Below, piece after piece: positions 1 to 54,820 of a DNA stretch of 54,820 nt. Made by a program: the position numbers and the translations under genes. Every line of letters begins with the position of its first letter. Positions within the stretch are counted from its first letter, which is position 1. The stretch covers positions 1-54,820 of the forward strand of contig JAKSJO010000017.1 of assembly GCA_024398125.1 (NCBI GenBank), read 5' to 3'. A model generated the notes under the pieces. That model was given only the letters and a program-made list of their open reading frames with translations, did no database searches and was not told where the DNA came from. The DNA comes from Bacteroidales bacterium. Its GTDB lineage: Bacteria; Bacteroidota; Bacteroidia; Bacteroidales; UBA932.

Positions 1-74
1 ATAAATCGTCTTCGCTTGACTCAAAACTTTACCAAGTTATTTTTTAATGTTCACTAAAACAATCCAACATCAAG

Positions 75-104
75 AAAAGCGGCCCGGACGGGTCGCTTTT
101 TCTG
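75..104. terminator. Bidirectional intrinsic terminator
   Basis: An 11-bp stem (75-85 pairing with 90-100, one G-U pair, GGAC loop) is followed by a T-run on the + strand and by TTTTCTTG on the - strand. It lies directly after the stop of the ychF gene on the - strand and could also end a gene entering the window from the left on the + strand. Confidence 0.8.
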
Positions 105-127
105 TATCATCTGACTGAATGACAGCT

Positions 128-1228
128 TTAGACATTGAAGAGGAAGTGCATGATGTCGCCGTCCTGGACGACATACTCCTTTCCTTCGATTCCCATCTTG
201 CCTGCAGCGCGTACAGCAGCCTCGGTCTTGTATTTCATGTAATCCTCGTACTTGATCACCTCTGCGCGGATGAAGCCACGCTCGAAATCAGAATGGATGA
301 CACCGGCAGCCTTTGGAGCCTTGTCGCCGATGCGGATGGTCCACGCGCGGCACTCGTCTGCACCTGCGGTGAAATAGGTCTGGAGGCCAAGAAGACGGTA
401 TGCGCTCTGGATGAGGCGGACAACACCTGACTCCTCGAGACCAAGCTCTTCGAGGAACATCTGGCGGTCATCGTAATCCTCGATCTCTGCGATTTCGGAC
501 TCGGTCTTTGCAGCGATCACAAGAATCTCTGCGTGCTCGTCCTTGACGGCTTCGCGGACAGCCTCGACATACTGGTTTCCGTTCGCAGCACTCTTCTCGT
601 CCACGTTGCAGACATACATCACAGGCTTGTTGGTAAGGAGGAACAGGTCATGAGCCATCGCCTCCTCTTCAGGATTGACAAGCTCGACTGTACGGCAGGA
701 CTTGCCCTGGAGCAGAGCCTCGCGATAGCGGATAAGCAGCTCGCTGAGCTTCTTTGCTTCCTTGTCACCTGCCTTTCCGGCCTTCTCAGCCTTTGGAAGA
801 CGGTTCTCGATGGTCTCGAGATCCTTTATCTGGAGCTCGGTCTCGATGACCTCCTTGTCGCGGACAGGATCTACGCTGCCGTCTACATGAACGATATTGT
901 CGTCATCGAAGCAACGGAGCACGTGCAGGATGGCATCGGTCTCACGAATGTTGGCAAGGAACTGGTTTCCGAGGCCCTCTCCCTTGCTTGCACCTTTCAC
1001 GAGTCCCGCGATGTCGACGATGTCTACGGTTGCAGGAATGGTCCTCTTAGGCTGGCAAAGCTCTGTAAGAGCCTCCAGGCGCTTGTCAGGGACGTTGGTC
1101 GAACCGAGATTCGGCTCGATGGTGCAGAATGGAAAGTTTGCGCTCTGGGCCTTGCCTGAGCTGATACAGTTGAAAAGTGTCGATTTTCCTACGTTAGGAA
1201 GTCCGACTATACCGCATTTAAGTGACAT
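128..1228 (-). CDS. ychF: Redox-regulated ATPase/GTPase YchF (OLA1 family)
   Basis: This is a 366-residue translation-factor-like P-loop NTPase of the Obg/YchF family. The P-loop GLPNVGKS sits at residues 9-16, the Walker B/G3 segment reads DIVDIAGLVKGAS, and the fourth motif is NVDE instead of the NKxD of true GTPases, which is the known reason the family prefers ATP. The C-terminal third is the TGS domain ending EYVVQDGDIMHFLFNV. The ATG at 1228 was chosen because it begins MSLKCGIVG as in other members; an upstream in-frame TTG lies in the promoter. The protein binds the ribosome and is a conserved cytoplasmic stress factor. It is probably transcribed from its own promoter, whose -7 box lies inside the end of the flippase gene upstream. 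Confidence 0.97.
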   Translation of the reverse strand: MSLKCGIVGLPNVGKSTLFNCISSGKAQSANFPFCTIEPNLGSTNVPDKRLEALTELCQPKRTIPATVDIVDIAGLVKGASKGEGLGNQFLANIRETDAILHVLRCFDDDNIVHVDGSVDPVRDKEVIETELQIKDLETIENRLPKAEKAGKAGDKEAKKLSELLIRYREALLQGKSCRTVELVNPEEEAMAHDLFLLTNKPVMYVCNVDEKSAANGNQYVEAVREAVKDEHAEILVIAAKTESEIAEIEDYDDRQMFLEELGLEESGVVRLIQSAYRLLGLQTYFTAGADECRAWTIRIGDKAPKAAGVIHSDFERGFIRAEVIKYEDYMKYKTEAAVRAAGKMGIEGKEYVVQDGDIMHFLFNV

Positions 1229-1241
1229 TGTTTCAGATTTA

Positions 1242-2780
1242 CTAAGGGTGCAAAAATACAAAAAAGCGTTTCAATTCCCTAATGATGAAGGCCCGTTCTC
1301 CCTCCGTGCTGGCAAAGAGCCATGTGCCGACGCCCATTACGGAGGTCGAAAGAAGCACCGTTACGAACAGGCGCAGCCAACCCTCATCCATGGATCTCCA
1401 TGCCGCCCAGGTCACAAGAGCCGCTACAGTTCCGACGGCAAGAGGACGGACGATGGAGCTGAGTAGATATCTTGCTGCAGGGAATCCGATCTGGTTCGTT
1501 ATTATGTTCAGCTTGGCAGCACCGGCAATAAGCTCCACGACGATATACACCAGATATGCAACATACGCCGGCGCACCGAAATGAAACAGTATCCATGTCA
1601 CGGGCAGCGTCAGATATGATATGATACCGACTGTAACGAAGTAACGCCTGACCTTGCCGGTAGCCTGCTGGAGAGTTTGCAGCGGCTGGAGACAGAACGC
1701 CAGATTGAGAAGCAGGAGCAACCTTGCAAAGGTCACAAGATGCTCAGGCACCTGGCCGAGCCAGAGATTGATCAGAATCGGCATCTCGAATATCAGCGGG
1801 ATTGAGATGGCAAGAAGCATCAGAAGAACCAGTCGGCTGCCCTTTTCAACCAGTTCGAAGGCATATTCAGTGTCACCTTTGGCGTATGACTTGGTAATCT
1901 GGGGATTGATGGCGGTGATGAAGCCCCTCACGAAAGGCTTTATCATTCCTTCGATCTGGGTAGCATAGCCGCGCGCAGCGTTTACGACGACTCCGAAGAA
2001 GACATTGCTGAGCAGGTTTATTCCCTGGGTGTTCACGACAAGGGCGCTGCTGCCGAAAAAGCTCCAGCCAGCGAAGCCACCCATCTCCTTGAGGAGATCC
2101 TTATGCAGACGCAGCCCCGTGTGCGACTCTGGAAAATGCTTCCTGCAGTATAAGGTGTACGTGATGCGGACAAGGATGGCTGCGACCATCATAAGGATTG
2201 CATAGCCTATCAGCTTGTCACCGGGAGCCACAAAGAGCAGAAGGGCTACGGTCAGTTTGAGCAGGCCCTCGACGATGCTGATGTAAGCGTAAGCTCCCAT
2301 CTTCTCGTGGGCGATGATAAGGGCATTGAAAGGCACGCTGAACAACTGGATCGCCATGGTCGCAAGCGAGCACTGAAGAACCCAGAACGCGGCTCCCATC
2401 CTGCCGTCTGGTATGTCCATCTTATTGTAAAGGAACCACAGTCCTATTGTCTCGATGAAGAGAACGAGCGCCATGGTCATGAACAGCTGGATGGCGAGAC
2501 TGGTCGAAAAGACCTTCCTGAGCCTGGCTGCATCGCCCTTGCCGAGACTGTAGGTCATGAAGCGGCCGATCGCTTCCGCAATCGAGTTTGTAAACAGGCT
2601 GAACAGCGTCACGACTCCGCCGACGGCATTGTATACACCGATGTCCTCGATTCCGAGGGCCTTCAGTATGATGCGTGAGGTGAAGAGGCCGATGAACAGA
2701 AGCACGAGCATACGGAACCAAAGGAACATCGTGTTCCTGGCAACCCGCATGCTGTTCTGTGATATTTCGTTCTGTGCCAT
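1242..2780 (-). CDS. Wzx-like polysaccharide flippase (MOP superfamily)
   Basis: This 512-residue polytopic membrane protein looks like an oligosaccharide/O-antigen flippase of the MATE/MOP superfamily. The N-terminus has the typical RNTMFLWFRMLVLLFIGLFT helix followed by SRIILKALGIEDIGVYN, the usual signature of Bacteroidota Wzx-like proteins. About 12-14 hydrophobic segments run through the chain. Such proteins move undecaprenyl-linked glycans across the inner membrane. The ATG at 2780 was chosen over an in-frame TTG at 2789. No glycosyltransferases or polymerase lie nearby, so the substrate cannot be named. It ends 13 bp before the ychF start and is divergent from the esterase at 2897. Confidence 0.85.
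   Translation of the reverse strand: MAQNEISQNSMRVARNTMFLWFRMLVLLFIGLFTSRIILKALGIEDIGVYNAVGGVVTLFSLFTNSIAEAIGRFMTYSLGKGDAARLRKVFSTSLAIQLFMTMALVLFIETIGLWFLYNKMDIPDGRMGAAFWVLQCSLATMAIQLFSVPFNALIIAHEKMGAYAYISIVEGLLKLTVALLLFVAPGDKLIGYAILMMVAAILVRITYTLYCRKHFPESHTGLRLHKDLLKEMGGFAGWSFFGSSALVVNTQGINLLSNVFFGVVVNAARGYATQIEGMIKPFVRGFITAINPQITKSYAKGDTEYAFELVEKGSRLVLLMLLAISIPLIFEMPILINLWLGQVPEHLVTFARLLLLLNLAFCLQPLQTLQQATGKVRRYFVTVGIISYLTLPVTWILFHFGAPAYVAYLVYIVVELIAGAAKLNIITNQIGFPAARYLLSSIVRPLAVGTVAALVTWAAWRSMDEGWLRLFVTVLLSTSVMGVGTWLFASTEGERAFIIRELKRFFVFLHP
1251..1258 (-). promoter_or_regulatory. ychF promoter -7 box
   Basis: The - strand reads TATTTTTG here, a full match to the Bacteroidota TAnnTTTG element, 22 nt before the ychF ATG. 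It lies inside the last codons of the flippase gene, so ychF can be transcribed independently. Confidence 0.55.
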
Positions 2781-2869
2781 GTCTAGCAAAGATAGTCACA
2801 ATTTGACAATATGGTTTGATTGTTGAAGTGAGAAAGTCTATCTTGTGGAAAGAACCGTGTCCACTATGA

Positions 2870-4096
<1,227 letters not shown>

Positions 4097-4137
4097 TCCT
4101 GCTCCGAACACAGTTCCGTTCGGGAAATGAATCATAC

Positions 4138-4172
4138 AACAAGAGGCTGACCATAATGGCCAGCCTCTTGTT
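4138..4172. terminator. Hairpin terminator between convergent genes
   Basis: A 15-bp stem (4138-4152 with 4158-4172, one A-C mismatch, ATAAT loop) separates the esterase gene from the convergent Rpn gene. Its core, GGCTGACC-N5-GGCCAGCC, recurs in the terminator at 18345-18373. Confidence 0.75.
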
Positions 4173-4204
4173 TACTGTATTATACTCAGCCCCTCAATGA
4201 AATG

Positions 4205-5119
4205 TTATAGAGTCTCGATTACTTCCAGAGACAGCCCTGTGGTCTGAGCAATCTGCTCCATGGAAAGTGCTCCTTGCTGCTTCAAGCTTGATGCGATTGC
4301 CATGCTGGCCTCAGCAAGCCCTTCGGCTTTACCATTTTCATACCCCTTTTCTTGGGCGTAAGCAAGCTGGTTGATCAAATCTCGTTCGGTTCTCATCGCT
4401 TTCCTGTATTCTTCTAGTTCATCACCGGTGAAGTTTGCCGTCCTGGCCGCTCTGTTGAGCGCTTTGAAATAGTCCTCGTCGAAGTTCTTCGGCATGACCT
4501 CCATCTTCTCCATGTGAAGTATGCAATGATACAATTTTTCCTCGAAAGTTTCACACTCTTCTGCGCTTTTGTTCATTCTGCCCAGTTCGACGAAGACGAA
4601 CTCCAGTCTGTCCGTCATCTCGTCATCGCCATGCACCTCCCTTAACCTGTAGTGCGTGCGGACCTTCTCGTCCCACTTCTCTCCGTGAGGCATGTCGAAG
4701 GTGACGAAGGACACGACTATGACCTGTTCCATCCTGTAGTCGGCTCCGACCTTGACCTGGTTTGAGATGGGCATCGAGCCATAGTAGAGGACCCTCTCCT
4801 TGAAGTGGTGCTGCTTTGTCTGCTGGATTTCGACAATCACCCTCGAGCCGTCGCTGAGCGTGCAGCGGATGTCGTACACGCTCTTCTTCGCGTCGCTGCC
4901 GAACACGTCCGCCTGGTTCTGGATGAACGTCAGGTCGACGATGTCCTTGTCGGGAAGGATCGCCCGGAGCATCCCTATCGTCAGCCTTTTGTTCTCATCC
5001 GTTCCGAATACCTTCTTGAAGCCGTAGTCGATCTTGAGGTCGATCATCGGCGACATGAACCCATCGGTCTTCGTACCCTCTCGCCCCTGGGCAAGGACGC
5101 TTGTTTCCTTTTGTTCCAT
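4205..5119 (-). CDS. Rpn family PD-(D/E)XK nuclease / putative transposase
   Basis: This 304-residue protein belongs to the Rpn (recombination-promoting nuclease) / PDDEXK_2 family. The signature DYGFKKVFG follows the start region (MIDLKIDYGFKKVFGTDENK), and the nuclease core is seen as YDIRC, then VIVEIQQ, giving the D-x(n)-E-x-Q pattern. A helical tail with YENGKAEGLAEA is typical; these C-terminal regions vary rapidly in the family. The ATG at 5119 was preferred to an in-frame start at 5155. Such genes are abundant and multi-copy in Bacteroidales. Related Rpn proteins act in recombination and some in phage defence; the role here is not known. No terminal repeats were seen beside it, so mobility is not supported. 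Confidence 0.88.
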   Translation of the reverse strand: MEQKETSVLAQGREGTKTDGFMSPMIDLKIDYGFKKVFGTDENKRLTIGMLRAILPDKDIVDLTFIQNQADVFGSDAKKSVYDIRCTLSDGSRVIVEIQQTKQHHFKERVLYYGSMPISNQVKVGADYRMEQVIVVSFVTFDMPHGEKWDEKVRTHYRLREVHGDDEMTDRLEFVFVELGRMNKSAEECETFEEKLYHCILHMEKMEVMPKNFDEDYFKALNRAARTANFTGDELEEYRKAMRTERDLINQLAYAQEKGYENGKAEGLAEASMAIASSLKQQGALSMEQIAQTTGLSLEVIETL

Positions 5120-5362
5120 ATTGTGATCGCGCCTTGTCTTATTGGCGGACCGCAATTATATTGCATAGGAATCGTGGAAAACAGAAAAGGTAAAAAACAA
5201 CCGTGCGATTTTTATCTTTTTTACCTTTTTGAAAGTCGACTGCTTTTGTTTAAACTTATTTACAAAGAGTTTGTTTACTATACTCTGGAATCCAATGAAA
5301 AAAATGAATTCCAGATTGTAGTTATATAGTGTGTGTTGCAGTCAAAAAAGCTTCGGAATGTG

Positions 5363-5370
5363 TATTTTTG
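5363..5370 (+). promoter_or_regulatory. Promoter -7 box of the DUF362 gene
   Basis: TATTTTTG matches TAnnTTTG and lies 21 nt before the ATG at 5392. The rest of the 272-bp gap 5120-5391 is AT-rich, holds no reading frame I would support, and carries a TATAATTG element on the - strand for the Rpn gene. Confidence 0.55.
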
Positions 5371-5391
5371 CAAGGTTAAACGAACAATATC

Positions 5392-6411
5392 ATGAAAAGA
5401 ACTTTTATCAGTGTTTTTGCCGTTGCATTAATGGCTATAGCCGTGGTATCATGCGGCAACTCCCGCGGTTCGCAGGCCTCGTCAGCTGAGGCTGCACAGG
5501 ATGGCAGCATTGTCTATGTTACACGGGATATCTCGGGAGAGAGCATCGCTAAGATGTATCATCAGCTTGGCCGTCCTGCTACAGGCAGGGTCGCTCTCAA
5601 GATCTCGACAGGCGAGTCCGAGGAAACCGGATATCTCCGTCCTGCGATGCTGAAGCCTATAATCGATGATATCGCTTTAGTCGAGGGCAATACTGTCACC
5701 ATAGTTGAGTGCAATACAGCGTACAGCGGTTCAAGAAGCACTTCGGAGTCGCATTGGAAAGAAATCGAGAAGCGCGGTTTCCTTGAAATCGCACCAGTCG
5801 ACATCATGGATGAAGAGGGCGACATGCGTATTCCTGTAGTAGATGATTCACGCATCAAGTACGACCTTGTCGGAACCCATATCAAGAATTATGACTTCAT
5901 GATCAATCTCGCTCATTTCAAGGGCCACCAGATGGCCGGTATGGGCGGTGTCCTCAAGAACGCATCCATTGGTGTCGCATCAAGCAAGGGCAAGGCCTAC
6001 ATACATTCAGCAGGATACACCGAGGACGTGGATGACGCGTGGAACCATACCGATGACCAGGATGGCTTTGTAGAGGCGATGGCATCGGCTGCCCAGGCTG
6101 TCCACAACTACTTCAACAATGGAGAGAATATCCTCTACATTTCAGTCATGTACAAGATGAGCATCGACTGTGACTGCAACGCTCATCCGCAGGAACCTCT
6201 CATAGCGGACTACGGCATCCTTGCATCTACCGACCCTGTCGCTCTTGACCAGGCTTGCTACGACATTGTGACAAAGATTCACAATGACGAGCACAACAAC
6301 ACACAGCCTCTGCTTGAAAGAATCTCGGACAAGCACGGCACCCATATCATGGAATGGGGCGAAAAGATCGGCCTCGGCTCGACCGCATACACACTTGTGG
6401 AGGTAGACTAG
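5392..6411 (+). CDS. DUF362 domain lipoprotein
   Basis: This 339-residue protein has a lipoprotein signal (MKRTFISVFAVALMAIAVVSC, lipobox VVSC) and a DUF362 domain over most of its length. Family hallmarks visible are the glycine-rich HFKGHQMAGMGGVLKNASIG segment and the later ADYGILASTDPVALDQACYD block. Some DUF362 proteins carry ferredoxin-type Cys clusters; this one does not, although it has DCDCNAHP near residue 262. The biochemical activity of the family is unknown. It is followed after 63 bp by an M19 dipeptidase on the same strand and might be co-transcribed, although a -7-like box (TATCTTAG, 6445-6452) precedes that gene. Confidence 0.88.
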   Translation: MKRTFISVFAVALMAIAVVSCGNSRGSQASSAEAAQDGSIVYVTRDISGESIAKMYHQLGRPATGRVALKISTGESEETGYLRPAMLKPIIDDIALVEGNTVTIVECNTAYSGSRSTSESHWKEIEKRGFLEIAPVDIMDEEGDMRIPVVDDSRIKYDLVGTHIKNYDFMINLAHFKGHQMAGMGGVLKNASIGVASSKGKAYIHSAGYTEDVDDAWNHTDDQDGFVEAMASAAQAVHNYFNNGENILYISVMYKMSIDCDCNAHPQEPLIADYGILASTDPVALDQACYDIVTKIHNDEHNNTQPLLERISDKHGTHIMEWGEKIGLGSTAYTLVEVD

Positions 6412-6474
6412 CTGGCTGCCGCTTGATACCTTAAGTCCATTCACTATCTTAGCGCAAAGAAAACCAGAAAGATC

Positions 6475-7563
6475 ATGCTTGTATTCGACTCTCATTGCGA
6501 CTCGCCGTCGCAGATGCATAGACTTCGCGATTTTGCAAAGGACAATGAACTGGCCCACAACGATTTCCCAAAGATGAGGAAGGGTGGCGTCAGTGCTGCA
6601 TATTTCGCCCTTTATATTCCTCGTGAACTGAAGGATGCCGAGGCGACATCTTACGCTCTGGAACTGCTCTCGGACGTGTATGAGCAGGTCGAGGCATCCC
6701 AGGACAGCGTTGACTTCGCATTCAACTCCGAAGAACTCGAATCCAACTGCAAGGACGGACTCACCACCGTTATGATCAGTATGGAGAACGGCTCGCCTAT
6801 ACAGCGTAACCTCAATCTTTTGAGAATGTTCTACCGCATGGGTGTCACCTGTATGACCCTGACCCATAATGGAGACAACGAGATTGCCGATTCAGTCGCT
6901 GGAAATGGCCGCTGGGGCGGTCTGAGCCCGTTCGGCAGGGAAGTGGTCGCAGAGATGAACCGCCTGGGCATGATCATCGACATCGCTCATGCTTCCGATG
7001 ATACGGTGGCTGACTGTCTGGAGGTCTCAAAAGCTCCAATCGTTTCAACCCACAGCTGCTGCCGCGACCTCTGCCATCATCGCCGCAACCTGACTGACAA
7101 CCAGATCAAGGCTATCGCAGCAAAGGGTGGCGTTGTCCAGGTCGCATTCTGCCCATCTTTCCTTACGGACGATTTCGACCCATATTTTGACAATACAGAG
7201 GAAGGTCGCACTGTCGATGCCATCGAGGAGGAGTTCATCAAGGATCCTTCAAACAAGGAGAAGGTGGCGGCATGGAATGACGTATGCGCCCGCATAAACG
7301 CCATGGAGAGACCTTCACTCAAGTATGTGGCTGATCACATCGACCACGTCGTAAAGGTTGCAGGAATCGACCATGTGGGCATCGGAAGCGATTTCGACGG
7401 TATCACGGCAACACCGGCCGGTCTTGAGAACTCCTCAATGCTTCCTGCTCTTTTCGACGAGCTGCGCAGCCGTGGCTATTCAGAAGAGGAAGTCGCAAAG
7501 ATCGCGGGAGGAAACTTCGTCCGCGTCATGAAGGAAGTGGAGCGCATTGCTGCGACTCTGTAG
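6475..7563 (+). CDS. Membrane dipeptidase (peptidase M19), cytoplasmic form
   Basis: This 362-residue zinc dipeptidase of the renal-dipeptidase (M19) family lacks a signal peptide. The start MLVFDSHCDSPSQMHRL contains the HxD metal motif (here HCDS). Later motifs are MENGSP (bridging Glu), MTLTHNGDNEIADS, IIDIAHASDDT, STHSCCRDLCHHRRNLTD and GIGSDFDGI. M19 enzymes hydrolyse dipeptides, often with D-residues at the C-terminal side. The second M19 domain of the window, fused in the gene at 20047-21873, is clearly related (shared NLTDxQIKAIAAKGGV-type block). The gene's stop codon abuts the stop of the convergent gene at 7564. Confidence 0.95.
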   Translation: MLVFDSHCDSPSQMHRLRDFAKDNELAHNDFPKMRKGGVSAAYFALYIPRELKDAEATSYALELLSDVYEQVEASQDSVDFAFNSEELESNCKDGLTTVMISMENGSPIQRNLNLLRMFYRMGVTCMTLTHNGDNEIADSVAGNGRWGGLSPFGREVVAEMNRLGMIIDIAHASDDTVADCLEVSKAPIVSTHSCCRDLCHHRRNLTDNQIKAIAAKGGVVQVAFCPSFLTDDFDPYFDNTEEGRTVDAIEEEFIKDPSNKEKVAAWNDVCARINAMERPSLKYVADHIDHVVKVAGIDHVGIGSDFDGITATPAGLENSSMLPALFDELRSRGYSEEEVAKIAGGNFVRVMKEVERIAATL

Positions 7564-8220
7564 CTACCTGTTGCTTTTAAGGGATTCCAGGAAGAACCCG
7601 CAGGCATCCTCATCGCTTATTCCGTACGATTCCATGCTGTTGTCAAATGCATGGCAGACATACAGTGTGTCAGTAAACGCCAGCCAGACTGTCTCGTAGA
7701 CCGTCTTGTGGTTGAACTGTGTGGCGATCACATGTTTGTGGATGAGTTCGACTTCTTCCTTGTCCAGATCGTAGCGGCAGAATACGAACAGCCCGTAATG
7801 CTTGAAATTGCCGTAGAAGCCTGAGTCGACCTTCTGGATCTTGCTGTTCAGAATCTCGCGGAGAGGCTGGGCGAGAGACCAGTATTCGTTATCCTTCTCG
7901 CCGATGAGCGATCCGTTTCCGACACCATAGCCGTAGCCACTGTTAAGAATGAGTTCCTTATCCTTCTCAGGGAGGGATTCCAGCATTCCGCTTTCTGCCG
8001 CCTGCTGTCCCAGTCCTGTAAGGTCGCGCAGCATGACCATTGCTGCCTTCTTGGAAGGTTCCATGGCACGCGTCACCTCGATGCCGAGACTGCCGTCCTC
8101 CATCTGGAGGTCGGGGCGGTCACCGTTAATGAGGTTTGCGTATTCGCTGCCGCTGTATTTTTCGATGACAGCGCGAGCGTAGCGCTCATAGAAGCAGGTG
8201 TCGAAGGTTGATCTTCCCAT
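7564..8220 (-). CDS. Unknown protein, possible PD-(D/E)XK-like fold
   Basis: This 218-residue soluble protein is not recognised. It has no signal peptide or membrane segment. Residues ~33-50 read GDRPDLQMEDGSLGIEVTRA, which resembles the D...E-V-T core seen in some restriction-endonuclease-like families (an acidic residue, a beta hairpin, then IEVT), but the Lys of ExK is absent, so this is only a guess. It starts with ATG 2 bp after the end of the pgeF gene on the same strand and is probably co-transcribed with pgeF and nhaD. Confidence 0.72.
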   Translation of the reverse strand: MGRSTFDTCFYERYARAVIEKYSGSEYANLINGDRPDLQMEDGSLGIEVTRAMEPSKKAAMVMLRDLTGLGQQAAESGMLESLPEKDKELILNSGYGYGVGNGSLIGEKDNEYWSLAQPLREILNSKIQKVDSGFYGNFKHYGLFVFCRYDLDKEEVELIHKHVIATQFNHKTVYETVWLAFTDTLYVCHAFDNSMESYGISDEDACGFFLESLKSNR

Positions 8221-8222
8221 GG

Positions 8223-8888
8223 TTATAGCAGTTTTATGCAGTTCAGTATGCGTTGGCTCCCAAAGTCCTTTCCGAGCCTTCTAGCCGAGTAGAAAACGTC
8301 GTGCTTCGTCCAGGTACATTCCGGACGGGTCTCGATGGCATTGTCGCATACTCCACAGTCAACGAGCTGACGGCGGCAGATGCCAGGCAGGTCTATATGC
8401 CACTTTATGAAGCCTGTTTCCGGATGTGGAAGCCTGTGCGCGAAAGGGTAGTCCTCGGCTATGGTCTCGCCGCGGAAGATGTCCACAAGCTCTTCGCCGA
8501 CCTCAAATGCCTCTTCATGGATGCACGGCCCGATGACGGCACAGACGTCTCCAGGGACGGTTCCGAACTCTTCGGACATGCGTGTCAGTGCGGATCGGAT
8601 GATGTTCTGGGCTGTCCCTTTCCAGCCGGAGTGGATCGCTGCAACGGCATGGTGGACATGGTCATATACGAGAACGGGGACGCAGTCGGCCGTCTTTACA
8701 CCTATCCTTAGCCCTTTTCTGTCTGTGATCAGGGCGTCTACTCCTGTTATGTCGTCGATCTCTTCCGGAACGCGTCTGACCAGTGCCGTATGTGCCTGAT
8801 GAAGCGGCAGCACAACCTCGAAGTCAGTGCTGTCGCTTATGTTTGTTGAGAAAGCTTCAATGTCAGGAGAGATCTTATATAAAAGCAT
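8223..8888 (-). CDS. pgeF: Peptidoglycan editing factor PgeF (YfiH/laccase domain)
   Basis: This 221-residue protein matches the YfiH/PgeF family, a purine-nucleoside-phosphorylase-like copper/zinc protein that removes L-Ser-containing errors from peptidoglycan precursors; family members were also described as multi-copper polyphenol oxidases. Diagnostic motifs are DALITDRKGLRIGVKTADCVP split by TADCVP, AAIHSGWKGTAQNI, and IGPCIHEEAFEVGEE; the Cys and two His residues are the metal ligands. The start ATG at 8888 gives MLLYKISP; a longer frame to 9260 reads into the antiporter gene and is not real. The ATG overlaps the TAA stop of nhaD by one base (TAATG), implying translational coupling. Confidence 0.95.
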   Translation of the reverse strand: MLLYKISPDIEAFSTNISDSTDFEVVLPLHQAHTALVRRVPEEIDDITGVDALITDRKGLRIGVKTADCVPVLVYDHVHHAVAAIHSGWKGTAQNIIRSALTRMSEEFGTVPGDVCAVIGPCIHEEAFEVGEELVDIFRGETIAEDYPFAHRLPHPETGFIKWHIDLPGICRRQLVDCGVCDNAIETRPECTWTKHDVFYSARRLGKDFGSQRILNCIKLL

Positions 8889-10222
8889 TACGCTAATATA
8901 AGAAGATCTTCGAGAAAATAAACAGCCATTCCGGCAAGATAGCCGACTAATGCAATCCAGCTGATGTGTTTCATATACCAGCCGAAGGAAATATGCTCTG
9001 TGCCCATGGCTACGACGCCTGCAGCGGAGCCGATGATGAGCATGGAGCCGCCTACGCCGGCACAGTAAGCGAGAAGCTGCCAGAATATGCCGTCCTGGGC
9101 CATTGCCATGAGTTCGGGATTGGCGGCAATCGCTGTCGCGTCTGCGATAGGGTACATCTTCATGGCACCTGCCACGAGAGGAACGTTGTCCACGATGCTT
9201 GAAAGAACTCCGATGACGCCTGTGATGATGTAGCTGTTGCTGACCTTCTCCGAGAGCCACATTCCGAGGGCGTTGAGCACTCCGATCTCCGAGAGTACGC
9301 TGACTGACATCAGGATTCCGAGGAAGAACATGATGGTGCTCATGTCGATGCGTGCAAACATGTGGGTGATGGTGTGGCTGGTCTTCTTTACATGTCTGTG
9401 AAGGAAGTCAGTCAGTACCCAAAGCAGGCCGAGCACGGCAAGAATGCCGACGAAAGGAGGCAGGCCTGTCAGCGAGTGGAAAACGGGCACGCAGCAGAGG
9501 CCGCCGACGCCGATGATGAATACCTCGATTCTTTCGCTTCTCTTGACGATTTCCTGGCCATCGACGACCTTCTTCTGCTTGACACCTCTTGGAGGAGCGG
9601 GAGACAGTGCCAGAGTGCCTTTGAGGCTGCCCTGAAGGATAAGGCAAGGCACGACAAAGCTGACGATAGATGGAAGTATGAGTGCTGTGATCACTCCGAC
9701 CGCGCTTACCATTCCGCCGTTCCAGAGCATGATTGTAGTAACGTCTCCGATAGGAGAAAATGCTCCGCCGGCATTCGCAGCGATCACTATCATGGAAGCG
9801 TATATCAGCTTGTCATCCTCGCTGGATACCAGCTTGTTGAGGATCATCAGCATTACGATGGTAGTGGTGAGGTTGTCGAGAACGGCACTGAGAAAAGCCG
9901 TCAGGATCGCCATTTTCCAAAGGAGAGACTTTTTTGATGTGGTCTGGAGGATACGTCTGACAAAGTTGAAACCTCCGTAGGAGTCCACGAGCTCGACTAT
10001 TGCCATTGCTCCCATCAGGAAGAAAAGGGTAGTGCCGGCTTCTCCAAGGTTTCTTTCGATTATTTCATGGAGCTCTTCGCCTCCGAATCCGCCAACTGCA
10101 AAGAGAACCCAGCAGATGACACTCATCAGGATCGCTACTCCAGCCTTGTTGAGCTTGGTAAGTCCCTCGGTAGCGATGAACGCATATCCGAGGATGAACA
10201 CTGTAATGATAGCTGTTACCAT
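8888..10222 (-). CDS. nhaD: NhaD-type sodium/proton antiporter
   Basis: This 444-residue inner-membrane antiporter of the ion-transporter (IT) superfamily has about 12 membrane helices. The NhaD signatures are visible: FLMGAMAIVELVDSYGGF, the DNLTTTIVM motif in the middle and the SSIVDNVPLVAGAM motif in the C-terminal half, each with the conserved Asp-Asn. NhaD proteins exchange Na+ or Li+ for protons. It is the first gene of a likely nhaD-pgeF-unknown operon read from a -7 box at 10267-10274. Confidence 0.95.
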   Translation of the reverse strand: MVTAIITVFILGYAFIATEGLTKLNKAGVAILMSVICWVLFAVGGFGGEELHEIIERNLGEAGTTLFFLMGAMAIVELVDSYGGFNFVRRILQTTSKKSLLWKMAILTAFLSAVLDNLTTTIVMLMILNKLVSSEDDKLIYASMIVIAANAGGAFSPIGDVTTIMLWNGGMVSAVGVITALILPSIVSFVVPCLILQGSLKGTLALSPAPPRGVKQKKVVDGQEIVKRSERIEVFIIGVGGLCCVPVFHSLTGLPPFVGILAVLGLLWVLTDFLHRHVKKTSHTITHMFARIDMSTIMFFLGILMSVSVLSEIGVLNALGMWLSEKVSNSYIITGVIGVLSSIVDNVPLVAGAMKMYPIADATAIAANPELMAMAQDGIFWQLLAYCAGVGGSMLIIGSAAGVVAMGTEHISFGWYMKHISWIALVGYLAGMAVYFLEDLLILA

Positions 10223-10266
10223 AGTAAGTTATTGGTGTAATGATATACCTTTTCACAAAGGGGCCG

Positions 10267-10274
10267 CAAATATA
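10267..10274 (-). promoter_or_regulatory. nhaD promoter -7 box
   Basis: The - strand reads TATATTTG, 44 nt before the nhaD ATG, in the 196-bp divergent gap between nhaD and the DUF389 gene. The + strand of the gap has TATATTGG at 10407-10414, only 4 nt before the DUF389 ATG. Confidence 0.55.
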
Positions 10275-10418
10275 GGGTTTCCGCCGTATGAATGATGCGT
10301 TTGGCTATAAGTTTCGTCAATAAGCGAAATAAGTATTATCTATGAAAGAATTTGTTTTCACGGCAGCTTGTGGCCTTGACATTGTGTTTATTTCTATGAA
10401 AACTCGTATATTGGCATT

Positions 10419-11774
10419 ATGAACACTTTTTTCAAAGGATTTCTGACATATCTGAGACAGCTGGCAAACATCAAGGATGCCATCGATACCGATGCGGCAG
10501 CCCATAACATCCGCCAGAATATCTACTTCCGCGGACCTAACGTCTGGATTCTCGCATTCTCCATAGTCATCGCGTCTGTCGGCCTGAATGTGAACTCTAC
10601 AGCCGTGATCATCGGTGCCATGCTCATATCGCCGCTGATGGGACCTATACTCGGTATCGGACTTGGTCTTGGCATCAATGATACAAGCCTGCTGAAAGAT
10701 GGTTTCCGCCACCTGATCGTCATGGTATCGATCAGTTTGATAGCATCGTTCCTGTTCTTCTTCCTGTCGCCGCTGAAACTTGCCAATCCTACCGAGCTGC
10801 TTGCACGTACGACGCCGACCTTCTACGATGTGCTGATCGCGTTCTTCGGCGGCTGTGCCGGCATGCTGGAGAACAGCCGCAAGGAAAAGGGTACAGTACT
10901 GTCCGGCGTGGCTATTGCGACTGCTCTGATGCCGCCGCTCTGTACCGCAGGATACGGCCTTGCGAACTTCAGCCTGAGGTTTTTCGCCGGAGCGATGATG
11001 CTCTTCATCATCAACTGCGTATTCATTTCTCTGTCGACCTATGTCATGGCGAAGATTCTGGGCTTCAAGGAGGTCGAGTTCCCGACCGAGGCTCATGCAA
11101 AGCGTACACGTTTTTTCATTACCACGGTAGTGGTGGCCGTCGTGGTTCCCAGCGTGCTGTCCGCAATCAGCATGGTACGTGAGAACGCGCTGACCCAGAA
11201 TGCCGCCAACTTCGTGAGCGACAACAAGGTCCTGGAGCACAGCTATATATATGATTACAAGATGGACGCCAAGAACAGGGACTGCAAGCTGTCGCTGTAC
11301 ATCGCAGGCGATGCCCTGACTGCCGCGGACCGCGCAAGGATCATGGCATCGGCGCCACACTACGGAATCGATACGACCCGTATCCGGTTCGTCCAGCATA
11401 AGAGTCGGGATATCAATGACAGCTTCTCGGAGGAGTTTTTCAGAGAGGTATATCAGCAGACCAATGAAGACCTTCTCCAGAAAGAAGAACAGCTCCGCGT
11501 GCTTCAGGAAGAACTGCTTCAGTATCATCGCGAAGAGATTCCTCACAGCCAGATATCAAAGGAGATATTCGCCGCGTTCCCTCTCATCAAGGACGTATCC
11601 ATCAGCCGCGGCGTCGCCGTCAGCCGCGACAGCCTGAAGCAGAAGGACTGCATCATGGTGATGACTGAAGGAGACAAGAGCCTGACTAGGGATGAGCAGA
11701 AGAAACTCGAGGACTGGCTCGCCGCCCGCCTGGACGAAAATGAAATCAGATTGATACATACAGTAGTCAAATAA
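10419..11774 (+). CDS. DUF389 (TIGR00341-type) membrane protein
   Basis: This 451-residue protein has an N-terminal membrane domain of the DUF389 family with about six helices and a long soluble C-terminal region. Typical family segments are RGPNVWILAFSIVIASVGLN, NSTAVIIGAMLISPLMGPI and SGVAIATALMPPLCTAGYGL. The C-terminal half (about 235-451) includes a coiled-coil-prone stretch (NEDLLQKEEQLRVLQEELLQ). DUF389 proteins are widespread in Bacteroidota and their substrate is not established. The GH27 gene follows 14 bp later and may be co-transcribed although no functional link is apparent. Confidence 0.92.
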   Translation: MNTFFKGFLTYLRQLANIKDAIDTDAAAHNIRQNIYFRGPNVWILAFSIVIASVGLNVNSTAVIIGAMLISPLMGPILGIGLGLGINDTSLLKDGFRHLIVMVSISLIASFLFFFLSPLKLANPTELLARTTPTFYDVLIAFFGGCAGMLENSRKEKGTVLSGVAIATALMPPLCTAGYGLANFSLRFFAGAMMLFIINCVFISLSTYVMAKILGFKEVEFPTEAHAKRTRFFITTVVVAVVVPSVLSAISMVRENALTQNAANFVSDNKVLEHSYIYDYKMDAKNRDCKLSLYIAGDALTAADRARIMASAPHYGIDTTRIRFVQHKSRDINDSFSEEFFREVYQQTNEDLLQKEEQLRVLQEELLQYHREEIPHSQISKEIFAAFPLIKDVSISRGVAVSRDSLKQKDCIMVMTEGDKSLTRDEQKKLEDWLAARLDENEIRLIHTVVK

Positions 11775-11788
11775 TTAACAATCAGGAT

Positions 11789-13453
11789 ATGAAAAGAATC
11801 TGGAGAACCCTTCTGGCGGTCCCGTGTGTCCTGGCTGCAGCGTCATGCTCTCAGCCGACTGTCAGCAGTGAAACTGAAGCGCATGCCCCTACCATGGGAT
11901 GGAACACCTACAACACCTTCAATCTGGACATCAACGAGCAGCTCATCATTGAGCAGGCCGAGGCTATGGCCAATTCTGGACTGAAAGATGCCGGTTACAG
12001 GTATATCAATATCGATGACGGCTACTTCGGAGGCCGCGATCCCGAGACAGGAAGGCTTCTCATCCATCCTGATCGATTTCCGAATGGCCTCAAGGACTTG
12101 GTGGACCATATCCATTCTCTTGGCCTGAAGGCCGGTATCTACAGCGATGCCGGAACCAATACCTGCGGAAATTATTGGGGAAAGGACAGCCTCGCAAACA
12201 ATGTCGGACTCTATGGTCACGATGTACAGGATTGCGAGATGTTCTTCAATGAACTCGGATTCGACTTCATCAAGGTTGACTACTGCGGCGGCACTACCTG
12301 GCAGAACTATTACTCGATCGGCATAGACGAGGAGGAACGTTACCGCCAGATACGCCAGGCCATGGATGAAACCGGCCGCAAGGATCTCCGTCTCAGCGTC
12401 TGCCGCTGGAACTATCCTGGAACATGGGTCAGCGAGGTCGGCGATTCATGGCGAATGTCCCAGGACATCAACTGCTCATGGCGCTCGATCAGGAATATCA
12501 TCGACCAGAGCCTGTATATCTCTGCATACGCATCCAAGGGCCATTACAACGACATGGACATGCTGGAGGTCGGCAGAACCCTGTCCCAGGAGGAGGACAT
12601 GACCCATTTCGGCATGTGGTGCATCCTCTCGTCTCCGCTCATCATTGGATGCGACATGACAACCATGCGTCCCGAGACCCTCGAACTGCTTACCAATCCA
12701 GAGCTCATCGCCCTGAATCAGGATCCGCTCGGTCTCCAGGCGTACGTGGCTAAGGACTGCGGCGACGGAACGTATGTTTTTGTCAAGGATATCGAGACTC
12801 TTCACGGAAAGACACGCGCTATCGCGCTCTATAACTCCACCAACGAGGCTCAGAACATAGGCATAGAGTACAGTGCTGTCGAACTGGGCGGCTCGGTAAA
12901 GGCCAGAGACCTGTTCGCAAGGACTGACGTCGAGACCGCGGCTGACGGAATCTCTGTCGAGGTTCCTGCGCATGGAACCCGCATCTACCGTCTTGAGGCG
13001 ACCCAGCGTATCGAGCGCAGTCTGTACGAAGCCGAGACGGCATTCCTCTCAGAGTATCAGGAACTGCATGACGCGTTCTCTGTAGCGACAGCATACTACG
13101 AGAAGGACGCTGCCTGCTCCGGCGGTGCAAAGGTTGTCAATCTGGGCAGAAAGCCGAAGAATGACCTCAGATGGCTTGACGTCTACAGCGAGACAGGCGG
13201 CGAGTATGAGGTAACAATCGACATCCTCCCGACTCCGGAGGCTCTTCAGATCAGCGAATGGGACAGCAATCCTGGCGGATATCAGTTCTTCCTTTCAGTC
13301 AATGACGGCGTCGGCAACCGTGTCCGTCTGGACAAGGACAGCACATCGGCGACCATCACCGTCACCCTTCCGGCCGGCTCGAACGTTGTCCGCCTCTATG
13401 ACGACAGATACCTCATGCCCGGCATCGACCGCATGATTCTCCGCAAGCTGTAG
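11789..13453 (+). CDS. GH27 alpha-galactosidase lipoprotein with C-terminal beta domain
   Basis: This 554-residue lipoprotein (signal ending LAAASCS) has a GH27 catalytic domain from TMGWNTYNTF at residue ~35. The nucleophile is Asp164 in FIKVDYCGG and the acid/base is Asp226 in SWRMSQDI, both in the usual GH27 settings; cysteines in TNTCGNYWG, QDCEM and VDYCGG are also typical. Residues ~315-405 are the C-terminal beta domain, and an extra ~140-residue beta-rich region resembles a carbohydrate-binding or NPCBM-like module (not firmly assigned). It should release alpha-1,6-galactose from galactomannan or raffinose-type glycans at the outer membrane or periplasm. The stop is 3 bp from the stop of the convergent hipA gene. 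Confidence 0.94.
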   Translation: MKRIWRTLLAVPCVLAAASCSQPTVSSETEAHAPTMGWNTYNTFNLDINEQLIIEQAEAMANSGLKDAGYRYINIDDGYFGGRDPETGRLLIHPDRFPNGLKDLVDHIHSLGLKAGIYSDAGTNTCGNYWGKDSLANNVGLYGHDVQDCEMFFNELGFDFIKVDYCGGTTWQNYYSIGIDEEERYRQIRQAMDETGRKDLRLSVCRWNYPGTWVSEVGDSWRMSQDINCSWRSIRNIIDQSLYISAYASKGHYNDMDMLEVGRTLSQEEDMTHFGMWCILSSPLIIGCDMTTMRPETLELLTNPELIALNQDPLGLQAYVAKDCGDGTYVFVKDIETLHGKTRAIALYNSTNEAQNIGIEYSAVELGGSVKARDLFARTDVETAADGISVEVPAHGTRIYRLEATQRIERSLYEAETAFLSEYQELHDAFSVATAYYEKDAACSGGAKVVNLGRKPKNDLRWLDVYSETGGEYEVTIDILPTPEALQISEWDSNPGGYQFFLSVNDGVGNRVRLDKDSTSATITVTLPAGSNVVRLYDDRYLMPGIDRMILRKL

Positions 13454-13456
13454 CAT

Positions 13457-14575
13457 CTATTCATCCAACTTGTCCATGTCGAGGGAGGACTTGCAGACAG
13501 ACACGATCTCGTCGATGATCTCGATGCATCTCCTGCGTGGGATGCGTATGCCCGTGCCAGCCGCGATCATATCCTCGCGGGACGGATTGCCTGCATACTT
13601 CACTGAAGTTGCATGCTCGCCCCGGGTACCGGCAGGAGAGTATGTTATGTCGTAGGCTGGAGCAAGCGACCACTTGCCGCTCTCGCATAGGAAAGTGAAA
13701 TTCTTGGCATGGTCGTCCCTGTTCTGGCAGACGACATTGAACACCATCCTTCGGAACATCTGTTCCACCTGAACCGGGTCCTGGGTCAGGTATCCGGTGA
13801 GAGCCAGCAGGTTCACATAATCGATGCTTTGGCTGCGGAAGTCGGACTGCAGGAGTGCCGCTGCAGTGAGGGCGTGCATGCGCTTGCCGTCCTGTATGTC
13901 AAATCTCCTGATGGCGAAATATCGGTCGTTTATCAGTCTGATTTCTGGAATGACGATGCCGCACTTCTGAGCTGTGCCCATATAGAGATACTCCATCCTG
14001 CCGATGTCCGATGGGTCGTAGGTGTGCCTGAACTTGACAATCCAGTCCGTGCCGTCACCGGCCTTGAATATGGCCTTCGGTCTTGCACCGCCGGAATTGT
14101 TGCTCTTATAGTACAGCAGGGAAGCGTCAGCATCGCTCTTTTCTGACAGTACATCCAGAGCTTTGCGCTGCAGCTCATCGAAATCTCCATCGGTTATCGC
14201 GGCTGTCGTGACTGTCTTCACCTCCGGCTTGTAGCAGAGCGCCCCCATTCCCGAACTGCCCACAAGGGACAGTCTCTGGAGAGGGGAGAGTTTGGCAAGG
14301 GAGCCGCCCTCGCGTCGGAGCATCCTGTCGAGCAGGTACAGTCCATATCCGTCAGGCATGCTGTCCTCGAAAGCAGCGAATCCGCCGCCGAAGCTGTTCT
14401 CCCTGGAGTAGATGAGTCCCGTCTGAAGCGGCAGCTCCCACGGTGAGATGGAAAATCCGTCTGCGATCCAGTCCCTGTCGTACTCGAATACGCAGCGGTC
14501 CCTTTCCGGGGTCATCTGGATGGTGCCGACGGTTCTGCCGCCAAGAGTGACCGTTGTCTTGAGAATATCTTTCAT
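13457..14575 (-). CDS. hipA: HipA family toxin kinase
   Basis: This 372-residue HipA-type Ser/Thr kinase has the N-terminal HipA_N region (TVGTIQMTPERDRCVFEYD) and the C-terminal kinase core. Active-site motifs visible are QNRDDHAKNF (catalytic Asp and Asn) and LAPAYDITYSP (the metal-binding Asp). HipA toxins phosphorylate glutamyl-tRNA synthetase in E. coli; the target of this homologue is unknown. The ATG overlaps the hipB stop by four bases (ATGA), so antitoxin and toxin are translationally coupled with the antitoxin first, which is the normal order. Confidence 0.93.
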   Translation of the reverse strand: MKDILKTTVTLGGRTVGTIQMTPERDRCVFEYDRDWIADGFSISPWELPLQTGLIYSRENSFGGGFAAFEDSMPDGYGLYLLDRMLRREGGSLAKLSPLQRLSLVGSSGMGALCYKPEVKTVTTAAITDGDFDELQRKALDVLSEKSDADASLLYYKSNNSGGARPKAIFKAGDGTDWIVKFRHTYDPSDIGRMEYLYMGTAQKCGIVIPEIRLINDRYFAIRRFDIQDGKRMHALTAAALLQSDFRSQSIDYVNLLALTGYLTQDPVQVEQMFRRMVFNVVCQNRDDHAKNFTFLCESGKWSLAPAYDITYSPAGTRGEHATSVKYAGNPSREDMIAAGTGIRIPRRRCIEIIDEIVSVCKSSLDMDKLDE

Positions 14576-14883
14576 CGTCCTTTCTGTCTGCCTTGATTCC
14601 TGTTGATAGTCTCGAGCTCTTCGCCGGTAGTGAACTTGGACCTGCCCATGATCGCGCTCATCTCGTCGAACCAGTCGAATTCCACGACCAGCCTGAGAAA
14701 GGCTTCCAGAGAAATTTTGCCCTTGGTTTCAAAGCGTTCAAGGGTTGGCTCCGGGATTCCTGTGGCTTCGGCAAGGCTGCGCCTGCTCATTCCCTTGTCC
14801 AGCCTGCGCTTGCGGCAGTTTCCCGCCAGTATCATTGCCAGACGCTCCGGATTCTTGTCAAATATATCGAAACTATATTCCAT
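14572..14883 (-). CDS. hipB: HipB-like HTH antitoxin
   Basis: This 103-residue protein has a Cro/C1-type helix-turn-helix at residues ~22-52 (RRLDKGMSRRSLAEATGIPE) and is the expected DNA-binding antitoxin of the HipA encoded next. The spacing of the HTH and the ATGA overlap with hipA support the pairing. It should bind the palindromic sites just upstream of its own start and repress the operon. Confidence 0.9.
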   Translation of the reverse strand: MEYSFDIFDKNPERLAMILAGNCRKRRLDKGMSRRSLAEATGIPEPTLERFETKGKISLEAFLRLVVEFDWFDEMSAIMGRSKFTTGEELETINRNQGRQKGR

Positions 14884-14889
14884 AATATC

Positions 14890-14944
14890 TTATGACATAA
14901 ATAAGCTTTCACCTAGTATTTCATAGTATGTTATGACAAATATA
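14890..14944 (-). promoter_or_regulatory. hipBA promoter and operator palindromes
   Basis: The - strand carries a perfect -7 box (TATATTTG) at 14937-14944. Downstream, between the box and the hipB ATG, lie a perfect palindrome TTATG-A-CATAA (14890-14900), a second palindrome CATA-G-TATG (14922-14930), and a further TTATGACA half-copy beginning at 14931. The arrangement fits autorepression by HipB. Confidence 0.7.
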
Positions 14945-15023
14945 GTGATTATACTACCGAATCCATCTAATACATAAGAACATTTTTTTAATTTGCTTAG
15001 ACTATGCTATTTTTCTGCGCAGT

Positions 15024-15368
15024 TTAGATGATCTTGTCGACAGGCTTTCCTTTGGCAAGGTCATCCACAAGCTTGTCCATGCGGCGGATTTCACGCATGA
15101 GGGGATCTTCCACATTCTCGACGCGTACACCGCAGACAACACCCTTGATGCATTCCCGCTGTGGATTCATCTCCGGGGCATTCCTGAAGAAATCGCCGTA
15201 AGTGATGCTGCCAAGCGCCAGCTCCTCAATGTCGGCAGGGGAGTATCCTGTCAGCCACGAAGCCAACTGGTCCACCTCATCCTTGGTACGACCCTTTCGC
15301 TCTGCTTTGGCGACAAGAAGTCCGTACACCTTTGAAAAGGGCATGTCAAAGACTTTGTGATTCTCCAT
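15024..15368 (-). CDS. DUF2200 protein
   Basis: This 114-residue cytoplasmic protein matches DUF2200 (conserved small protein) along its whole length: the start HKVFDMPFSKVYGLLVAKAE, the middle LASWLTGYSPADIEELA, and the tail MREIRRMDKLVDDLAKGKP are characteristic. Family members are sometimes annotated by similarity to Staphylococcus or E. coli proteins without known activity. It stands alone, downstream of the CDF transporter on the same strand (67 bp gap). Confidence 0.9.
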   Translation of the reverse strand: MENHKVFDMPFSKVYGLLVAKAERKGRTKDEVDQLASWLTGYSPADIEELALGSITYGDFFRNAPEMNPQRECIKGVVCGVRVENVEDPLMREIRRMDKLVDDLAKGKPVDKII

Positions 15369-15435
15369 TGGTCTGTAATAGTATTGTAGATGCTATTGAG
15401 ATATTGGTTAACGCTCCAGCAAAAAGGCGTTCTTG

Positions 15436-16332
15436 TCATTCGGCCTCGACGTCGGGTTCGATGTGGAGGGATATCTGGGTCTCAGGACCGAAGTGCTCCC
15501 GAAGTCTGGATTCGGCAGAAGTTGCCATGCTGTGGGCTGCTGATACTGAAGTGTTTCCATCGACTACAATGTGTGCAGCGATGATGATGGAAGGGCCGTT
15601 CTTTCTCGTCTTCAGTTCGTGTACATCATCGATTCCGTTGACGCTGAGAATGATGGAGGTAATCTCATTTTCCGTGTCCTGAGGAAGCGACCCTTCGGTG
15701 AGTTCATGAAGCGTGGGGATTGCCATCTTCACTGCAATGCAGAAGATGAAGATGCTGATGCCGCAGCACACGATAGGGTCGAGTATGACCCACTTGCCGC
15801 CAAGCAGCATCGCTGCGCCTATACCGAGCGCAGAGCCTATCGACGACAAAGCATCTGTACGGTGATGCCAGGCGTTGGTAACGACTGCCGGGCTGTTGTG
15901 CTTGCGACCCACGCGTGCAGTCAGCTGGAACAGCATTTCCTTGACGGCGATGCTGATGATGGCGGCCCACAAGGCAACTGCACCGGGGACAGCCAGACCA
16001 TTTCCTGCCACAGCGTCGCGGATCTTGGCTATGCCCTCGGACATCAGTTTCGCGCCTACGACCAACAGAAGAAGCGCAACTGCGGCTGTTGCCAGCGTCT
16101 CATACTTGCCGTGTCCGTAGTCGTGGCTCTCGTCCTCTCCCTTGCTGGAGACCTTGATCATGGCGAGCACGATGACGTCACTTACCAGGTCAGAGAGCGA
16201 ATGGACAGCGTCAGCCATCATGGCGGCGCTGTGCCCCACGATACCTGCGACCAGTTTCACTCCCGCCAATGCCACATTGGCCACTGCTCCCCAGATGGTT
16301 ACCCTGGATATTGCCTGCTCTCTATCTTTCAT
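15436..16332 (-). CDS. Cation diffusion facilitator transporter
   Basis: This 298-residue CDF-family metal exporter has six predicted helices and a C-terminal cytoplasmic domain. Metal site motifs are visible in helix 2 (DAVHSLSDLVSD), after helix 2-3 (DYGHGKYETLAT) and in helix 5 (HHRTDALSSIGSALG). Such proteins export Zn2+, Fe2+, Mn2+ or Co2+ in exchange for protons. HxxxD in helix 5 with HSLSD in helix 2 does not settle the metal. Confidence 0.94.
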   Translation of the reverse strand: MKDREQAISRVTIWGAVANVALAGVKLVAGIVGHSAAMMADAVHSLSDLVSDVIVLAMIKVSSKGEDESHDYGHGKYETLATAAVALLLLVVGAKLMSEGIAKIRDAVAGNGLAVPGAVALWAAIISIAVKEMLFQLTARVGRKHNSPAVVTNAWHHRTDALSSIGSALGIGAAMLLGGKWVILDPIVCCGISIFIFCIAVKMAIPTLHELTEGSLPQDTENEITSIILSVNGIDDVHELKTRKNGPSIIIAAHIVVDGNTSVSAAHSMATSAESRLREHFGPETQISLHIEPDVEAE

Positions 16333-16357
16333 GTCGCTAAAGTTAGTGCTTTTTACG

Positions 16358-16641
16358 CTATTTCATAACTATGCCTTTTGCATTTAGAATCACTTCTGAG
16401 TAATAGTCAGTAAGAGTCGCCCTGAACATGTTCATGTCAACTGCGTAGATGTTTTCGTACAGAGAAATGAAGCATTATTCCCAGACTACTTCGTAAGACT
16501 TCTTTTCAGCCTCTTCTGTCTGGTCTTTTTTTACGATGACTTCAGCAGGCACACTAGCTGAGCGGTCGATGATTTCAGTCAACTTCTCAGCATAAACCCC
16601 AGTAATCTTTTGAATAATACAAATCCGAGATCCCGGTAATT
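16358..16641 (-). pseudogene. Broken gene remnant with in-frame TAA
   Basis: In one - strand frame, a stretch reading ...KITGVYAEKLTEIID... ends SYEVVWE at a TAA (16475-16477); the same frame continues for 38 more codons as ...LYENIYAVDMNMF... to TAG (16358-16360). Both halves look protein-like and are in frame with each other (117 bases between the stops). No good start codon is present upstream. It is therefore probably a decayed gene of unknown family. The remaining part of the 16333-16724 gap holds only the promoter of the next gene. Confidence 0.4.
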
Positions 16642-16711
16642 ATGTAGTACATGCGACCTATAATTTCTGTATATAAAGAAGCAGTTTCAATGTCGTATCC
16701 TAAAAAGTGAT

Positions 16712-16719
16712 TATCTTTG
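16712..16719 (+). promoter_or_regulatory. Promoter -7 box of the DUF6922-AbiEii pair
   Basis: TATCTTTG lies only 5 nt before the ATG at 16725, so the mRNA would be leaderless or nearly so. Confidence 0.55.
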
Positions 16720-16724
16720 TACCT

Positions 16725-17030
16725 ATGAGCGAAAGGGAATATATATATTCTTTCTCGGATTATCTTTTCTGGGATGTGGATAAGGACTCAATCGACCTTG
16801 AGTCCAACGCCCCGTATGTGGTTAGACGTGTCCTTGAACTAGGACAGCTGAATGACTGGAAACTGTTGATGTCCAGATTTGGATTGCAGAGAATTGCCCG
16901 GATAGCGCAGAACCTGCGAACTCTCGAACCAAAAGCACTTTCGTTCATCTCTGCCGTTTCATCCTTGCCAAAAGAATCTTTCAGATGCTTCACTACGAGA
17001 CCATCCACCCCGACACACTGGAGCTATTAA
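16725..17030 (+). CDS. DUF6922-type protein, partner of AbiEii-like nucleotidyltransferase
   Basis: This 101-residue protein has the plan of the DUF6922 family: a start with SFSDYLFWDVD, a helical middle RRVLELGQLNDWKLLM, and an end SLPKESFRCFTTRPSTPTHW. In Bacteroidota these small proteins regularly precede an AbiEii/AbiGii-like gene, as here, and probably act as its antitoxin or regulator (inference). The ATG at 16725 was chosen. Its last 46 bases overlap the next gene. Confidence 0.82.
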   Translation: MSEREYIYSFSDYLFWDVDKDSIDLESNAPYVVRRVLELGQLNDWKLLMSRFGLQRIARIAQNLRTLEPKALSFISAVSSLPKESFRCFTTRPSTPTHWSY

Positions 17031-17602
17031 AGAAGATTCAATCTTTAGAAATGTTCAAGGATGCAAGGCTTGTCGGTGGAACAGCCCTTGCTTTGCAGAT
17101 AGGCCATAGAAAATCCGTAGACTTGGACTTTTTTGGTGGCGTAGATGCATCTCTGCAAGAAATTACCTTAGAACTTTCGACATTTGCTTCTGTCTCGCCA
17201 TTGTCCGAGTCCAGGATGATGCGTTTCCTTATTGTTGATGGAGTGAAGGTTGATATAGTCAACTACCCCTATTCGTGGATTGATGAGCCCGTAATAGAAG
17301 ACGGAGTTACCCTTGCGGGAATAAAGGATATAGCAGCAATGAAGTTGTCTGCAATTACAAACCGGGGAACCAGGAAGGACTTTGTGGATTTCTATTTCTT
17401 GCTTAAACACTTCTCATTCGACGAACTGATCAATCTCTATGTCCAGAAGTATTCGGATGCACAGCTCTTCACGACTCTAAAGAGTCTCACGTATTTCGAT
17501 GATGCCGAACAGGATCCGATGCCTTTGATGATGTCAAGTCTAGAATGGGAGGAGGTAAAAACTCAGATAGTGGTTGAGGTCGGAAGTTTTTTGAAAAGAT
17601 AA
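16985..17602 (+). CDS. AbiEii/AbiGii-family nucleotidyltransferase (toxin-like)
   Basis: This 205-residue protein belongs to the nucleotidyl transferase AbiEii/AbiGii toxin family. The NTase signature is clear: LVGGTALALQIGHRKSVDLD split by the GG-T-x-L motif and the metal-binding D-L-D in VDLDFFGG, then VKVDIVNYPY supplying the third Asp. IKDIAAMKLSAITNRGTRKD is a second family block. AbiEii toxins transfer nucleotides to tRNA or other acceptors during abortive infection. The usual HTH antitoxin AbiEi is absent; the DUF6922 gene takes its place, overlapping by 46 bp. Confidence 0.9.
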   Translation: MLHYETIHPDTLELLKKIQSLEMFKDARLVGGTALALQIGHRKSVDLDFFGGVDASLQEITLELSTFASVSPLSESRMMRFLIVDGVKVDIVNYPYSWIDEPVIEDGVTLAGIKDIAAMKLSAITNRGTRKDFVDFYFLLKHFSFDELINLYVQKYSDAQLFTTLKSLTYFDDAEQDPMPLMMSSLEWEEVKTQIVVEVGSFLKR

Positions 17603-17679
17603 AACCACAGAAGAGTAACAGAACTCAGTACTGTTGGCATCCACATGAACTCTGCTGAACAGGAAATAGTATTTCAAGA

Positions 17680-18321
17680 ATGACAGTAGGAGACCTGATC
17701 AATATGTTCCTTCGGCTGGAGATGGCGGAGAAGGAGAAAGACAGCGAGTTCGCTTTCGATACGGGAAGGGAAGGGGAATCGCCGTTCGCCATCACTGGAG
17801 TGACAGTCGATGAAGAGGGGGACATCTGCCTTCTTAATGATGCCCGATGCAGTCAGTCGTTGTCGGCAGAAGAACTCGCAATGGAATTGAGGCAGTTCGA
17901 TAACGCCAAGACAGTCTATTTCATCAGCACAGATAAGAGCGGCGGCTCGATCCTGTACGACATCAAGGATGGAGGGACCCGCGACAGGATGAGCCCTGAG
18001 ATCAGGATGGTAAGCTCAAGGGATTTGACCGAAAGGCTCAAGGGCTTTGCTGCCGACAGTGTTCCTTATTTCGAGAGCGGCACCATAAACTTCACAGTCA
18101 ATTCGGTGTACGAAGATGAACAGGGCTGCCTCTGCCTCGAGTCGAACGAGATCGAGGAACTTGACAACTATACCGTCGGTTTGCTCCTCGATGAGCTGTC
18201 TTCAGTCGTAGACACAACGCCTGTATATCTGTATGACGACGAGTCAAAGGAATATTACGGCATCTATCTGGACGAGTACAAGACCGACCAGGACGGCAAT
18301 CCGTGGATAAACGTGAGATAA
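17680..18321 (+). CDS. Unknown two-repeat acidic protein
   Basis: This 213-residue acidic, soluble protein is not recognised. It consists of two diverged copies of one ~105-residue unit: residues 1-107 and 108-213. In each, a helix (VGDLINMFLRL / SRDLTERLKGF) is followed by a strand block (ITGVTVDEEGDICLL / VNSVYEDEQGCLCLE) and then a helix-strand block ending in a tyrosine-rich hairpin (TVYFISTDKSGG / PVYLYDDESKEYYG). No signal peptide or known catalytic motif is seen. It lies 77 bp after the AbiEii-like gene; whether it belongs to that unit is unknown. A terminator follows. Confidence 0.75.
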   Translation: MTVGDLINMFLRLEMAEKEKDSEFAFDTGREGESPFAITGVTVDEEGDICLLNDARCSQSLSAEELAMELRQFDNAKTVYFISTDKSGGSILYDIKDGGTRDRMSPEIRMVSSRDLTERLKGFAADSVPYFESGTINFTVNSVYEDEQGCLCLESNEIEELDNYTVGLLLDELSSVVDTTPVYLYDDESKEYYGIYLDEYKTDQDGNPWINVR

Positions 18322-18344
18322 GAATCGATATTCAGGAAAAACAG

Positions 18345-18373
18345 CAAGGGCTGACCGTTATGGCCAGCCCTTG
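18345..18373. terminator. Hairpin terminator between convergent genes
   Basis: A 12-bp stem with one A-C mismatch and a GTTAT loop ends the unknown gene at 18321 and the convergent GH43 gene. It shares its core with the hairpin at 4138-4172. Confidence 0.7.
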
Positions 18374-18392
18374 TCGTCATAAAAGAAGCAGA

Positions 18393-19997
18393 CTATTTCA
18401 CCAGCTGGATGCTGTACATGTCGCAGATCGGCTTGTCGTCGACAGGAGATGTGAAAATGAAATAGAGAGCGTGCTTGCCGCTGAGCTTAGGGAGCTTGAG
18501 GGTGCTTGACTTGAGCTCTACGATCTTGCCTGAAGCCTTCTTCGATACCTTGATGTCGCCGACATGTACGCCGCCCTTGGCCTCCCATGGGCTGTCGATC
18601 ATGATCTTGATATTGCCGGCATTGCCGAGAGTCTCGGCGCGGAGGATGAGCTTGTGAGCCTTTGAAGCGTCAACGCCGTCCATGTTGAAATACTTCCAGC
18701 CGACAATCGAACCGTTGTTGTTCATCACGATAGGGGTGTAGCTGTCATTGCCCTCGTATGGATTCTCGAATGGAGGAACCTCAGCATAGGTTGCGCCAGG
18801 GTGAGAACCGCCGGTATGGTAGCTGGTAGGATACTCCTGTGCAGGCTCCTTCGGTCCCATATAGACACATGCTGTGCCTGCCGCGAGTCTCTTGTATGGG
18901 TCGAGACCGTTGAGCTCGAAGCCCTCGGAAGTATATTCAGCCTCGCTGATGGTGACCTTGCCGCCGAGGCCTTCCTCGACATTCACGTCGATTGGAGAAA
19001 CCATCGCCTGGCGTGAATACTCTTTCTCGCCGGTCTGGCGATGATAGAATACATACCACTGGCCGTTGATCTCCAGGATGCTTCCGTGGGTGTTTCCGAA
19101 AGGCTCTGCAGTGATGATGACGTTGCCGTCAGGGTCGGTGTCGCGGCCGCGGCAGTCGATAAGGGTGCCGCCGTAGGTCCAAGGACCGAGAGGGTAGTCG
19201 CTGTAAGCGTATGCGAGGGTATAGTTGGAAACAGGAAGTCCCCACTCGCCCTCGGCAGACTTGCGGCTGTATACGAATACATACTTGTCCTTGATCTTGC
19301 GGATAGACGATGCCTCGAAGAAACGGAACACGCCGTCATGCTTGTAGTCGCTGACCATATTGGTCACCATTGGAGCGCCTGATCTGAGGTTGGACATGTT
19401 GACAGGATCAAGCTCGCCACCGAAGCTCTGCTCGAAGCCCCAGTAGCCATAAACCTTGCCGTCGTCATCGATGAAGACGCCTGGGTCGAAGCCAAGGATA
19501 CCCTCTGTGCGGCGAGGATCGCTTGCAGACCAGTTGATCACCTCGAACGGACCATCAGGACGGTTTGACTTTGCGACCTGGGTGTTGCGGCCGCGGCCCT
19601 GGTTGTTAGGGTAGAGATAGTAGGTCTTCTTGCCATTTTCTACACGCTCTACGATGTCTGGAGCGTAGAGGATATCGCCGGTCTCGCCCCTGTTGAGAAG
19701 CTCGCCCTTGGCGTCCCTGATCGACTCGAAGATAACGCCGTCATAGCGCCAGTTCTTCAGGTCGTTGACAGGACATGACCATACCACCTGCTCCTTGCCG
19801 CAGTACTTGTCGATAAGTGAGTCGTGCGAGCCGTAGATATAGACTCTGTACTGTCCGGGCTTGTCTGGATCCTCGAAGATATATGGCTCTCCGTCAGGAA
19901 TGTGCTCCCACAGCGGGAGGTAAGGGTTCTGGGCATTCGCAGCCAGGGCTGTTCCTGCAAGCACCGCGATTGCGGCCAGGGTTTTCTTTATAGTCAT
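18393..19997 (-). CDS. GH43 glycoside hydrolase with C-terminal CBM6-like domain
   Basis: This 534-residue exported enzyme (signal MTIKKTLAAIAVLAGTALAANAQ) has a five-bladed propeller GH43 domain. The expected acidic residues are visible: the base Asp in PYIFEDPDKPG, the pKa-modulating Asp in FDPGVFIDDDGKVYGYWG, and the acid Glu in RFFEASSIRKI. Residues ~400-534 form a beta-sandwich resembling CBM6. The likely substrates are arabinose- or xylose-containing side chains of plant polysaccharides; the subfamily cannot be fixed by eye. It stands alone on the - strand, downstream of the C26-M19 fusion gene. Confidence 0.92.
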   Translation of the reverse strand: MTIKKTLAAIAVLAGTALAANAQNPYLPLWEHIPDGEPYIFEDPDKPGQYRVYIYGSHDSLIDKYCGKEQVVWSCPVNDLKNWRYDGVIFESIRDAKGELLNRGETGDILYAPDIVERVENGKKTYYLYPNNQGRGRNTQVAKSNRPDGPFEVINWSASDPRRTEGILGFDPGVFIDDDGKVYGYWGFEQSFGGELDPVNMSNLRSGAPMVTNMVSDYKHDGVFRFFEASSIRKIKDKYVFVYSRKSAEGEWGLPVSNYTLAYAYSDYPLGPWTYGGTLIDCRGRDTDPDGNVIITAEPFGNTHGSILEINGQWYVFYHRQTGEKEYSRQAMVSPIDVNVEEGLGGKVTISEAEYTSEGFELNGLDPYKRLAAGTACVYMGPKEPAQEYPTSYHTGGSHPGATYAEVPPFENPYEGNDSYTPIVMNNNGSIVGWKYFNMDGVDASKAHKLILRAETLGNAGNIKIMIDSPWEAKGGVHVGDIKVSKKASGKIVELKSSTLKLPKLSGKHALYFIFTSPVDDKPICDMYSIQLVK

Positions 19998-20046
19998 GAT
20001 TGGTTATGTTTTGTCTTGTGTTTCAAATATAATACATCTCGGGGAA

Positions 20047-21873
20047 CTAGCGGCAGACGGCGTCCATGACGCGGAAAAAGTTGCCGCCCCAGATCTTGCG
20101 GAGGTCTTCACCGCTGTGGCCGCGCTCGAGCAGTTCCATCGTGATGTTGATCATTTCGTTGTCAGAGTTGCAGCCAAGCAGACCTCCGCCGCCGTCAAAG
20201 TCGCTTCCGACGCCAACATAGTCAATGCCGGCCACTTCGATGATATGCTCGATATGGTCGACGACGTCAAGTACGGATGCCTTCTTGCGGTCGTTGTTCG
20301 TGAAACTGTCAAGCACGCAGACCTGGATGACGCCGCCTTTAGCTGCGATTGCCTTGATCTGCTCGTCGGTGACGTTGCGATTGTGGCTGCAGATGGCTCT
20401 TGTTGAGGAGTGGCTGCAGATGACAGGTGCATCGCTGACTTCCAGGACATCGAATACGGTCTGGTCGTCCGCATGGGACAGGTCTATCATCATGCCGACG
20501 CGGTTCATTTCCTTTACGACATCGCGGCCGAAGTCCGTCAGTCCGCTGCCGCCGTCTGCGTTCTCGCCGGAAGAATGGCAGATGATGTTCTCATGCGAGT
20601 GACAGAGAGTGATGTATCGTACGCCGCGCTTGTAGAAACGCTCGATGTTGCTGAGATCATTGCCGATTCCATAGCCGTTCTCGATTCCGATGAAGAATGC
20701 CTTCCTGCCCTCGGCCTTAAGCTGACGGGCCTCTGCGGAACTGGTCACGATACCGCAAGCTTCAGGGTATTTTGCGACATCTGCATAAATAAGGTCTATA
20801 AGCGCATCGGCCTTGGCGACGGCACTCTTCAATGATGCAGCGTCATTCGGACCCTGAGCCAGCCATGCTGCGAGGAACTGGCTGTCAAGATGTCCCTGCT
20901 GCATCTTCCTGAGGCTGACCTGGGCTCCGGGAATAGGCTTGCCGAGACTCGATCCACGCTTGAAGTCGAGTGGCGTGTCGGTATGTGTGTCGACCGAAAG
21001 GATGCTCTCGTGGATGGCTTTCGCTTTATGGAATGTTGCGGCCTTGGCTGTGAAATGTCTGAAAAGCTTGATGCTTGCCGAGTCGGCCATTGTCTGTTCC
21101 GGATGGTACTGGACGGCCATCACAGGGTGGTATGGATAGGCTTCGATAGCCTCTACGATGCCGTCGCTGCTCCAGCCGACAGCGCGGAAACCAGGAGCAA
21201 GATTGCGGATTCCCTGATGGTGCGAACTGTACGCTGAATCTACCTGCGCTCCCATCAGCGAAGCATAGACACTGCCTTCCTGGGTCTTGACGGGATGGCG
21301 TGGTGCACGGTCGCCGGACTTGAAACGGCGGTGCTGTACCGAATGGTCGGCGTATTCTGAAGGAATGTCCTGATACAGGCTGCCTCCGAATGCGACGTTG
21401 ATCAGCTGAAGGCCGCGGCAGATTCCGAGGGTCGGCATGTTGAACTCGTATGCAAGGCGGGCGAGTGCCAGCTCATTCTCGTCGCGAAGCTCGTCTATGT
21501 CCTCGGCGAGAGGGCTGAGCTTGGTGTTGTAATGCTTGGGGTCGATGTCGTCGCCACCGGTCAGCAGCAGTCCGTCAAGCTCTGCGACCAGTTTGTAGAG
21601 CTTGTCCATGTCGGCTGTACGCGGGAGAACCACAGGAATGCCTCCGCTGGACAGGATGGCCTCCATGTAGGTGTTGGATGCGGCTGTGCTGCCGTCTGCG
21701 TTGGTTGCAGATATGCCGATAAGCGGCTGGATGCCAGTCAGAGCCTCGTATGATGTCTCGACGGCGCTGTCTGGGAAGGGGACAGGCTCTGGCTGGCTGA
21801 TAGTCTTGCTGTGGCAGCTCGATAACAGCGCCACGACGCCTATCAGAAGGGGAATGCTCCAGTTTTTTCTCAT
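20047..21873 (-). CDS. Fused peptidase C26 amidotransferase - M19 dipeptidase lipoprotein
   Basis: This 608-residue lipoprotein (MRKNWSIPLLIGVVALLSSC) joins two enzymes. Residues ~45-285 are a class I glutamine amidotransferase of the gamma-glutamyl hydrolase type (peptidase C26), with GGDDIDPKHYN, nucleophile Cys152 in LGICRGLQ, SSHHQGI, and His257/Glu259 in QYHPEQ. Residues ~300-608 are an M19 zinc dipeptidase with VDTHTDTP, IENGYGIG, LCHSHENIICHSS, IDLSHADDQT, CSHSSTRA and GVGSDFDG. The combination suggests periplasmic cleavage of gamma-glutamyl peptides followed by dipeptide hydrolysis (inference). The ATG at 21873 gives a clean lipobox; the frame continues upstream without a better start. 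The gene is divergent from the AgcS symporter, 58 bp away. Confidence 0.92.
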   Translation of the reverse strand: MRKNWSIPLLIGVVALLSSCHSKTISQPEPVPFPDSAVETSYEALTGIQPLIGISATNADGSTAASNTYMEAILSSGGIPVVLPRTADMDKLYKLVAELDGLLLTGGDDIDPKHYNTKLSPLAEDIDELRDENELALARLAYEFNMPTLGICRGLQLINVAFGGSLYQDIPSEYADHSVQHRRFKSGDRAPRHPVKTQEGSVYASLMGAQVDSAYSSHHQGIRNLAPGFRAVGWSSDGIVEAIEAYPYHPVMAVQYHPEQTMADSASIKLFRHFTAKAATFHKAKAIHESILSVDTHTDTPLDFKRGSSLGKPIPGAQVSLRKMQQGHLDSQFLAAWLAQGPNDAASLKSAVAKADALIDLIYADVAKYPEACGIVTSSAEARQLKAEGRKAFFIGIENGYGIGNDLSNIERFYKRGVRYITLCHSHENIICHSSGENADGGSGLTDFGRDVVKEMNRVGMMIDLSHADDQTVFDVLEVSDAPVICSHSSTRAICSHNRNVTDEQIKAIAAKGGVIQVCVLDSFTNNDRKKASVLDVVDHIEHIIEVAGIDYVGVGSDFDGGGGLLGCNSDNEMINITMELLERGHSGEDLRKIWGGNFFRVMDAVCR

Positions 21874-21915
21874 GATATGCGGAATATTATGGTGTAAAGA
21901 TAGTTTAAATAGTGG

Positions 21916-21923
21916 TATCTTTG
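21916..21923 (+). promoter_or_regulatory. Promoter -7 box of the AgcS-M28 operon
   Basis: TATCTTTG lies 8 nt before the ATG at 21932 in the short divergent gap with the C26-M19 gene; a very short leader is implied. Confidence 0.6.
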
Positions 21924-21931
21924 TCCCATAT

Positions 21932-23269
21932 ATGAACAACTTGACAGATATCATCGCCACTATCAGCGATTTCGTGTGCGGCTACCCTCTATTCCTGACG
22001 CTCATCGGCGGCGGTCTTTTCCTCTTCATCCGCTCTCGGGCGATCTCTCTTCGCAAATTGGGCAGCTCAGTGCGCGCCCTTCGTGATTCTATGAACAGCC
22101 AGGGAGGCGACAACGGCCAGATTTCGTCCATCCAGGCTCTCATGAGCTCGGTCGCTTCGACAGTCGGCATGGGCAACATCGCCGGTGTCGCAATCGCGCT
22201 GGTCGTGGGCGGTCCGGGAGCGATCTTCTGGATGTGGGTCAGCGCCCTTGTCGGCATGTCCACAAAGTTCTTTGAAGGTGCCCTTTCCATCATGTACAAG
22301 GGCAAGGACAGGGATGGCAAGACCCAGGGAGGAATGATGTATATCATCACCTCAGCGTTCGGTGAGAAGTGGCGCCCGATGGCTCAGTTCTTTACAGTAG
22401 CCGCGCTTGTCGGAACCCTTGCCGTCATGCAGTCCAACCAGCTCGTGGAATCTGTCACGACCGTTATAACAAGCCCGCTGGGTATTCCTGACACATGGAT
22501 GCTCAGGGCGGCTCTCGGCGTAGTAATCGCAGCGTCAGTGGGCGCTGTAGTGCTCGGCGGTATCGAGAGAATCTCAGTGATTGCATCGCGCATCGTGCCA
22601 GTGATGGTCTGCTCGTATTTCCTCGTTGTGGCAGTGATTCTGGTTCTCCATTTCAAGGAAGTGCCAGCCGTGTTCGCATCAATCGTTTCCAACGCATTCA
22701 ACTTCAAGGCTGGATTGGGCGCATTCATGGGAGTAGCCCTTACCGGTGCTCGCCGTGCCGCGTATGTAAATGAGGCGGGTGTTGGAACCGCGTCGATGAT
22801 GCATGGCGCATCAAGCAATACCGAGCCTCTCCGCGAGGGCTTCATCGCAATGCTGGCGCCTGCCATCGACTCCGGGCTTGTGTGCACGCTGACCTCGCTT
22901 CCTATCCTTCTTGCGGGCAGCTATGCCGATGCAGAGGGCGTGAAGGGCCTTACCATCGCCCTTGGAGCCTTCGGCAAGCTTCTTCCCGGAGTCGGTCAGT
23001 ATCTGCTCATGATAATGGTGTTCTTCTTCGCCTTCTCGACCATGTTCTCGTACAGCTATTATGGTCAGAAATGCTCGAATTTCCTGTTCGGATCCAAGTA
23101 TATCAAAGTCTACAACTGGTTCTACATCGTGTCTCTGGTCGTCGCTGCGGTAATTCCTCTTGGCGTCGCTGTAAGCATCATGGACCTGGCCTTCGCCCTC
23201 ATGGCGTTCCCGACGATGTTCACCCTTATCAGACTCTCTCCGAAGGTCCTCGAATTACTAAAAAGATAA
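21932..23269 (+). CDS. Sodium:alanine (amino acid) symporter, AgcS family
   Basis: This 445-residue sodium-coupled amino acid carrier of the alanine/glycine:cation symporter family has about 11 helices. Family signatures are SVASTVGMGNIAGVAIALVV (split: GMGNIAGV and GGPGAIFWMW), TQGGMMYII, and NEAGVGTASMMHGAS. The ATG at 21932 was chosen because it follows the -7 box and gives the normal family N-terminus; the open frame extends far upstream through the divergent gene but that part has no family similarity. The M28 peptidase starts 3 bp after its stop, so uptake and peptide hydrolysis are co-expressed. Confidence 0.94.
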   Translation: MNNLTDIIATISDFVCGYPLFLTLIGGGLFLFIRSRAISLRKLGSSVRALRDSMNSQGGDNGQISSIQALMSSVASTVGMGNIAGVAIALVVGGPGAIFWMWVSALVGMSTKFFEGALSIMYKGKDRDGKTQGGMMYIITSAFGEKWRPMAQFFTVAALVGTLAVMQSNQLVESVTTVITSPLGIPDTWMLRAALGVVIAASVGAVVLGGIERISVIASRIVPVMVCSYFLVVAVILVLHFKEVPAVFASIVSNAFNFKAGLGAFMGVALTGARRAAYVNEAGVGTASMMHGASSNTEPLREGFIAMLAPAIDSGLVCTLTSLPILLAGSYADAEGVKGLTIALGAFGKLLPGVGQYLLMIMVFFFAFSTMFSYSYYGQKCSNFLFGSKYIKVYNWFYIVSLVVAAVIPLGVAVSIMDLAFALMAFPTMFTLIRLSPKVLELLKR

Positions 23270-23272
23270 TAT

Positions 23273-25336
23273 ATGAAACATCTTGGAATGGGTCTCGCGG
23301 CCCTTCTTCTTGCATCCGTCGGGATGCATGCCCAGAATTACACAAATCCGTTCTCGCACCTCCTTCTTGACGAGAAGACCTACGACATGATTGTCGGCGA
23401 GTCATCCGGAGACCGTGCGTACAACTACATGCTGGACATTGCTCCTTATGAGCGTAACCGCAGCCACTCGGAGTATACCGGACATTTCTTCGAGTCCGAC
23501 TATGTCATGGACAAACTTGCTGAATTCGGTATCAAGACTGCAACCCTTGACGTGGTAGGCGAGACCAGCACCTGGGACGGCATCAGCGGCTCGCTCTGGG
23601 AGGTCTCTCCAAAACTGACCAAGATAGCTGATTATGATGACCTGGCTGCCACACTTGCCCAGGGCAGCGCGAATGCAGACGTCACAGCGGAACTCGTCTG
23701 GGTTGGCTCAGGCAGCGCTGACGAACTGGCCAAGCTTGACCTTGACGGAAAGATCGTTCTTACCGAGTCCAGCGGCGGCACAGTCTTGATGCGTGCCCAG
23801 CAGGCAGGTGCAATCGGAGCTGTCAGCTTCGCTTCATCGCGTCCGCTCAGGGATCCACTTCAGATTCCGAACAGCGGTATCCGTGGCAATGGCCAGGGTT
23901 TCTGCTTCAACATCTCTCCTCGTGACGGACATGTTCTCCGCGACCGTCTCCGCAGCGGCGAGAAGATAACCGTTCATGCAAAGGTAGAGGCGACAACCGA
24001 GAACACGGACAATGAGGTCCCTACCTGTGTCATCAAGGGCAGCGATCCTGATGCAGGTGAAATCGTTCTTGTAGCGCATCTTTTCGAAGGATATGTGAAG
24101 CTCGGCGCCAATGACAATATCTCCGGTGCTGTGGTTCTCATGGAGGTTGCACGTACTCTCCAGAAGCTCATCGACAACGGCGACATCCCTCAGCCAAAGC
24201 GTGACATCCGCATCCTCTGGGTCAACGAGATTTCAGCCACAACAGCCTGGATCGCCCAGAACAGGAAGGAAATGGCAAAGTCCCTCTGTGGTATCAACCT
24301 CGACATGGTCGGCCTCTGGCTCAGCAAGGATGGCGCATTCTTCTGCGGCCACCGTACGCTCATGGGCAATCCTCATTACATCAACGACGTCCAGGAGTCC
24401 TTCTTCCACTATATGGGCGCTACCAACAAGGGTTTTGTTTCTACCGGTGTCGGCCGTCCGGAGGCGCTCAAACCTGTCTACAGCGCTACAGGTTCGCATG
24501 ATCCGTTCTACTATGCCATCAACGCCCACTATGGCTCATCTGACCATGAGTGCTTCAATGACTGGGGTGTGCGCGTACCGATGACCATCCTGAACACCTG
24601 GCCTGACTCATACTATCATACTTCCGGCGACCGTCCGGACATCTGCGATCCTACCCAGCTCCATCGTGCGACTGTCATCACTGCATCCATCGCATATACC
24701 ATCGCCTGTGCCGACGAGAAGGGGGCCATCGCTATCGCTTCAGAGGTTGCTGCCAATGCCGGCAAGAGAATGTCTGTCCGTATGGCCGATGACCTCAGCA
24801 ATCTTTCAAAGGCTGATGCACAGTCTTTCGCGGCCCTCCATAAGCTTGCACGATTCGACCAGGACGCAATCCTTATCAATGAGAAGGCGACCCTCAATTC
24901 TGTCCTTGAGCTCGCTCCGAACAGCGCTGCTCTAAAGAACTATGTCGCTTCGCTTTCAGCAAGCCTTCAGTCAAAGTCAGCGGCTTGTGCTAAGGAAATC
25001 GACGCTTCTGCTGCCGCCATGGCGGTTGTGCTTGGCGTTGCTGCTCCTGATACCAAGAAGGGAATCGCTCTCACCGATCTTGAGAAAAAGGCTTCAAAGA
25101 TCTTTCCAAGGGCTACTGCAAAGGTTATGGAAATCGGTGGGGGAGTCATCCGTACAGTTCCTCGCGATGTCCGTCTCGCACATGCAGACGATGTCGCAAA
25201 GCTTGCGTCGGACGGCGTGAACAGCGTTCTTGACATCAAGAAGATGCAGGATGTACAGTTCCCGGATGCCGACAGCCTCGAGAACATCCTCAAGTACCTC
25301 GATCTTCTCAAGTCCGAAGGCCTGGTTACCTTCTGA
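23273..25336 (+). CDS. Secreted M28 family zinc aminopeptidase-like protein
   Basis: This 687-residue exported protein (signal MKHLGMGLAALLLASVGMHAQ) has an M28 metallopeptidase domain with an inserted PA-like domain. Residues ~130-230 form the PA-like region (GKIVLTESSGGTVLMRAQQA). The zinc ligands are expected in VLVAHLFEGYVKLGANDNISG (split: AHLFEG and GANDNISG), the Glu of WVNEISATTAW, the Asp of GINLDMVG and the His of SSDHECF. The C-terminal ~150 residues are helical and Ala-rich, with no recognised domain. It probably releases amino acids from peptides in the periplasm, feeding the AgcS carrier encoded just upstream. Confidence 0.9.
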   Translation: MKHLGMGLAALLLASVGMHAQNYTNPFSHLLLDEKTYDMIVGESSGDRAYNYMLDIAPYERNRSHSEYTGHFFESDYVMDKLAEFGIKTATLDVVGETSTWDGISGSLWEVSPKLTKIADYDDLAATLAQGSANADVTAELVWVGSGSADELAKLDLDGKIVLTESSGGTVLMRAQQAGAIGAVSFASSRPLRDPLQIPNSGIRGNGQGFCFNISPRDGHVLRDRLRSGEKITVHAKVEATTENTDNEVPTCVIKGSDPDAGEIVLVAHLFEGYVKLGANDNISGAVVLMEVARTLQKLIDNGDIPQPKRDIRILWVNEISATTAWIAQNRKEMAKSLCGINLDMVGLWLSKDGAFFCGHRTLMGNPHYINDVQESFFHYMGATNKGFVSTGVGRPEALKPVYSATGSHDPFYYAINAHYGSSDHECFNDWGVRVPMTILNTWPDSYYHTSGDRPDICDPTQLHRATVITASIAYTIACADEKGAIAIASEVAANAGKRMSVRMADDLSNLSKADAQSFAALHKLARFDQDAILINEKATLNSVLELAPNSAALKNYVASLSASLQSKSAACAKEIDASAAAMAVVLGVAAPDTKKGIALTDLEKKASKIFPRATAKVMEIGGGVIRTVPRDVRLAHADDVAKLASDGVNSVLDIKKMQDVQFPDADSLENILKYLDLLKSEGLVTF

Positions 25337-25355
25337 TGTATAGTTATTTATAACG

Positions 25356-25390
25356 AACAAGGCCGGCAAGAAAGCCGGCCTTGTTGTTTT
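25356..25390. terminator. Bidirectional intrinsic terminator
   Basis: A perfect 12-bp stem (25356-25367 with 25374-25385; AACAAGGCCGGC) is followed by TTTT on the + strand. It ends both the M28 gene and the convergent DUF1593 gene. Confidence 0.85.
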
Positions 25391-26804
25391 AGTAGGTCTC
25401 GATGATGATGCGTTTGTAGGAGACGAGGGACCAAGGGCCCTTGTCGTGGACTTCGCAGATGATGTCGTAGCGGGCTCCGCGGTCGTCAGGAAGCTCGATG
25501 CTGATCTTTGACTGGTCCGTGTTGTCGAGACTGAGGATCGGCTGATTCTCGCCGGCTTCGCTCTGCTGCCACCATCTGAACTCTATGTCATCTCCGTCAG
25601 GATCGATCGTCTTTGATGCGTCCAGATTGACCTTCCATCCGGCCTTGGTCCTGTATGTGAGAGGCTTGTAGCTTGTGTCTCCGTTAACGTTGACAATCGG
25701 GTTGCGGTTTCCGTCGCCATCCTTTGCCCACTGCATCCTGGCGATGAAGTCATTGAGCATGTCTGGATAGAAGCTGGTGAAGTAGTCGATGCTGGTCTCG
25801 CGGACCGGGCTCTGCCAGCTTGTCCATGCTGTGGTCTCTCTGTCCGGACAGGTGCCGTAGCGGTGATATCCTCCCCATGTCACCTGAGTCGGATCTTCCG
25901 GATCGCCGAGGCCGTTAGGCATGACGTGCAGGTAGCTTGGAGTGTCGCCCTCTACGCCCCAGAGGTAGGTAGGGTATACGCTGCCGAGGTTGGCGTTGCC
26001 CTGGATATACTGCTGATGCTTGTCCCAGCTTCTCTTACCGAGTTCGCACTGCTCGTTCCATGTGCCCTCGTCCCAAATGAAGAGGAGGTCGTCCTTGAAC
26101 TCCTTTCGCATCCACTGGTGCGAGCTGTAGGCGCGGTTAAAGCGCATTGCATAGACCATGTCCTGGTCGGTGATGGTATATACCCTGAACTTGTTCACGA
26201 ACTTCTTGAGCTCATCGGCGCTGCGGGTCTGGCTGACGCGCCAGATTGCCTGTGCCAGGGTGTTCGAGCTGCCCCATGAGGTCACCCAGATCGGGCGTGG
26301 GTCGTCTTCGTCAGCGAGCCTGATGAGAAAATCGCTGCCTGGGCTGTCGTTGCCTTCGCCTATGACACCGATGCCGGCCCTTTGGCTGCCCATCATGCAG
26401 CGGCTCTTGATATAGTCGTAGCTTGGCCAGTAGCCGAGACTCTGGCAGGCATTCTCTTCCTCGAGAGGCAGGAATCCGTTCTGGCCGCTGCGCTTCATGA
26501 GGTTTGCGACATCCTTGCCGTATGCAGTCACGACTGTATCGAGATACTCGGCCCATTCGGTAGGATATGGGTCGCAGTTCCAGCCGACTGTGGTGATGAT
26601 AGCCTCGATTTCATAGCGGTCTGCGTAGGTCATGAGCCTTACGGCTGACTCCATGTCGTCCGGTTCGACTTCCGCCCTTCCTATGTCTGTGCATACGACG
26701 ATGCGTGGCTTCAGTTCGACTTCCTGCTGCTTGCTGCATGCTGTGAATGCCATTGCGGCCATTACTGCGATGCTTACACTATGTAATGAATTGCGTAGTC
26801 TCAT
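25389..26804 (-). CDS. DUF1593 / Sde182-like lipoprotein (nucleoside hydrolase-like)
   Basis: This 471-residue lipoprotein (lipobox FTACS) matches the DUF1593 family, also called cellulose-binding protein Sde182. The N-terminal nucleoside-hydrolase-like domain is seen in RIVVCTDIGRAEVEPDDMES, where the early Asp residues are in the calcium-binding position, then IIEAIITT-type core segments and TSWGSSNTLAQAIWRV. The C-terminal ~110 residues form an Ig-like domain with VNLDASKTIDPDGDDIEFRW. The family occurs with plant-polysaccharide genes but its activity is not settled. A -7 box lies at 26840-26847 on the - strand. Confidence 0.88.
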   Translation of the reverse strand: MRLRNSLHSVSIAVMAAMAFTACSKQQEVELKPRIVVCTDIGRAEVEPDDMESAVRLMTYADRYEIEAIITTVGWNCDPYPTEWAEYLDTVVTAYGKDVANLMKRSGQNGFLPLEEENACQSLGYWPSYDYIKSRCMMGSQRAGIGVIGEGNDSPGSDFLIRLADEDDPRPIWVTSWGSSNTLAQAIWRVSQTRSADELKKFVNKFRVYTITDQDMVYAMRFNRAYSSHQWMRKEFKDDLLFIWDEGTWNEQCELGKRSWDKHQQYIQGNANLGSVYPTYLWGVEGDTPSYLHVMPNGLGDPEDPTQVTWGGYHRYGTCPDRETTAWTSWQSPVRETSIDYFTSFYPDMLNDFIARMQWAKDGDGNRNPIVNVNGDTSYKPLTYRTKAGWKVNLDASKTIDPDGDDIEFRWWQQSEAGENQPILSLDNTDQSKISIELPDDRGARYDIICEVHDKGPWSLVSYKRIIIETY

Positions 26805-26839
26805 GTTAATGAAATGGTTATTTTACTGATTTTGCCTTA

Positions 26840-26847
26840 CAAATATA
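26840..26847 (-). promoter_or_regulatory. Promoter -7 box of the DUF1593 gene
   Basis: The - strand reads TATATTTG, 35 nt before the ATG at 26804. Confidence 0.5.
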
Positions 26848-26976
26848 AGAAATACGGCTTTTATTCGTATATTGCACCATTCATAAGTTTTGATTGTTTG
26901 CCATGATGGTGACAGGGTGCATTAGAGGGACTCCTCGCGGGTCTTTTCGGGAAGACGCCCGGCTGTCATGGCGTTT

Positions 26977-27414
26977 TCATATCTTTTTCTCCATGTGGAG
27001 GCAGATGAATGTACCGCCGTCATGAAGGGTGCTGCCGTTGCTGCAATAGCCAAGCTTGCTGTAGAATTCGATGGCCTCGTCGCGGCTTTCAACGACAACA
27101 GTCTCAAAACCCAGTTCCTTTATCCATTTTTCAGCACTTTCGATGACCAGCCTGCCCAGCCCTTTGCCGCGATAGTCCTCGAGGACCACGACACGACCTA
27201 TCTCGGCTGTCGTTGCTGAACGTTCAAGTATCCTGCATGTCGCGACAGGGAAGCCGTCATCGGTGATTACGATATACTTCGTATCAGGAGTATCGAACTC
27301 GTCGAATTCTTCCCTTAGACCGATCTTGTATTTACGGGCCATTGCTTGGATGCGCACATAGTACGCGCCTGTCTGCTGATACAGCTCGGTCGCCCGTATT
27401 ATCTTGAAACTCAT
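26977..27414 (-). CDS. GNAT family N-acetyltransferase
   Basis: This 145-residue acetyltransferase has the GNAT acetyl-CoA signature at VVLEDYRGKGLGRLVIESAE (the R-G-x-G-L-G loop) and the C-terminal strand block FYSKLGY. It resembles the ElaA/YjdJ-like single-domain group; its substrate is unknown. The ATG at 27414 begins MSFKIIRATELYQQ. An in-frame TTG at 27438 belongs to the -7 box (TATAATTG, 27436-27443) and is not used as a start. Confidence 0.9.
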   Translation of the reverse strand: MSFKIIRATELYQQTGAYYVRIQAMARKYKIGLREEFDEFDTPDTKYIVITDDGFPVATCRILERSATTAEIGRVVVLEDYRGKGLGRLVIESAEKWIKELGFETVVVESRDEAIEFYSKLGYCSNGSTLHDGGTFICLHMEKKI

Positions 27415-27482
27415 ACGTCGTCTGTTGAACTTCTGCAATTATAGAAAAACCGTATGTCTATACAATCATGGAATGTGAGTAA
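27412..27482. promoter_or_regulatory. Degenerate copy of the 29083-29194 divergent promoter
   Basis: The leader of the GNAT gene at 26977-27414 and the adjoining bases match both outer parts of the divergent promoter at 29083-29194, but the palindromic centre (about 45 bp) is missing. The + strand side ends in a vestigial start, ATG GAA TGT GAG TAA (27468-27482), in the place where the second copy starts a real gene. Confidence 0.65.
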
Positions 27483-27492
27483 TTGTCGGGAC

Positions 27493-28557
27493 CTACTGAT
27501 CTGCGGAGTCTACTATTGTCCAGCTTTCAGGAATCAAGGCTTCCTCGCGTGTCCATGTCGCGGCTGGGTTGCGGTAGAATGTGCCGCTGCTCTCCTTTGG
27601 AATCCATTTGTCAAGTGCATTCTTGTCTGCGACAAGGAAGTCTGCCTTGATGCTCTTGATACTGTTGCAGTCATAGAACATATTGGCATAACACATAAAA
27701 GCAAGGTCTTTTGCAGGCAGTTCAGGGGCGTTTTCAAGTGAAGAACAGCCATCAAACATCCCTAAATAGCACATTGTCGTCAGTTCTCTGGCGGGCAGAT
27801 CAGGCGCTTTGGTCAATGATGTGCATCCAAAGAACATAAATCTGTAACAACCGGCCACAAGAGATTCACTGGATAGTTCCGGTGCCGTCGTGAGGCTTTT
27901 GCAATCTTCAAAGAGCCGGTGACACCAAAAATTCGACGAACTTCTCGGATTCAGAATGGAAAAGACATCTCCACTTGCAGCAATCCGGCCTGTCATCTCG
28001 AAGTTGGTAAAGGAAGAGCCGTCGGAAAGTGTCATATTGTTTCCTTTGAATGCGACCTTGTCCCCGATGTTGGCGAGAGTCACGATCTGCGAGTTTACTT
28101 CGTATCTTGTCCATGTCGTCCCATCGGTTGTATAATCCAGTACAGGAATCAGATTCTCGTCTGGAATAAGGCTCTCGTCTGGATTGCCGTGGTCGTCGAT
28201 TGCCTTGAACTTTATGATCAAGGTAGATCCGGCTTCCTCTGCCGTAAAGCAGAGATATTTTGGTCTAGGCAGGAGTCCCTCGCCACTCTCGGTCTTCCAA
28301 TTCTCCCATGCAACCTTGTCACCGATTTCAATCCTCCCATGTTCGTCGAGATAATATTTGTCGCAGGAAGTGCATCTGTATGAACTTCTGTATCCGTCAG
28401 TGAAAGCCGTCGGGTTGACGCCTTCAACAAGAATCATTTCATGCTTATGTTCTTCTTCGGTCCCTCCGCCAGCATTGATTTTGTCACATGCTGCCATCAA
28501 GAAGAACGAACATATCAGAATGATGAATGTAACAGAGCTGAAGCAGTGTCTATTCAT
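27493..28557 (-). CDS. BspA-like leucine-rich repeat surface lipoprotein
   Basis: This 354-residue lipoprotein (lipobox LMAAC, residue ~24) has three visible parts. Residues ~37-78 are a His/Cys-rich segment with HKHEM, YRCTSCDKYY, like the short zinc-ribbon-type modules of other surface proteins. Residues ~100-210 form a beta-rich region. Residues ~215-320 hold at least three BspA-type repeats of ~25 residues with the pattern MFxGCTSLTKAPDLPA and MFDGCSSLENAPELPA. BspA proteins mediate adhesion in oral Bacteroidota. It sits between the two GNAT/PPOX duplications and its end is 10 bp from the vestigial start at 27468-27482. Confidence 0.85.
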   Translation of the reverse strand: MNRHCFSSVTFIILICSFFLMAACDKINAGGGTEEEHKHEMILVEGVNPTAFTDGYRSSYRCTSCDKYYLDEHGRIEIGDKVAWENWKTESGEGLLPRPKYLCFTAEEAGSTLIIKFKAIDDHGNPDESLIPDENLIPVLDYTTDGTTWTRYEVNSQIVTLANIGDKVAFKGNNMTLSDGSSFTNFEMTGRIAASGDVFSILNPRSSSNFWCHRLFEDCKSLTTAPELSSESLVAGCYRFMFFGCTSLTKAPDLPARELTTMCYLGMFDGCSSLENAPELPAKDLAFMCYANMFYDCNSIKSIKADFLVADKNALDKWIPKESSGTFYRNPAATWTREEALIPESWTIVDSADQ

Positions 28558-28569
28558 TTTTTTCAGTTT

Positions 28570-29085
28570 TTATTCCATGCGGCCCCACTTCATCTCCTCG
28601 CCTTCGGCATCATACTGCTTGCGTTTGCCGGTTGGAGGCTCGGTCAAGGTGATACGAACGACTGCGGTTCGGCTTAAGCTTCTGGCAACAGAGGTTTCAA
28701 ATGCATCCATGTGGTGAGGCAGGAATCGCTGGCAGATGGCGCGCAGAGCGGCAATCTTCTCGGCATCATCCTCTACGATTTCTGCCGTTCCAAACGCTAT
28801 GGCCGACTTGAATTCCAGCGTGAAACTGCCGTCCTTCGGTCCTACGGTCGGTTTGCACTTGCTGACTGCACTCAGGCATACACGGGGATTCTTGCTCAGA
28901 ATGTCGAGCTTCCTGCCATCCTGTGCACAATGGAAGTAGAATGTCTTCTCGTCTGTACGTACTAACGAGAGAGGCAGGCAATAAGGCATTCCCTCTTTAT
29001 CAGTCATGCTGACAGTAATGTATGGAGCGCGGTCAAACACCTCAAGTGCCCACTCTGCGCTCATCTCTCTGCTTTTCTTTCTCAT
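28570..29085 (-). CDS. Pyridoxamine 5'-phosphate oxidase-like flavoprotein
   Basis: This 171-residue protein has the split-barrel flavin-binding fold of the PPOX-like family close to the nitroimidazole-resistance (NimA-like) group: APYITVSMTDKEGMPYCLPL, FYFHCAQDGRKLDIL and VCLSAVSK are the conserved blocks. A His in FHCAQDGRK occupies the position important in Nim proteins. The ATG at 29085 gives MRKKSREMSAEWAL. Whether it reduces nitroimidazoles cannot be told from sequence. It is transcribed from the divergent promoter at 29083-29194. Confidence 0.9.
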   Translation of the reverse strand: MRKKSREMSAEWALEVFDRAPYITVSMTDKEGMPYCLPLSLVRTDEKTFYFHCAQDGRKLDILSKNPRVCLSAVSKCKPTVGPKDGSFTLEFKSAIAFGTAEIVEDDAEKIAALRAICQRFLPHHMDAFETSVARSLSRTAVVRITLTEPPTGKRKQYDAEGEEMKWGRME

Positions 29086-29106
29086 AGGTCGTTTGTTGAA
29101 ACTCTG

Positions 29107-29182
29107 CAAATATAAGAAGCTGTTTTGATTTCAAAACAGCTTCTGAAAAAACTTGCTCAATGAGCATCCGTATGTATCTTTG
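29107..29182. promoter_or_regulatory. Divergent promoter with two palindromes
   Basis: The - strand has TATATTTG (29107-29114) for the flavoprotein gene and the + strand has TATCTTTG (29175-29182) for the GNAT gene, whose ATG follows 5 nt later. Between them lie a perfect 13-bp inverted repeat with a 4-nt centre (29115-29127 / 29132-29144) and a shorter palindrome TGCTCA-A-TGAGCA (29154-29166). The first starts right at the edge of the -7 box, so a bound protein would block the flavoprotein promoter. Confidence 0.7.
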
Positions 29183-29187
29183 CAATC

Positions 29188-29754
29188 ATGGAAAACAGCA
29201 ATCCTTTGAAACCGATATCATCAGTCAGCGTTGTGGTGGCAAATGAAAGCCATGCAAGATATATCCCTGATATTCTCGCCGCCATCTTCGAGGCAAGCAA
29301 GGTGCCCGGGAACAGCATAGTCATGCGCGATCCTGATTATCTGGCACTCAAGATGAGGGAAGGAAAGGCTGTGATTGCTCTTGACGGGGATGCTTTTGCC
29401 GGTTTCTGCTATATCGAATGCTGGCAGAATGAAGAGTATGTCGCCAATTCAGGACTTATAGTCAGACCAGAATACAGGGGACAAGGTCTTGCAACCCGAA
29501 TCAAACGTGTCATTTTCGAGACCTCCAGGAGACTGTTCCCGAATGCATCGATCTTCAGCATAACCAAGAGCGAGGCTGTCATCAGAATGAACACGGCTCT
29601 GGGTTTCCGCAAGGCTGAGTATAGGGAACTGACCTCTGATCCGAAGTTCTGGAAAGGCTGCGACACCTGCCGCCATTATCCTGAGCTTCTCGCCAATGAT
29701 TTCGCCTCATGCCAGTGTGTCGGCCTGCTTTTCAGCCCGAAAGAATCTCTGTGA
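29188..29754 (+). CDS. GNAT acetyltransferase resembling Bacteroidota ArgA-like enzymes
   Basis: This 188-residue acetyltransferase has the acetyl-CoA loop VRPEYRGQGLATRIKRVIFE and a distinctive cysteine-containing tail (KFWKGCDTCRHYPEL, then FASCQCVGLLFSP). That tail is like the GNAT proteins placed in arginine-biosynthesis operons of Bacteroidota, where they act as N-acetylglutamate synthases, but no arginine genes lie here. The four cysteines could bind a metal. Function is therefore uncertain. Confidence 0.88.
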   Translation: MENSNPLKPISSVSVVVANESHARYIPDILAAIFEASKVPGNSIVMRDPDYLALKMREGKAVIALDGDAFAGFCYIECWQNEEYVANSGLIVRPEYRGQGLATRIKRVIFETSRRLFPNASIFSITKSEAVIRMNTALGFRKAEYRELTSDPKFWKGCDTCRHYPELLANDFASCQCVGLLFSPKESL

Positions 29755-29781
29755 TGTTTTGCAAAAGCGGAATTGAAACTG

Positions 29782-29789
29782 TACCTTTG
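29782..29789 (+). promoter_or_regulatory. Promoter -7 box of the SGNH hydrolase gene
   Basis: TACCTTTG matches TAnnTTTG and lies 20 nt before the ATG at 29810. Confidence 0.5.
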
Positions 29790-29809
29790 GGCAGATAATA
29801 CACATTATT

Positions 29810-30469
29810 ATGAAAAAGCTCATCTTGATCGCGTGCGCGATGACAATGTTCGTCGTGTCTGCAAATGCCCAGAAGAAAGTATCTGTACTTGGTGATTCAT
29901 ATTCAACCTTTGAGGGTATCAACCCTCCGGGATATGCTCCATTCTATCCTAATGACAGGAATGACGTGAAAGAAGTTGAACAGACATGGTGGAGCCTGTA
30001 CAACGAGGCAATGGGATACACCCTCGAAGTCAATGACTCATGGGGCGGTACAACCATCTGTAATACTGGATATGGAAGAAGGGATTCATCCAACTCATCT
30101 TTCAATTCCCGTCTCTGGAAACTTGGAAATCCTGACATCATCTTCGTATTCGGCGGAACCAACGATGCATGGGCAAATTCTCCAGTAGGTGAGTACAAGT
30201 ACACCGGCATTACCAAGGAGGACTGCAATTCACTCCGTCCAGCTCTTGCCTATACTCTCGATGCACTTGCAAGAATCTATCCGAAGGCTACCGTCTATAC
30301 CATCCTCAACTCAGAGCTAAAGGAAGATGTGAACGAGTCATTCCGTGAGGTATGCAAGCATTATGGTGTGCAGCTGATTGAGCTTCACGACATCGAGAAG
30401 CAGAATGGCCACCCTTCAATCGCTGGTATGAAGGCCATCTGCGCTCAGCTTGTCGAGGCTATCAAGTAA
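29810..30469 (+). CDS. Secreted SGNH/GDSL hydrolase
   Basis: This 219-residue exported esterase or acetylhydrolase has a signal peptide (MKKLILIACAMTMFVVSANAQ). The SGNH blocks are present: block I GDSYSTFEG with the nucleophile Ser, block II Gly in NDSWGGTTICN, block III GGTNDAW with its Asn, and block V in the C-terminal HPSIAGMKAI with the His. It probably deacetylates glycans. The gene stands alone and ends in a clear terminator. Confidence 0.92.
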   Translation: MKKLILIACAMTMFVVSANAQKKVSVLGDSYSTFEGINPPGYAPFYPNDRNDVKEVEQTWWSLYNEAMGYTLEVNDSWGGTTICNTGYGRRDSSNSSFNSRLWKLGNPDIIFVFGGTNDAWANSPVGEYKYTGITKEDCNSLRPALAYTLDALARIYPKATVYTILNSELKEDVNESFREVCKHYGVQLIELHDIEKQNGHPSIAGMKAICAQLVEAIK

Positions 30470-30496
30470 TATATTCATCAAATATGAAACAGAAAG

Positions 30497-30520
30497 GCTC
30501 CCTATGGGGAGCTTTTTTTT
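30497..30520 (+). terminator. Intrinsic terminator
   Basis: GCTCCC (30497-30502) pairs with GGGAGC (30507-30512) and is followed by eight T. It ends the SGNH hydrolase gene. Confidence 0.85.
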
Positions 30521-30552
30521 GCCCTTGGAACAATCAGTAGTATTCTTGTTGT

Positions 30553-30560
30553 TATCTTTG
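30553..30560 (+). promoter_or_regulatory. Promoter -7 box of the DMT transporter gene
   Basis: TATCTTTG lies 13 nt before the ATG at 30574. Confidence 0.55.
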
Positions 30561-30573
30561 TGCGCGAGACATC

Positions 30574-31461
30574 ATGACAAATCAGGTAAAGGGATTCATA
30601 AATGGAATAGTGTCGGGCATATCGTTCGGCATGATTCCGCTGTTCTCGATTCCGGTGATTGCCGCCGGGATGGGGAATGTCAGCATCCTTGTATATCGGT
30701 TCCTCATGGGGTCGATGGTGATGCTGGCGATGCTTCTGGTTGGAAGGACGTCGCTCCGCATCAGCTGGGGTGATGTCTGGCGTATCGCAATCCTGTCATT
30801 CTTCTATAATGGCACCGCACTGGCGACCTTGGAGTGCTACCACTATCTGTCCTCGGGAGTGGCGACAGCATTGGTCTTTACTGACCCGATATGGTGTGCC
30901 CTGATAGGTCTGGCATTTCTTGGAGACAGGTTTTCATGGAAACTGAGCGCTTCAATCTTCATGGCGACCCTTGGTGTCATGATGCTTACAGGAGTATTCT
31001 CTGAGGACGGCAGCTTCAATGCGGTCGGTGTGTTCTGGGGACTGCTTTCCGGACTCAGCTATGCACTGTACCTTATCGTTCTGCCTCGTCTGAGACTCAG
31101 CAAGATGCCTAGCCTTAAGCTGACTTTCTATGTATTCTTCATTGCGATGCTGCAATTAGCCTTGTACGCGAGTCTGACGGGCGGCATCGAGGCTGTTGCG
31201 ACTCCTCAGTGCTGGCTGAACCTCTTCCTGCTCGGCCTTATTCCGACTGCAGTCAGCAACATCTGCGTCACCCGCTCACTGAAACTCATAGACAGTACGG
31301 TTGTCGCCATACTTGGCGCTTTCGAGCCGCTTACAGCCATGATTATAGGCGTCTGCTTCCTCGGAGATCCGTTTACAGTCCTGATCGCTCTTGGCGGTGT
31401 GCTGATTCTTGCTGCCGTCTATAACCTAACGGTCCCTACCCATGCCCGGAAGCGCGGATAG
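30574..31461 (+). CDS. DMT superfamily (EamA) transporter
   Basis: This 295-residue membrane protein has ten predicted helices arranged as two EamA repeats. The first ends near GVMMLTGVFSEDG and the second near the C-terminus, where the typical DSTVVAILGAFEPLTAMIIG block is seen. Such transporters export amino acids or other metabolites; the substrate cannot be inferred here. It converges on the carbonic anhydrase gene. Confidence 0.92.
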   Translation: MTNQVKGFINGIVSGISFGMIPLFSIPVIAAGMGNVSILVYRFLMGSMVMLAMLLVGRTSLRISWGDVWRIAILSFFYNGTALATLECYHYLSSGVATALVFTDPIWCALIGLAFLGDRFSWKLSASIFMATLGVMMLTGVFSEDGSFNAVGVFWGLLSGLSYALYLIVLPRLRLSKMPSLKLTFYVFFIAMLQLALYASLTGGIEAVATPQCWLNLFLLGLIPTAVSNICVTRSLKLIDSTVVAILGAFEPLTAMIIGVCFLGDPFTVLIALGGVLILAAVYNLTVPTHARKRG

Positions 31462-31487
31462 GGACAGCAACGATTTCTGCGGTTTAT

Positions 31488-32027
31488 TTAGATTGTAGAA
31501 AGCTCGCCGGTCACGGAGTCCATCATGTAGCCCTTGACGACGACATCCTTCGGAACCAGAGGGTGGTTGGAAATCAGGTCGACAGTTTCCATGATGGCGG
31601 CAGGCGTGTCATCGAAGCCATGGAGCCAGGACTTCAGGTCAATGCCGCAATGCATCATCAGATTGATATGCTCATCGTCGATTCCTCGTTCACGCATGAG
31701 GTGCAGCATCTCCTCGGAGTTCATTCCCTGGACGCCGCAGCCGGTATGACCTATGATCATGATCTCGTTCACGCCCAGTTCGTAGATTGCAACGAGAAGG
31801 CTGCGGACGGTACTGTCGAAAGGATTGGTAATGACAGCACCTGCATTCTTGATCATCTTGACATCTCCGTTCTTGATTCCCAGCGCAGCGGGAAGCAGGG
31901 TGACCAGTCTCGTGTCCATGCAGGTCACGATTGCGATCTTCTTGTCCGGATACTTGCTGGTCTGGTAGTTCTTGTATTCCTCGGATTCAACAAATTTCCT
32001 GTTGAATTCCAGCATCTGTTCAATCAT
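31488..32027 (-). CDS. Beta-class carbonic anhydrase
   Basis: This 179-residue enzyme interconverts CO2 and bicarbonate. Zinc ligands are visible: Cys and the neighbouring Asp-Arg pair in TCMDTRLVTLL, and His and Cys in IIGHTGCGVQG. The length and the FESEEYKNYQTSKYPDKK start (VESEEYKNYQT) fit the small cytoplasmic type II/plant-like subgroup of Firmicutes and Bacteroidota. Its ATG lies 2 bp after the stop of the GH5 gene, so the two are co-transcribed. Confidence 0.94.
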   Translation of the reverse strand: MIEQMLEFNRKFVESEEYKNYQTSKYPDKKIAIVTCMDTRLVTLLPAALGIKNGDVKMIKNAGAVITNPFDSTVRSLLVAIYELGVNEIMIIGHTGCGVQGMNSEEMLHLMRERGIDDEHINLMMHCGIDLKSWLHGFDDTPAAIMETVDLISNHPLVPKDVVVKGYMMDSVTGELSTI

Positions 32028-32029
32028 GT

Positions 32030-33229
32030 CTATTTGCTTTTCTTGTAAGGCTTCATCATCGCGTAGAACTTGTCGAGAAGTTCCTTCATCTCCTTGAGAT
32101 CACCGCTCTTGCGGAGCTGGTTAACCTGCCAGTTCGGAGCCTCGCGCATAGGGGCCAGCTGGCCTGCCTCGAGGGTGTTGGCGCTGAGTTCTGCAAGACG
32201 GATTCCTGCATCCCAGTCCTTTGCACCGTCCTTTTTCCACTGCTCAATACCGGCCATGGCGTTGGTTATCCTGCTTTCACGGTCCGGATCCTCAGGGACG
32301 ATGTCCTCACGGTTGCGGAAATATCCGAGAATAGCTGCAGGAATGGATGGATCGCGCACGGTTCCGTCCTCGTAGAATACACCGTGGATCATGCCCCAAC
32401 CCTTTCTGACGACCATGAGCTCCCAGATGCACCAGCCCATGTTGGCCTTCATGTGCTCTTCGAGGGTTACATCGTATGGGTTGGCACGTCCCACGCATCC
32501 CATCTCACCGTTGAAGATCTTCTTGCCGACCTGGTCAGCGAAGGCTTGCGCACGTGCAACGGTGTCGCGCACCTCAGCCCTGGTCTCTGAATAGTCATGG
32601 AACTGGAGGATATCCGCATAGTCGGCCATCTTGATCATGCTTGAGACGAGCTGGAAACCGATGGTAAGTGGGGTGTCCGGATCCTTCTCCTTGAAAAGAC
32701 CGTACATGCGTCTGCAGTTTTCGAAGTTGGCTTCGCGCATCCTGACATTGAGATCGGGCTCATTCATGATGTCCCACATCGCGAGGTTCGGCTCGTCCTT
32801 GAGAGTGGCAACGAGGAAGTCGACCCATTCTTCGGCCTGGTAGAGGAGGGTAGAGTCCCTGGTCCAGCGTCCACTGCCTACCACAGGCATCATAAGCATG
32901 TCTCTCTCGGCGCACTTGTGCGCGAAATCCTGTAGTCTTACGGCAAGGGTGTCGCCTATTTCGTCGTAGCACTGCCATGGAACAAAGACGCGGCAGAAGT
33001 TAAGCTTAAGGCCCTGAGCGAGGTCAAGATCGTATGCGACAACGTCTTCGTCATACTTCACCCAGGTGTCGATATGGTGACGCGGTTCAGCGACTCCGGC
33101 AGGGGTGTAGTTGAATCCTCTCATCTGGGTACAGTCGATAGCATACTTGTCAACCTTTTCTACTGGCTGGCTGCAAGATGCCATTGCCAAAGCCAGCAAC
33201 GACATTGCGACGGATTTCAGGTGCTTCAT
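32030..33229 (-). CDS. GH5-like cellulase/mannanase lipoprotein
   Basis: This 399-residue lipoprotein (lipobox MASCS) has a TIM-barrel of the GH5/clan A kind. It contains the acid/base Glu157 in WDIMNEPDLN and the nucleophile Glu242 in IFNGEMGCVG; the motif RGFNYTPAGVA opens the barrel and FCRVFVPWQCYDE follows. Closest character is the GH5-type group without assigned specificity that is common in Bacteroidota; mannan or glucan hydrolysis is likely. It is followed by carbonic anhydrase with a 2-bp gap and preceded by the HAD phosphatase gene 22 bp upstream, all on the - strand. Confidence 0.85.
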   Translation of the reverse strand: MKHLKSVAMSLLALAMASCSQPVEKVDKYAIDCTQMRGFNYTPAGVAEPRHHIDTWVKYDEDVVAYDLDLAQGLKLNFCRVFVPWQCYDEIGDTLAVRLQDFAHKCAERDMLMMPVVGSGRWTRDSTLLYQAEEWVDFLVATLKDEPNLAMWDIMNEPDLNVRMREANFENCRRMYGLFKEKDPDTPLTIGFQLVSSMIKMADYADILQFHDYSETRAEVRDTVARAQAFADQVGKKIFNGEMGCVGRANPYDVTLEEHMKANMGWCIWELMVVRKGWGMIHGVFYEDGTVRDPSIPAAILGYFRNREDIVPEDPDRESRITNAMAGIEQWKKDGAKDWDAGIRLAELSANTLEAGQLAPMREAPNWQVNQLRKSGDLKEMKELLDKFYAMMKPYKKSK

Positions 33230-33251
33230 GATAGTATGGGTTTTATTGGTT

Positions 33252-33863
33252 TCAGATCTGGTTGTCGAGAATCTCCCTCAGTTCCTTCTCGTACTGCTTT
33301 GCATTCTTGAAGACTATGCCTTTCATCCCAAGGCTTTCTCCGCCCTCGATGTTGTCTTCGCGGTCGTCGGTGAAAACGCATTCTTCCGGTTTCAGGCCGA
33401 ATCTGTCGAACAGGCACTGATATATCTCCGGTTCAGGCTTGATGACCTTTTCCTCCGATGATATGACCTGACCGTCCAGAAGCTTGAAGATATCGAACTG
33501 AGACATTGTTGTGTACACCTTGCTGCACCAGTTGGTAAGGCCGTAGAGCTTGTAGCCCTCGGTCTTCAGCTTCATAAGCAGCTCTCTCATGCCGGGGATC
33601 TCTTCTGTGACGACCTCGGTATAGTGCTCCTCGAAGATGTGGATTTCGTTCTCAAGATCCTTGTGCATGGCGATCATTTCCTCCATGATTGCGCTGAAAG
33701 GCTTCGCCTCGCGGTCGATGATCATCTGGAGGTCATAGTTGAAGATGGATATCAGTGCTTCGCGTTTTTTCTGCTCGGGGATGAATCTAAGGTAGAAGGC
33801 CTCGTAGTCATAGTCCACGAGAACCTTTCCAAAATCGAATATCAGGTTCTTTATCATTGTCAA
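33252..33863 (-). CDS. HAD family hydrolase (YihX-like phosphatase)
   Basis: This 203-residue HAD-superfamily phosphatase shows motif I in NLIFDFGKVLVDYD (the second Asp replaced by Gly-Lys as in YihX-type proteins), motif II in LYGLTNW, the motif III Lys in SSEEKVIKPEPEIY and motif IV in VFTDDREDNIEGG. YihX of E. coli is an alpha-glucose-1-phosphatase; the substrate here is not determined. It is first of a probable three-gene unit with GH5 and carbonic anhydrase. Confidence 0.9.
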   Translation of the reverse strand: MTMIKNLIFDFGKVLVDYDYEAFYLRFIPEQKKREALISIFNYDLQMIIDREAKPFSAIMEEMIAMHKDLENEIHIFEEHYTEVVTEEIPGMRELLMKLKTEGYKLYGLTNWCSKVYTTMSQFDIFKLLDGQVISSEEKVIKPEPEIYQCLFDRFGLKPEECVFTDDREDNIEGGESLGMKGIVFKNAKQYEKELREILDNQI

Positions 33864-33944
33864 GTCGTTCTTAAGTCATTCCTAAAAAGTATGTAAGGAT
33901 AGTTATTTTTGTCGATATCGGCAAAAATATGAGAACTATAGTCC

Positions 33945-33952
33945 TATATTTG
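33945..33952 (+). promoter_or_regulatory. Promoter -7 box of the TonB receptor gene
   Basis: TATATTTG, 17 nt before the ATG at 33970. An out-of-frame ATG (33966) opens an eight-codon reading frame that overlaps the start. Confidence 0.6.
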
Positions 33953-33969
33953 CGCAGCAAAAAACATGA

Positions 33970-36042
33970 ATGTTGAAAGTTATCAAGCATAGATGCATGG
34001 CTCTTGTGGCCGTCATGGTTGTTCTTTTCCAGAGCCTTCAGGCTCAGGAGAAGAATCCCTTTGCGCACAGGATGGATGATACACTCTCTACGGTGACTGT
34101 CACGGCTGTAAAGGAAAAACCGCGCAACACCACCCAGACGGGCCTTGTCCGTCTGGACACAGACATGCTGAAAAGGGGAGCCTCGAGCTTCGGTACGCCT
34201 GACATCATCAAGACCTTGCTGAACCTTCCCGGCGTTTCGGCCGGCAATGAGCTGATGGGCGGCATGTATGTCCATGGCGGCGACGGAACTGATAACCTGT
34301 ATCTGCTTGACGGAGTCCCTCTGTACAACATCAGCCATTTCGGCGGAATCTTCTCTTCATTCAACACTGATGTGACCGACGGTCTGGATTTTTACAAGAG
34401 CGGCTTTCCTGCGCGCTATGGAACCAAGCTGTCATCGGTCGTTGATGTAACAACCCGCCCGGGTGACATGAATGAATTCCATGGAAGCGCCTCTCTGGGC
34501 CTCATTGACGGCAGGTTGAACATCGAGGGACCGATCGTGAAGGGACGGACTTCGTTCAACCTTGCCTATAGAAGGAGCTGGATGGACATGATGATATGGC
34601 TTGCAATGAAGCTTGCCGGCGAGGACGGCAGCCGAAAGGCGGCTTATTTCATGCATGACCTGAATGCCGGCATCACACATGACTTCGGCAAGGACAACCG
34701 TTTCAGGGTGAATTTCTACAGAGGCTCTGATGATCTGGACCTTGGTCTGAAACCTGCGGATTCATCTGTGGATCTGACTGTAAAGTGGGGCAACCTCTGT
34801 ACAAGCGTCAGCTGGGACAAGAAACTGAGCCTGAAGACTCGATCTTCGCTTATGGGCTATTTCTCGCAGAGCCGCTCTGATACTGACTATGGCATTCTTC
34901 TGGGGGGATACGACATGTCCGACAGGATCAACTCATCCATAAGGGATGCCGGAGTGCGGTACAATCTTGACTGGTATCCGCACGAGTCGCATCATATCCG
35001 TACAGGAGTTGACGGTGCATTCAAGATGTACCGCTATGTCGGAATGGCTGAAGATCCTACTGATCCTGACTCGCCGTCGCCGACCGTGAACAGCAATGCA
35101 CCCGAGCTGTCTGTCTATATGGAGGACGAATTCTTCATCGTTCACGGCCTTACGCTGAACGCCGGCCTCAGACATACGGCATACATGACGCCTGGAAAGA
35201 TCTGGAACAGTTTTGAACCGAGAGCCGCACTGAAGATATCCCCAGCCTATTTCATGGATATCAAGCTTTCGTACAGCAGGATGAGCCAGAGCGACCACCT
35301 CGTTGCGTCGTCATACATTGACCTGCCCAGCAATACCTGGATGCCTTCTTCTTCGCTTGTGCGTCCCGAACTTTCGGATCAGGTCAGCGCAGGCGTCTAT
35401 ACGGAGCCAGTTGAGGGTATGACCCTCAATCTCGAAGGCTGGTACAAAACCATGAACCATCTGTTGCACTATGTGGGTATCAACTCCATGTTCCCGCCTG
35501 TACAGAACTGGGAGACCTCGTTCACTGATGGAAAGGGCCTCTCATACGGTTTGGAAGCCGAGATAGGCTACCAGACGAAGTCATTCAACGCAACGGCGTA
35601 CTATACCTTGGGATGGTCGAAGAGGTACTTTCCGGAGGTTTATCCGCAATGGTTCTGGGCTAACAATGACAACCGCCACAAGGTGAATCTGCTGTTCTCT
35701 TACAGGATATCCAAGAGCCTTGAGGTGAACGCCAACTGGAATTACCATACCGGCAACCGCATAACCCTTCCGACGAACGTTCTTGCCGACGGAACTCAGC
35801 TCTATGGCACTCCGTTCAATTTCACGTTGCCGTCATACCATCGACTTGACCTTGCAATGACCTACACCAGGAAGACAAGGATGGGCAATGCCTTCGACCT
35901 GAGTGCAAGCGTTTATAACGCATACAATAACAAGAATGCCTTCTTTGCCTATGTGGAGAAGGATGAAAATGGGGATTTCAAGGGAGTCGCGTACAGCGTC
36001 CTTCCTGTGTTCCCGACATTGACGATGACATATAGATTCTAG
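33970..36042 (+). CDS. TonB-dependent outer membrane receptor (DUF4249-associated)
   Basis: This 690-residue beta-barrel receptor has a signal peptide (cleavage after SLQAQ) and goes almost directly into the plug domain: LLNLPGVSAGNELMGGMYVH (with LPGV and the later GGDGTDNLYLLDGVPLYN) is the plug signature, followed by the barrel to the C-terminal TMTYRF with terminal aromatic residue. It lacks the N-terminal carboxypeptidase-regulatory-like domain found in many SusC proteins. Pairing with a DUF4249 lipoprotein, rather than SusD, is characteristic of a separate group of receptors of unknown ligand. It would import a TonB-driven substrate. Confidence 0.93.
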   Translation: MLKVIKHRCMALVAVMVVLFQSLQAQEKNPFAHRMDDTLSTVTVTAVKEKPRNTTQTGLVRLDTDMLKRGASSFGTPDIIKTLLNLPGVSAGNELMGGMYVHGGDGTDNLYLLDGVPLYNISHFGGIFSSFNTDVTDGLDFYKSGFPARYGTKLSSVVDVTTRPGDMNEFHGSASLGLIDGRLNIEGPIVKGRTSFNLAYRRSWMDMMIWLAMKLAGEDGSRKAAYFMHDLNAGITHDFGKDNRFRVNFYRGSDDLDLGLKPADSSVDLTVKWGNLCTSVSWDKKLSLKTRSSLMGYFSQSRSDTDYGILLGGYDMSDRINSSIRDAGVRYNLDWYPHESHHIRTGVDGAFKMYRYVGMAEDPTDPDSPSPTVNSNAPELSVYMEDEFFIVHGLTLNAGLRHTAYMTPGKIWNSFEPRAALKISPAYFMDIKLSYSRMSQSDHLVASSYIDLPSNTWMPSSSLVRPELSDQVSAGVYTEPVEGMTLNLEGWYKTMNHLLHYVGINSMFPPVQNWETSFTDGKGLSYGLEAEIGYQTKSFNATAYYTLGWSKRYFPEVYPQWFWANNDNRHKVNLLFSYRISKSLEVNANWNYHTGNRITLPTNVLADGTQLYGTPFNFTLPSYHRLDLAMTYTRKTRMGNAFDLSASVYNAYNNKNAFFAYVEKDENGDFKGVAYSVLPVFPTLTMTYRF

Positions 36043-36044
36043 CA

Positions 36045-37073
36045 GTGAAAAGATTTTTCTATATATTCCTGAGCCTTGTGGCTCTGTCAGGATGCAAGTT
36101 CGGCTTCGAGGTCGAGAATGACGCAGATCCAGGCGTCTATCTCAGCTGCATAGCATCTCCAGACAGCATCAGCTATTACCTGCGTTACGCATCTCCGCTC
36201 GGGGTCAACGCAGGCGACATTCCTGATGTCAAGGTTCTGGAATCCAGCATAAGCGTTTCGGGGCGGCCTCTGGGTCGGAATCCGCTGATTGTCGAAGATG
36301 ACATCAAGGTCTATCCGGTCGGCGGCATGCTTGGATCCGGTGATGAAGTCCGTATCCGCGTGCGTACGGAAGGCCTTGGCGAGCTTGATGCCCGTACTGC
36401 GATTCCTCAAAGAATATCGCTGGACAGCGTGGCTCTGGTTCGTACGGACATGATGGGCATCATCATGGATGATTTCACAATCAGACTTGATCGTCAGCCG
36501 GAAGAAGGGGAGTATGTGGGTCTGTTCATGTCCAGGACAGTATCGCCCGATGAAATGAACTGGGATTGGGGTTGGATGGAAGAACCTTTGGACAGTCTGG
36601 AAGTATCCGACATAAAGTATCTCTCGCCCGCTACGACCGTAGCCAACAATGCCGACGTGGAACTCTGCCAGGTCGATTTCTGCTGGCCGCGATACATTAG
36701 GACATGGTATATGGGATACGGTCAGGATCAGCCGTTCACAGTCATCCCGGCTGCTGCGTTCAGGAATAAGGAGGTCAGTCTCATGGTCACCAGTTTCTCC
36801 GCAATCTATGGAGGATATCCCGGGTCGGAAGAGGAAGCCGAGGCTGAACCTTTCGATCCAATGTACACCTTCACAGTCATGAGCGTGTCAGAAGAGTTCT
36901 ATCGTTACAGTCTGGCCGTTCATAGAAGCAGGACCGATTTCCTCGCCCTGATGGGACTCGCCCCGGCCCAGTTCGCCTGGAGCAACGTCGATGGCGGCTT
37001 CGGCCTCTGCGGCGCCATCAGCCACCCCTCAACGATCGAACTCCCGCTCTCCGAGCTTCTTGGTGAGGAATAG
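36045..37073 (+). CDS. DUF4249 lipoprotein, receptor partner
   Basis: This 342-residue lipoprotein (MKRFFYIFLSLVALSGC) matches DUF4249, the usual partner of TonB receptors lacking SusD. It starts with GTG two bases after the receptor stop (TAGCAGTG), the only plausible start because the lipobox follows directly. Segments such as LSCIASPDSISYYLRY and the beta-rich body are typical. It probably sits on the outer leaflet with the receptor and caps or binds the ligand, but the role is not known. Confidence 0.9.
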   Translation: MKRFFYIFLSLVALSGCKFGFEVENDADPGVYLSCIASPDSISYYLRYASPLGVNAGDIPDVKVLESSISVSGRPLGRNPLIVEDDIKVYPVGGMLGSGDEVRIRVRTEGLGELDARTAIPQRISLDSVALVRTDMMGIIMDDFTIRLDRQPEEGEYVGLFMSRTVSPDEMNWDWGWMEEPLDSLEVSDIKYLSPATTVANNADVELCQVDFCWPRYIRTWYMGYGQDQPFTVIPAAAFRNKEVSLMVTSFSAIYGGYPGSEEEAEAEPFDPMYTFTVMSVSEEFYRYSLAVHRSRTDFLALMGLAPAQFAWSNVDGGFGLCGAISHPSTIELPLSELLGEE

Positions 37074-37084
37074 CATTCTTTAAA

Positions 37085-37119
37085 GTTGCGTATATTTGCA
37101 AGGTTGCGTATATTTGCAA
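37085..37119 (+). promoter_or_regulatory. Tandem operator/promoter of the HTH-NTase gene
   Basis: A 17-bp unit GTTGCGTATATTTGCAA occurs twice (37085-37101 and 37103-37119), 18 bp apart. Each has a -7-like TATATTTG (37091-37098, 37109-37116) framed by a TTGC...GCAA inverted repeat, so a repressor bound to both would cover both boxes. The downstream HTH protein is the natural candidate repressor. Confidence 0.7.
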
Positions 37120-37138
37120 CAAATAATATGCTTGGGGT

Positions 37139-37645
37139 ATGAATACGGTAAGTTTATCATTGGGCTCGGCAATAAGAATTGCTAGAAAAGAGCGAGGGCT
37201 ATCGCAAGAGCAACTCGCATCTATGCTTGGCCTGAATAAAAGTCAGGTGTCGAGAGTGGAGAATGGCTTGTGCCGTTCCATGTCAACGATTGACTCCATA
37301 TTATCCGTCATGAAGCTGTCTCCTGTGATCGAACTGAAATCCATACGTGAGCCGCTTTCCATGGTTGATGTTCTATCTGTACTTCGCAAGTATAAAGCTG
37401 AGAACGCCGATAAATTAGGCATCTTACAGATGGGACTGTTTGGAAGCTATGCGAGGAATGAGCAGAACCTTGAAAGTGATGTTGATGTATGTGTGCAGCT
37501 TTCGCAACCTAGTTATATGACTCGCGCTGCCATCAAAGAAGGACTGGAAGCATTGCTTGGACGAGAAGTCGATGTCATCTCTTTGTCGGCCAGGATGGAT
37601 CAGGACTTCAGGTCAAACCTTTTGAATGATGTTGTATATGTATAA
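37139..37645 (+). CDS. HTH (XRE) - MNT-type nucleotidyltransferase fusion
   Basis: This 168-residue protein fuses an N-terminal Cro/C1 helix-turn-helix (RIARKERGLSQEQLASMLGL, then NKSQVSRVENG) with a minimal nucleotidyltransferase domain of the MntA kind. The NTase motif is complete: GLFGSYARNEQNLESDVDVCV has G-S, then the D-x-D pair, and EVDVISL supplies the third acidic residue. MntA proteins are antitoxins that AMPylate HEPN toxins; the HTH would make it self-regulating. The normal HEPN partner is missing: only a short remnant follows. Confidence 0.85.
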   Translation: MNTVSLSLGSAIRIARKERGLSQEQLASMLGLNKSQVSRVENGLCRSMSTIDSILSVMKLSPVIELKSIREPLSMVDVLSVLRKYKAENADKLGILQMGLFGSYARNEQNLESDVDVCVQLSQPSYMTRAAIKEGLEALLGREVDVISLSARMDQDFRSNLLNDVVYV

Positions 37646-37650
37646 GCAGC

Positions 37651-37769
37651 GTGTAAGCCTTCTTCTCAAGTCCTTCCCACTGTGGAAGCGATGTATGAAG
37701 ACATCCGGAAAGGAGGCCATGATCCTTTATTTGAAGACCTTGATGCAAAAAAGGCATCCCGGAAATAGT
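37651..37769 (+). pseudogene. Possible gene remnant downstream of HTH-NTase
   Basis: An open stretch without start codon reads ...VEAMYEDIRKGGHDPLFE... and ends at a TAG (37767-37769). It looks like the C-terminus of a protein. It does not belong to the NTase frame. It could be the end of the lost toxin or of another gene, and no family could be assigned. A second overlapping frame from ATG 37638 (51 codons) has no protein-like character. Confidence 0.3.
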
Positions 37770-38084
37770 CTAAGCAGGGAAGGACTCGTCTAGCTCAGAT
37801 ATATAGGCGGCACTCCATTTCCCTGCTAAATAAAGTTCATTTGCACGCTTTTCGGCCTCCTGCCATGAGGTTGTTGGAGCGCCCGACTCGCTCCACCAAA
37901 CCTTGTTCTTTATGAATTTCAGCATGGTTTTGGAGATTTTGTCTGCAACCTTTTCATCATGCGCCTCGGCGGCATATTTCTCCAATCGCCACCATATATC
38001 AATTGTTTCAAAAGGACACTCAGACTCGCCTTTATAGTATCGGAATAGACTCCAATAGTAAGTCTCTTTTTCTTGTTCAGTCAT
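37770..38084 (-). CDS. Small acidic protein, YKGE family (unknown)
   Basis: This 104-residue protein is not recognised by name. It has a YYKGESECPFE motif near residue 18 and a Trp-rich, amphipathic helical body (KFIKNKVWW, WQEAEKRANELYLAGKW). The adjacent upstream ORF has the related motif YKGEDINPFD, so the two are paralogues in tandem. Its ATG overlaps by ATGA the end of the disrupted upstream frame. Tandem small acidic paralogues of this type are often immunity or regulatory proteins, but nothing here proves that. Confidence 0.6.
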   Translation of the reverse strand: MTEQEKETYYWSLFRYYKGESECPFETIDIWWRLEKYAAEAHDEKVADKISKTMLKFIKNKVWWSESGAPTTSWQEAEKRANELYLAGKWSAAYISELDESFPA

Positions 38085-38191
38085 AATCGATCCTTGTCAT
38101 TGATGTATTCGTTATATACCTTCGTGAAGTCTTTGTAATTGTTTCCTTCTTTTGCATTCTTTTCGGTTGTCAAAAAAGCTTTTTCCACTTC
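38081..38191 (-). pseudogene. In-frame tail cut off from the upstream ORF by TAA
   Basis: After the stop TAA (38192-38194) of the next gene the same frame continues for 36 codons as EVEKAFLTTEKNAKEG... and ends at TGA (38081-38083), which overlaps the ATG of the gene at 37770-38084 as ATGA. The tail is protein-like and its end fits translational coupling, so the original protein was probably about 132 residues. Confidence 0.55.
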
Positions 38192-38479
38192 TTATAATGC
38201 AAGATACATGGCCACATAATCGTAGCGTGGATCATCCATCTTCTTGAGCTTTATGAATATGACGAATTTGTAGAGCTCCTCGGCTTGTTCTTCAATGCTT
38301 AGACGGATTCCCTCATTATGCTCTTCCCATATAGATATCCAAAAATCGTAGTTCTCGCATACAGAGTACTCTGCGTCCCATATTTGGAACTTGAAATAGT
38401 CCGTATCATTGTCGAATGGATTTATATCCTCTCCTTTGTATAGCTTGCAGTTGGTCAACAGGGCTTTTTTTATTGTCAT
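38192..38479 (-). CDS. Small acidic protein, YKGE family, probably truncated
   Basis: This 95-residue protein starts MTIKKALLTNCKLYKGEDIN and shares the YKGE-x(3)-PF motif with the downstream neighbour. It is rich in Asp, Glu and aromatic residues and has no signal or membrane segment. The frame continues after a single TAA with a protein-like tail (38081-38191), so this gene may be a truncation by nonsense mutation. The leader contains a -7 box (38559-38566, TACATTTG on the - strand) inside an AATGT-N4-ACATT inverted repeat, possibly an operator. Confidence 0.55.
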   Translation of the reverse strand: MTIKKALLTNCKLYKGEDINPFDNDTDYFKFQIWDAEYSVCENYDFWISIWEEHNEGIRLSIEEQAEELYKFVIFIKLKKMDDPRYDYVAMYLAL

Positions 38480-38631
38480 GATCAATCCTCCAAGAAATCA
38501 TCAATCGTGCTTCATTCACTTCCGTACTCATTTCGCCAGAAAAACGTGTCAAAGAATACAAATGTACAAACATTTGAGAGCTATTCACAGCAACGTTGTT
38601 CTCAATATAGTTCTAATTTCAGGTGGGTTGA

Positions 38632-38662
38632 TTTGTTTCGTGTAAAATAATCAATATCTTTA
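38632..38662 (+). promoter_or_regulatory. Promoter of the RNA candidate
   Basis: TTTG (38632-38635), a 19-nt spacer and TATCTTTA (38655-38662) match the Bacteroidota -33 and -7 elements at the usual spacing. No reading frame starts downstream before the terminator. Confidence 0.6.
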
Positions 38663-38667
38663 CAATT

Positions 38668-38742
38668 CGGTTCGTGAAAGCGAATGCAGTTAGGCGTGAG
38701 CCTTGATGTCGGGTAGAGCTATGCTTTACCCGTTCTTTTTTT
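38668..38742 (+). ncRNA. Predicted ~70-nt structured RNA
   Basis: Between the promoter and a strong terminator there is no open frame of more than a few codons. Three hairpins can be drawn: TTCG/CGAA (38671-38684), AGGC-GTGA-GCCT (38692-38703, GNRA-type loop) and a 10-bp terminator stem (38710-38719 with 38723-38732, one G-U pair) followed by TTCTTTTTTT. It sits 150 bp upstream of dinD on the same strand in a defence-type island. I do not recognise a known RNA family. Confidence 0.55.
38710..38742 (+). terminator. Strong intrinsic terminator
   Basis: A 10-bp stem CGGGTAGAGC / GCTTTACCCG with a TAT loop and a T-tract on the + strand only. No + strand gene precedes it closely, which is the main support for the RNA candidate. 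Confidence 0.8.
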
Positions 38743-38798
38743 ATAGATTCAATCTTTTTTCGTATATTTAACAAACGGATTTCGTATGTAATTCGTGA

Positions 38799-38829
38799 CA
38801 TTGCAGCAATGCAATCAGCTAGTCTGATT
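38799..38829 (+). repeat. Two adjacent hairpins upstream of dinD
   Basis: CATTGC-A-GCAATG (38799-38811) is directly followed by AATCAG-N5-CTGATT (38813-38829). They lie in the leader region of dinD, 60 bp before its ATG, and are not followed by a T-tract, so they are more likely protein-binding or leader structures than a terminator. Confidence 0.5.
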
Positions 38830-38890
38830 AAGCATGTGGGAAGCGATGGGACTGAGATTTGGAAATGAATAATTAGAAATAGCTGAGATT

Positions 38891-39715
38891 ATGAAGTCAG
38901 AAGAAATCAAGAATCTTTTTGATAAGTTTGAATCCATTGCATGCGAATATGATGGAGTGGAATGCTGGAGCGCACGTGAATTATGTGGTCTGCTTGGGTA
39001 TGCCAAGTGGCAGACGTTTGAAAATGTTTTAGCAAAGGCACAAGAGGCTTGCCAAAACGCAGGTATTCAATTATCTGATCATTTTACCGGCGTCAGTAAA
39101 ACGATACCTATGCCGAAGGGAGCAAGTAAGGAAGTTGGCGACTACATGCTCACCCGCTATGCTTGTTACCTTGTAGCTCAGAATGGTGATCCTCGCAAGC
39201 CGGAAATATCCTTCGCCCAAAACTATTTTGCAGTACAGACACGTATTGCAGAGATGGTGGAGCGCAGAGTGCTGGAATATGAGCGCGTAAAAGCTCGTCA
39301 TAAACTGGCGGAGACAGAAAAGCAGTTGTCGGGAGTACTCTACGAGCGTGGTGTTGATGATAATGGCTTTGCAATCATCCGAAGCAAAGGCGATCAGGCA
39401 CTTTTCCACATGAACACTGCAATGCTGAAGCGCAGATTAGGAGCACCGGCTAACCGTGCAGTTGCTGACTTCCTTCCTACTATCAGCATCAAGGCAAAGG
39501 ACTTCGCTGCCGAGATGACGAGTGTAAACGTTCAGCAAAAGGACCTTTATGGAATGCCATCCATTGAGAAAGAACACATAGACAATAACAAAGCCGTACG
39601 CGATATGCTTCTCAGCCGTGGAATTGCTCCTGAGCAGCTTCCTGCAGGTGAGGATGTCAAGAAGGTTGAACGTAGGTTGGTGTCAGATGAGAAAAAGATG
39701 CTGCCGAAAAAATAA
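38891..39715 (+). CDS. dinD: DNA damage-inducible protein D (DinD)
   Basis: This 274-residue protein matches DinD along its length: the BRO-like N-terminus (CEYDGVECWSARELCGLLGY), AKWQTFENVLAKAQEACQNA, the HFTGVSKTIPMPKGASKEV block and MLTRYACYLVAQNGDPRKPE are all diagnostic. In E. coli DinD is SOS-induced and inhibits RecA filaments. In many genomes homologues sit beside restriction-modification genes, as here: the RM gene starts 50 bp downstream on the same strand. I see no LexA-type site. Confidence 0.93.
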   Translation: MKSEEIKNLFDKFESIACEYDGVECWSARELCGLLGYAKWQTFENVLAKAQEACQNAGIQLSDHFTGVSKTIPMPKGASKEVGDYMLTRYACYLVAQNGDPRKPEISFAQNYFAVQTRIAEMVERRVLEYERVKARHKLAETEKQLSGVLYERGVDDNGFAIIRSKGDQALFHMNTAMLKRRLGAPANRAVADFLPTISIKAKDFAAEMTSVNVQQKDLYGMPSIEKEHIDNNKAVRDMLLSRGIAPEQLPAGEDVKKVERRLVSDEKKMLPKK

Positions 39716-39765
39716 CGTTAGGCGCATAGGTTGATTATACTTCTTTCGCATAATACCAAGGTACT

Positions 39766-42700
39766 ATGACCGCAAAAGATATATTTAAACAGTACGCAAA
39801 GTCAATTGATGAACAATTCCAAACAGGAATTACCACTGAGCATTCATATCGACCTGCTTTGCAGAAACTCCTCAGTGAGCTGTTGGTTGACTGCATTGTC
39901 ATAAACGAGCCTGCACGTATCCAGTGTGGTGCTCCCGACTACATCATTACACAGAAACGTACCGGGCAACCTGTATTCTTTGTTGAGGCAAAAGATGTAT
40001 TTGATCCAGACCTTGACGGTATGCGTGCTCACAAGGAACAGTTCGATCGATATAAAGCATCACTGGATTACATTATCTTCACCGACTATCTCGATTTCCA
40101 TGTCTATGAACATGGAGAGTGGATACAGAATGTTCGACTAGTTGAGCAACAAGGCACTCACTTACGCTTCGTGGAAAATGCAGGAGAGAATTTTATTGCC
40201 TTGATAGAGCACCTTGCAGCTTCACGCCCTCAAAGCATTACTTCTCCTGCAAGACTTGCAAAGCTGATGGCGGCAAAGGCGCGATTGCTGGCAAATGTGG
40301 TTGGCAGAGCTCTTAAAGATGAGGAAATAGATGACAATCCTTATGGTAACAGTCAGCTCCTGTCACAGCTCAAAGCCTTTCGTAATATCCTGATTCACGA
40401 CCTTACGTCAGAAGGCTTTGCCGACATATATGCTCAGACGATAGCCTACGGTATGTTTGCAGCTCGATTGCATGATGAAACACCAGAGGATTTTTCTCGT
40501 CATGAAGCAGCAACGCTCATTCCCAAGACTAATCCTTTCCTTCGCACCATCTTCCAACAGATAGCGGGCTATGATCTTGACGATCGTATTGCTTGGATTG
40601 TAGATGATCTTGCTCAGACATTTGTTGTTACCGACCTCGGCAAAGTTATGAAGACATACATCGGCAACGCCCTTCACAGCGACCCGATGATCCACTTCTA
40701 CGAGGATTTCCTCTCGGAATACAATCCAGATCTTCGCAAGTCGAAGGGAGTATGGTACACTCCACAGCCGGTGGTCAGTTTCATTGTGCGTGCTGTTGAT
40801 GAAATCTTGCAACGCGACTTCCACCTTCCTATGGGTCTTGCCGACAGCAGCAAGATGAAGCATGAGGTGGTAAATGATTATTATGATGGCACTCGCAAGT
40901 CAAAGAAAACCATTACTTGCGAAAGCCATCGTGTACAGATACTCGACCCGGCCACGGGTACGGGAACCTTCCTTGCCGAGGTTGTACGTCAGATTTATCA
41001 GAAGTTCCAGGGAATGGAGGGCATGTGGCCAGGGTATGTAGAGGACCATCTTTTACCTCGTTTGCATGGTTTTGAATTGCTGATGGCAAGCTATGCTGTA
41101 GCGCATCTCAAGCTTGATCTCCAACTACGTGGCATGGGATATGACTCAGCAAAAGCACGAGGTCAGCGTATGCGTATCTACTTGACCAACTCGCTGGAAG
41201 AATGCCATCCAGACACCGGTACGCTATGGGCTAACTGGCTCAGTACCGAGGCTACTGAGGCCAACTATATCAAGCGTGACTGTCCCGTAATGGTAATGGT
41301 TGGAAATCCACCTTATTCCATTTCGTCAAGCAACAAGGGTGAATGGATAAATACACTCGTGGATGACTACAAAATAAATCTTAACGAGCGCAACATACAG
41401 CCTCTTAGCGATGACTATATCAAGTTCATACGTCTTGGTCAGAACTACGTAGAACGCAATGGGCAGGGCATCCTTGGTTACATTAGCAACAACTCATTCG
41501 TAGATGGTGTCATCCATCGTGAAATGCGCCATCAGTTGCTCCTTGCATTTGACGATATTTATATCTTGAATCTTCATGGTAATACGCGCAAGAAGGAACA
41601 AGCGCCCGATGGCAGCAAAGATGAAAATGTCTTCGACATTATGCAGGGTGTCAGTATCAACATCTTTGTTCGTAAGCTAGATCATAAGCAAGGCGAACTC
41701 GGACGAGTATTTTATAAAGACCTTTATGGCTCACGAGATAGTAAATATGAATACTTGTACGCACACTCACTGGTAAAGGATGTTGATTGGAAAGAAGTTG
41801 TCTACTCTTCACCTGAGTATTGCTTCGTTCAAAAGAGCTTAGAGATTCAAAAAGAATACAAGCAAAACATTAGTCTTGCAGATCTAATGCCTGTTCATAA
41901 AACAGGAGTGGCAACAGGAAAGGATTCGATTCTTATTTGTGACAATACGAAAGAATTGTTATTGAAAGTTCGAGAGTATTTCCAAATGGATGCTGATAAT
42001 GATAAAATTGAGCCCTACGCATATAGACCTTTTGACCATAGGTTTATCTATTATGATGCTGCACTTGTTCAACGAGCAAGAGTTGATATTATGAAACACA
42101 TGATGAAGGAAAACACTGGCATCATGGTTTCTCCAAATAATAGACAAATTAGTACGGGGTATTATTTTATAATAGAAGGAATTATAGATCGTCATTATCT
42201 TGACAGCATCCTTGACAGTGAAAGTTTGCATCCCCTATACCTTTACAAAACCACAAATGACGGTATAGAAGAGAAGACGCCTAACCTAAACCGGGAAGAG
42301 TGGGCTAAGTTCGATGCTGCTGTGGGCCGAACGACTACTCCCGAGGAATTGCTCAACTACATCTATGGAGTGTTGCATTCACCAGCCTACCGCGAGCGTT
42401 ATAAGGAATTCCTGAAGATTGATTTTCCTCGTATTCCTCTGCCAGAGAATGAAGATGATTTTATGCATAGGGGAGAAATAGGCCGCCAACTCATAGACCT
42501 CCACCTGATGCGCGACACCCACACATGGCAGCTTACTACCACTTTCCCCGAATCCGGAGACTGCATGGTGGACGCCATAAAATACAGGGATGGTCGCGTC
42601 ATGATTAACGCGACTCAGTATTTCGGAAATGTGCCCGCAGAGGCTTGGAACGCCTATATTGGAGGCTATCAACCTGCCCAGAAGTGGCTGAAGGACCGTA

Positions 42701-42795
42701 AAGGCCGTGTTCTCTCCTTCGATGACATAAACCATTATCGTCATATTATCCACGCACTTACTGAAACCGTAAAACTGATGAATGAGTGTGATTGA
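39766..42795 (+). CDS. Single-chain restriction-modification enzyme (type IIG/ISP-like)
   Basis: This 1009-residue protein combines nuclease, adenine methyltransferase and specificity domain. The PD-(D/E)XK nuclease is at the N-terminus (Asp58 in GAPDYI, Glu74 and Lys76 in FFVEAKD). The N6-adenine methyltransferase has motif I at Asp394 (LDPATGTGTFLAEV) and motif IV NPPY at 514-517. The C-terminal ~300 residues look like the type ISP specificity domain (LNREEWAKFD, YIYGVLHSPAYRERYKEFLK). The ISP helicase is absent, so cleavage must be close to the site as in type IIG enzymes. No separate hsdS or methylase gene is needed. The AT-rich codon use contrasts with the neighbours, suggesting transfer. 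Confidence 0.9.
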   Translation: MTAKDIFKQYAKSIDEQFQTGITTEHSYRPALQKLLSELLVDCIVINEPARIQCGAPDYIITQKRTGQPVFFVEAKDVFDPDLDGMRAHKEQFDRYKASLDYIIFTDYLDFHVYEHGEWIQNVRLVEQQGTHLRFVENAGENFIALIEHLAASRPQSITSPARLAKLMAAKARLLANVVGRALKDEEIDDNPYGNSQLLSQLKAFRNILIHDLTSEGFADIYAQTIAYGMFAARLHDETPEDFSRHEAATLIPKTNPFLRTIFQQIAGYDLDDRIAWIVDDLAQTFVVTDLGKVMKTYIGNALHSDPMIHFYEDFLSEYNPDLRKSKGVWYTPQPVVSFIVRAVDEILQRDFHLPMGLADSSKMKHEVVNDYYDGTRKSKKTITCESHRVQILDPATGTGTFLAEVVRQIYQKFQGMEGMWPGYVEDHLLPRLHGFELLMASYAVAHLKLDLQLRGMGYDSAKARGQRMRIYLTNSLEECHPDTGTLWANWLSTEATEANYIKRDCPVMVMVGNPPYSISSSNKGEWINTLVDDYKINLNERNIQPLSDDYIKFIRLGQNYVERNGQGILGYISNNSFVDGVIHREMRHQLLLAFDDIYILNLHGNTRKKEQAPDGSKDENVFDIMQGVSINIFVRKLDHKQGELGRVFYKDLYGSRDSKYEYLYAHSLVKDVDWKEVVYSSPEYCFVQKSLEIQKEYKQNISLADLMPVHKTGVATGKDSILICDNTKELLLKVREYFQMDADNDKIEPYAYRPFDHRFIYYDAALVQRARVDIMKHMMKENTGIMVSPNNRQISTGYYFIIEGIIDRHYLDSILDSESLHPLYLYKTTNDGIEEKTPNLNREEWAKFDAAVGRTTTPEELLNYIYGVLHSPAYRERYKEFLKIDFPRIPLPENEDDFMHRGEIGRQLIDLHLMRDTHTWQLTTTFPESGDCMVDAIKYRDGRVMINATQYFGNVPAEAWNAYIGGYQPAQKWLKDRKGRVLSFDDINHYRHIIHALTETVKLMNECD

Positions 42796-42861
42796 GACGT
42801 GTTGAATAAAAGCGCACGATGCAGATTATATTGATTAAGTAAAAGCAGAGATCTTGTCTCA

Positions 42862-43890
42862 ATGAAGAGAATTAGTCCATTTGAGGCAGTGCTTGGACTG
42901 CTGCTTGCGTTCGTGCTGTGGTGCAGGGCTGATAGGGGAATGGCTGATTTCTATGCCACAAGATTGTACCCTGTCATTTCCTGCGTGATGTCGCGCATGT
43001 CCTCGCTTGTGCCTTTCTCTTTGGAGGAATTCCTTGTGGCTGCAATGGTCTTCGTGATCATCCTGATCGTGGTGGCAGGCGTACGGCGGCAGGAACGATG
43101 GCATAATGTCCTCTGGCGTGAGGTGAAGTGGCTGGTTCTCATATATGTATGGTTCTATATAGGTTGGGGGCTGAACTATTCCCGTTCGTCTCTCTCCCAG
43201 AGACTGGAGACACCGGTTGCGCGTTATGATGCCGACTCTTTCAAGGCTTTTCTGTCCGACTATGCCTGGAAGATCAATTCTTCATTCGATTATAAGGATG
43301 ATGAGCCAGCTGATGTTGAGGAGGACATAAGAACCTTCTATTCGGCGCTGCCGTCCAGTGCAGGATTGTGCAGGCCGCACAGCTGGCAGGCTCCAAAGAC
43401 TGCGCTGGCGTCAGGACTGTTCTCGAAGGTTGGCGTTTCAGGCAGCATGGGCCCCTTCCTGTCGGAGTCATTGCTTAATGGATATATGCCTGAGGTGGAT
43501 TATCCTTTCACGGCGGCTCACGAGTTTGCGCATCTCATGGGCGTGAGCAATGAGGCTGAAGCCAATTTCTGGGCTTTCAGGTTCAGCGAGTCTTCTCCGC
43601 ATCAGGCTGTACGGTACAGCGGCTATCTTTCGCTTCTTGGAAATATTATGAGAAATGCCCATAATCTTCTCCCAGAAGAAGACTACAGGCAGTTCATCGG
43701 CTCGATCAGGAGCGAGGTGATCCAGGAGTACAATGATAACCTCGCCTATTGGTCCGGAAAGTATTCTAGAAGGCTCGGAAAGATCCAAAACACCTTGTAC
43801 AACGCATACCTGAAAGGAAACGGAATCAAATCAGGAACTAAGAACTACGACGAAGTCGTCTCTCTCTTGATGACGGATTTTCCTTTATAG
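42862..43890 (+). CDS. DUF3810 membrane zinc metallopeptidase-like protein
   Basis: This 342-residue protein matches DUF3810. Residues 1-110 hold three hydrophobic segments; WFYIGWGLNYSRSSLSQR is the family hallmark after them. The HExxH motif is intact (His220, Glu221, His224 in AAHEFAHLMG) with SNEAEANFWAF following, so a periplasmic zinc peptidase is likely although no member has a known substrate. It marks the right edge of the accessory island. Confidence 0.9.
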   Translation: MKRISPFEAVLGLLLAFVLWCRADRGMADFYATRLYPVISCVMSRMSSLVPFSLEEFLVAAMVFVIILIVVAGVRRQERWHNVLWREVKWLVLIYVWFYIGWGLNYSRSSLSQRLETPVARYDADSFKAFLSDYAWKINSSFDYKDDEPADVEEDIRTFYSALPSSAGLCRPHSWQAPKTALASGLFSKVGVSGSMGPFLSESLLNGYMPEVDYPFTAAHEFAHLMGVSNEAEANFWAFRFSESSPHQAVRYSGYLSLLGNIMRNAHNLLPEEDYRQFIGSIRSEVIQEYNDNLAYWSGKYSRRLGKIQNTLYNAYLKGNGIKSGTKNYDEVVSLLMTDFPL

Positions 43891-43904
43891 TTCGAGGATA
43901 TAAT

Positions 43905-43943
43905 AAAGGATCAAGGCGCCTGACCCCTTGATCCTTTTTTGGT
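43905..43943. terminator. Intrinsic terminator
   Basis: A perfect 12-bp stem (43905-43916 with 43926-43937; AAAGGATCAAGG) with TTTTTT on the + strand ends DUF3810; the convergent GH51 gene ends at its other side. The stem repeats the core ATCAAGG of the hairpin at 47025-47053. Confidence 0.85.
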
Positions 43944-46900
43944 TTACTTGCAAGGTGTAAGATGCAGGATTCCGACGGAGTTCTCAGGCATCTTGAAGGT
44001 GAATGACTTCGAGGCGGTGCCGAGGTCCATGGTGTGCGGAACGACTGCCTCGAGGTAGTTCACAGGGCGGACGAACCTGAAGCCACCAGGAATTCCTGGA
44101 CGGGTGTCGCCTCCAGGTGCGCCAGGGCCGCCCATTCCAGGACGTCGAGCTGGCATTTCATAATCCGGATGGCTTGAGTAGTAGTTCTGATCCTTCTGGT
44201 TCTTGATCTCTGTGTTGTGTGTAGAGATGAACTCGACCTCGACCTTGTATGCAATCTTGCTGCCTGTGTTGATGGTCACCATCTTGTCGACTGCCTCTGA
44301 GTTCACGAACTTCACATAGATATCACCGGTAGCGGTGTCGATGGTGGAAGATGTGTAGACTGTGGTGTCTGCGACAGCGCCATTCATCACCTGGCTCATC
44401 TCGAATGCGCGGTTGCCTGCCTTCGAGAACAGTTTCTGGTAGTAATAGTTGCTGGTGCGCCAGAGACCGCGGTTGTCGAACCAGATCATGTTCGAGTTCC
44501 ACTTGTTGTAGCCCTTCTTGCAGAAGAGAGGAGCGTAAGCGGCCATTGAGACCATGTCGGAGTTTCTCTCGAGACTGAGCCAGTATGCGGCTTCTGCCAT
44601 TGTTGAGACGTACGCGTTGTTTGTGCGGTTGTTGGCGAACTCTCCGACGAAGACGCGGGTTGGCTTCGACCTGTCGTAGGTGTTGCCCTCTGCGCCGCGG
44701 ACCTTGCCTGGAGCATAGCGGTCGCCGTTCTTGTAGAACCAGTCATCGCCCATGTAGTAGTGTTCGTCGACGATGGTGTCGGGATACTTGGCATCGATCT
44801 CGGCATAGTTCGCATCGAACTCGCGGCCCTGCGCCGATGCACCGGCGGTAGAAACGATGGTGATTTCAGGATACTTTGCCTTGATGGCGTTGTACATGAT
44901 GTCGAAACGCTCCCAGAACTCAGGCCCCCTGTTTTCGTTGCCGATACCGAGGTACTTGAGGTTGAATGGAGCAGGATGGCCCATCTCGGCACGCTTAGAG
45001 CCCCATTCGGTATTCACGCCACCGTTGCAGAACTCGATGAAGTCGAGTGCGTCCTTGACGAATACGTTGTAGAAGTTCTGGCGGTCGCTTTCAGTCTCGA
45101 GCGGAGCGATGTATGAATGGCCTGCGAACTGGCAGGTAACGCCGTTGTTAAGCACAGGAAGAGGTGTCGCGCCGAGAGACTCGGACATGAGCAGATACTC
45201 ATAGAAACCAACGTACTGCGAGGTCCAGTAGCCCCAGTGGTTGCGGAAGCCGATTCGCTCCTCGACAGGGCCGATGCTGTTCTTCCAGAATACCTGGCCG
45301 AAGTAGGTTGAACCTTCAGAGGCACAGCCGCCAGGGAAGCGCATGAATGTAGGATGGAGGTCGGCAAGAGCCTGCATCAGGTCCTTGCGGAAAGGACCGG
45401 CTTTGCCATCAAGCCAGAGTTCCGATGCCTCGGGAACGAGAGTCACGAAATCAAGGTAGAATGTACCCTTCGAGTCTGCGACTATCGCAAGACGGCTGTC
45501 CTGGCTGCGGAGAGCCTTGAGGGTCCCTGTATGCTTTCTCCAGCTGTTGCTGAGAGAAGAGATGGTGATGATGTTGGAATTGATCTCGCCGGCCTTGTTC
45601 TCGAGGTATACCGTTACATTGCCCTTGTAGCTCTCGCCCAGGAGATACAGCCCAAGGTCGTAGCTTACGCCTTCCTTGACCGCGATTGACGGAATCTGGC
45701 TGTTGTTCGAGTAGAATGCGTTTCTGTCGCGTGCAACGTAAGGAGAGATTCCGTAGCCGTTCGCTGCGATTCCGTAGCCTTCACCGGCATCTTCGATATC
45801 GAATCGGACGCTGTACTGCCTGTACCTGAGTTCATCATCATACTTGTCATCAGGGTAGTAGCTGTAGTGCCTCTTCATGTCAGGTCGGAGCGGCTTGTAG
45901 TCAACCGCGTGAGCCTGTCCCTTCGCACCGCCCTTGGCAACGACTGTCCATCCGAAGAAGACTGTATCTGACTGCGAGAACTCGCGTGGATCCGGGGCCT
46001 CGGGCACGTTGTAGGCCTGGAAGGAGTTGTTCTGGATCAACTGGGCGCAGAGACCTCCGTCGAGTGAGTTGTTGATGTCTTCGAAGAAGATACCCGAAAG
46101 GGTAGGGCTGATGTTGATGCCGAGCTTTGAAGGATTGAGGCTGATGGTTCTGCTCTCAGGCTTTGTGAAACCCTGGAGCTGGAGCATCTTCTCTGCGTAG
46201 CGGTAACCGAGAAGGCGCATGCCCTCTGTGCTGAAATGGAATGTGTCTCCTGTGCTCTCGCATCCGAGTGCGGAAATTACATATGAATTAGGGAGTACCT
46301 CCGGGAGGTGTGGAAGGATGTCGCGGTTGAATCTCCAGCAGATACCGTCATTCTCCTCGTACTTGAGCTCGCCCGCGAGAAGAGGAATCTTCTTAGGGTT
46401 GAGGCCAAGATCCTTGCAGAGGTCGTCATGGATCTTCTTGACCTTTGCCGGCCACTCCGGGTCATCGGAATTCGACTCGCCCTGATGGAGGAGCATACCC
46501 TTGATGACGCCTGACTTCTGGGCGATCTTTGCCATCTCGAGAAGGCGCTGATATGGGCTGCCTCCGTACATCTCGACGATGTCCTTCATCCAGTCGCGTT
46601 CACTGTCGATGTACTCCTTGTAGCCATCCTTGTCCCAGAGCTCTATCTTGGCTCCGGCAACGGAAACGTTGATGACACCGATCCTGTAATCCTCGGGCAT
46701 GACCTCGATCATCTTGCGGCCGAAGAAGTCCACCGGTCCCATGTTGTTGCTTGGACGGCAGATAGGAGGGACGGCGGTGTACCAGTTGCCCATCTTTCTG
46801 TCCATCTTTGGCATGTCGACTGCCGCGATGAACTGGAATCTTGGATCATTGAAATCCTTGTCCTGCTCGGCAGGAACGGCTCCGGCCTCCATGTTCGACT

Positions 46901-47006
46901 GGCCGAAGCAGAGGTAGATGTGAAATTTCGGGTCTGGTTTCTGGGCGCCAGCCGACAGCGAAACGCCGAGAATCAGAGCCACGAAAGCTGAAAGAATCTT
47001 TCTCAT
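43944..47006 (-). CDS. Esterase (SASA-type SGNH) - GH51 arabinofuranosidase fusion
   Basis: This 1020-residue exported protein (MRKILSAFVALILGVSLSAG) has two enzymes. Residues ~25-285 are a sialate-O-acetylesterase/CE6-type SGNH domain (FGQSNMEAG with the nucleophile Ser; LLHQGESNSDD; DTFHFSTEGMRL with the His). Residues ~300-1020 are a GH51 alpha-L-arabinofuranosidase: GIFFEDINNSLDGGL is the family signature, Glu691 in GIGNENRG is the acid/base and Glu789 in FVGEFANN the nucleophile. A Gly/Pro/Arg-rich insert lies near residue 950 (RRPGMGGPGAPGGDTRPG). It should deacetylate and de-arabinosylate arabinoxylan side chains. The start at 47006 gives a normal signal peptide; it follows the GH54 gene through a hairpin. 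Confidence 0.93.
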   Translation of the reverse strand: MRKILSAFVALILGVSLSAGAQKPDPKFHIYLCFGQSNMEAGAVPAEQDKDFNDPRFQFIAAVDMPKMDRKMGNWYTAVPPICRPSNNMGPVDFFGRKMIEVMPEDYRIGVINVSVAGAKIELWDKDGYKEYIDSERDWMKDIVEMYGGSPYQRLLEMAKIAQKSGVIKGMLLHQGESNSDDPEWPAKVKKIHDDLCKDLGLNPKKIPLLAGELKYEENDGICWRFNRDILPHLPEVLPNSYVISALGCESTGDTFHFSTEGMRLLGYRYAEKMLQLQGFTKPESRTISLNPSKLGINISPTLSGIFFEDINNSLDGGLCAQLIQNNSFQAYNVPEAPDPREFSQSDTVFFGWTVVAKGGAKGQAHAVDYKPLRPDMKRHYSYYPDDKYDDELRYRQYSVRFDIEDAGEGYGIAANGYGISPYVARDRNAFYSNNSQIPSIAVKEGVSYDLGLYLLGESYKGNVTVYLENKAGEINSNIITISSLSNSWRKHTGTLKALRSQDSRLAIVADSKGTFYLDFVTLVPEASELWLDGKAGPFRKDLMQALADLHPTFMRFPGGCASEGSTYFGQVFWKNSIGPVEERIGFRNHWGYWTSQYVGFYEYLLMSESLGATPLPVLNNGVTCQFAGHSYIAPLETESDRQNFYNVFVKDALDFIEFCNGGVNTEWGSKRAEMGHPAPFNLKYLGIGNENRGPEFWERFDIMYNAIKAKYPEITIVSTAGASAQGREFDANYAEIDAKYPDTIVDEHYYMGDDWFYKNGDRYAPGKVRGAEGNTYDRSKPTRVFVGEFANNRTNNAYVSTMAEAAYWLSLERNSDMVSMAAYAPLFCKKGYNKWNSNMIWFDNRGLWRTSNYYYQKLFSKAGNRAFEMSQVMNGAVADTTVYTSSTIDTATGDIYVKFVNSEAVDKMVTINTGSKIAYKVEVEFISTHNTEIKNQKDQNYYSSHPDYEMPARRPGMGGPGAPGGDTRPGIPGGFRFVRPVNYLEAVVPHTMDLGTASKSFTFKMPENSVGILHLTPCK

Positions 47007-47024
47007 GGTATGATTGTCATAAAA

Positions 47025-47053
47025 TGAATCAAGGGGTCTTACCCCTTGATTCA
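47025..47053 (-). terminator. Intercistronic hairpin between GH54 and GH51 genes
   Basis: A perfect 12-bp stem (47025-47036 with 47042-47053, TCTTA loop) begins one base after the stop of the GH54 gene and is followed on the - strand by TTTTATGAC. The ATG of the GH51 gene comes only 18 bases after the stem, leaving no room for a separate promoter. Confidence 0.7.
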
Positions 47054-47054
47054 A

Positions 47055-49673
47055 TTATTTAACATTTGCAGTTCCAGGTGTGAGGATTTCGCTTGACTGG
47101 AAGTCAATCGAGAGGCGGTCGCTGTCCGCTCCGTCAGGAATGCGGACGAGACTCTTAGGAGTTGCCTTAGGGGCTGTGCCGCCCATGCGAGGGTTCCACC
47201 TTGGAGCCTGAGGAACGACTGCGATGCTTCCGCCCTGGGTCTGGATACCCTCGAGGGTCGCGATGACAGGGTCTGCGATTGTTCCGTTTGCGCTTGAATT
47301 GCTCTGCTGCGAACCATAGACGATGGCGTCAACGACCACCTCGCCGCTAGGGTCGTAGAGAACGATGCTGCCGGCGCTAGGAGAGAGGCTGTAGCCGAAG
47401 CTCATGGTCTCGGAAGAACCGAGGACTGCGAACATGTCATGCGATGAAGCGAGAGGAGCGCTGAGAACGACGCCTGCGCCGAGGCTCTGGACAGCGTCGC
47501 CGCTGCGGTGAGCGTACTTGAGACCAGGGTTGATGGTGATTCCGCTGCCTGGACAAGAGACATCCACGCTTGCGATCTGGTCATACTTAAGAGGCTCTTC
47601 GAGCTCGACTTCGCCGGGAACATGAACTGGAGGCTCAGGCATTCCGAAGCGGCGAGGCTGAGGCTCCGGTACCGATGTGATGACCTTCTTGATCTTGACA
47701 ACGTCCTTTCTGAGACCTGTGCCGATGGTGATGACTGAACCGTCGTCAAGCTTGTCTGTGCACTCAAGCTTGATGATGGTCTGGCCGGCCTTGACAGCTT
47801 CAGAGAGAACGGTCTGGGTCGCAGCCTTGCCGACGCTGACGATGGTAGAGGTCTCGAAGTTTCCGCCAAGGTCGATGCCGATCTTGTCGCCAGGGTTCAT
47901 GCCTGCAACTGAGTTTACAGGGATGTTGGTCGAGCCTGCAGGGATGTCCATCCATGGGCCGGTAGATACAGGAGTGAAGATGACGGCAGGGGAGGCTGCT
48001 GTTCCGCAGACTTCCTTGACGGTCACGGTCTCGCTGCCGAGAGCGAGCTTGTCGCCTGCCTTGAGACCTTCGCCAGATACGTAGATGACGTCGTCAGAAG
48101 CATTTGCAGCTGCGGCAAGGTATGAAGCTGCTCCATTGAGAAGGAGGTGAGACTTTGCCGCGATGGATGTTCCCTGAGGGAATGTCATTGCGTCGACGCC
48201 TGCCCATCCGCTGTGGGTGATGCGGAGCTTCCAGCCGCTGAGATCGATGGCCTTGTCGGATGCGTTGTAGAGCTCGATGAACTGCTTGACGCCGTCAGCC
48301 ATGGTATTGAGGCAGACTTCGTTGATCTTGACCGGTTCAACTGCGCGTACACGCTGAGAGATGCTTCTTGAACCGTTGTTCCATGCAGCTTCTGCGATGA
48401 TCTTGCCTGAAGACATTCCGGCAGGAGCACTGATCTTCCATGTCGCGATCACGCCGCTTCCAGGCTGGATGGTCCATCCTGCGTCAGGTGCGTTGACCGG
48501 CTCTGCAGTCCATCCCTTAGGAAGGTTGAGCATGATCGACTTGTACTTGATGTCCTTGTCGCCGGTGTTGCGGAGAGAAACTGTGAGCTCCTGGCTCTTG
48601 CCGTCCTCGAACGATGTGAGACGAGACATCTCTACCATGGTCTCGGCATAGCGTACGGAAGCGATGTTCTTCTGGATCTTCTCGACGGTCTCAAGAGAAG
48701 GGTAGCCAGTGGTCATGATGCCCTCGTAGAAGGTTCCAGCCGAGCCGTTGCCGTTGTCGCCGCCGTTTCCGAGGAGCAGACCGCCCTTCTTGCTCATAGG
48801 GTAGTATGCGTCCTTTTCAGGGGTTCCAGGGCGTACTCCGTCATAGAATGTCGTGACTTCGGCAGTCTGGGCGTCGCCTCCGCGGAGGTCCCAATGGTTG
48901 CCGTCGCCACCGTTGACATATACTGATACGAAGTCCCAGTCGATAGATGGAACGTCGTTCTTCTTTGCATTGTAGCCGGAGAACAGGCCGGCCTCCATGT
49001 CGGCCATGATCCAAGGACCGTCACCGTTTCCGCTGCCCCATGCTGTCGAGATACCGTAATAGGTGGTCTCCATGGTGCCGGTTCCGACAGCCTTGCCGTT
49101 TGTCGAAGAGTTGCCGTAGTCGAAGCAGCAGCCGCTGTCGTAGTGTTTGCCATCGATCACATAGTAGATACCCTCGGCCTCGTCGTTGATTGCAAGACCC
49201 TTGGCGTCGTTGTTGCGGAATCCCATACCAGGCATGATGTATACACCGTAAGCCTTGTGGCCGTTGATCTCGACAGGAGCCATGTCGGCGATAGGGAGGG
49301 TGTTGAAGTTGCCCTTCTCAGGGCCGTTGAAGGTTCCAGGGCCAGCCTGGTACAGGTGGTTGCCATTGCCCGACTGGTCATAGATGATGCTGATGCAGCC
49401 GGTCGTGCCTTCGAGGAATCTGTCCTGGGCGTCGGCGTCGGCGTAGCCGTCCTTGGTCAGACCGATGTCGAGCTTTGCGCCGTCGGAGTTTCTGGTCACC
49501 TGGTACAGTGGACCGTTGTATGCCTTGAACAGTGCGCGGGTGGTACTGTGTGCGGTTACGCAAGGGGTGCCGGACGCGTTGTAGATATCTCCCGGGCCTT
49601 CCATGCGGCCGCCGCAAGATGCCAGCAGCATTGTCATTGCAGCAAGGGAAATGATTCGGTTTCTAGTTGTCAT
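47055..49673 (-). CDS. GH54-type alpha-L-arabinofuranosidase B with NPCBM/NEW3-like and lamin-tail domains
   Basis: This 872-residue lipoprotein (lipobox LASC) starts with a GH54 catalytic domain (ArabFuran-catal) at residues ~27-340. The nucleophile is Glu227 in ADMEAGLF and the acid/base Asp306 in GNGGDNGNGSAGTFYEG, spaced 79 residues apart as in the fungal AbfB enzymes (E221, D297). Residues ~350-440 resemble an NEW3/NPCBM-associated Ig-like domain, and ~450-560 a lamin-tail domain (KINEVCLNTM, YNASDKAIDLSGWKLRITHS). The rest is beta-rich, with a second lamin-tail end. It should remove alpha-L-arabinofuranose from arabinoxylan or arabinan. It is the first gene of the GH54-GH51 unit. Confidence 0.9.
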   Translation of the reverse strand: MTTRNRIISLAAMTMLLASCGGRMEGPGDIYNASGTPCVTAHSTTRALFKAYNGPLYQVTRNSDGAKLDIGLTKDGYADADAQDRFLEGTTGCISIIYDQSGNGNHLYQAGPGTFNGPEKGNFNTLPIADMAPVEINGHKAYGVYIMPGMGFRNNDAKGLAINDEAEGIYYVIDGKHYDSGCCFDYGNSSTNGKAVGTGTMETTYYGISTAWGSGNGDGPWIMADMEAGLFSGYNAKKNDVPSIDWDFVSVYVNGGDGNHWDLRGGDAQTAEVTTFYDGVRPGTPEKDAYYPMSKKGGLLLGNGGDNGNGSAGTFYEGIMTTGYPSLETVEKIQKNIASVRYAETMVEMSRLTSFEDGKSQELTVSLRNTGDKDIKYKSIMLNLPKGWTAEPVNAPDAGWTIQPGSGVIATWKISAPAGMSSGKIIAEAAWNNGSRSISQRVRAVEPVKINEVCLNTMADGVKQFIELYNASDKAIDLSGWKLRITHSGWAGVDAMTFPQGTSIAAKSHLLLNGAASYLAAAANASDDVIYVSGEGLKAGDKLALGSETVTVKEVCGTAASPAVIFTPVSTGPWMDIPAGSTNIPVNSVAGMNPGDKIGIDLGGNFETSTIVSVGKAATQTVLSEAVKAGQTIIKLECTDKLDDGSVITIGTGLRKDVVKIKKVITSVPEPQPRRFGMPEPPVHVPGEVELEEPLKYDQIASVDVSCPGSGITINPGLKYAHRSGDAVQSLGAGVVLSAPLASSHDMFAVLGSSETMSFGYSLSPSAGSIVLYDPSGEVVVDAIVYGSQQSNSSANGTIADPVIATLEGIQTQGGSIAVVPQAPRWNPRMGGTAPKATPKSLVRIPDGADSDRLSIDFQSSEILTPGTANVK

Positions 49674-49728
49674 GATATATGAATGTGTTTGTTATTATCG
49701 CGTATTGACAAATATACTTAATTATCGC

Positions 49729-49754
49729 TACATTTGTAATGTACCCGCGCGCGG
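49729..49754 (+). promoter_or_regulatory. Promoter -7 box and GC palindrome
   Basis: TACATTTG (49729-49736) is followed by a perfect palindrome CCCGCGCGCGGG (49743-49754) that lies at the expected transcription start, in an otherwise AT-rich gap. The palindrome is unusual in this genome segment. Confidence 0.5.
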
Positions 49755-49756
49755 GA

Positions 49757-49951
49757 ATGGACAATAACGTAATAAAACAGACAATGGGAACAGGTGTGAC
49801 TATCAAATGCCCTGATTGCGGCTTCGAGTGGGATATGTACTACGGAACAGACGAGAACGGAGAAAAGGTAAAGAATCCTTATACTGCCAAGAAATGTCCG
49901 CAGTGTGGCTGCGAGCATCCGGATCCGGTCGCTGAATTCGAGTGGGAGTAA
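49757..49951 (+). CDS. Small CxxC zinc-ribbon protein
   Basis: This 64-residue protein contains two CxxC pairs (IKCPDCGFEW and KKCPQCGCEHPD), a simple zinc-ribbon. The middle reads YYGTDENGEKVKNPYTA. The ATG at 49757 was chosen because the upstream ATG at 49739 lies within 3 nt of the -7 box. It has the character of small DNA- or RNA-binding adaptors, but function is unknown. It stands alone. Confidence 0.65.
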   Translation: MDNNVIKQTMGTGVTIKCPDCGFEWDMYYGTDENGEKVKNPYTAKKCPQCGCEHPDPVAEFEWE

Positions 49952-50242
49952 GAGAAATTTCCATGCATTTCATGGTAATTTCTACAGATAAATACCTCAA
50001 TAAACGATTTAATAAAATTTCTTAAAAATTTATGTTAATCGTTTAAAATATCGGTTTAATAAAATAAATCGTAACTGTTTGATTGATAATCCAAAGTAAT
50101 TATAAGTCTAAATAGGTTATATGCTTTCATATTGAAAGCAATATCGAGTTTTAAGAAGTTTGCAGATTCAAAAATTCTCTTCATATTTGCACTCGAAAGG
50201 CACGGATGACCGAGCCTTCAACCAACTTAATACTTAAAAACT
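49952..50242 (+). other. AT-rich leader/intergenic region with repeats
   Basis: No gene is visible. It contains a 9-bp inverted repeat TAAACGATT / AATCGTTTA (50001-50009, 50037-50045) and a direct repeat TTTAATAAAAT (50008-50018, 50055-50065; 47 bp apart). TTTG (50159-50162), a 19-nt spacer and CATATTTG (50182-50189) make a good promoter for the small gene at 50243. Confidence 0.45.
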
Positions 50243-50335
50243 ATGTTGACTATCTTATCAACACTCACAACTCTCGTCGGTATCGTTGTAGGCATTTTCA
50301 CCTGCATGTACGGCAGAAAGAAGATGGGTCGATAG
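50243..50335 (+). CDS. 30-residue single-span membrane peptide
   Basis: This 30-codon frame encodes a peptide with one hydrophobic helix (TLTTLVGIVVGIFTCMYG) and a basic end (RKKMGR). The frame has its own promoter (50159-50189) and a terminator (50376-50401), so it is a free-standing transcript of about 210 nt. The composition (short, single helix, C-terminal charges) fits type I toxins and small regulatory membrane peptides; it could also be a constitutive stabiliser. No antisense RNA gene is visible, so a toxin role is a guess. Confidence 0.5.
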   Translation: MLTILSTLTTLVGIVVGIFTCMYGRKKMGR

Positions 50336-50354
50336 CAAGGCTATCAATCATCTT

Positions 50355-50401
50355 GCATTCCGATGGAATGCGGCTCTCACCTTAACAAGGTGAGTTTTTT
50401 T
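50355..50401 (+). terminator. Two hairpins ending the small membrane-peptide gene
   Basis: GCATTCC-gat-GGAATGC (50355-50371) is followed by CTCACCTT-aac-AAGGTGAG (50376-50394) and a run of seven T. Confidence 0.8.
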
Positions 50402-50414
50402 GTATCTTAGCGGC

Positions 50415-51674
50415 ATGGTACGACGGCTCCTGGCAACGATGATAACGATTGCGGCACTCCTTGGCGGACTATCTGTCCGCAGCGTGGATGTCGCTGAAGG
50501 CTGGGCATCGACACCTGTAAACGTTGCGATATTCCGCCGCAACAGCCTCTGGACCCACGAAGGCTGGCAATATGTATCTTATTACAATGCCGAAGGCCAC
50601 ATTATGCTTGGCAAGCGCAGACTGGGCACGAGGGAGTGGATACTTTCCGACACTGGCTATAATGGCAATGTCTCTGATGCCCATAATGTGATCAGCATGG
50701 CAGTCGACGGTGACGGCTACATCCACGTGGCATTCGACCACCATGATGACAGTCTGCACTATTGCAGAAGCATAGCACCCGGCAGTCTGGAGCTTGGTCC
50801 GATGGAGACCATGGTCGGCTACAATGAGATCGACGTGACCTATCCTGAATTCTATTCAATGCCTGACGGCGGTCTGCTCTTTGTCTATCGTTCGGGTGGC
50901 TCCGGCCATGGCGATATGGTCATCAACCGCTATTCGCCGGCTGATCGGAAATGGACAAATGTCCAGGATGTGCTGATCGATGGGGAAGTCCGTCGAAGCG
51001 CCTACTGGCAGCTCTGTGTGGACGCCAAAGGGACGATTCATCTCTCGTGGGTCTGGCGCGAAACCATGGATGTAGAGACCAATCATGACCTCTGTTATGC
51101 CCGCTCGCTTGACGGCGGTGTGACTTGGGAAAACAGTAAAGGTGAGAGGTATCAACTCCCTATAACCCAAGAGACAGCGGAAGTTGCTTGGCCGGTCTCT
51201 CAGGGCTGCGATCTGATCAACCAGACCAGCATGACGGCCGACTCCGAAGGCCATCCATTCATTGTGACATACTGGCGCGACGGGGACAGTGATACGCCAC
51301 GGTACAGGATCGTCTGGAATGATGGGGAAGTGTGGCGACAGTCTGTCGTGCCAGGGTCAGACACGCCTTTCCAACTTGGACGTGGCGGCGAAGTGCCTGT
51401 CTCGCGTCCACAGCTGGTCGTCGATGACGGACGAGCCATAATGATATTCAGGAGTGCAGCCCGCGGCAACAGGGTCACGATAGCATCCACAAAGGATATC
51501 CGAAAAGGGAAGTGGACGCTGCACGACATTACCGGTTACAGTGTTCACAGCTGGGAACCGACGCTCGACAGCGAGCTTTGGCGTCAATACGGCCGGCTCC
51601 ACATCCTTGTCCAGGATTGCGGCCCTGACGCAGATACCCCCGCTTCCATGATAAAGGTTCTGGAAGTGTCATAG
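50415..51674 (+). CDS. BNR_4 beta-propeller protein (possible lyase/rhamnosidase)
   Basis: This 419-residue exported protein has the BNR_4 propeller fold. The core signatures are AHNVISMAVDGDGYIHVAFDHH split around FDHHDDSLHYCRS, TYPEFYSMPDGGLLFVYRSG and SRPQLVVDDGRAI. The BNR_4 superfamily includes ulvan lyases (PL24, PL25) and the GH145 rhamnosidases acting on glucuronate-linked rhamnose, with conserved His residues in the DHH motif. It has a hydrophobic N-terminus (LLATMITIAALLGGLSV), so it is probably exported. The exact reaction is unknown. A TATCTTAG box lies 4 nt before the ATG. Confidence 0.75.
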   Translation: MVRRLLATMITIAALLGGLSVRSVDVAEGWASTPVNVAIFRRNSLWTHEGWQYVSYYNAEGHIMLGKRRLGTREWILSDTGYNGNVSDAHNVISMAVDGDGYIHVAFDHHDDSLHYCRSIAPGSLELGPMETMVGYNEIDVTYPEFYSMPDGGLLFVYRSGGSGHGDMVINRYSPADRKWTNVQDVLIDGEVRRSAYWQLCVDAKGTIHLSWVWRETMDVETNHDLCYARSLDGGVTWENSKGERYQLPITQETAEVAWPVSQGCDLINQTSMTADSEGHPFIVTYWRDGDSDTPRYRIVWNDGEVWRQSVVPGSDTPFQLGRGGEVPVSRPQLVVDDGRAIMIFRSAARGNRVTIASTKDIRKGKWTLHDITGYSVHSWEPTLDSELWRQYGRLHILVQDCGPDADTPASMIKVLEVS

Positions 51675-52382
51675 TGACACGAAATGCTTCAGGGCGATGT
51701 CGGCGTAGACGTAGCGGCGTGTCTTTGATGTGGGAACCACGGCCGTATGGAAGTGCTTCTCGTACGCCTTGGCGCGTATTTCTTCAAGCGGTCCATATCC
51801 AGGGTTGACCCAGCGGCAGCCGCGGTTGTAGGCGGTGGCGGCCAGACGCACCTGCTCGTTGAGCGGGAGAGCGTCGATGCCTTCCTGGGTATATTCGCCC
51901 TGCTTGTCGAAAGAACCGTAATCCAGGTACAGCATCTTGAGGAAGACTGCGAGATAGATGCACTGCCACTCTTCGTCCTCCAGGCGGGCTATACGCACTT
52001 TCCTTGCCATCTCATTGTCCTTGGTGTCGAAATACAGGCCGTATTGCCTTGCAAGGCCGCTTCGCATCCAGCGCTTCTCCAGATCCTCGGCAAAGGACGG
52101 CTTCATCTGGAAGCGTCCTATGCTGAAATCGCATCCGCCAGTTCCCTTGGAGACATACAGCGACTTCACGGCTCCTGTCTCCATCTTGTCCTGGAACATG
52201 CTGTATCGTATCAGTTCAGGGAATATCACGGCCTCGGCAATGTCGCACGGCACGTCATATTCCATCCAGACTTCGTTCCACTCAGCTCGATGCTCCTTGC
52301 AATAAGCATTTGCAGCGCCATCCTTTGGAGATGACACTGCAAATAACGTATTGAGCAGTAATACTAAAGCTTGTAGGTACAT
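51669..52382 (-). CDS. Lysozyme-like (SLT-fold) exported protein
   Basis: This 237-residue protein has a hydrophobic N-terminus (MYLQALVLLLNTLFAV) and resembles soluble lytic transglycosylases in motif order: Glu56 in AVIFPELIRYS at the position of the catalytic Glu, FSIGRFQMKPSF like the second motif, and AATAYNRGCRW like the third. The usual Ser after the Glu is Leu-Ile. It is therefore a likely peptidoglycan-acting protein. Its ATG overlaps the end of the 620-residue gene by 19 bases, and its stop overlaps the stop of the convergent BNR_4 gene inside the palindrome GTGTCA-TAG-TGACAC. Confidence 0.7.
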   Translation of the reverse strand: MYLQALVLLLNTLFAVSSPKDGAANAYCKEHRAEWNEVWMEYDVPCDIAEAVIFPELIRYSMFQDKMETGAVKSLYVSKGTGGCDFSIGRFQMKPSFAEDLEKRWMRSGLARQYGLYFDTKDNEMARKVRIARLEDEEWQCIYLAVFLKMLYLDYGSFDKQGEYTQEGIDALPLNEQVRLAATAYNRGCRWVNPGYGPLEEIRAKAYEKHFHTAVVPTSKTRRYVYADIALKHFVSL

Positions 52383-54226
52383 TTGACAATTCTGAAGTTG
52401 GCCGCATTGCCATTATTGTCATATACTGTCTCGTTCTCGGCCCAGATGATCTCGTTGCCTCTCTTCTCCCATACAGCAGGGTAGACGATGTCACCCTCAG
52501 GGAACTGGAGGAAACCGCCATCGGCGTTGAAGATAACCTCTCTCTTGTCGTCGCTGCTCTTGAAGCTTGCGCTCTTCGGACTGCTTGTCTTCGCTACCAT
52601 ATCCTTGCCGTAGTCCTCAGGTACCTGTGACCACTGACCCTTGTTGAACTGATAGATCTTTCCGTCCTTCTCCTTGAAGATTACCTTTCCTGCGAGAACG
52701 TCGTCAAGCTGATCGGCAACGAAGAACTCAGGCCACCATGCAGCCTCGCCTTCCTGGAGCTTCACCTCGCGTACAACCTCCTCGGAATACATCACAGGAT
52801 AGTTGCATGGGAACTCGCTGTATGCCTCGGCAAGAATGTCTCCTGCCTCGATGACGAGGTTGAGAGGAACTCTGTAGAGTGCGCACTCTGGAATCACTTC
52901 GTCTGCAACAGCCTGACGCTGGATCTTGATGAGGTCGCCCATTCCATCCTTTACCTTGTTGAAGCGCTTCTGGACGTCTGATGCCCATACCTTTGCGGCT
53001 CTTTCACGATAGGTCTTGATCATATCCAAAGCCTGGAGATAAAGCTTGTTGTATTCCTCAGGCTTGTCTGTAGCATAAATCTGTGTCTTGATGGACTCGA
53101 TCTTCTTGCGCTCGGCATCGGAGAACTTCGCGTCTGCGTCACTCCATGTAGCACTAGGATAAGCTGCCTCGATGTCCTTGACATACTTCGCTGTCTTGTT
53201 CATCTGCTGCTGGAGAGGAGCCATCTTGCTGTCGATGCTGCCCATGTTCCTTGATACCTGCATAGACAATCCTGCGCCAGGAATGGCATTCATCTGAGCC
53301 TGCATGAGCTCATTCTGGAGAGTTTTCTGGAATGCCTTTGCCTGATTCTGAGTAGCCGCGTCAAGTGTCTTGATGTGAGCTTCTGCCTTCTTTTCAAGAT
53401 CTCTGCTTGCCTTGTCGCTGTTGCTCTTCATGCTCTCCCTTGTAGCCTGGATGTACTCGTCAGCTGAAACGTTGAAATACTTCTTGAGTTCGGCATCATG
53501 CTTCTTGAATACAGCCTCCGAAGCGGCCATGGACATGCTCATGATATCGTTCTCGGTCATGCTTTCAGCCCTGTTTGTCTGCTCCTGAAGCTGTCCAAGG
53601 TCGACGCCGCCGAGCACTTTCGCAACGATGCGCTGCTGGATGGCCTCCTCCTGTGCAGGAGTAAGAGTTCCTTCGTCCATTGCCTTCATTTCGGCTGCGG
53701 TAATGCCGAATGCATCCATGATGGTCTGCTCAGCCTTCTTTCGCCACTCCTCTGTGAAGTTGTCCTCACAGGTGGTGTCGGCGTTGAGTTCCTCTGCTCT
53801 GAGGGTGACTGCCTTGATTGCCTTGTAGTAAGCTATCTGGTCTTCCTCTGTAGGATTGGCAAGCTTTGCTGCCGATGGTACTGCAGGAAATTCATTCATG
53901 AGTGGAATAGGGAACTGTGCGGAACTTGGGGTGACCTTGCCGCTCCATCCGAACGAACTGCTTCTCTTTGGCTGGAGAGTCTCGCGTCCGGTACTGACAG
54001 ACATAGAGGAATTATCCTGCTCTTCGGTAGAGCCGAGGTCGATGCCGGTCATATTTCCGATCATGCCGCCAACCTTCTCGGATATCTTTTCAGATATCTT
54101 GTCGTTTATGGCTCCGCTGACTGCGCTTGCTGCCTTTTCTTTAAGCTTTCCCAGTGCTCCCTGCGCGTTTGCTGCAGGTGCTGCGGCAAGCAACAGGGCT
54201 GCCGCGATGACAACTAATTTCTTCAT
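52364..54226 (-). CDS. Exported 620-residue protein of unknown function
   Basis: The protein has a signal peptide (MKKLVVIAAALLLAAAPAANAQ), then an amphipathic segment (ISEKISEKVGGMIGNMTG) and a long helical, glutamine- and methionine-rich middle (about 150-400) with coiled-coil character, followed by a beta-rich C-terminus (GNEIIWAENETVYDN). No domain is recognised. It lies between an OmpA-family gene (upstream, 25 bp gap) and the lysozyme-like gene (downstream, 19-bp overlap), so a cell-envelope role is likely. Confidence 0.7.
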   Translation of the reverse strand: MKKLVVIAAALLLAAAPAANAQGALGKLKEKAASAVSGAINDKISEKISEKVGGMIGNMTGIDLGSTEEQDNSSMSVSTGRETLQPKRSSSFGWSGKVTPSSAQFPIPLMNEFPAVPSAAKLANPTEEDQIAYYKAIKAVTLRAEELNADTTCEDNFTEEWRKKAEQTIMDAFGITAAEMKAMDEGTLTPAQEEAIQQRIVAKVLGGVDLGQLQEQTNRAESMTENDIMSMSMAASEAVFKKHDAELKKYFNVSADEYIQATRESMKSNSDKASRDLEKKAEAHIKTLDAATQNQAKAFQKTLQNELMQAQMNAIPGAGLSMQVSRNMGSIDSKMAPLQQQMNKTAKYVKDIEAAYPSATWSDADAKFSDAERKKIESIKTQIYATDKPEEYNKLYLQALDMIKTYRERAAKVWASDVQKRFNKVKDGMGDLIKIQRQAVADEVIPECALYRVPLNLVIEAGDILAEAYSEFPCNYPVMYSEEVVREVKLQEGEAAWWPEFFVADQLDDVLAGKVIFKEKDGKIYQFNKGQWSQVPEDYGKDMVAKTSSPKSASFKSSDDKREVIFNADGGFLQFPEGDIVYPAVWEKRGNEIIWAENETVYDNNGNAANFRIVKCTYKL

Positions 54227-54251
54227 ATCGGATTGTTGTTATAATCTTGTC

Positions 54252-54820
54252 CTATTTCTTTACGAACTCAACACGGCGGTTCTTCGCACGGCCCTCGTCG
54301 CTGCTGTTGTCTGCGATAGGAACATGGCTGCCCTTGCCGACTGCGCTGAGACGTGCGCTGGCGATACCCTGCTCTACGAGGGCTGCAACGATAGCCTCTG
54401 CACGCTTCTGGCTGAGAGGGTCATTGACCTTGTCGGAGCCGGTTGCGTCGCAGTGACCCTGCACCTCGAAGCTGAGGTTTGGATTCTCCTTCATGAGGGT
54501 TGCGATGCGGTTGATCTCTACCATCGACTCAGGCTTGAGGTCTGCCTTGCCGGTCTCGAAGGTGATGGCGTAGGTGATGATCTTGCCGTCGGTGGTGAGA
54601 CGGTCGTAGAGTGGCACTGCGCCCTTGGCAAGGCGTACGTTGGTGATGGCGTTGGTGCCGCTGTCGTCAAATCCACCCCAGGAGTACTGTTCGATCTGGA
54701 ACCTGTCAGGCTTCTGGCAGTTAGGGATGTTGGCCACACGCTTGCCGTTGATGTAGACCTTGAGTGCACGCTTGTTGAACGAAAGTGCGAAGTGGTTCCA
54801 TGTGTCGCCCTCGAGGCTGT
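54252..54820 (-). CDS. OmpA-family protein (partial, cut by window end)
   Basis: The C-terminal 189 codons are visible and the frame runs off the window edge. The first part resembles a concanavalin-like/LamG fold (TWNHFALSFNKRALKVYING). The end is an OmpA domain that binds peptidoglycan: ITFETGKADLKPESMVEI, VQGHCDATGSDKVNDPLSQK and NRRVEF are diagnostic. The protein probably anchors the outer membrane to peptidoglycan and is co-transcribed with the two genes downstream. Confidence 0.9.
   Translation of the reverse strand, partial: SLEGDTWNHFALSFNKRALKVYINGKRVANIPNCQKPDRFQIEQYSWGGFDDSGTNAITNVRLAKGAVPLYDRLTTDGKIITYAITFETGKADLKPESMVEINRIATLMKENPNLSFEVQGHCDATGSDKVNDPLSQKRAEAIVAALVEQGIASARLSAVGKGSHVPIADNSSDEGRAKNRRVEFVKK

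Follow-up and report, generated by a model that had tools for sequence, protein, structure and literature searches.

The window analysed here is a stretch of 54,820 nt from a Bacteroidales genome whose 49 contigs total 2.34 Mb. Within it, a compact plus-strand unit lies ahead of dinD. The unit opens with the promoter-like site TTTG-N19-TATCTTTA at 38632-38662, in which TTTG occupies 38632-38635, the spacer measures 19 nt and TATCTTTA occupies 38655-38662; these letters are as a preliminary description of the stretch had given them. A predicted RNA of about 72 nt follows at 38667-38738, its ends placed by the spacing from the -7-like box and by the T-tract. In the predicted fold it contains hairpin 1 (38670-38685; six pairs, GAAA loop), hairpin 2 (38686-38709; three and four pairs flanking a 3x3 internal loop, GTGA loop) and an intrinsic terminator (38710-38742) with a 10-bp stem, a TAT loop and a T-tract. 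A second promoter-like site on the same strand, TTTA-N19-TATATTTA at 38740-38770, begins inside the T-tract and is a weak match to the consensus. Further along the plus strand lie dinD (38891-39715, 274 aa; NCBIfam NF008573 at 328 bits, cutoff 242) and a gene for a type ISP/IIG restriction-modification (RM) enzyme of 1009 aa (39766-42795; Pfam PF18135, PADLOC REase_MTase_IIG). Both are full open frames with family matches.

The divergent neighbour is a 97-aa ORF on the minus strand (38192-38485), apparently intact. It has a -7-like box, TACATTTG, at 38559-38566 on the minus strand, without a -33 box. Relatives with 44–46% identity were found in five viral contigs (L121-L125), four of them aligning with residues 13-97 and the fifth with residues 13-83, and others with 34–35% identity in 2 of 199 other genomes of the genus; the RNA was absent from all of these loci by covariance model. 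The L121 version has 106 aa and follows an ORF which we take to resemble an ADP-ribosylglycohydrolase. A 104-aa ORF also has an open frame, with no relative in 189 other genomes of the genus or in the viral contigs. The earlier suggestion that the RNA sits beside two decaying small genes is unsupported, as the 97-aa ORF aligns with its relatives and the frame of the 104-aa ORF is open.

Within the 1 kb upstream of the RNA, no gene on the plus strand that has a family match comes to an end. The nearest such end, at 37645, is separated from the RNA by two minus-strand ORFs. The GC content at 38000-38999 is 0.37–0.38, whereas the remaining 500-base windows across 33000-46000 range from 0.39 to 0.56. 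The gene at 37139-37645 encodes a helix-turn-helix domain fused to an MntA-like nucleotidyltransferase (47.6 bits against the NCBIfam MntA cutoff of 60; PADLOC PDC-S09). As the 55-aa plus-strand ORF that follows it is without a Pfam match, the MntA-like protein has no evident HEPN partner. Directly preceding this gene are two head-to-tail 18-nt repeats (37082-37117), 94% identical and each with TATATTTG; they may represent an operator or a promoter box present twice.

The candidate had been described as free of reading frames. This is not strictly true, since two short frames overlap it: a 10-codon ATG frame at 38684-38716, and a 60-aa minus-strand ORF at 38619-38801 that covers the entire stretch. 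For the 60-aa ORF the best Pfam hit stays below cutoff (E 0.013, 15.7 bits where 25.8 are required) and PHROGs gave none, and neither frame is therefore likely to be coding. A plus-strand ORF at 38409-38645 ends ahead of the RNA.

Promoter-like site, fold and terminator

The genome contains 132 instances of the pattern TTTG-N18-21-TANNTTTR, compared with 35 of the reversed control, an excess indicating that the Bacteroidetes promoter is in use in this genome. The excess is carried by the G-ended form (114 against 12 by subtraction), whereas the TTTA-ended form, as present here, is found 18 times against 23 for the reversed control and is thus at chance level. By hand count, a spacing of 19 is the commonest (31 of the first 51 matches listed for the full pattern, with either final letter), but it is seen in only 5 of the 18 A-ended matches. 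The RNA had been credited with its own promoter. The TTTG box and the spacing of 19 are indeed present, but the promoter is not established, because its A-ended box is the form without excess. A TTTA-ended box should not count as promoter evidence in this genome. By the same standard the site TTTA-N19-TATATTTA, from which dinD would be started separately, is weak.

The promoter-like site sits 47 nt ahead of a plus-strand terminator. A stricter script scan of the window returned two promoter-pattern matches and nine terminators, and the only close pair among them is the one at this site. Elsewhere in the genome, 2 of the 29 other promoter matches examined (30 loci fetched) were followed by a terminator within 150 nt, and 240 kb of sampled genome held seven promoters, 37 terminators and no promoter-terminator pair. 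The pairing seen here is suggestive, though not proof. Besides the present one, two units of promoter, short RNA and terminator were noticed in the same genome (L162, G000:C1:186119-186149, minus strand; L181, G000:C5:64255-64285, plus strand). They have TTTG-ended promoters and terminator stems of 12 or 14 bp, 67 or 57 nt downstream, and no Rfam match at gathering scores.

The fold is more stable than expected from dinucleotide shuffles, with z values of -3.49 for 38661-38745 and -3.98 for 38667-38738. When the terminator is removed (38667-38709), z is only -2.08 and 21 of 500 shuffles fold equally well. The 10-bp stem with a T-tract on the same strand, as previously described, is borne out by the fold: it spans 38710-38732, has G-C in 6 of its 10 pairs and is followed by TTCTTTTTTT. 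The sequence evidence for the terminator is strong, and it forms the solid part of the unit. Among the plus-strand terminator sites listed in 30000-48000, a longer stem is found only at 47025-47053, a perfect 13-bp palindrome that is T-rich on either side and is probably a two-way terminator. Three hairpins had been claimed, one of them with a GNRA loop; the number of hairpins was right, but both of the non-terminator hairpins have GNRA loops.

The sequence GTTAGGCG, which we take to resemble an integron attC core, is found at 38689-38696 and 39717-39724, on both sides of the dinD coding sequence. We dropped it as an attC-like signal and regard it as probably due to chance: the window has three copies where 0.79 would be expected, a number reached in 4 of 100 shuffles, and five RM loci have none.

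Relatives of the RNA and its association with dinD and the RM gene

The absence of a known family, as first reported, holds against Rfam, with no match at gathering score in the window. The sole sub-threshold match at the site is to sbrA (RF01489). Like the candidate, sbrA combines a hairpin with a terminator, but the score of 14.6 bits (E 2.5) is far under the gathering score of 45, and we consider it a chance match.

A covariance-model search of related genomes, as suggested in the preliminary description, gave no relative in the sampled genomes of the genus and the order. The model (R1) was built from one sequence and is blind to strongly diverged relatives. It was run over 300 genomes of the genus, 295 of the order and 131 loci (from sets of 21, 83, 13 and 14 sources), where the window's own locus was one of the 21 sources, and R1 itself had supplied 9 of the last 14. 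With the window excluded, matches at E up to 0.1 were obtained in 4 of the 300 and 9 of the 295 genomes. These 13 weak matches were rejected as homologues; in most of their alignments the match lies chiefly in the terminator stem and T-tract. The neighbourhoods of five of them contain unrelated genes, and the match in L135 lies inside an ORF.

DNA searches found no relative in 199 other genomes of the genus or in plasmids. In phages there was none at E 1e-5, only short pieces in seven records (E 0.2–9). In a sample of the family, pieces of 20–46 bases were matched in 14 of 198 other genomes (E 0.003–0.01), none of them spanning hairpins 1 and 2, and the exact two-hairpin pattern did not occur in the viral contigs. 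Not finding the RNA in the genus sample is a poor guide to its presence within the species, since the flanking DUF3810 protein has a best match of just 46% identity among 36 other genomes of the genus.

The association with dinD was examined in 83 relatives with 68–95% protein identity, of which 80 came from species genomes (the best 80 of 368) and three from viral contigs. Upstream sequence amounted to at least 230 nt in 80 of the loci, more than 400 nt in 79 and more than 1000 nt in 76, so that three or four loci could not, or only partly, have shown an upstream RNA. The covariance model found the RNA upstream of dinD in none of the 83. Its single match among them, in L088, lies downstream of dinD (14.5 bits, E 2.2). 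DNA similarity between these loci and the window starts no earlier than 38854, and the same is true of the closest ones, L028 (95%) and L029 (91%), each with 5 kb of upstream sequence. Another 20 dinD loci of the genus, with lower identity (33–68%), likewise lack the RNA by covariance model.

A relative of the RM gene was present in none of the 83 dinD loci, where at least 1 kb of downstream sequence was available in 76 and at least 3.1 kb in 65; the closest locus, L028, has only 106 nt. Conversely, five relatives of the RM gene, drawn from 249 other genomes of the genus, have no dinD within about 1.5 kb of upstream sequence, and no RNA by covariance model. In the loci examined, dinD is not accompanied by the type ISP/IIG RM gene, nor the RM gene by dinD. 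Their adjacency in the window thus looks accidental, with the RNA travelling with neither. Judged by this distribution, the candidate RNA is not a component of a dinD or RM system.

Interpretation and comparison with known systems

The best explanation of the stretch, in which we place roughly even confidence, is a lineage-specific candidate gene for an intergenic small RNA of about 72 nt. Transcription would begin near 38667 at an imperfect Bacteroidetes-type promoter, the transcript is predicted to fold into two GNRA-loop hairpins, and the strong intrinsic terminator at 38710-38742 would end it. Transcription of dinD would be separate, via the weak site at 38740-38770, and the unit would leave dinD insulated from upstream reading. 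The RNA, if made, would most likely act in trans, through short base-pairing or by binding a protein. Predicted pairing with six nearby mRNA starts and with the dinD-RM junction is within chance (best z -1.68, equalled by 16 of 200 shuffles).

The main rival, less probable but deserving serious consideration, is that only the terminator is functional. It would halt stray plus-strand transcription coming from upstream, and the promoter-like letters and the two small hairpins would be there by chance. The chance-level frequency of the TTTA-ended promoter and the z of -2.1 for the hairpins alone are consistent with this. Stems of this form are common in the order, and most of the 13 weak model matches rest mainly on such a stem; in L024 and L026 the stem comes after the end of a gene. 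Terminators are also found ahead of dinD in other loci: the 400 nt before dinD hold one on the plus strand in 10 of 79 loci, compared with 23 of 600 random 400-mers from the same loci, whereas a promoter match is found in 4 of the 79 and a promoter-terminator pair in none. The one in L035 is placed behind the 3' end of the gene upstream, and the L039 sequence is nearly identical. At the site itself, however, the preceding 1 kb contains no end of a plus-strand gene that has a family match, and the promoter-like site is on the right strand and at the commonest spacing.

An improbable alternative is a dinD leader or attenuator, transcribed from 38632-38662 and ending at a regulated terminator, perhaps by way of the 10-codon frame at 38684-38716. 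Its T-tract would lie about 148 nt before dinD on the same strand, and the stop codon of the 10-codon frame falls within the terminator stem. But no convincing antiterminator partner was found among upstream or downstream segments, the best candidates having seven pairs without G-C or six pairs with two, which makes attenuation or a regulated leader unlikely. Moreover, the pair probability of the terminator stays at 0.92–1.0 even with an extended 5' end, dinD is separated from the terminator by a promoter-like site, and the unit is absent from the dinD relatives compared.

We consider it equally improbable that the stretch is what remains of the 3' end of a plus-strand gene, now lost or decayed, that was acquired as part of the gene mosaic around it. 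The AT-richness of 38000-38999 and the position between pieces that do not travel together would fit such an origin, but no remnant was identified and the plus-strand ORF at 38409-38645 stops before the RNA. Somewhat less probable still is a very young, compact RNA, made up of the two GNRA hairpins and the terminator, which would have come in alongside the mobile genes next to it and would have its own function in the acquired island, for example binding a neighbour's protein. Least probable is the system-specific RNA of a dinD-restriction defence unit initially proposed, for which position alone speaks, against its absence from all dinD and RM loci compared, the lack of an RM gene in the 83 dinD loci and the onset of DNA similarity at 38854 or later.

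A free-standing short RNA is plausible, given the strong terminator, the promoter-like site at a sensible distance, the missing antiterminator and the second site for dinD. To this extent the original proposal stands, while the system-specific role is contradicted as far as it is testable.

In its AGC-nnn-GCT stem top and T-tract, the candidate resembles the Bacteroidales terminators of L024 and L026, but unlike these, which both come after genes, it is not directly preceded by a plus-strand gene that has a family match. In Bacteroides thetaiotaomicron, 49 high-confidence intergenic sRNAs marked by a start site and a terminator have been reported, and a canonical promoter was given for 76% of the intergenic sRNA candidates (PMC7366714). 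One RNA described there, GibS, measures 145 nt, is single-stranded over an extended 5' region and shows conservation within Bacteroides (PMC7366714), whereas the present candidate has about 72 nt, is almost wholly paired, has an imperfect promoter box and has no relatives found. With the intergenic sRNAs of that account it shares its intergenic position and an intrinsic terminator, and its promoter-like site is a TTTA-ended variant, at spacing 19, of the Bacteroidetes-type promoter found there. As 27 of those 49 sRNAs are strain-specific (PMC7366714), the candidate would be an ordinary one among them. If transcribed, it would be one more strain-specific sRNA, from an uncultured gut member of the Bacteroidales, useful for annotation and unsurprising.
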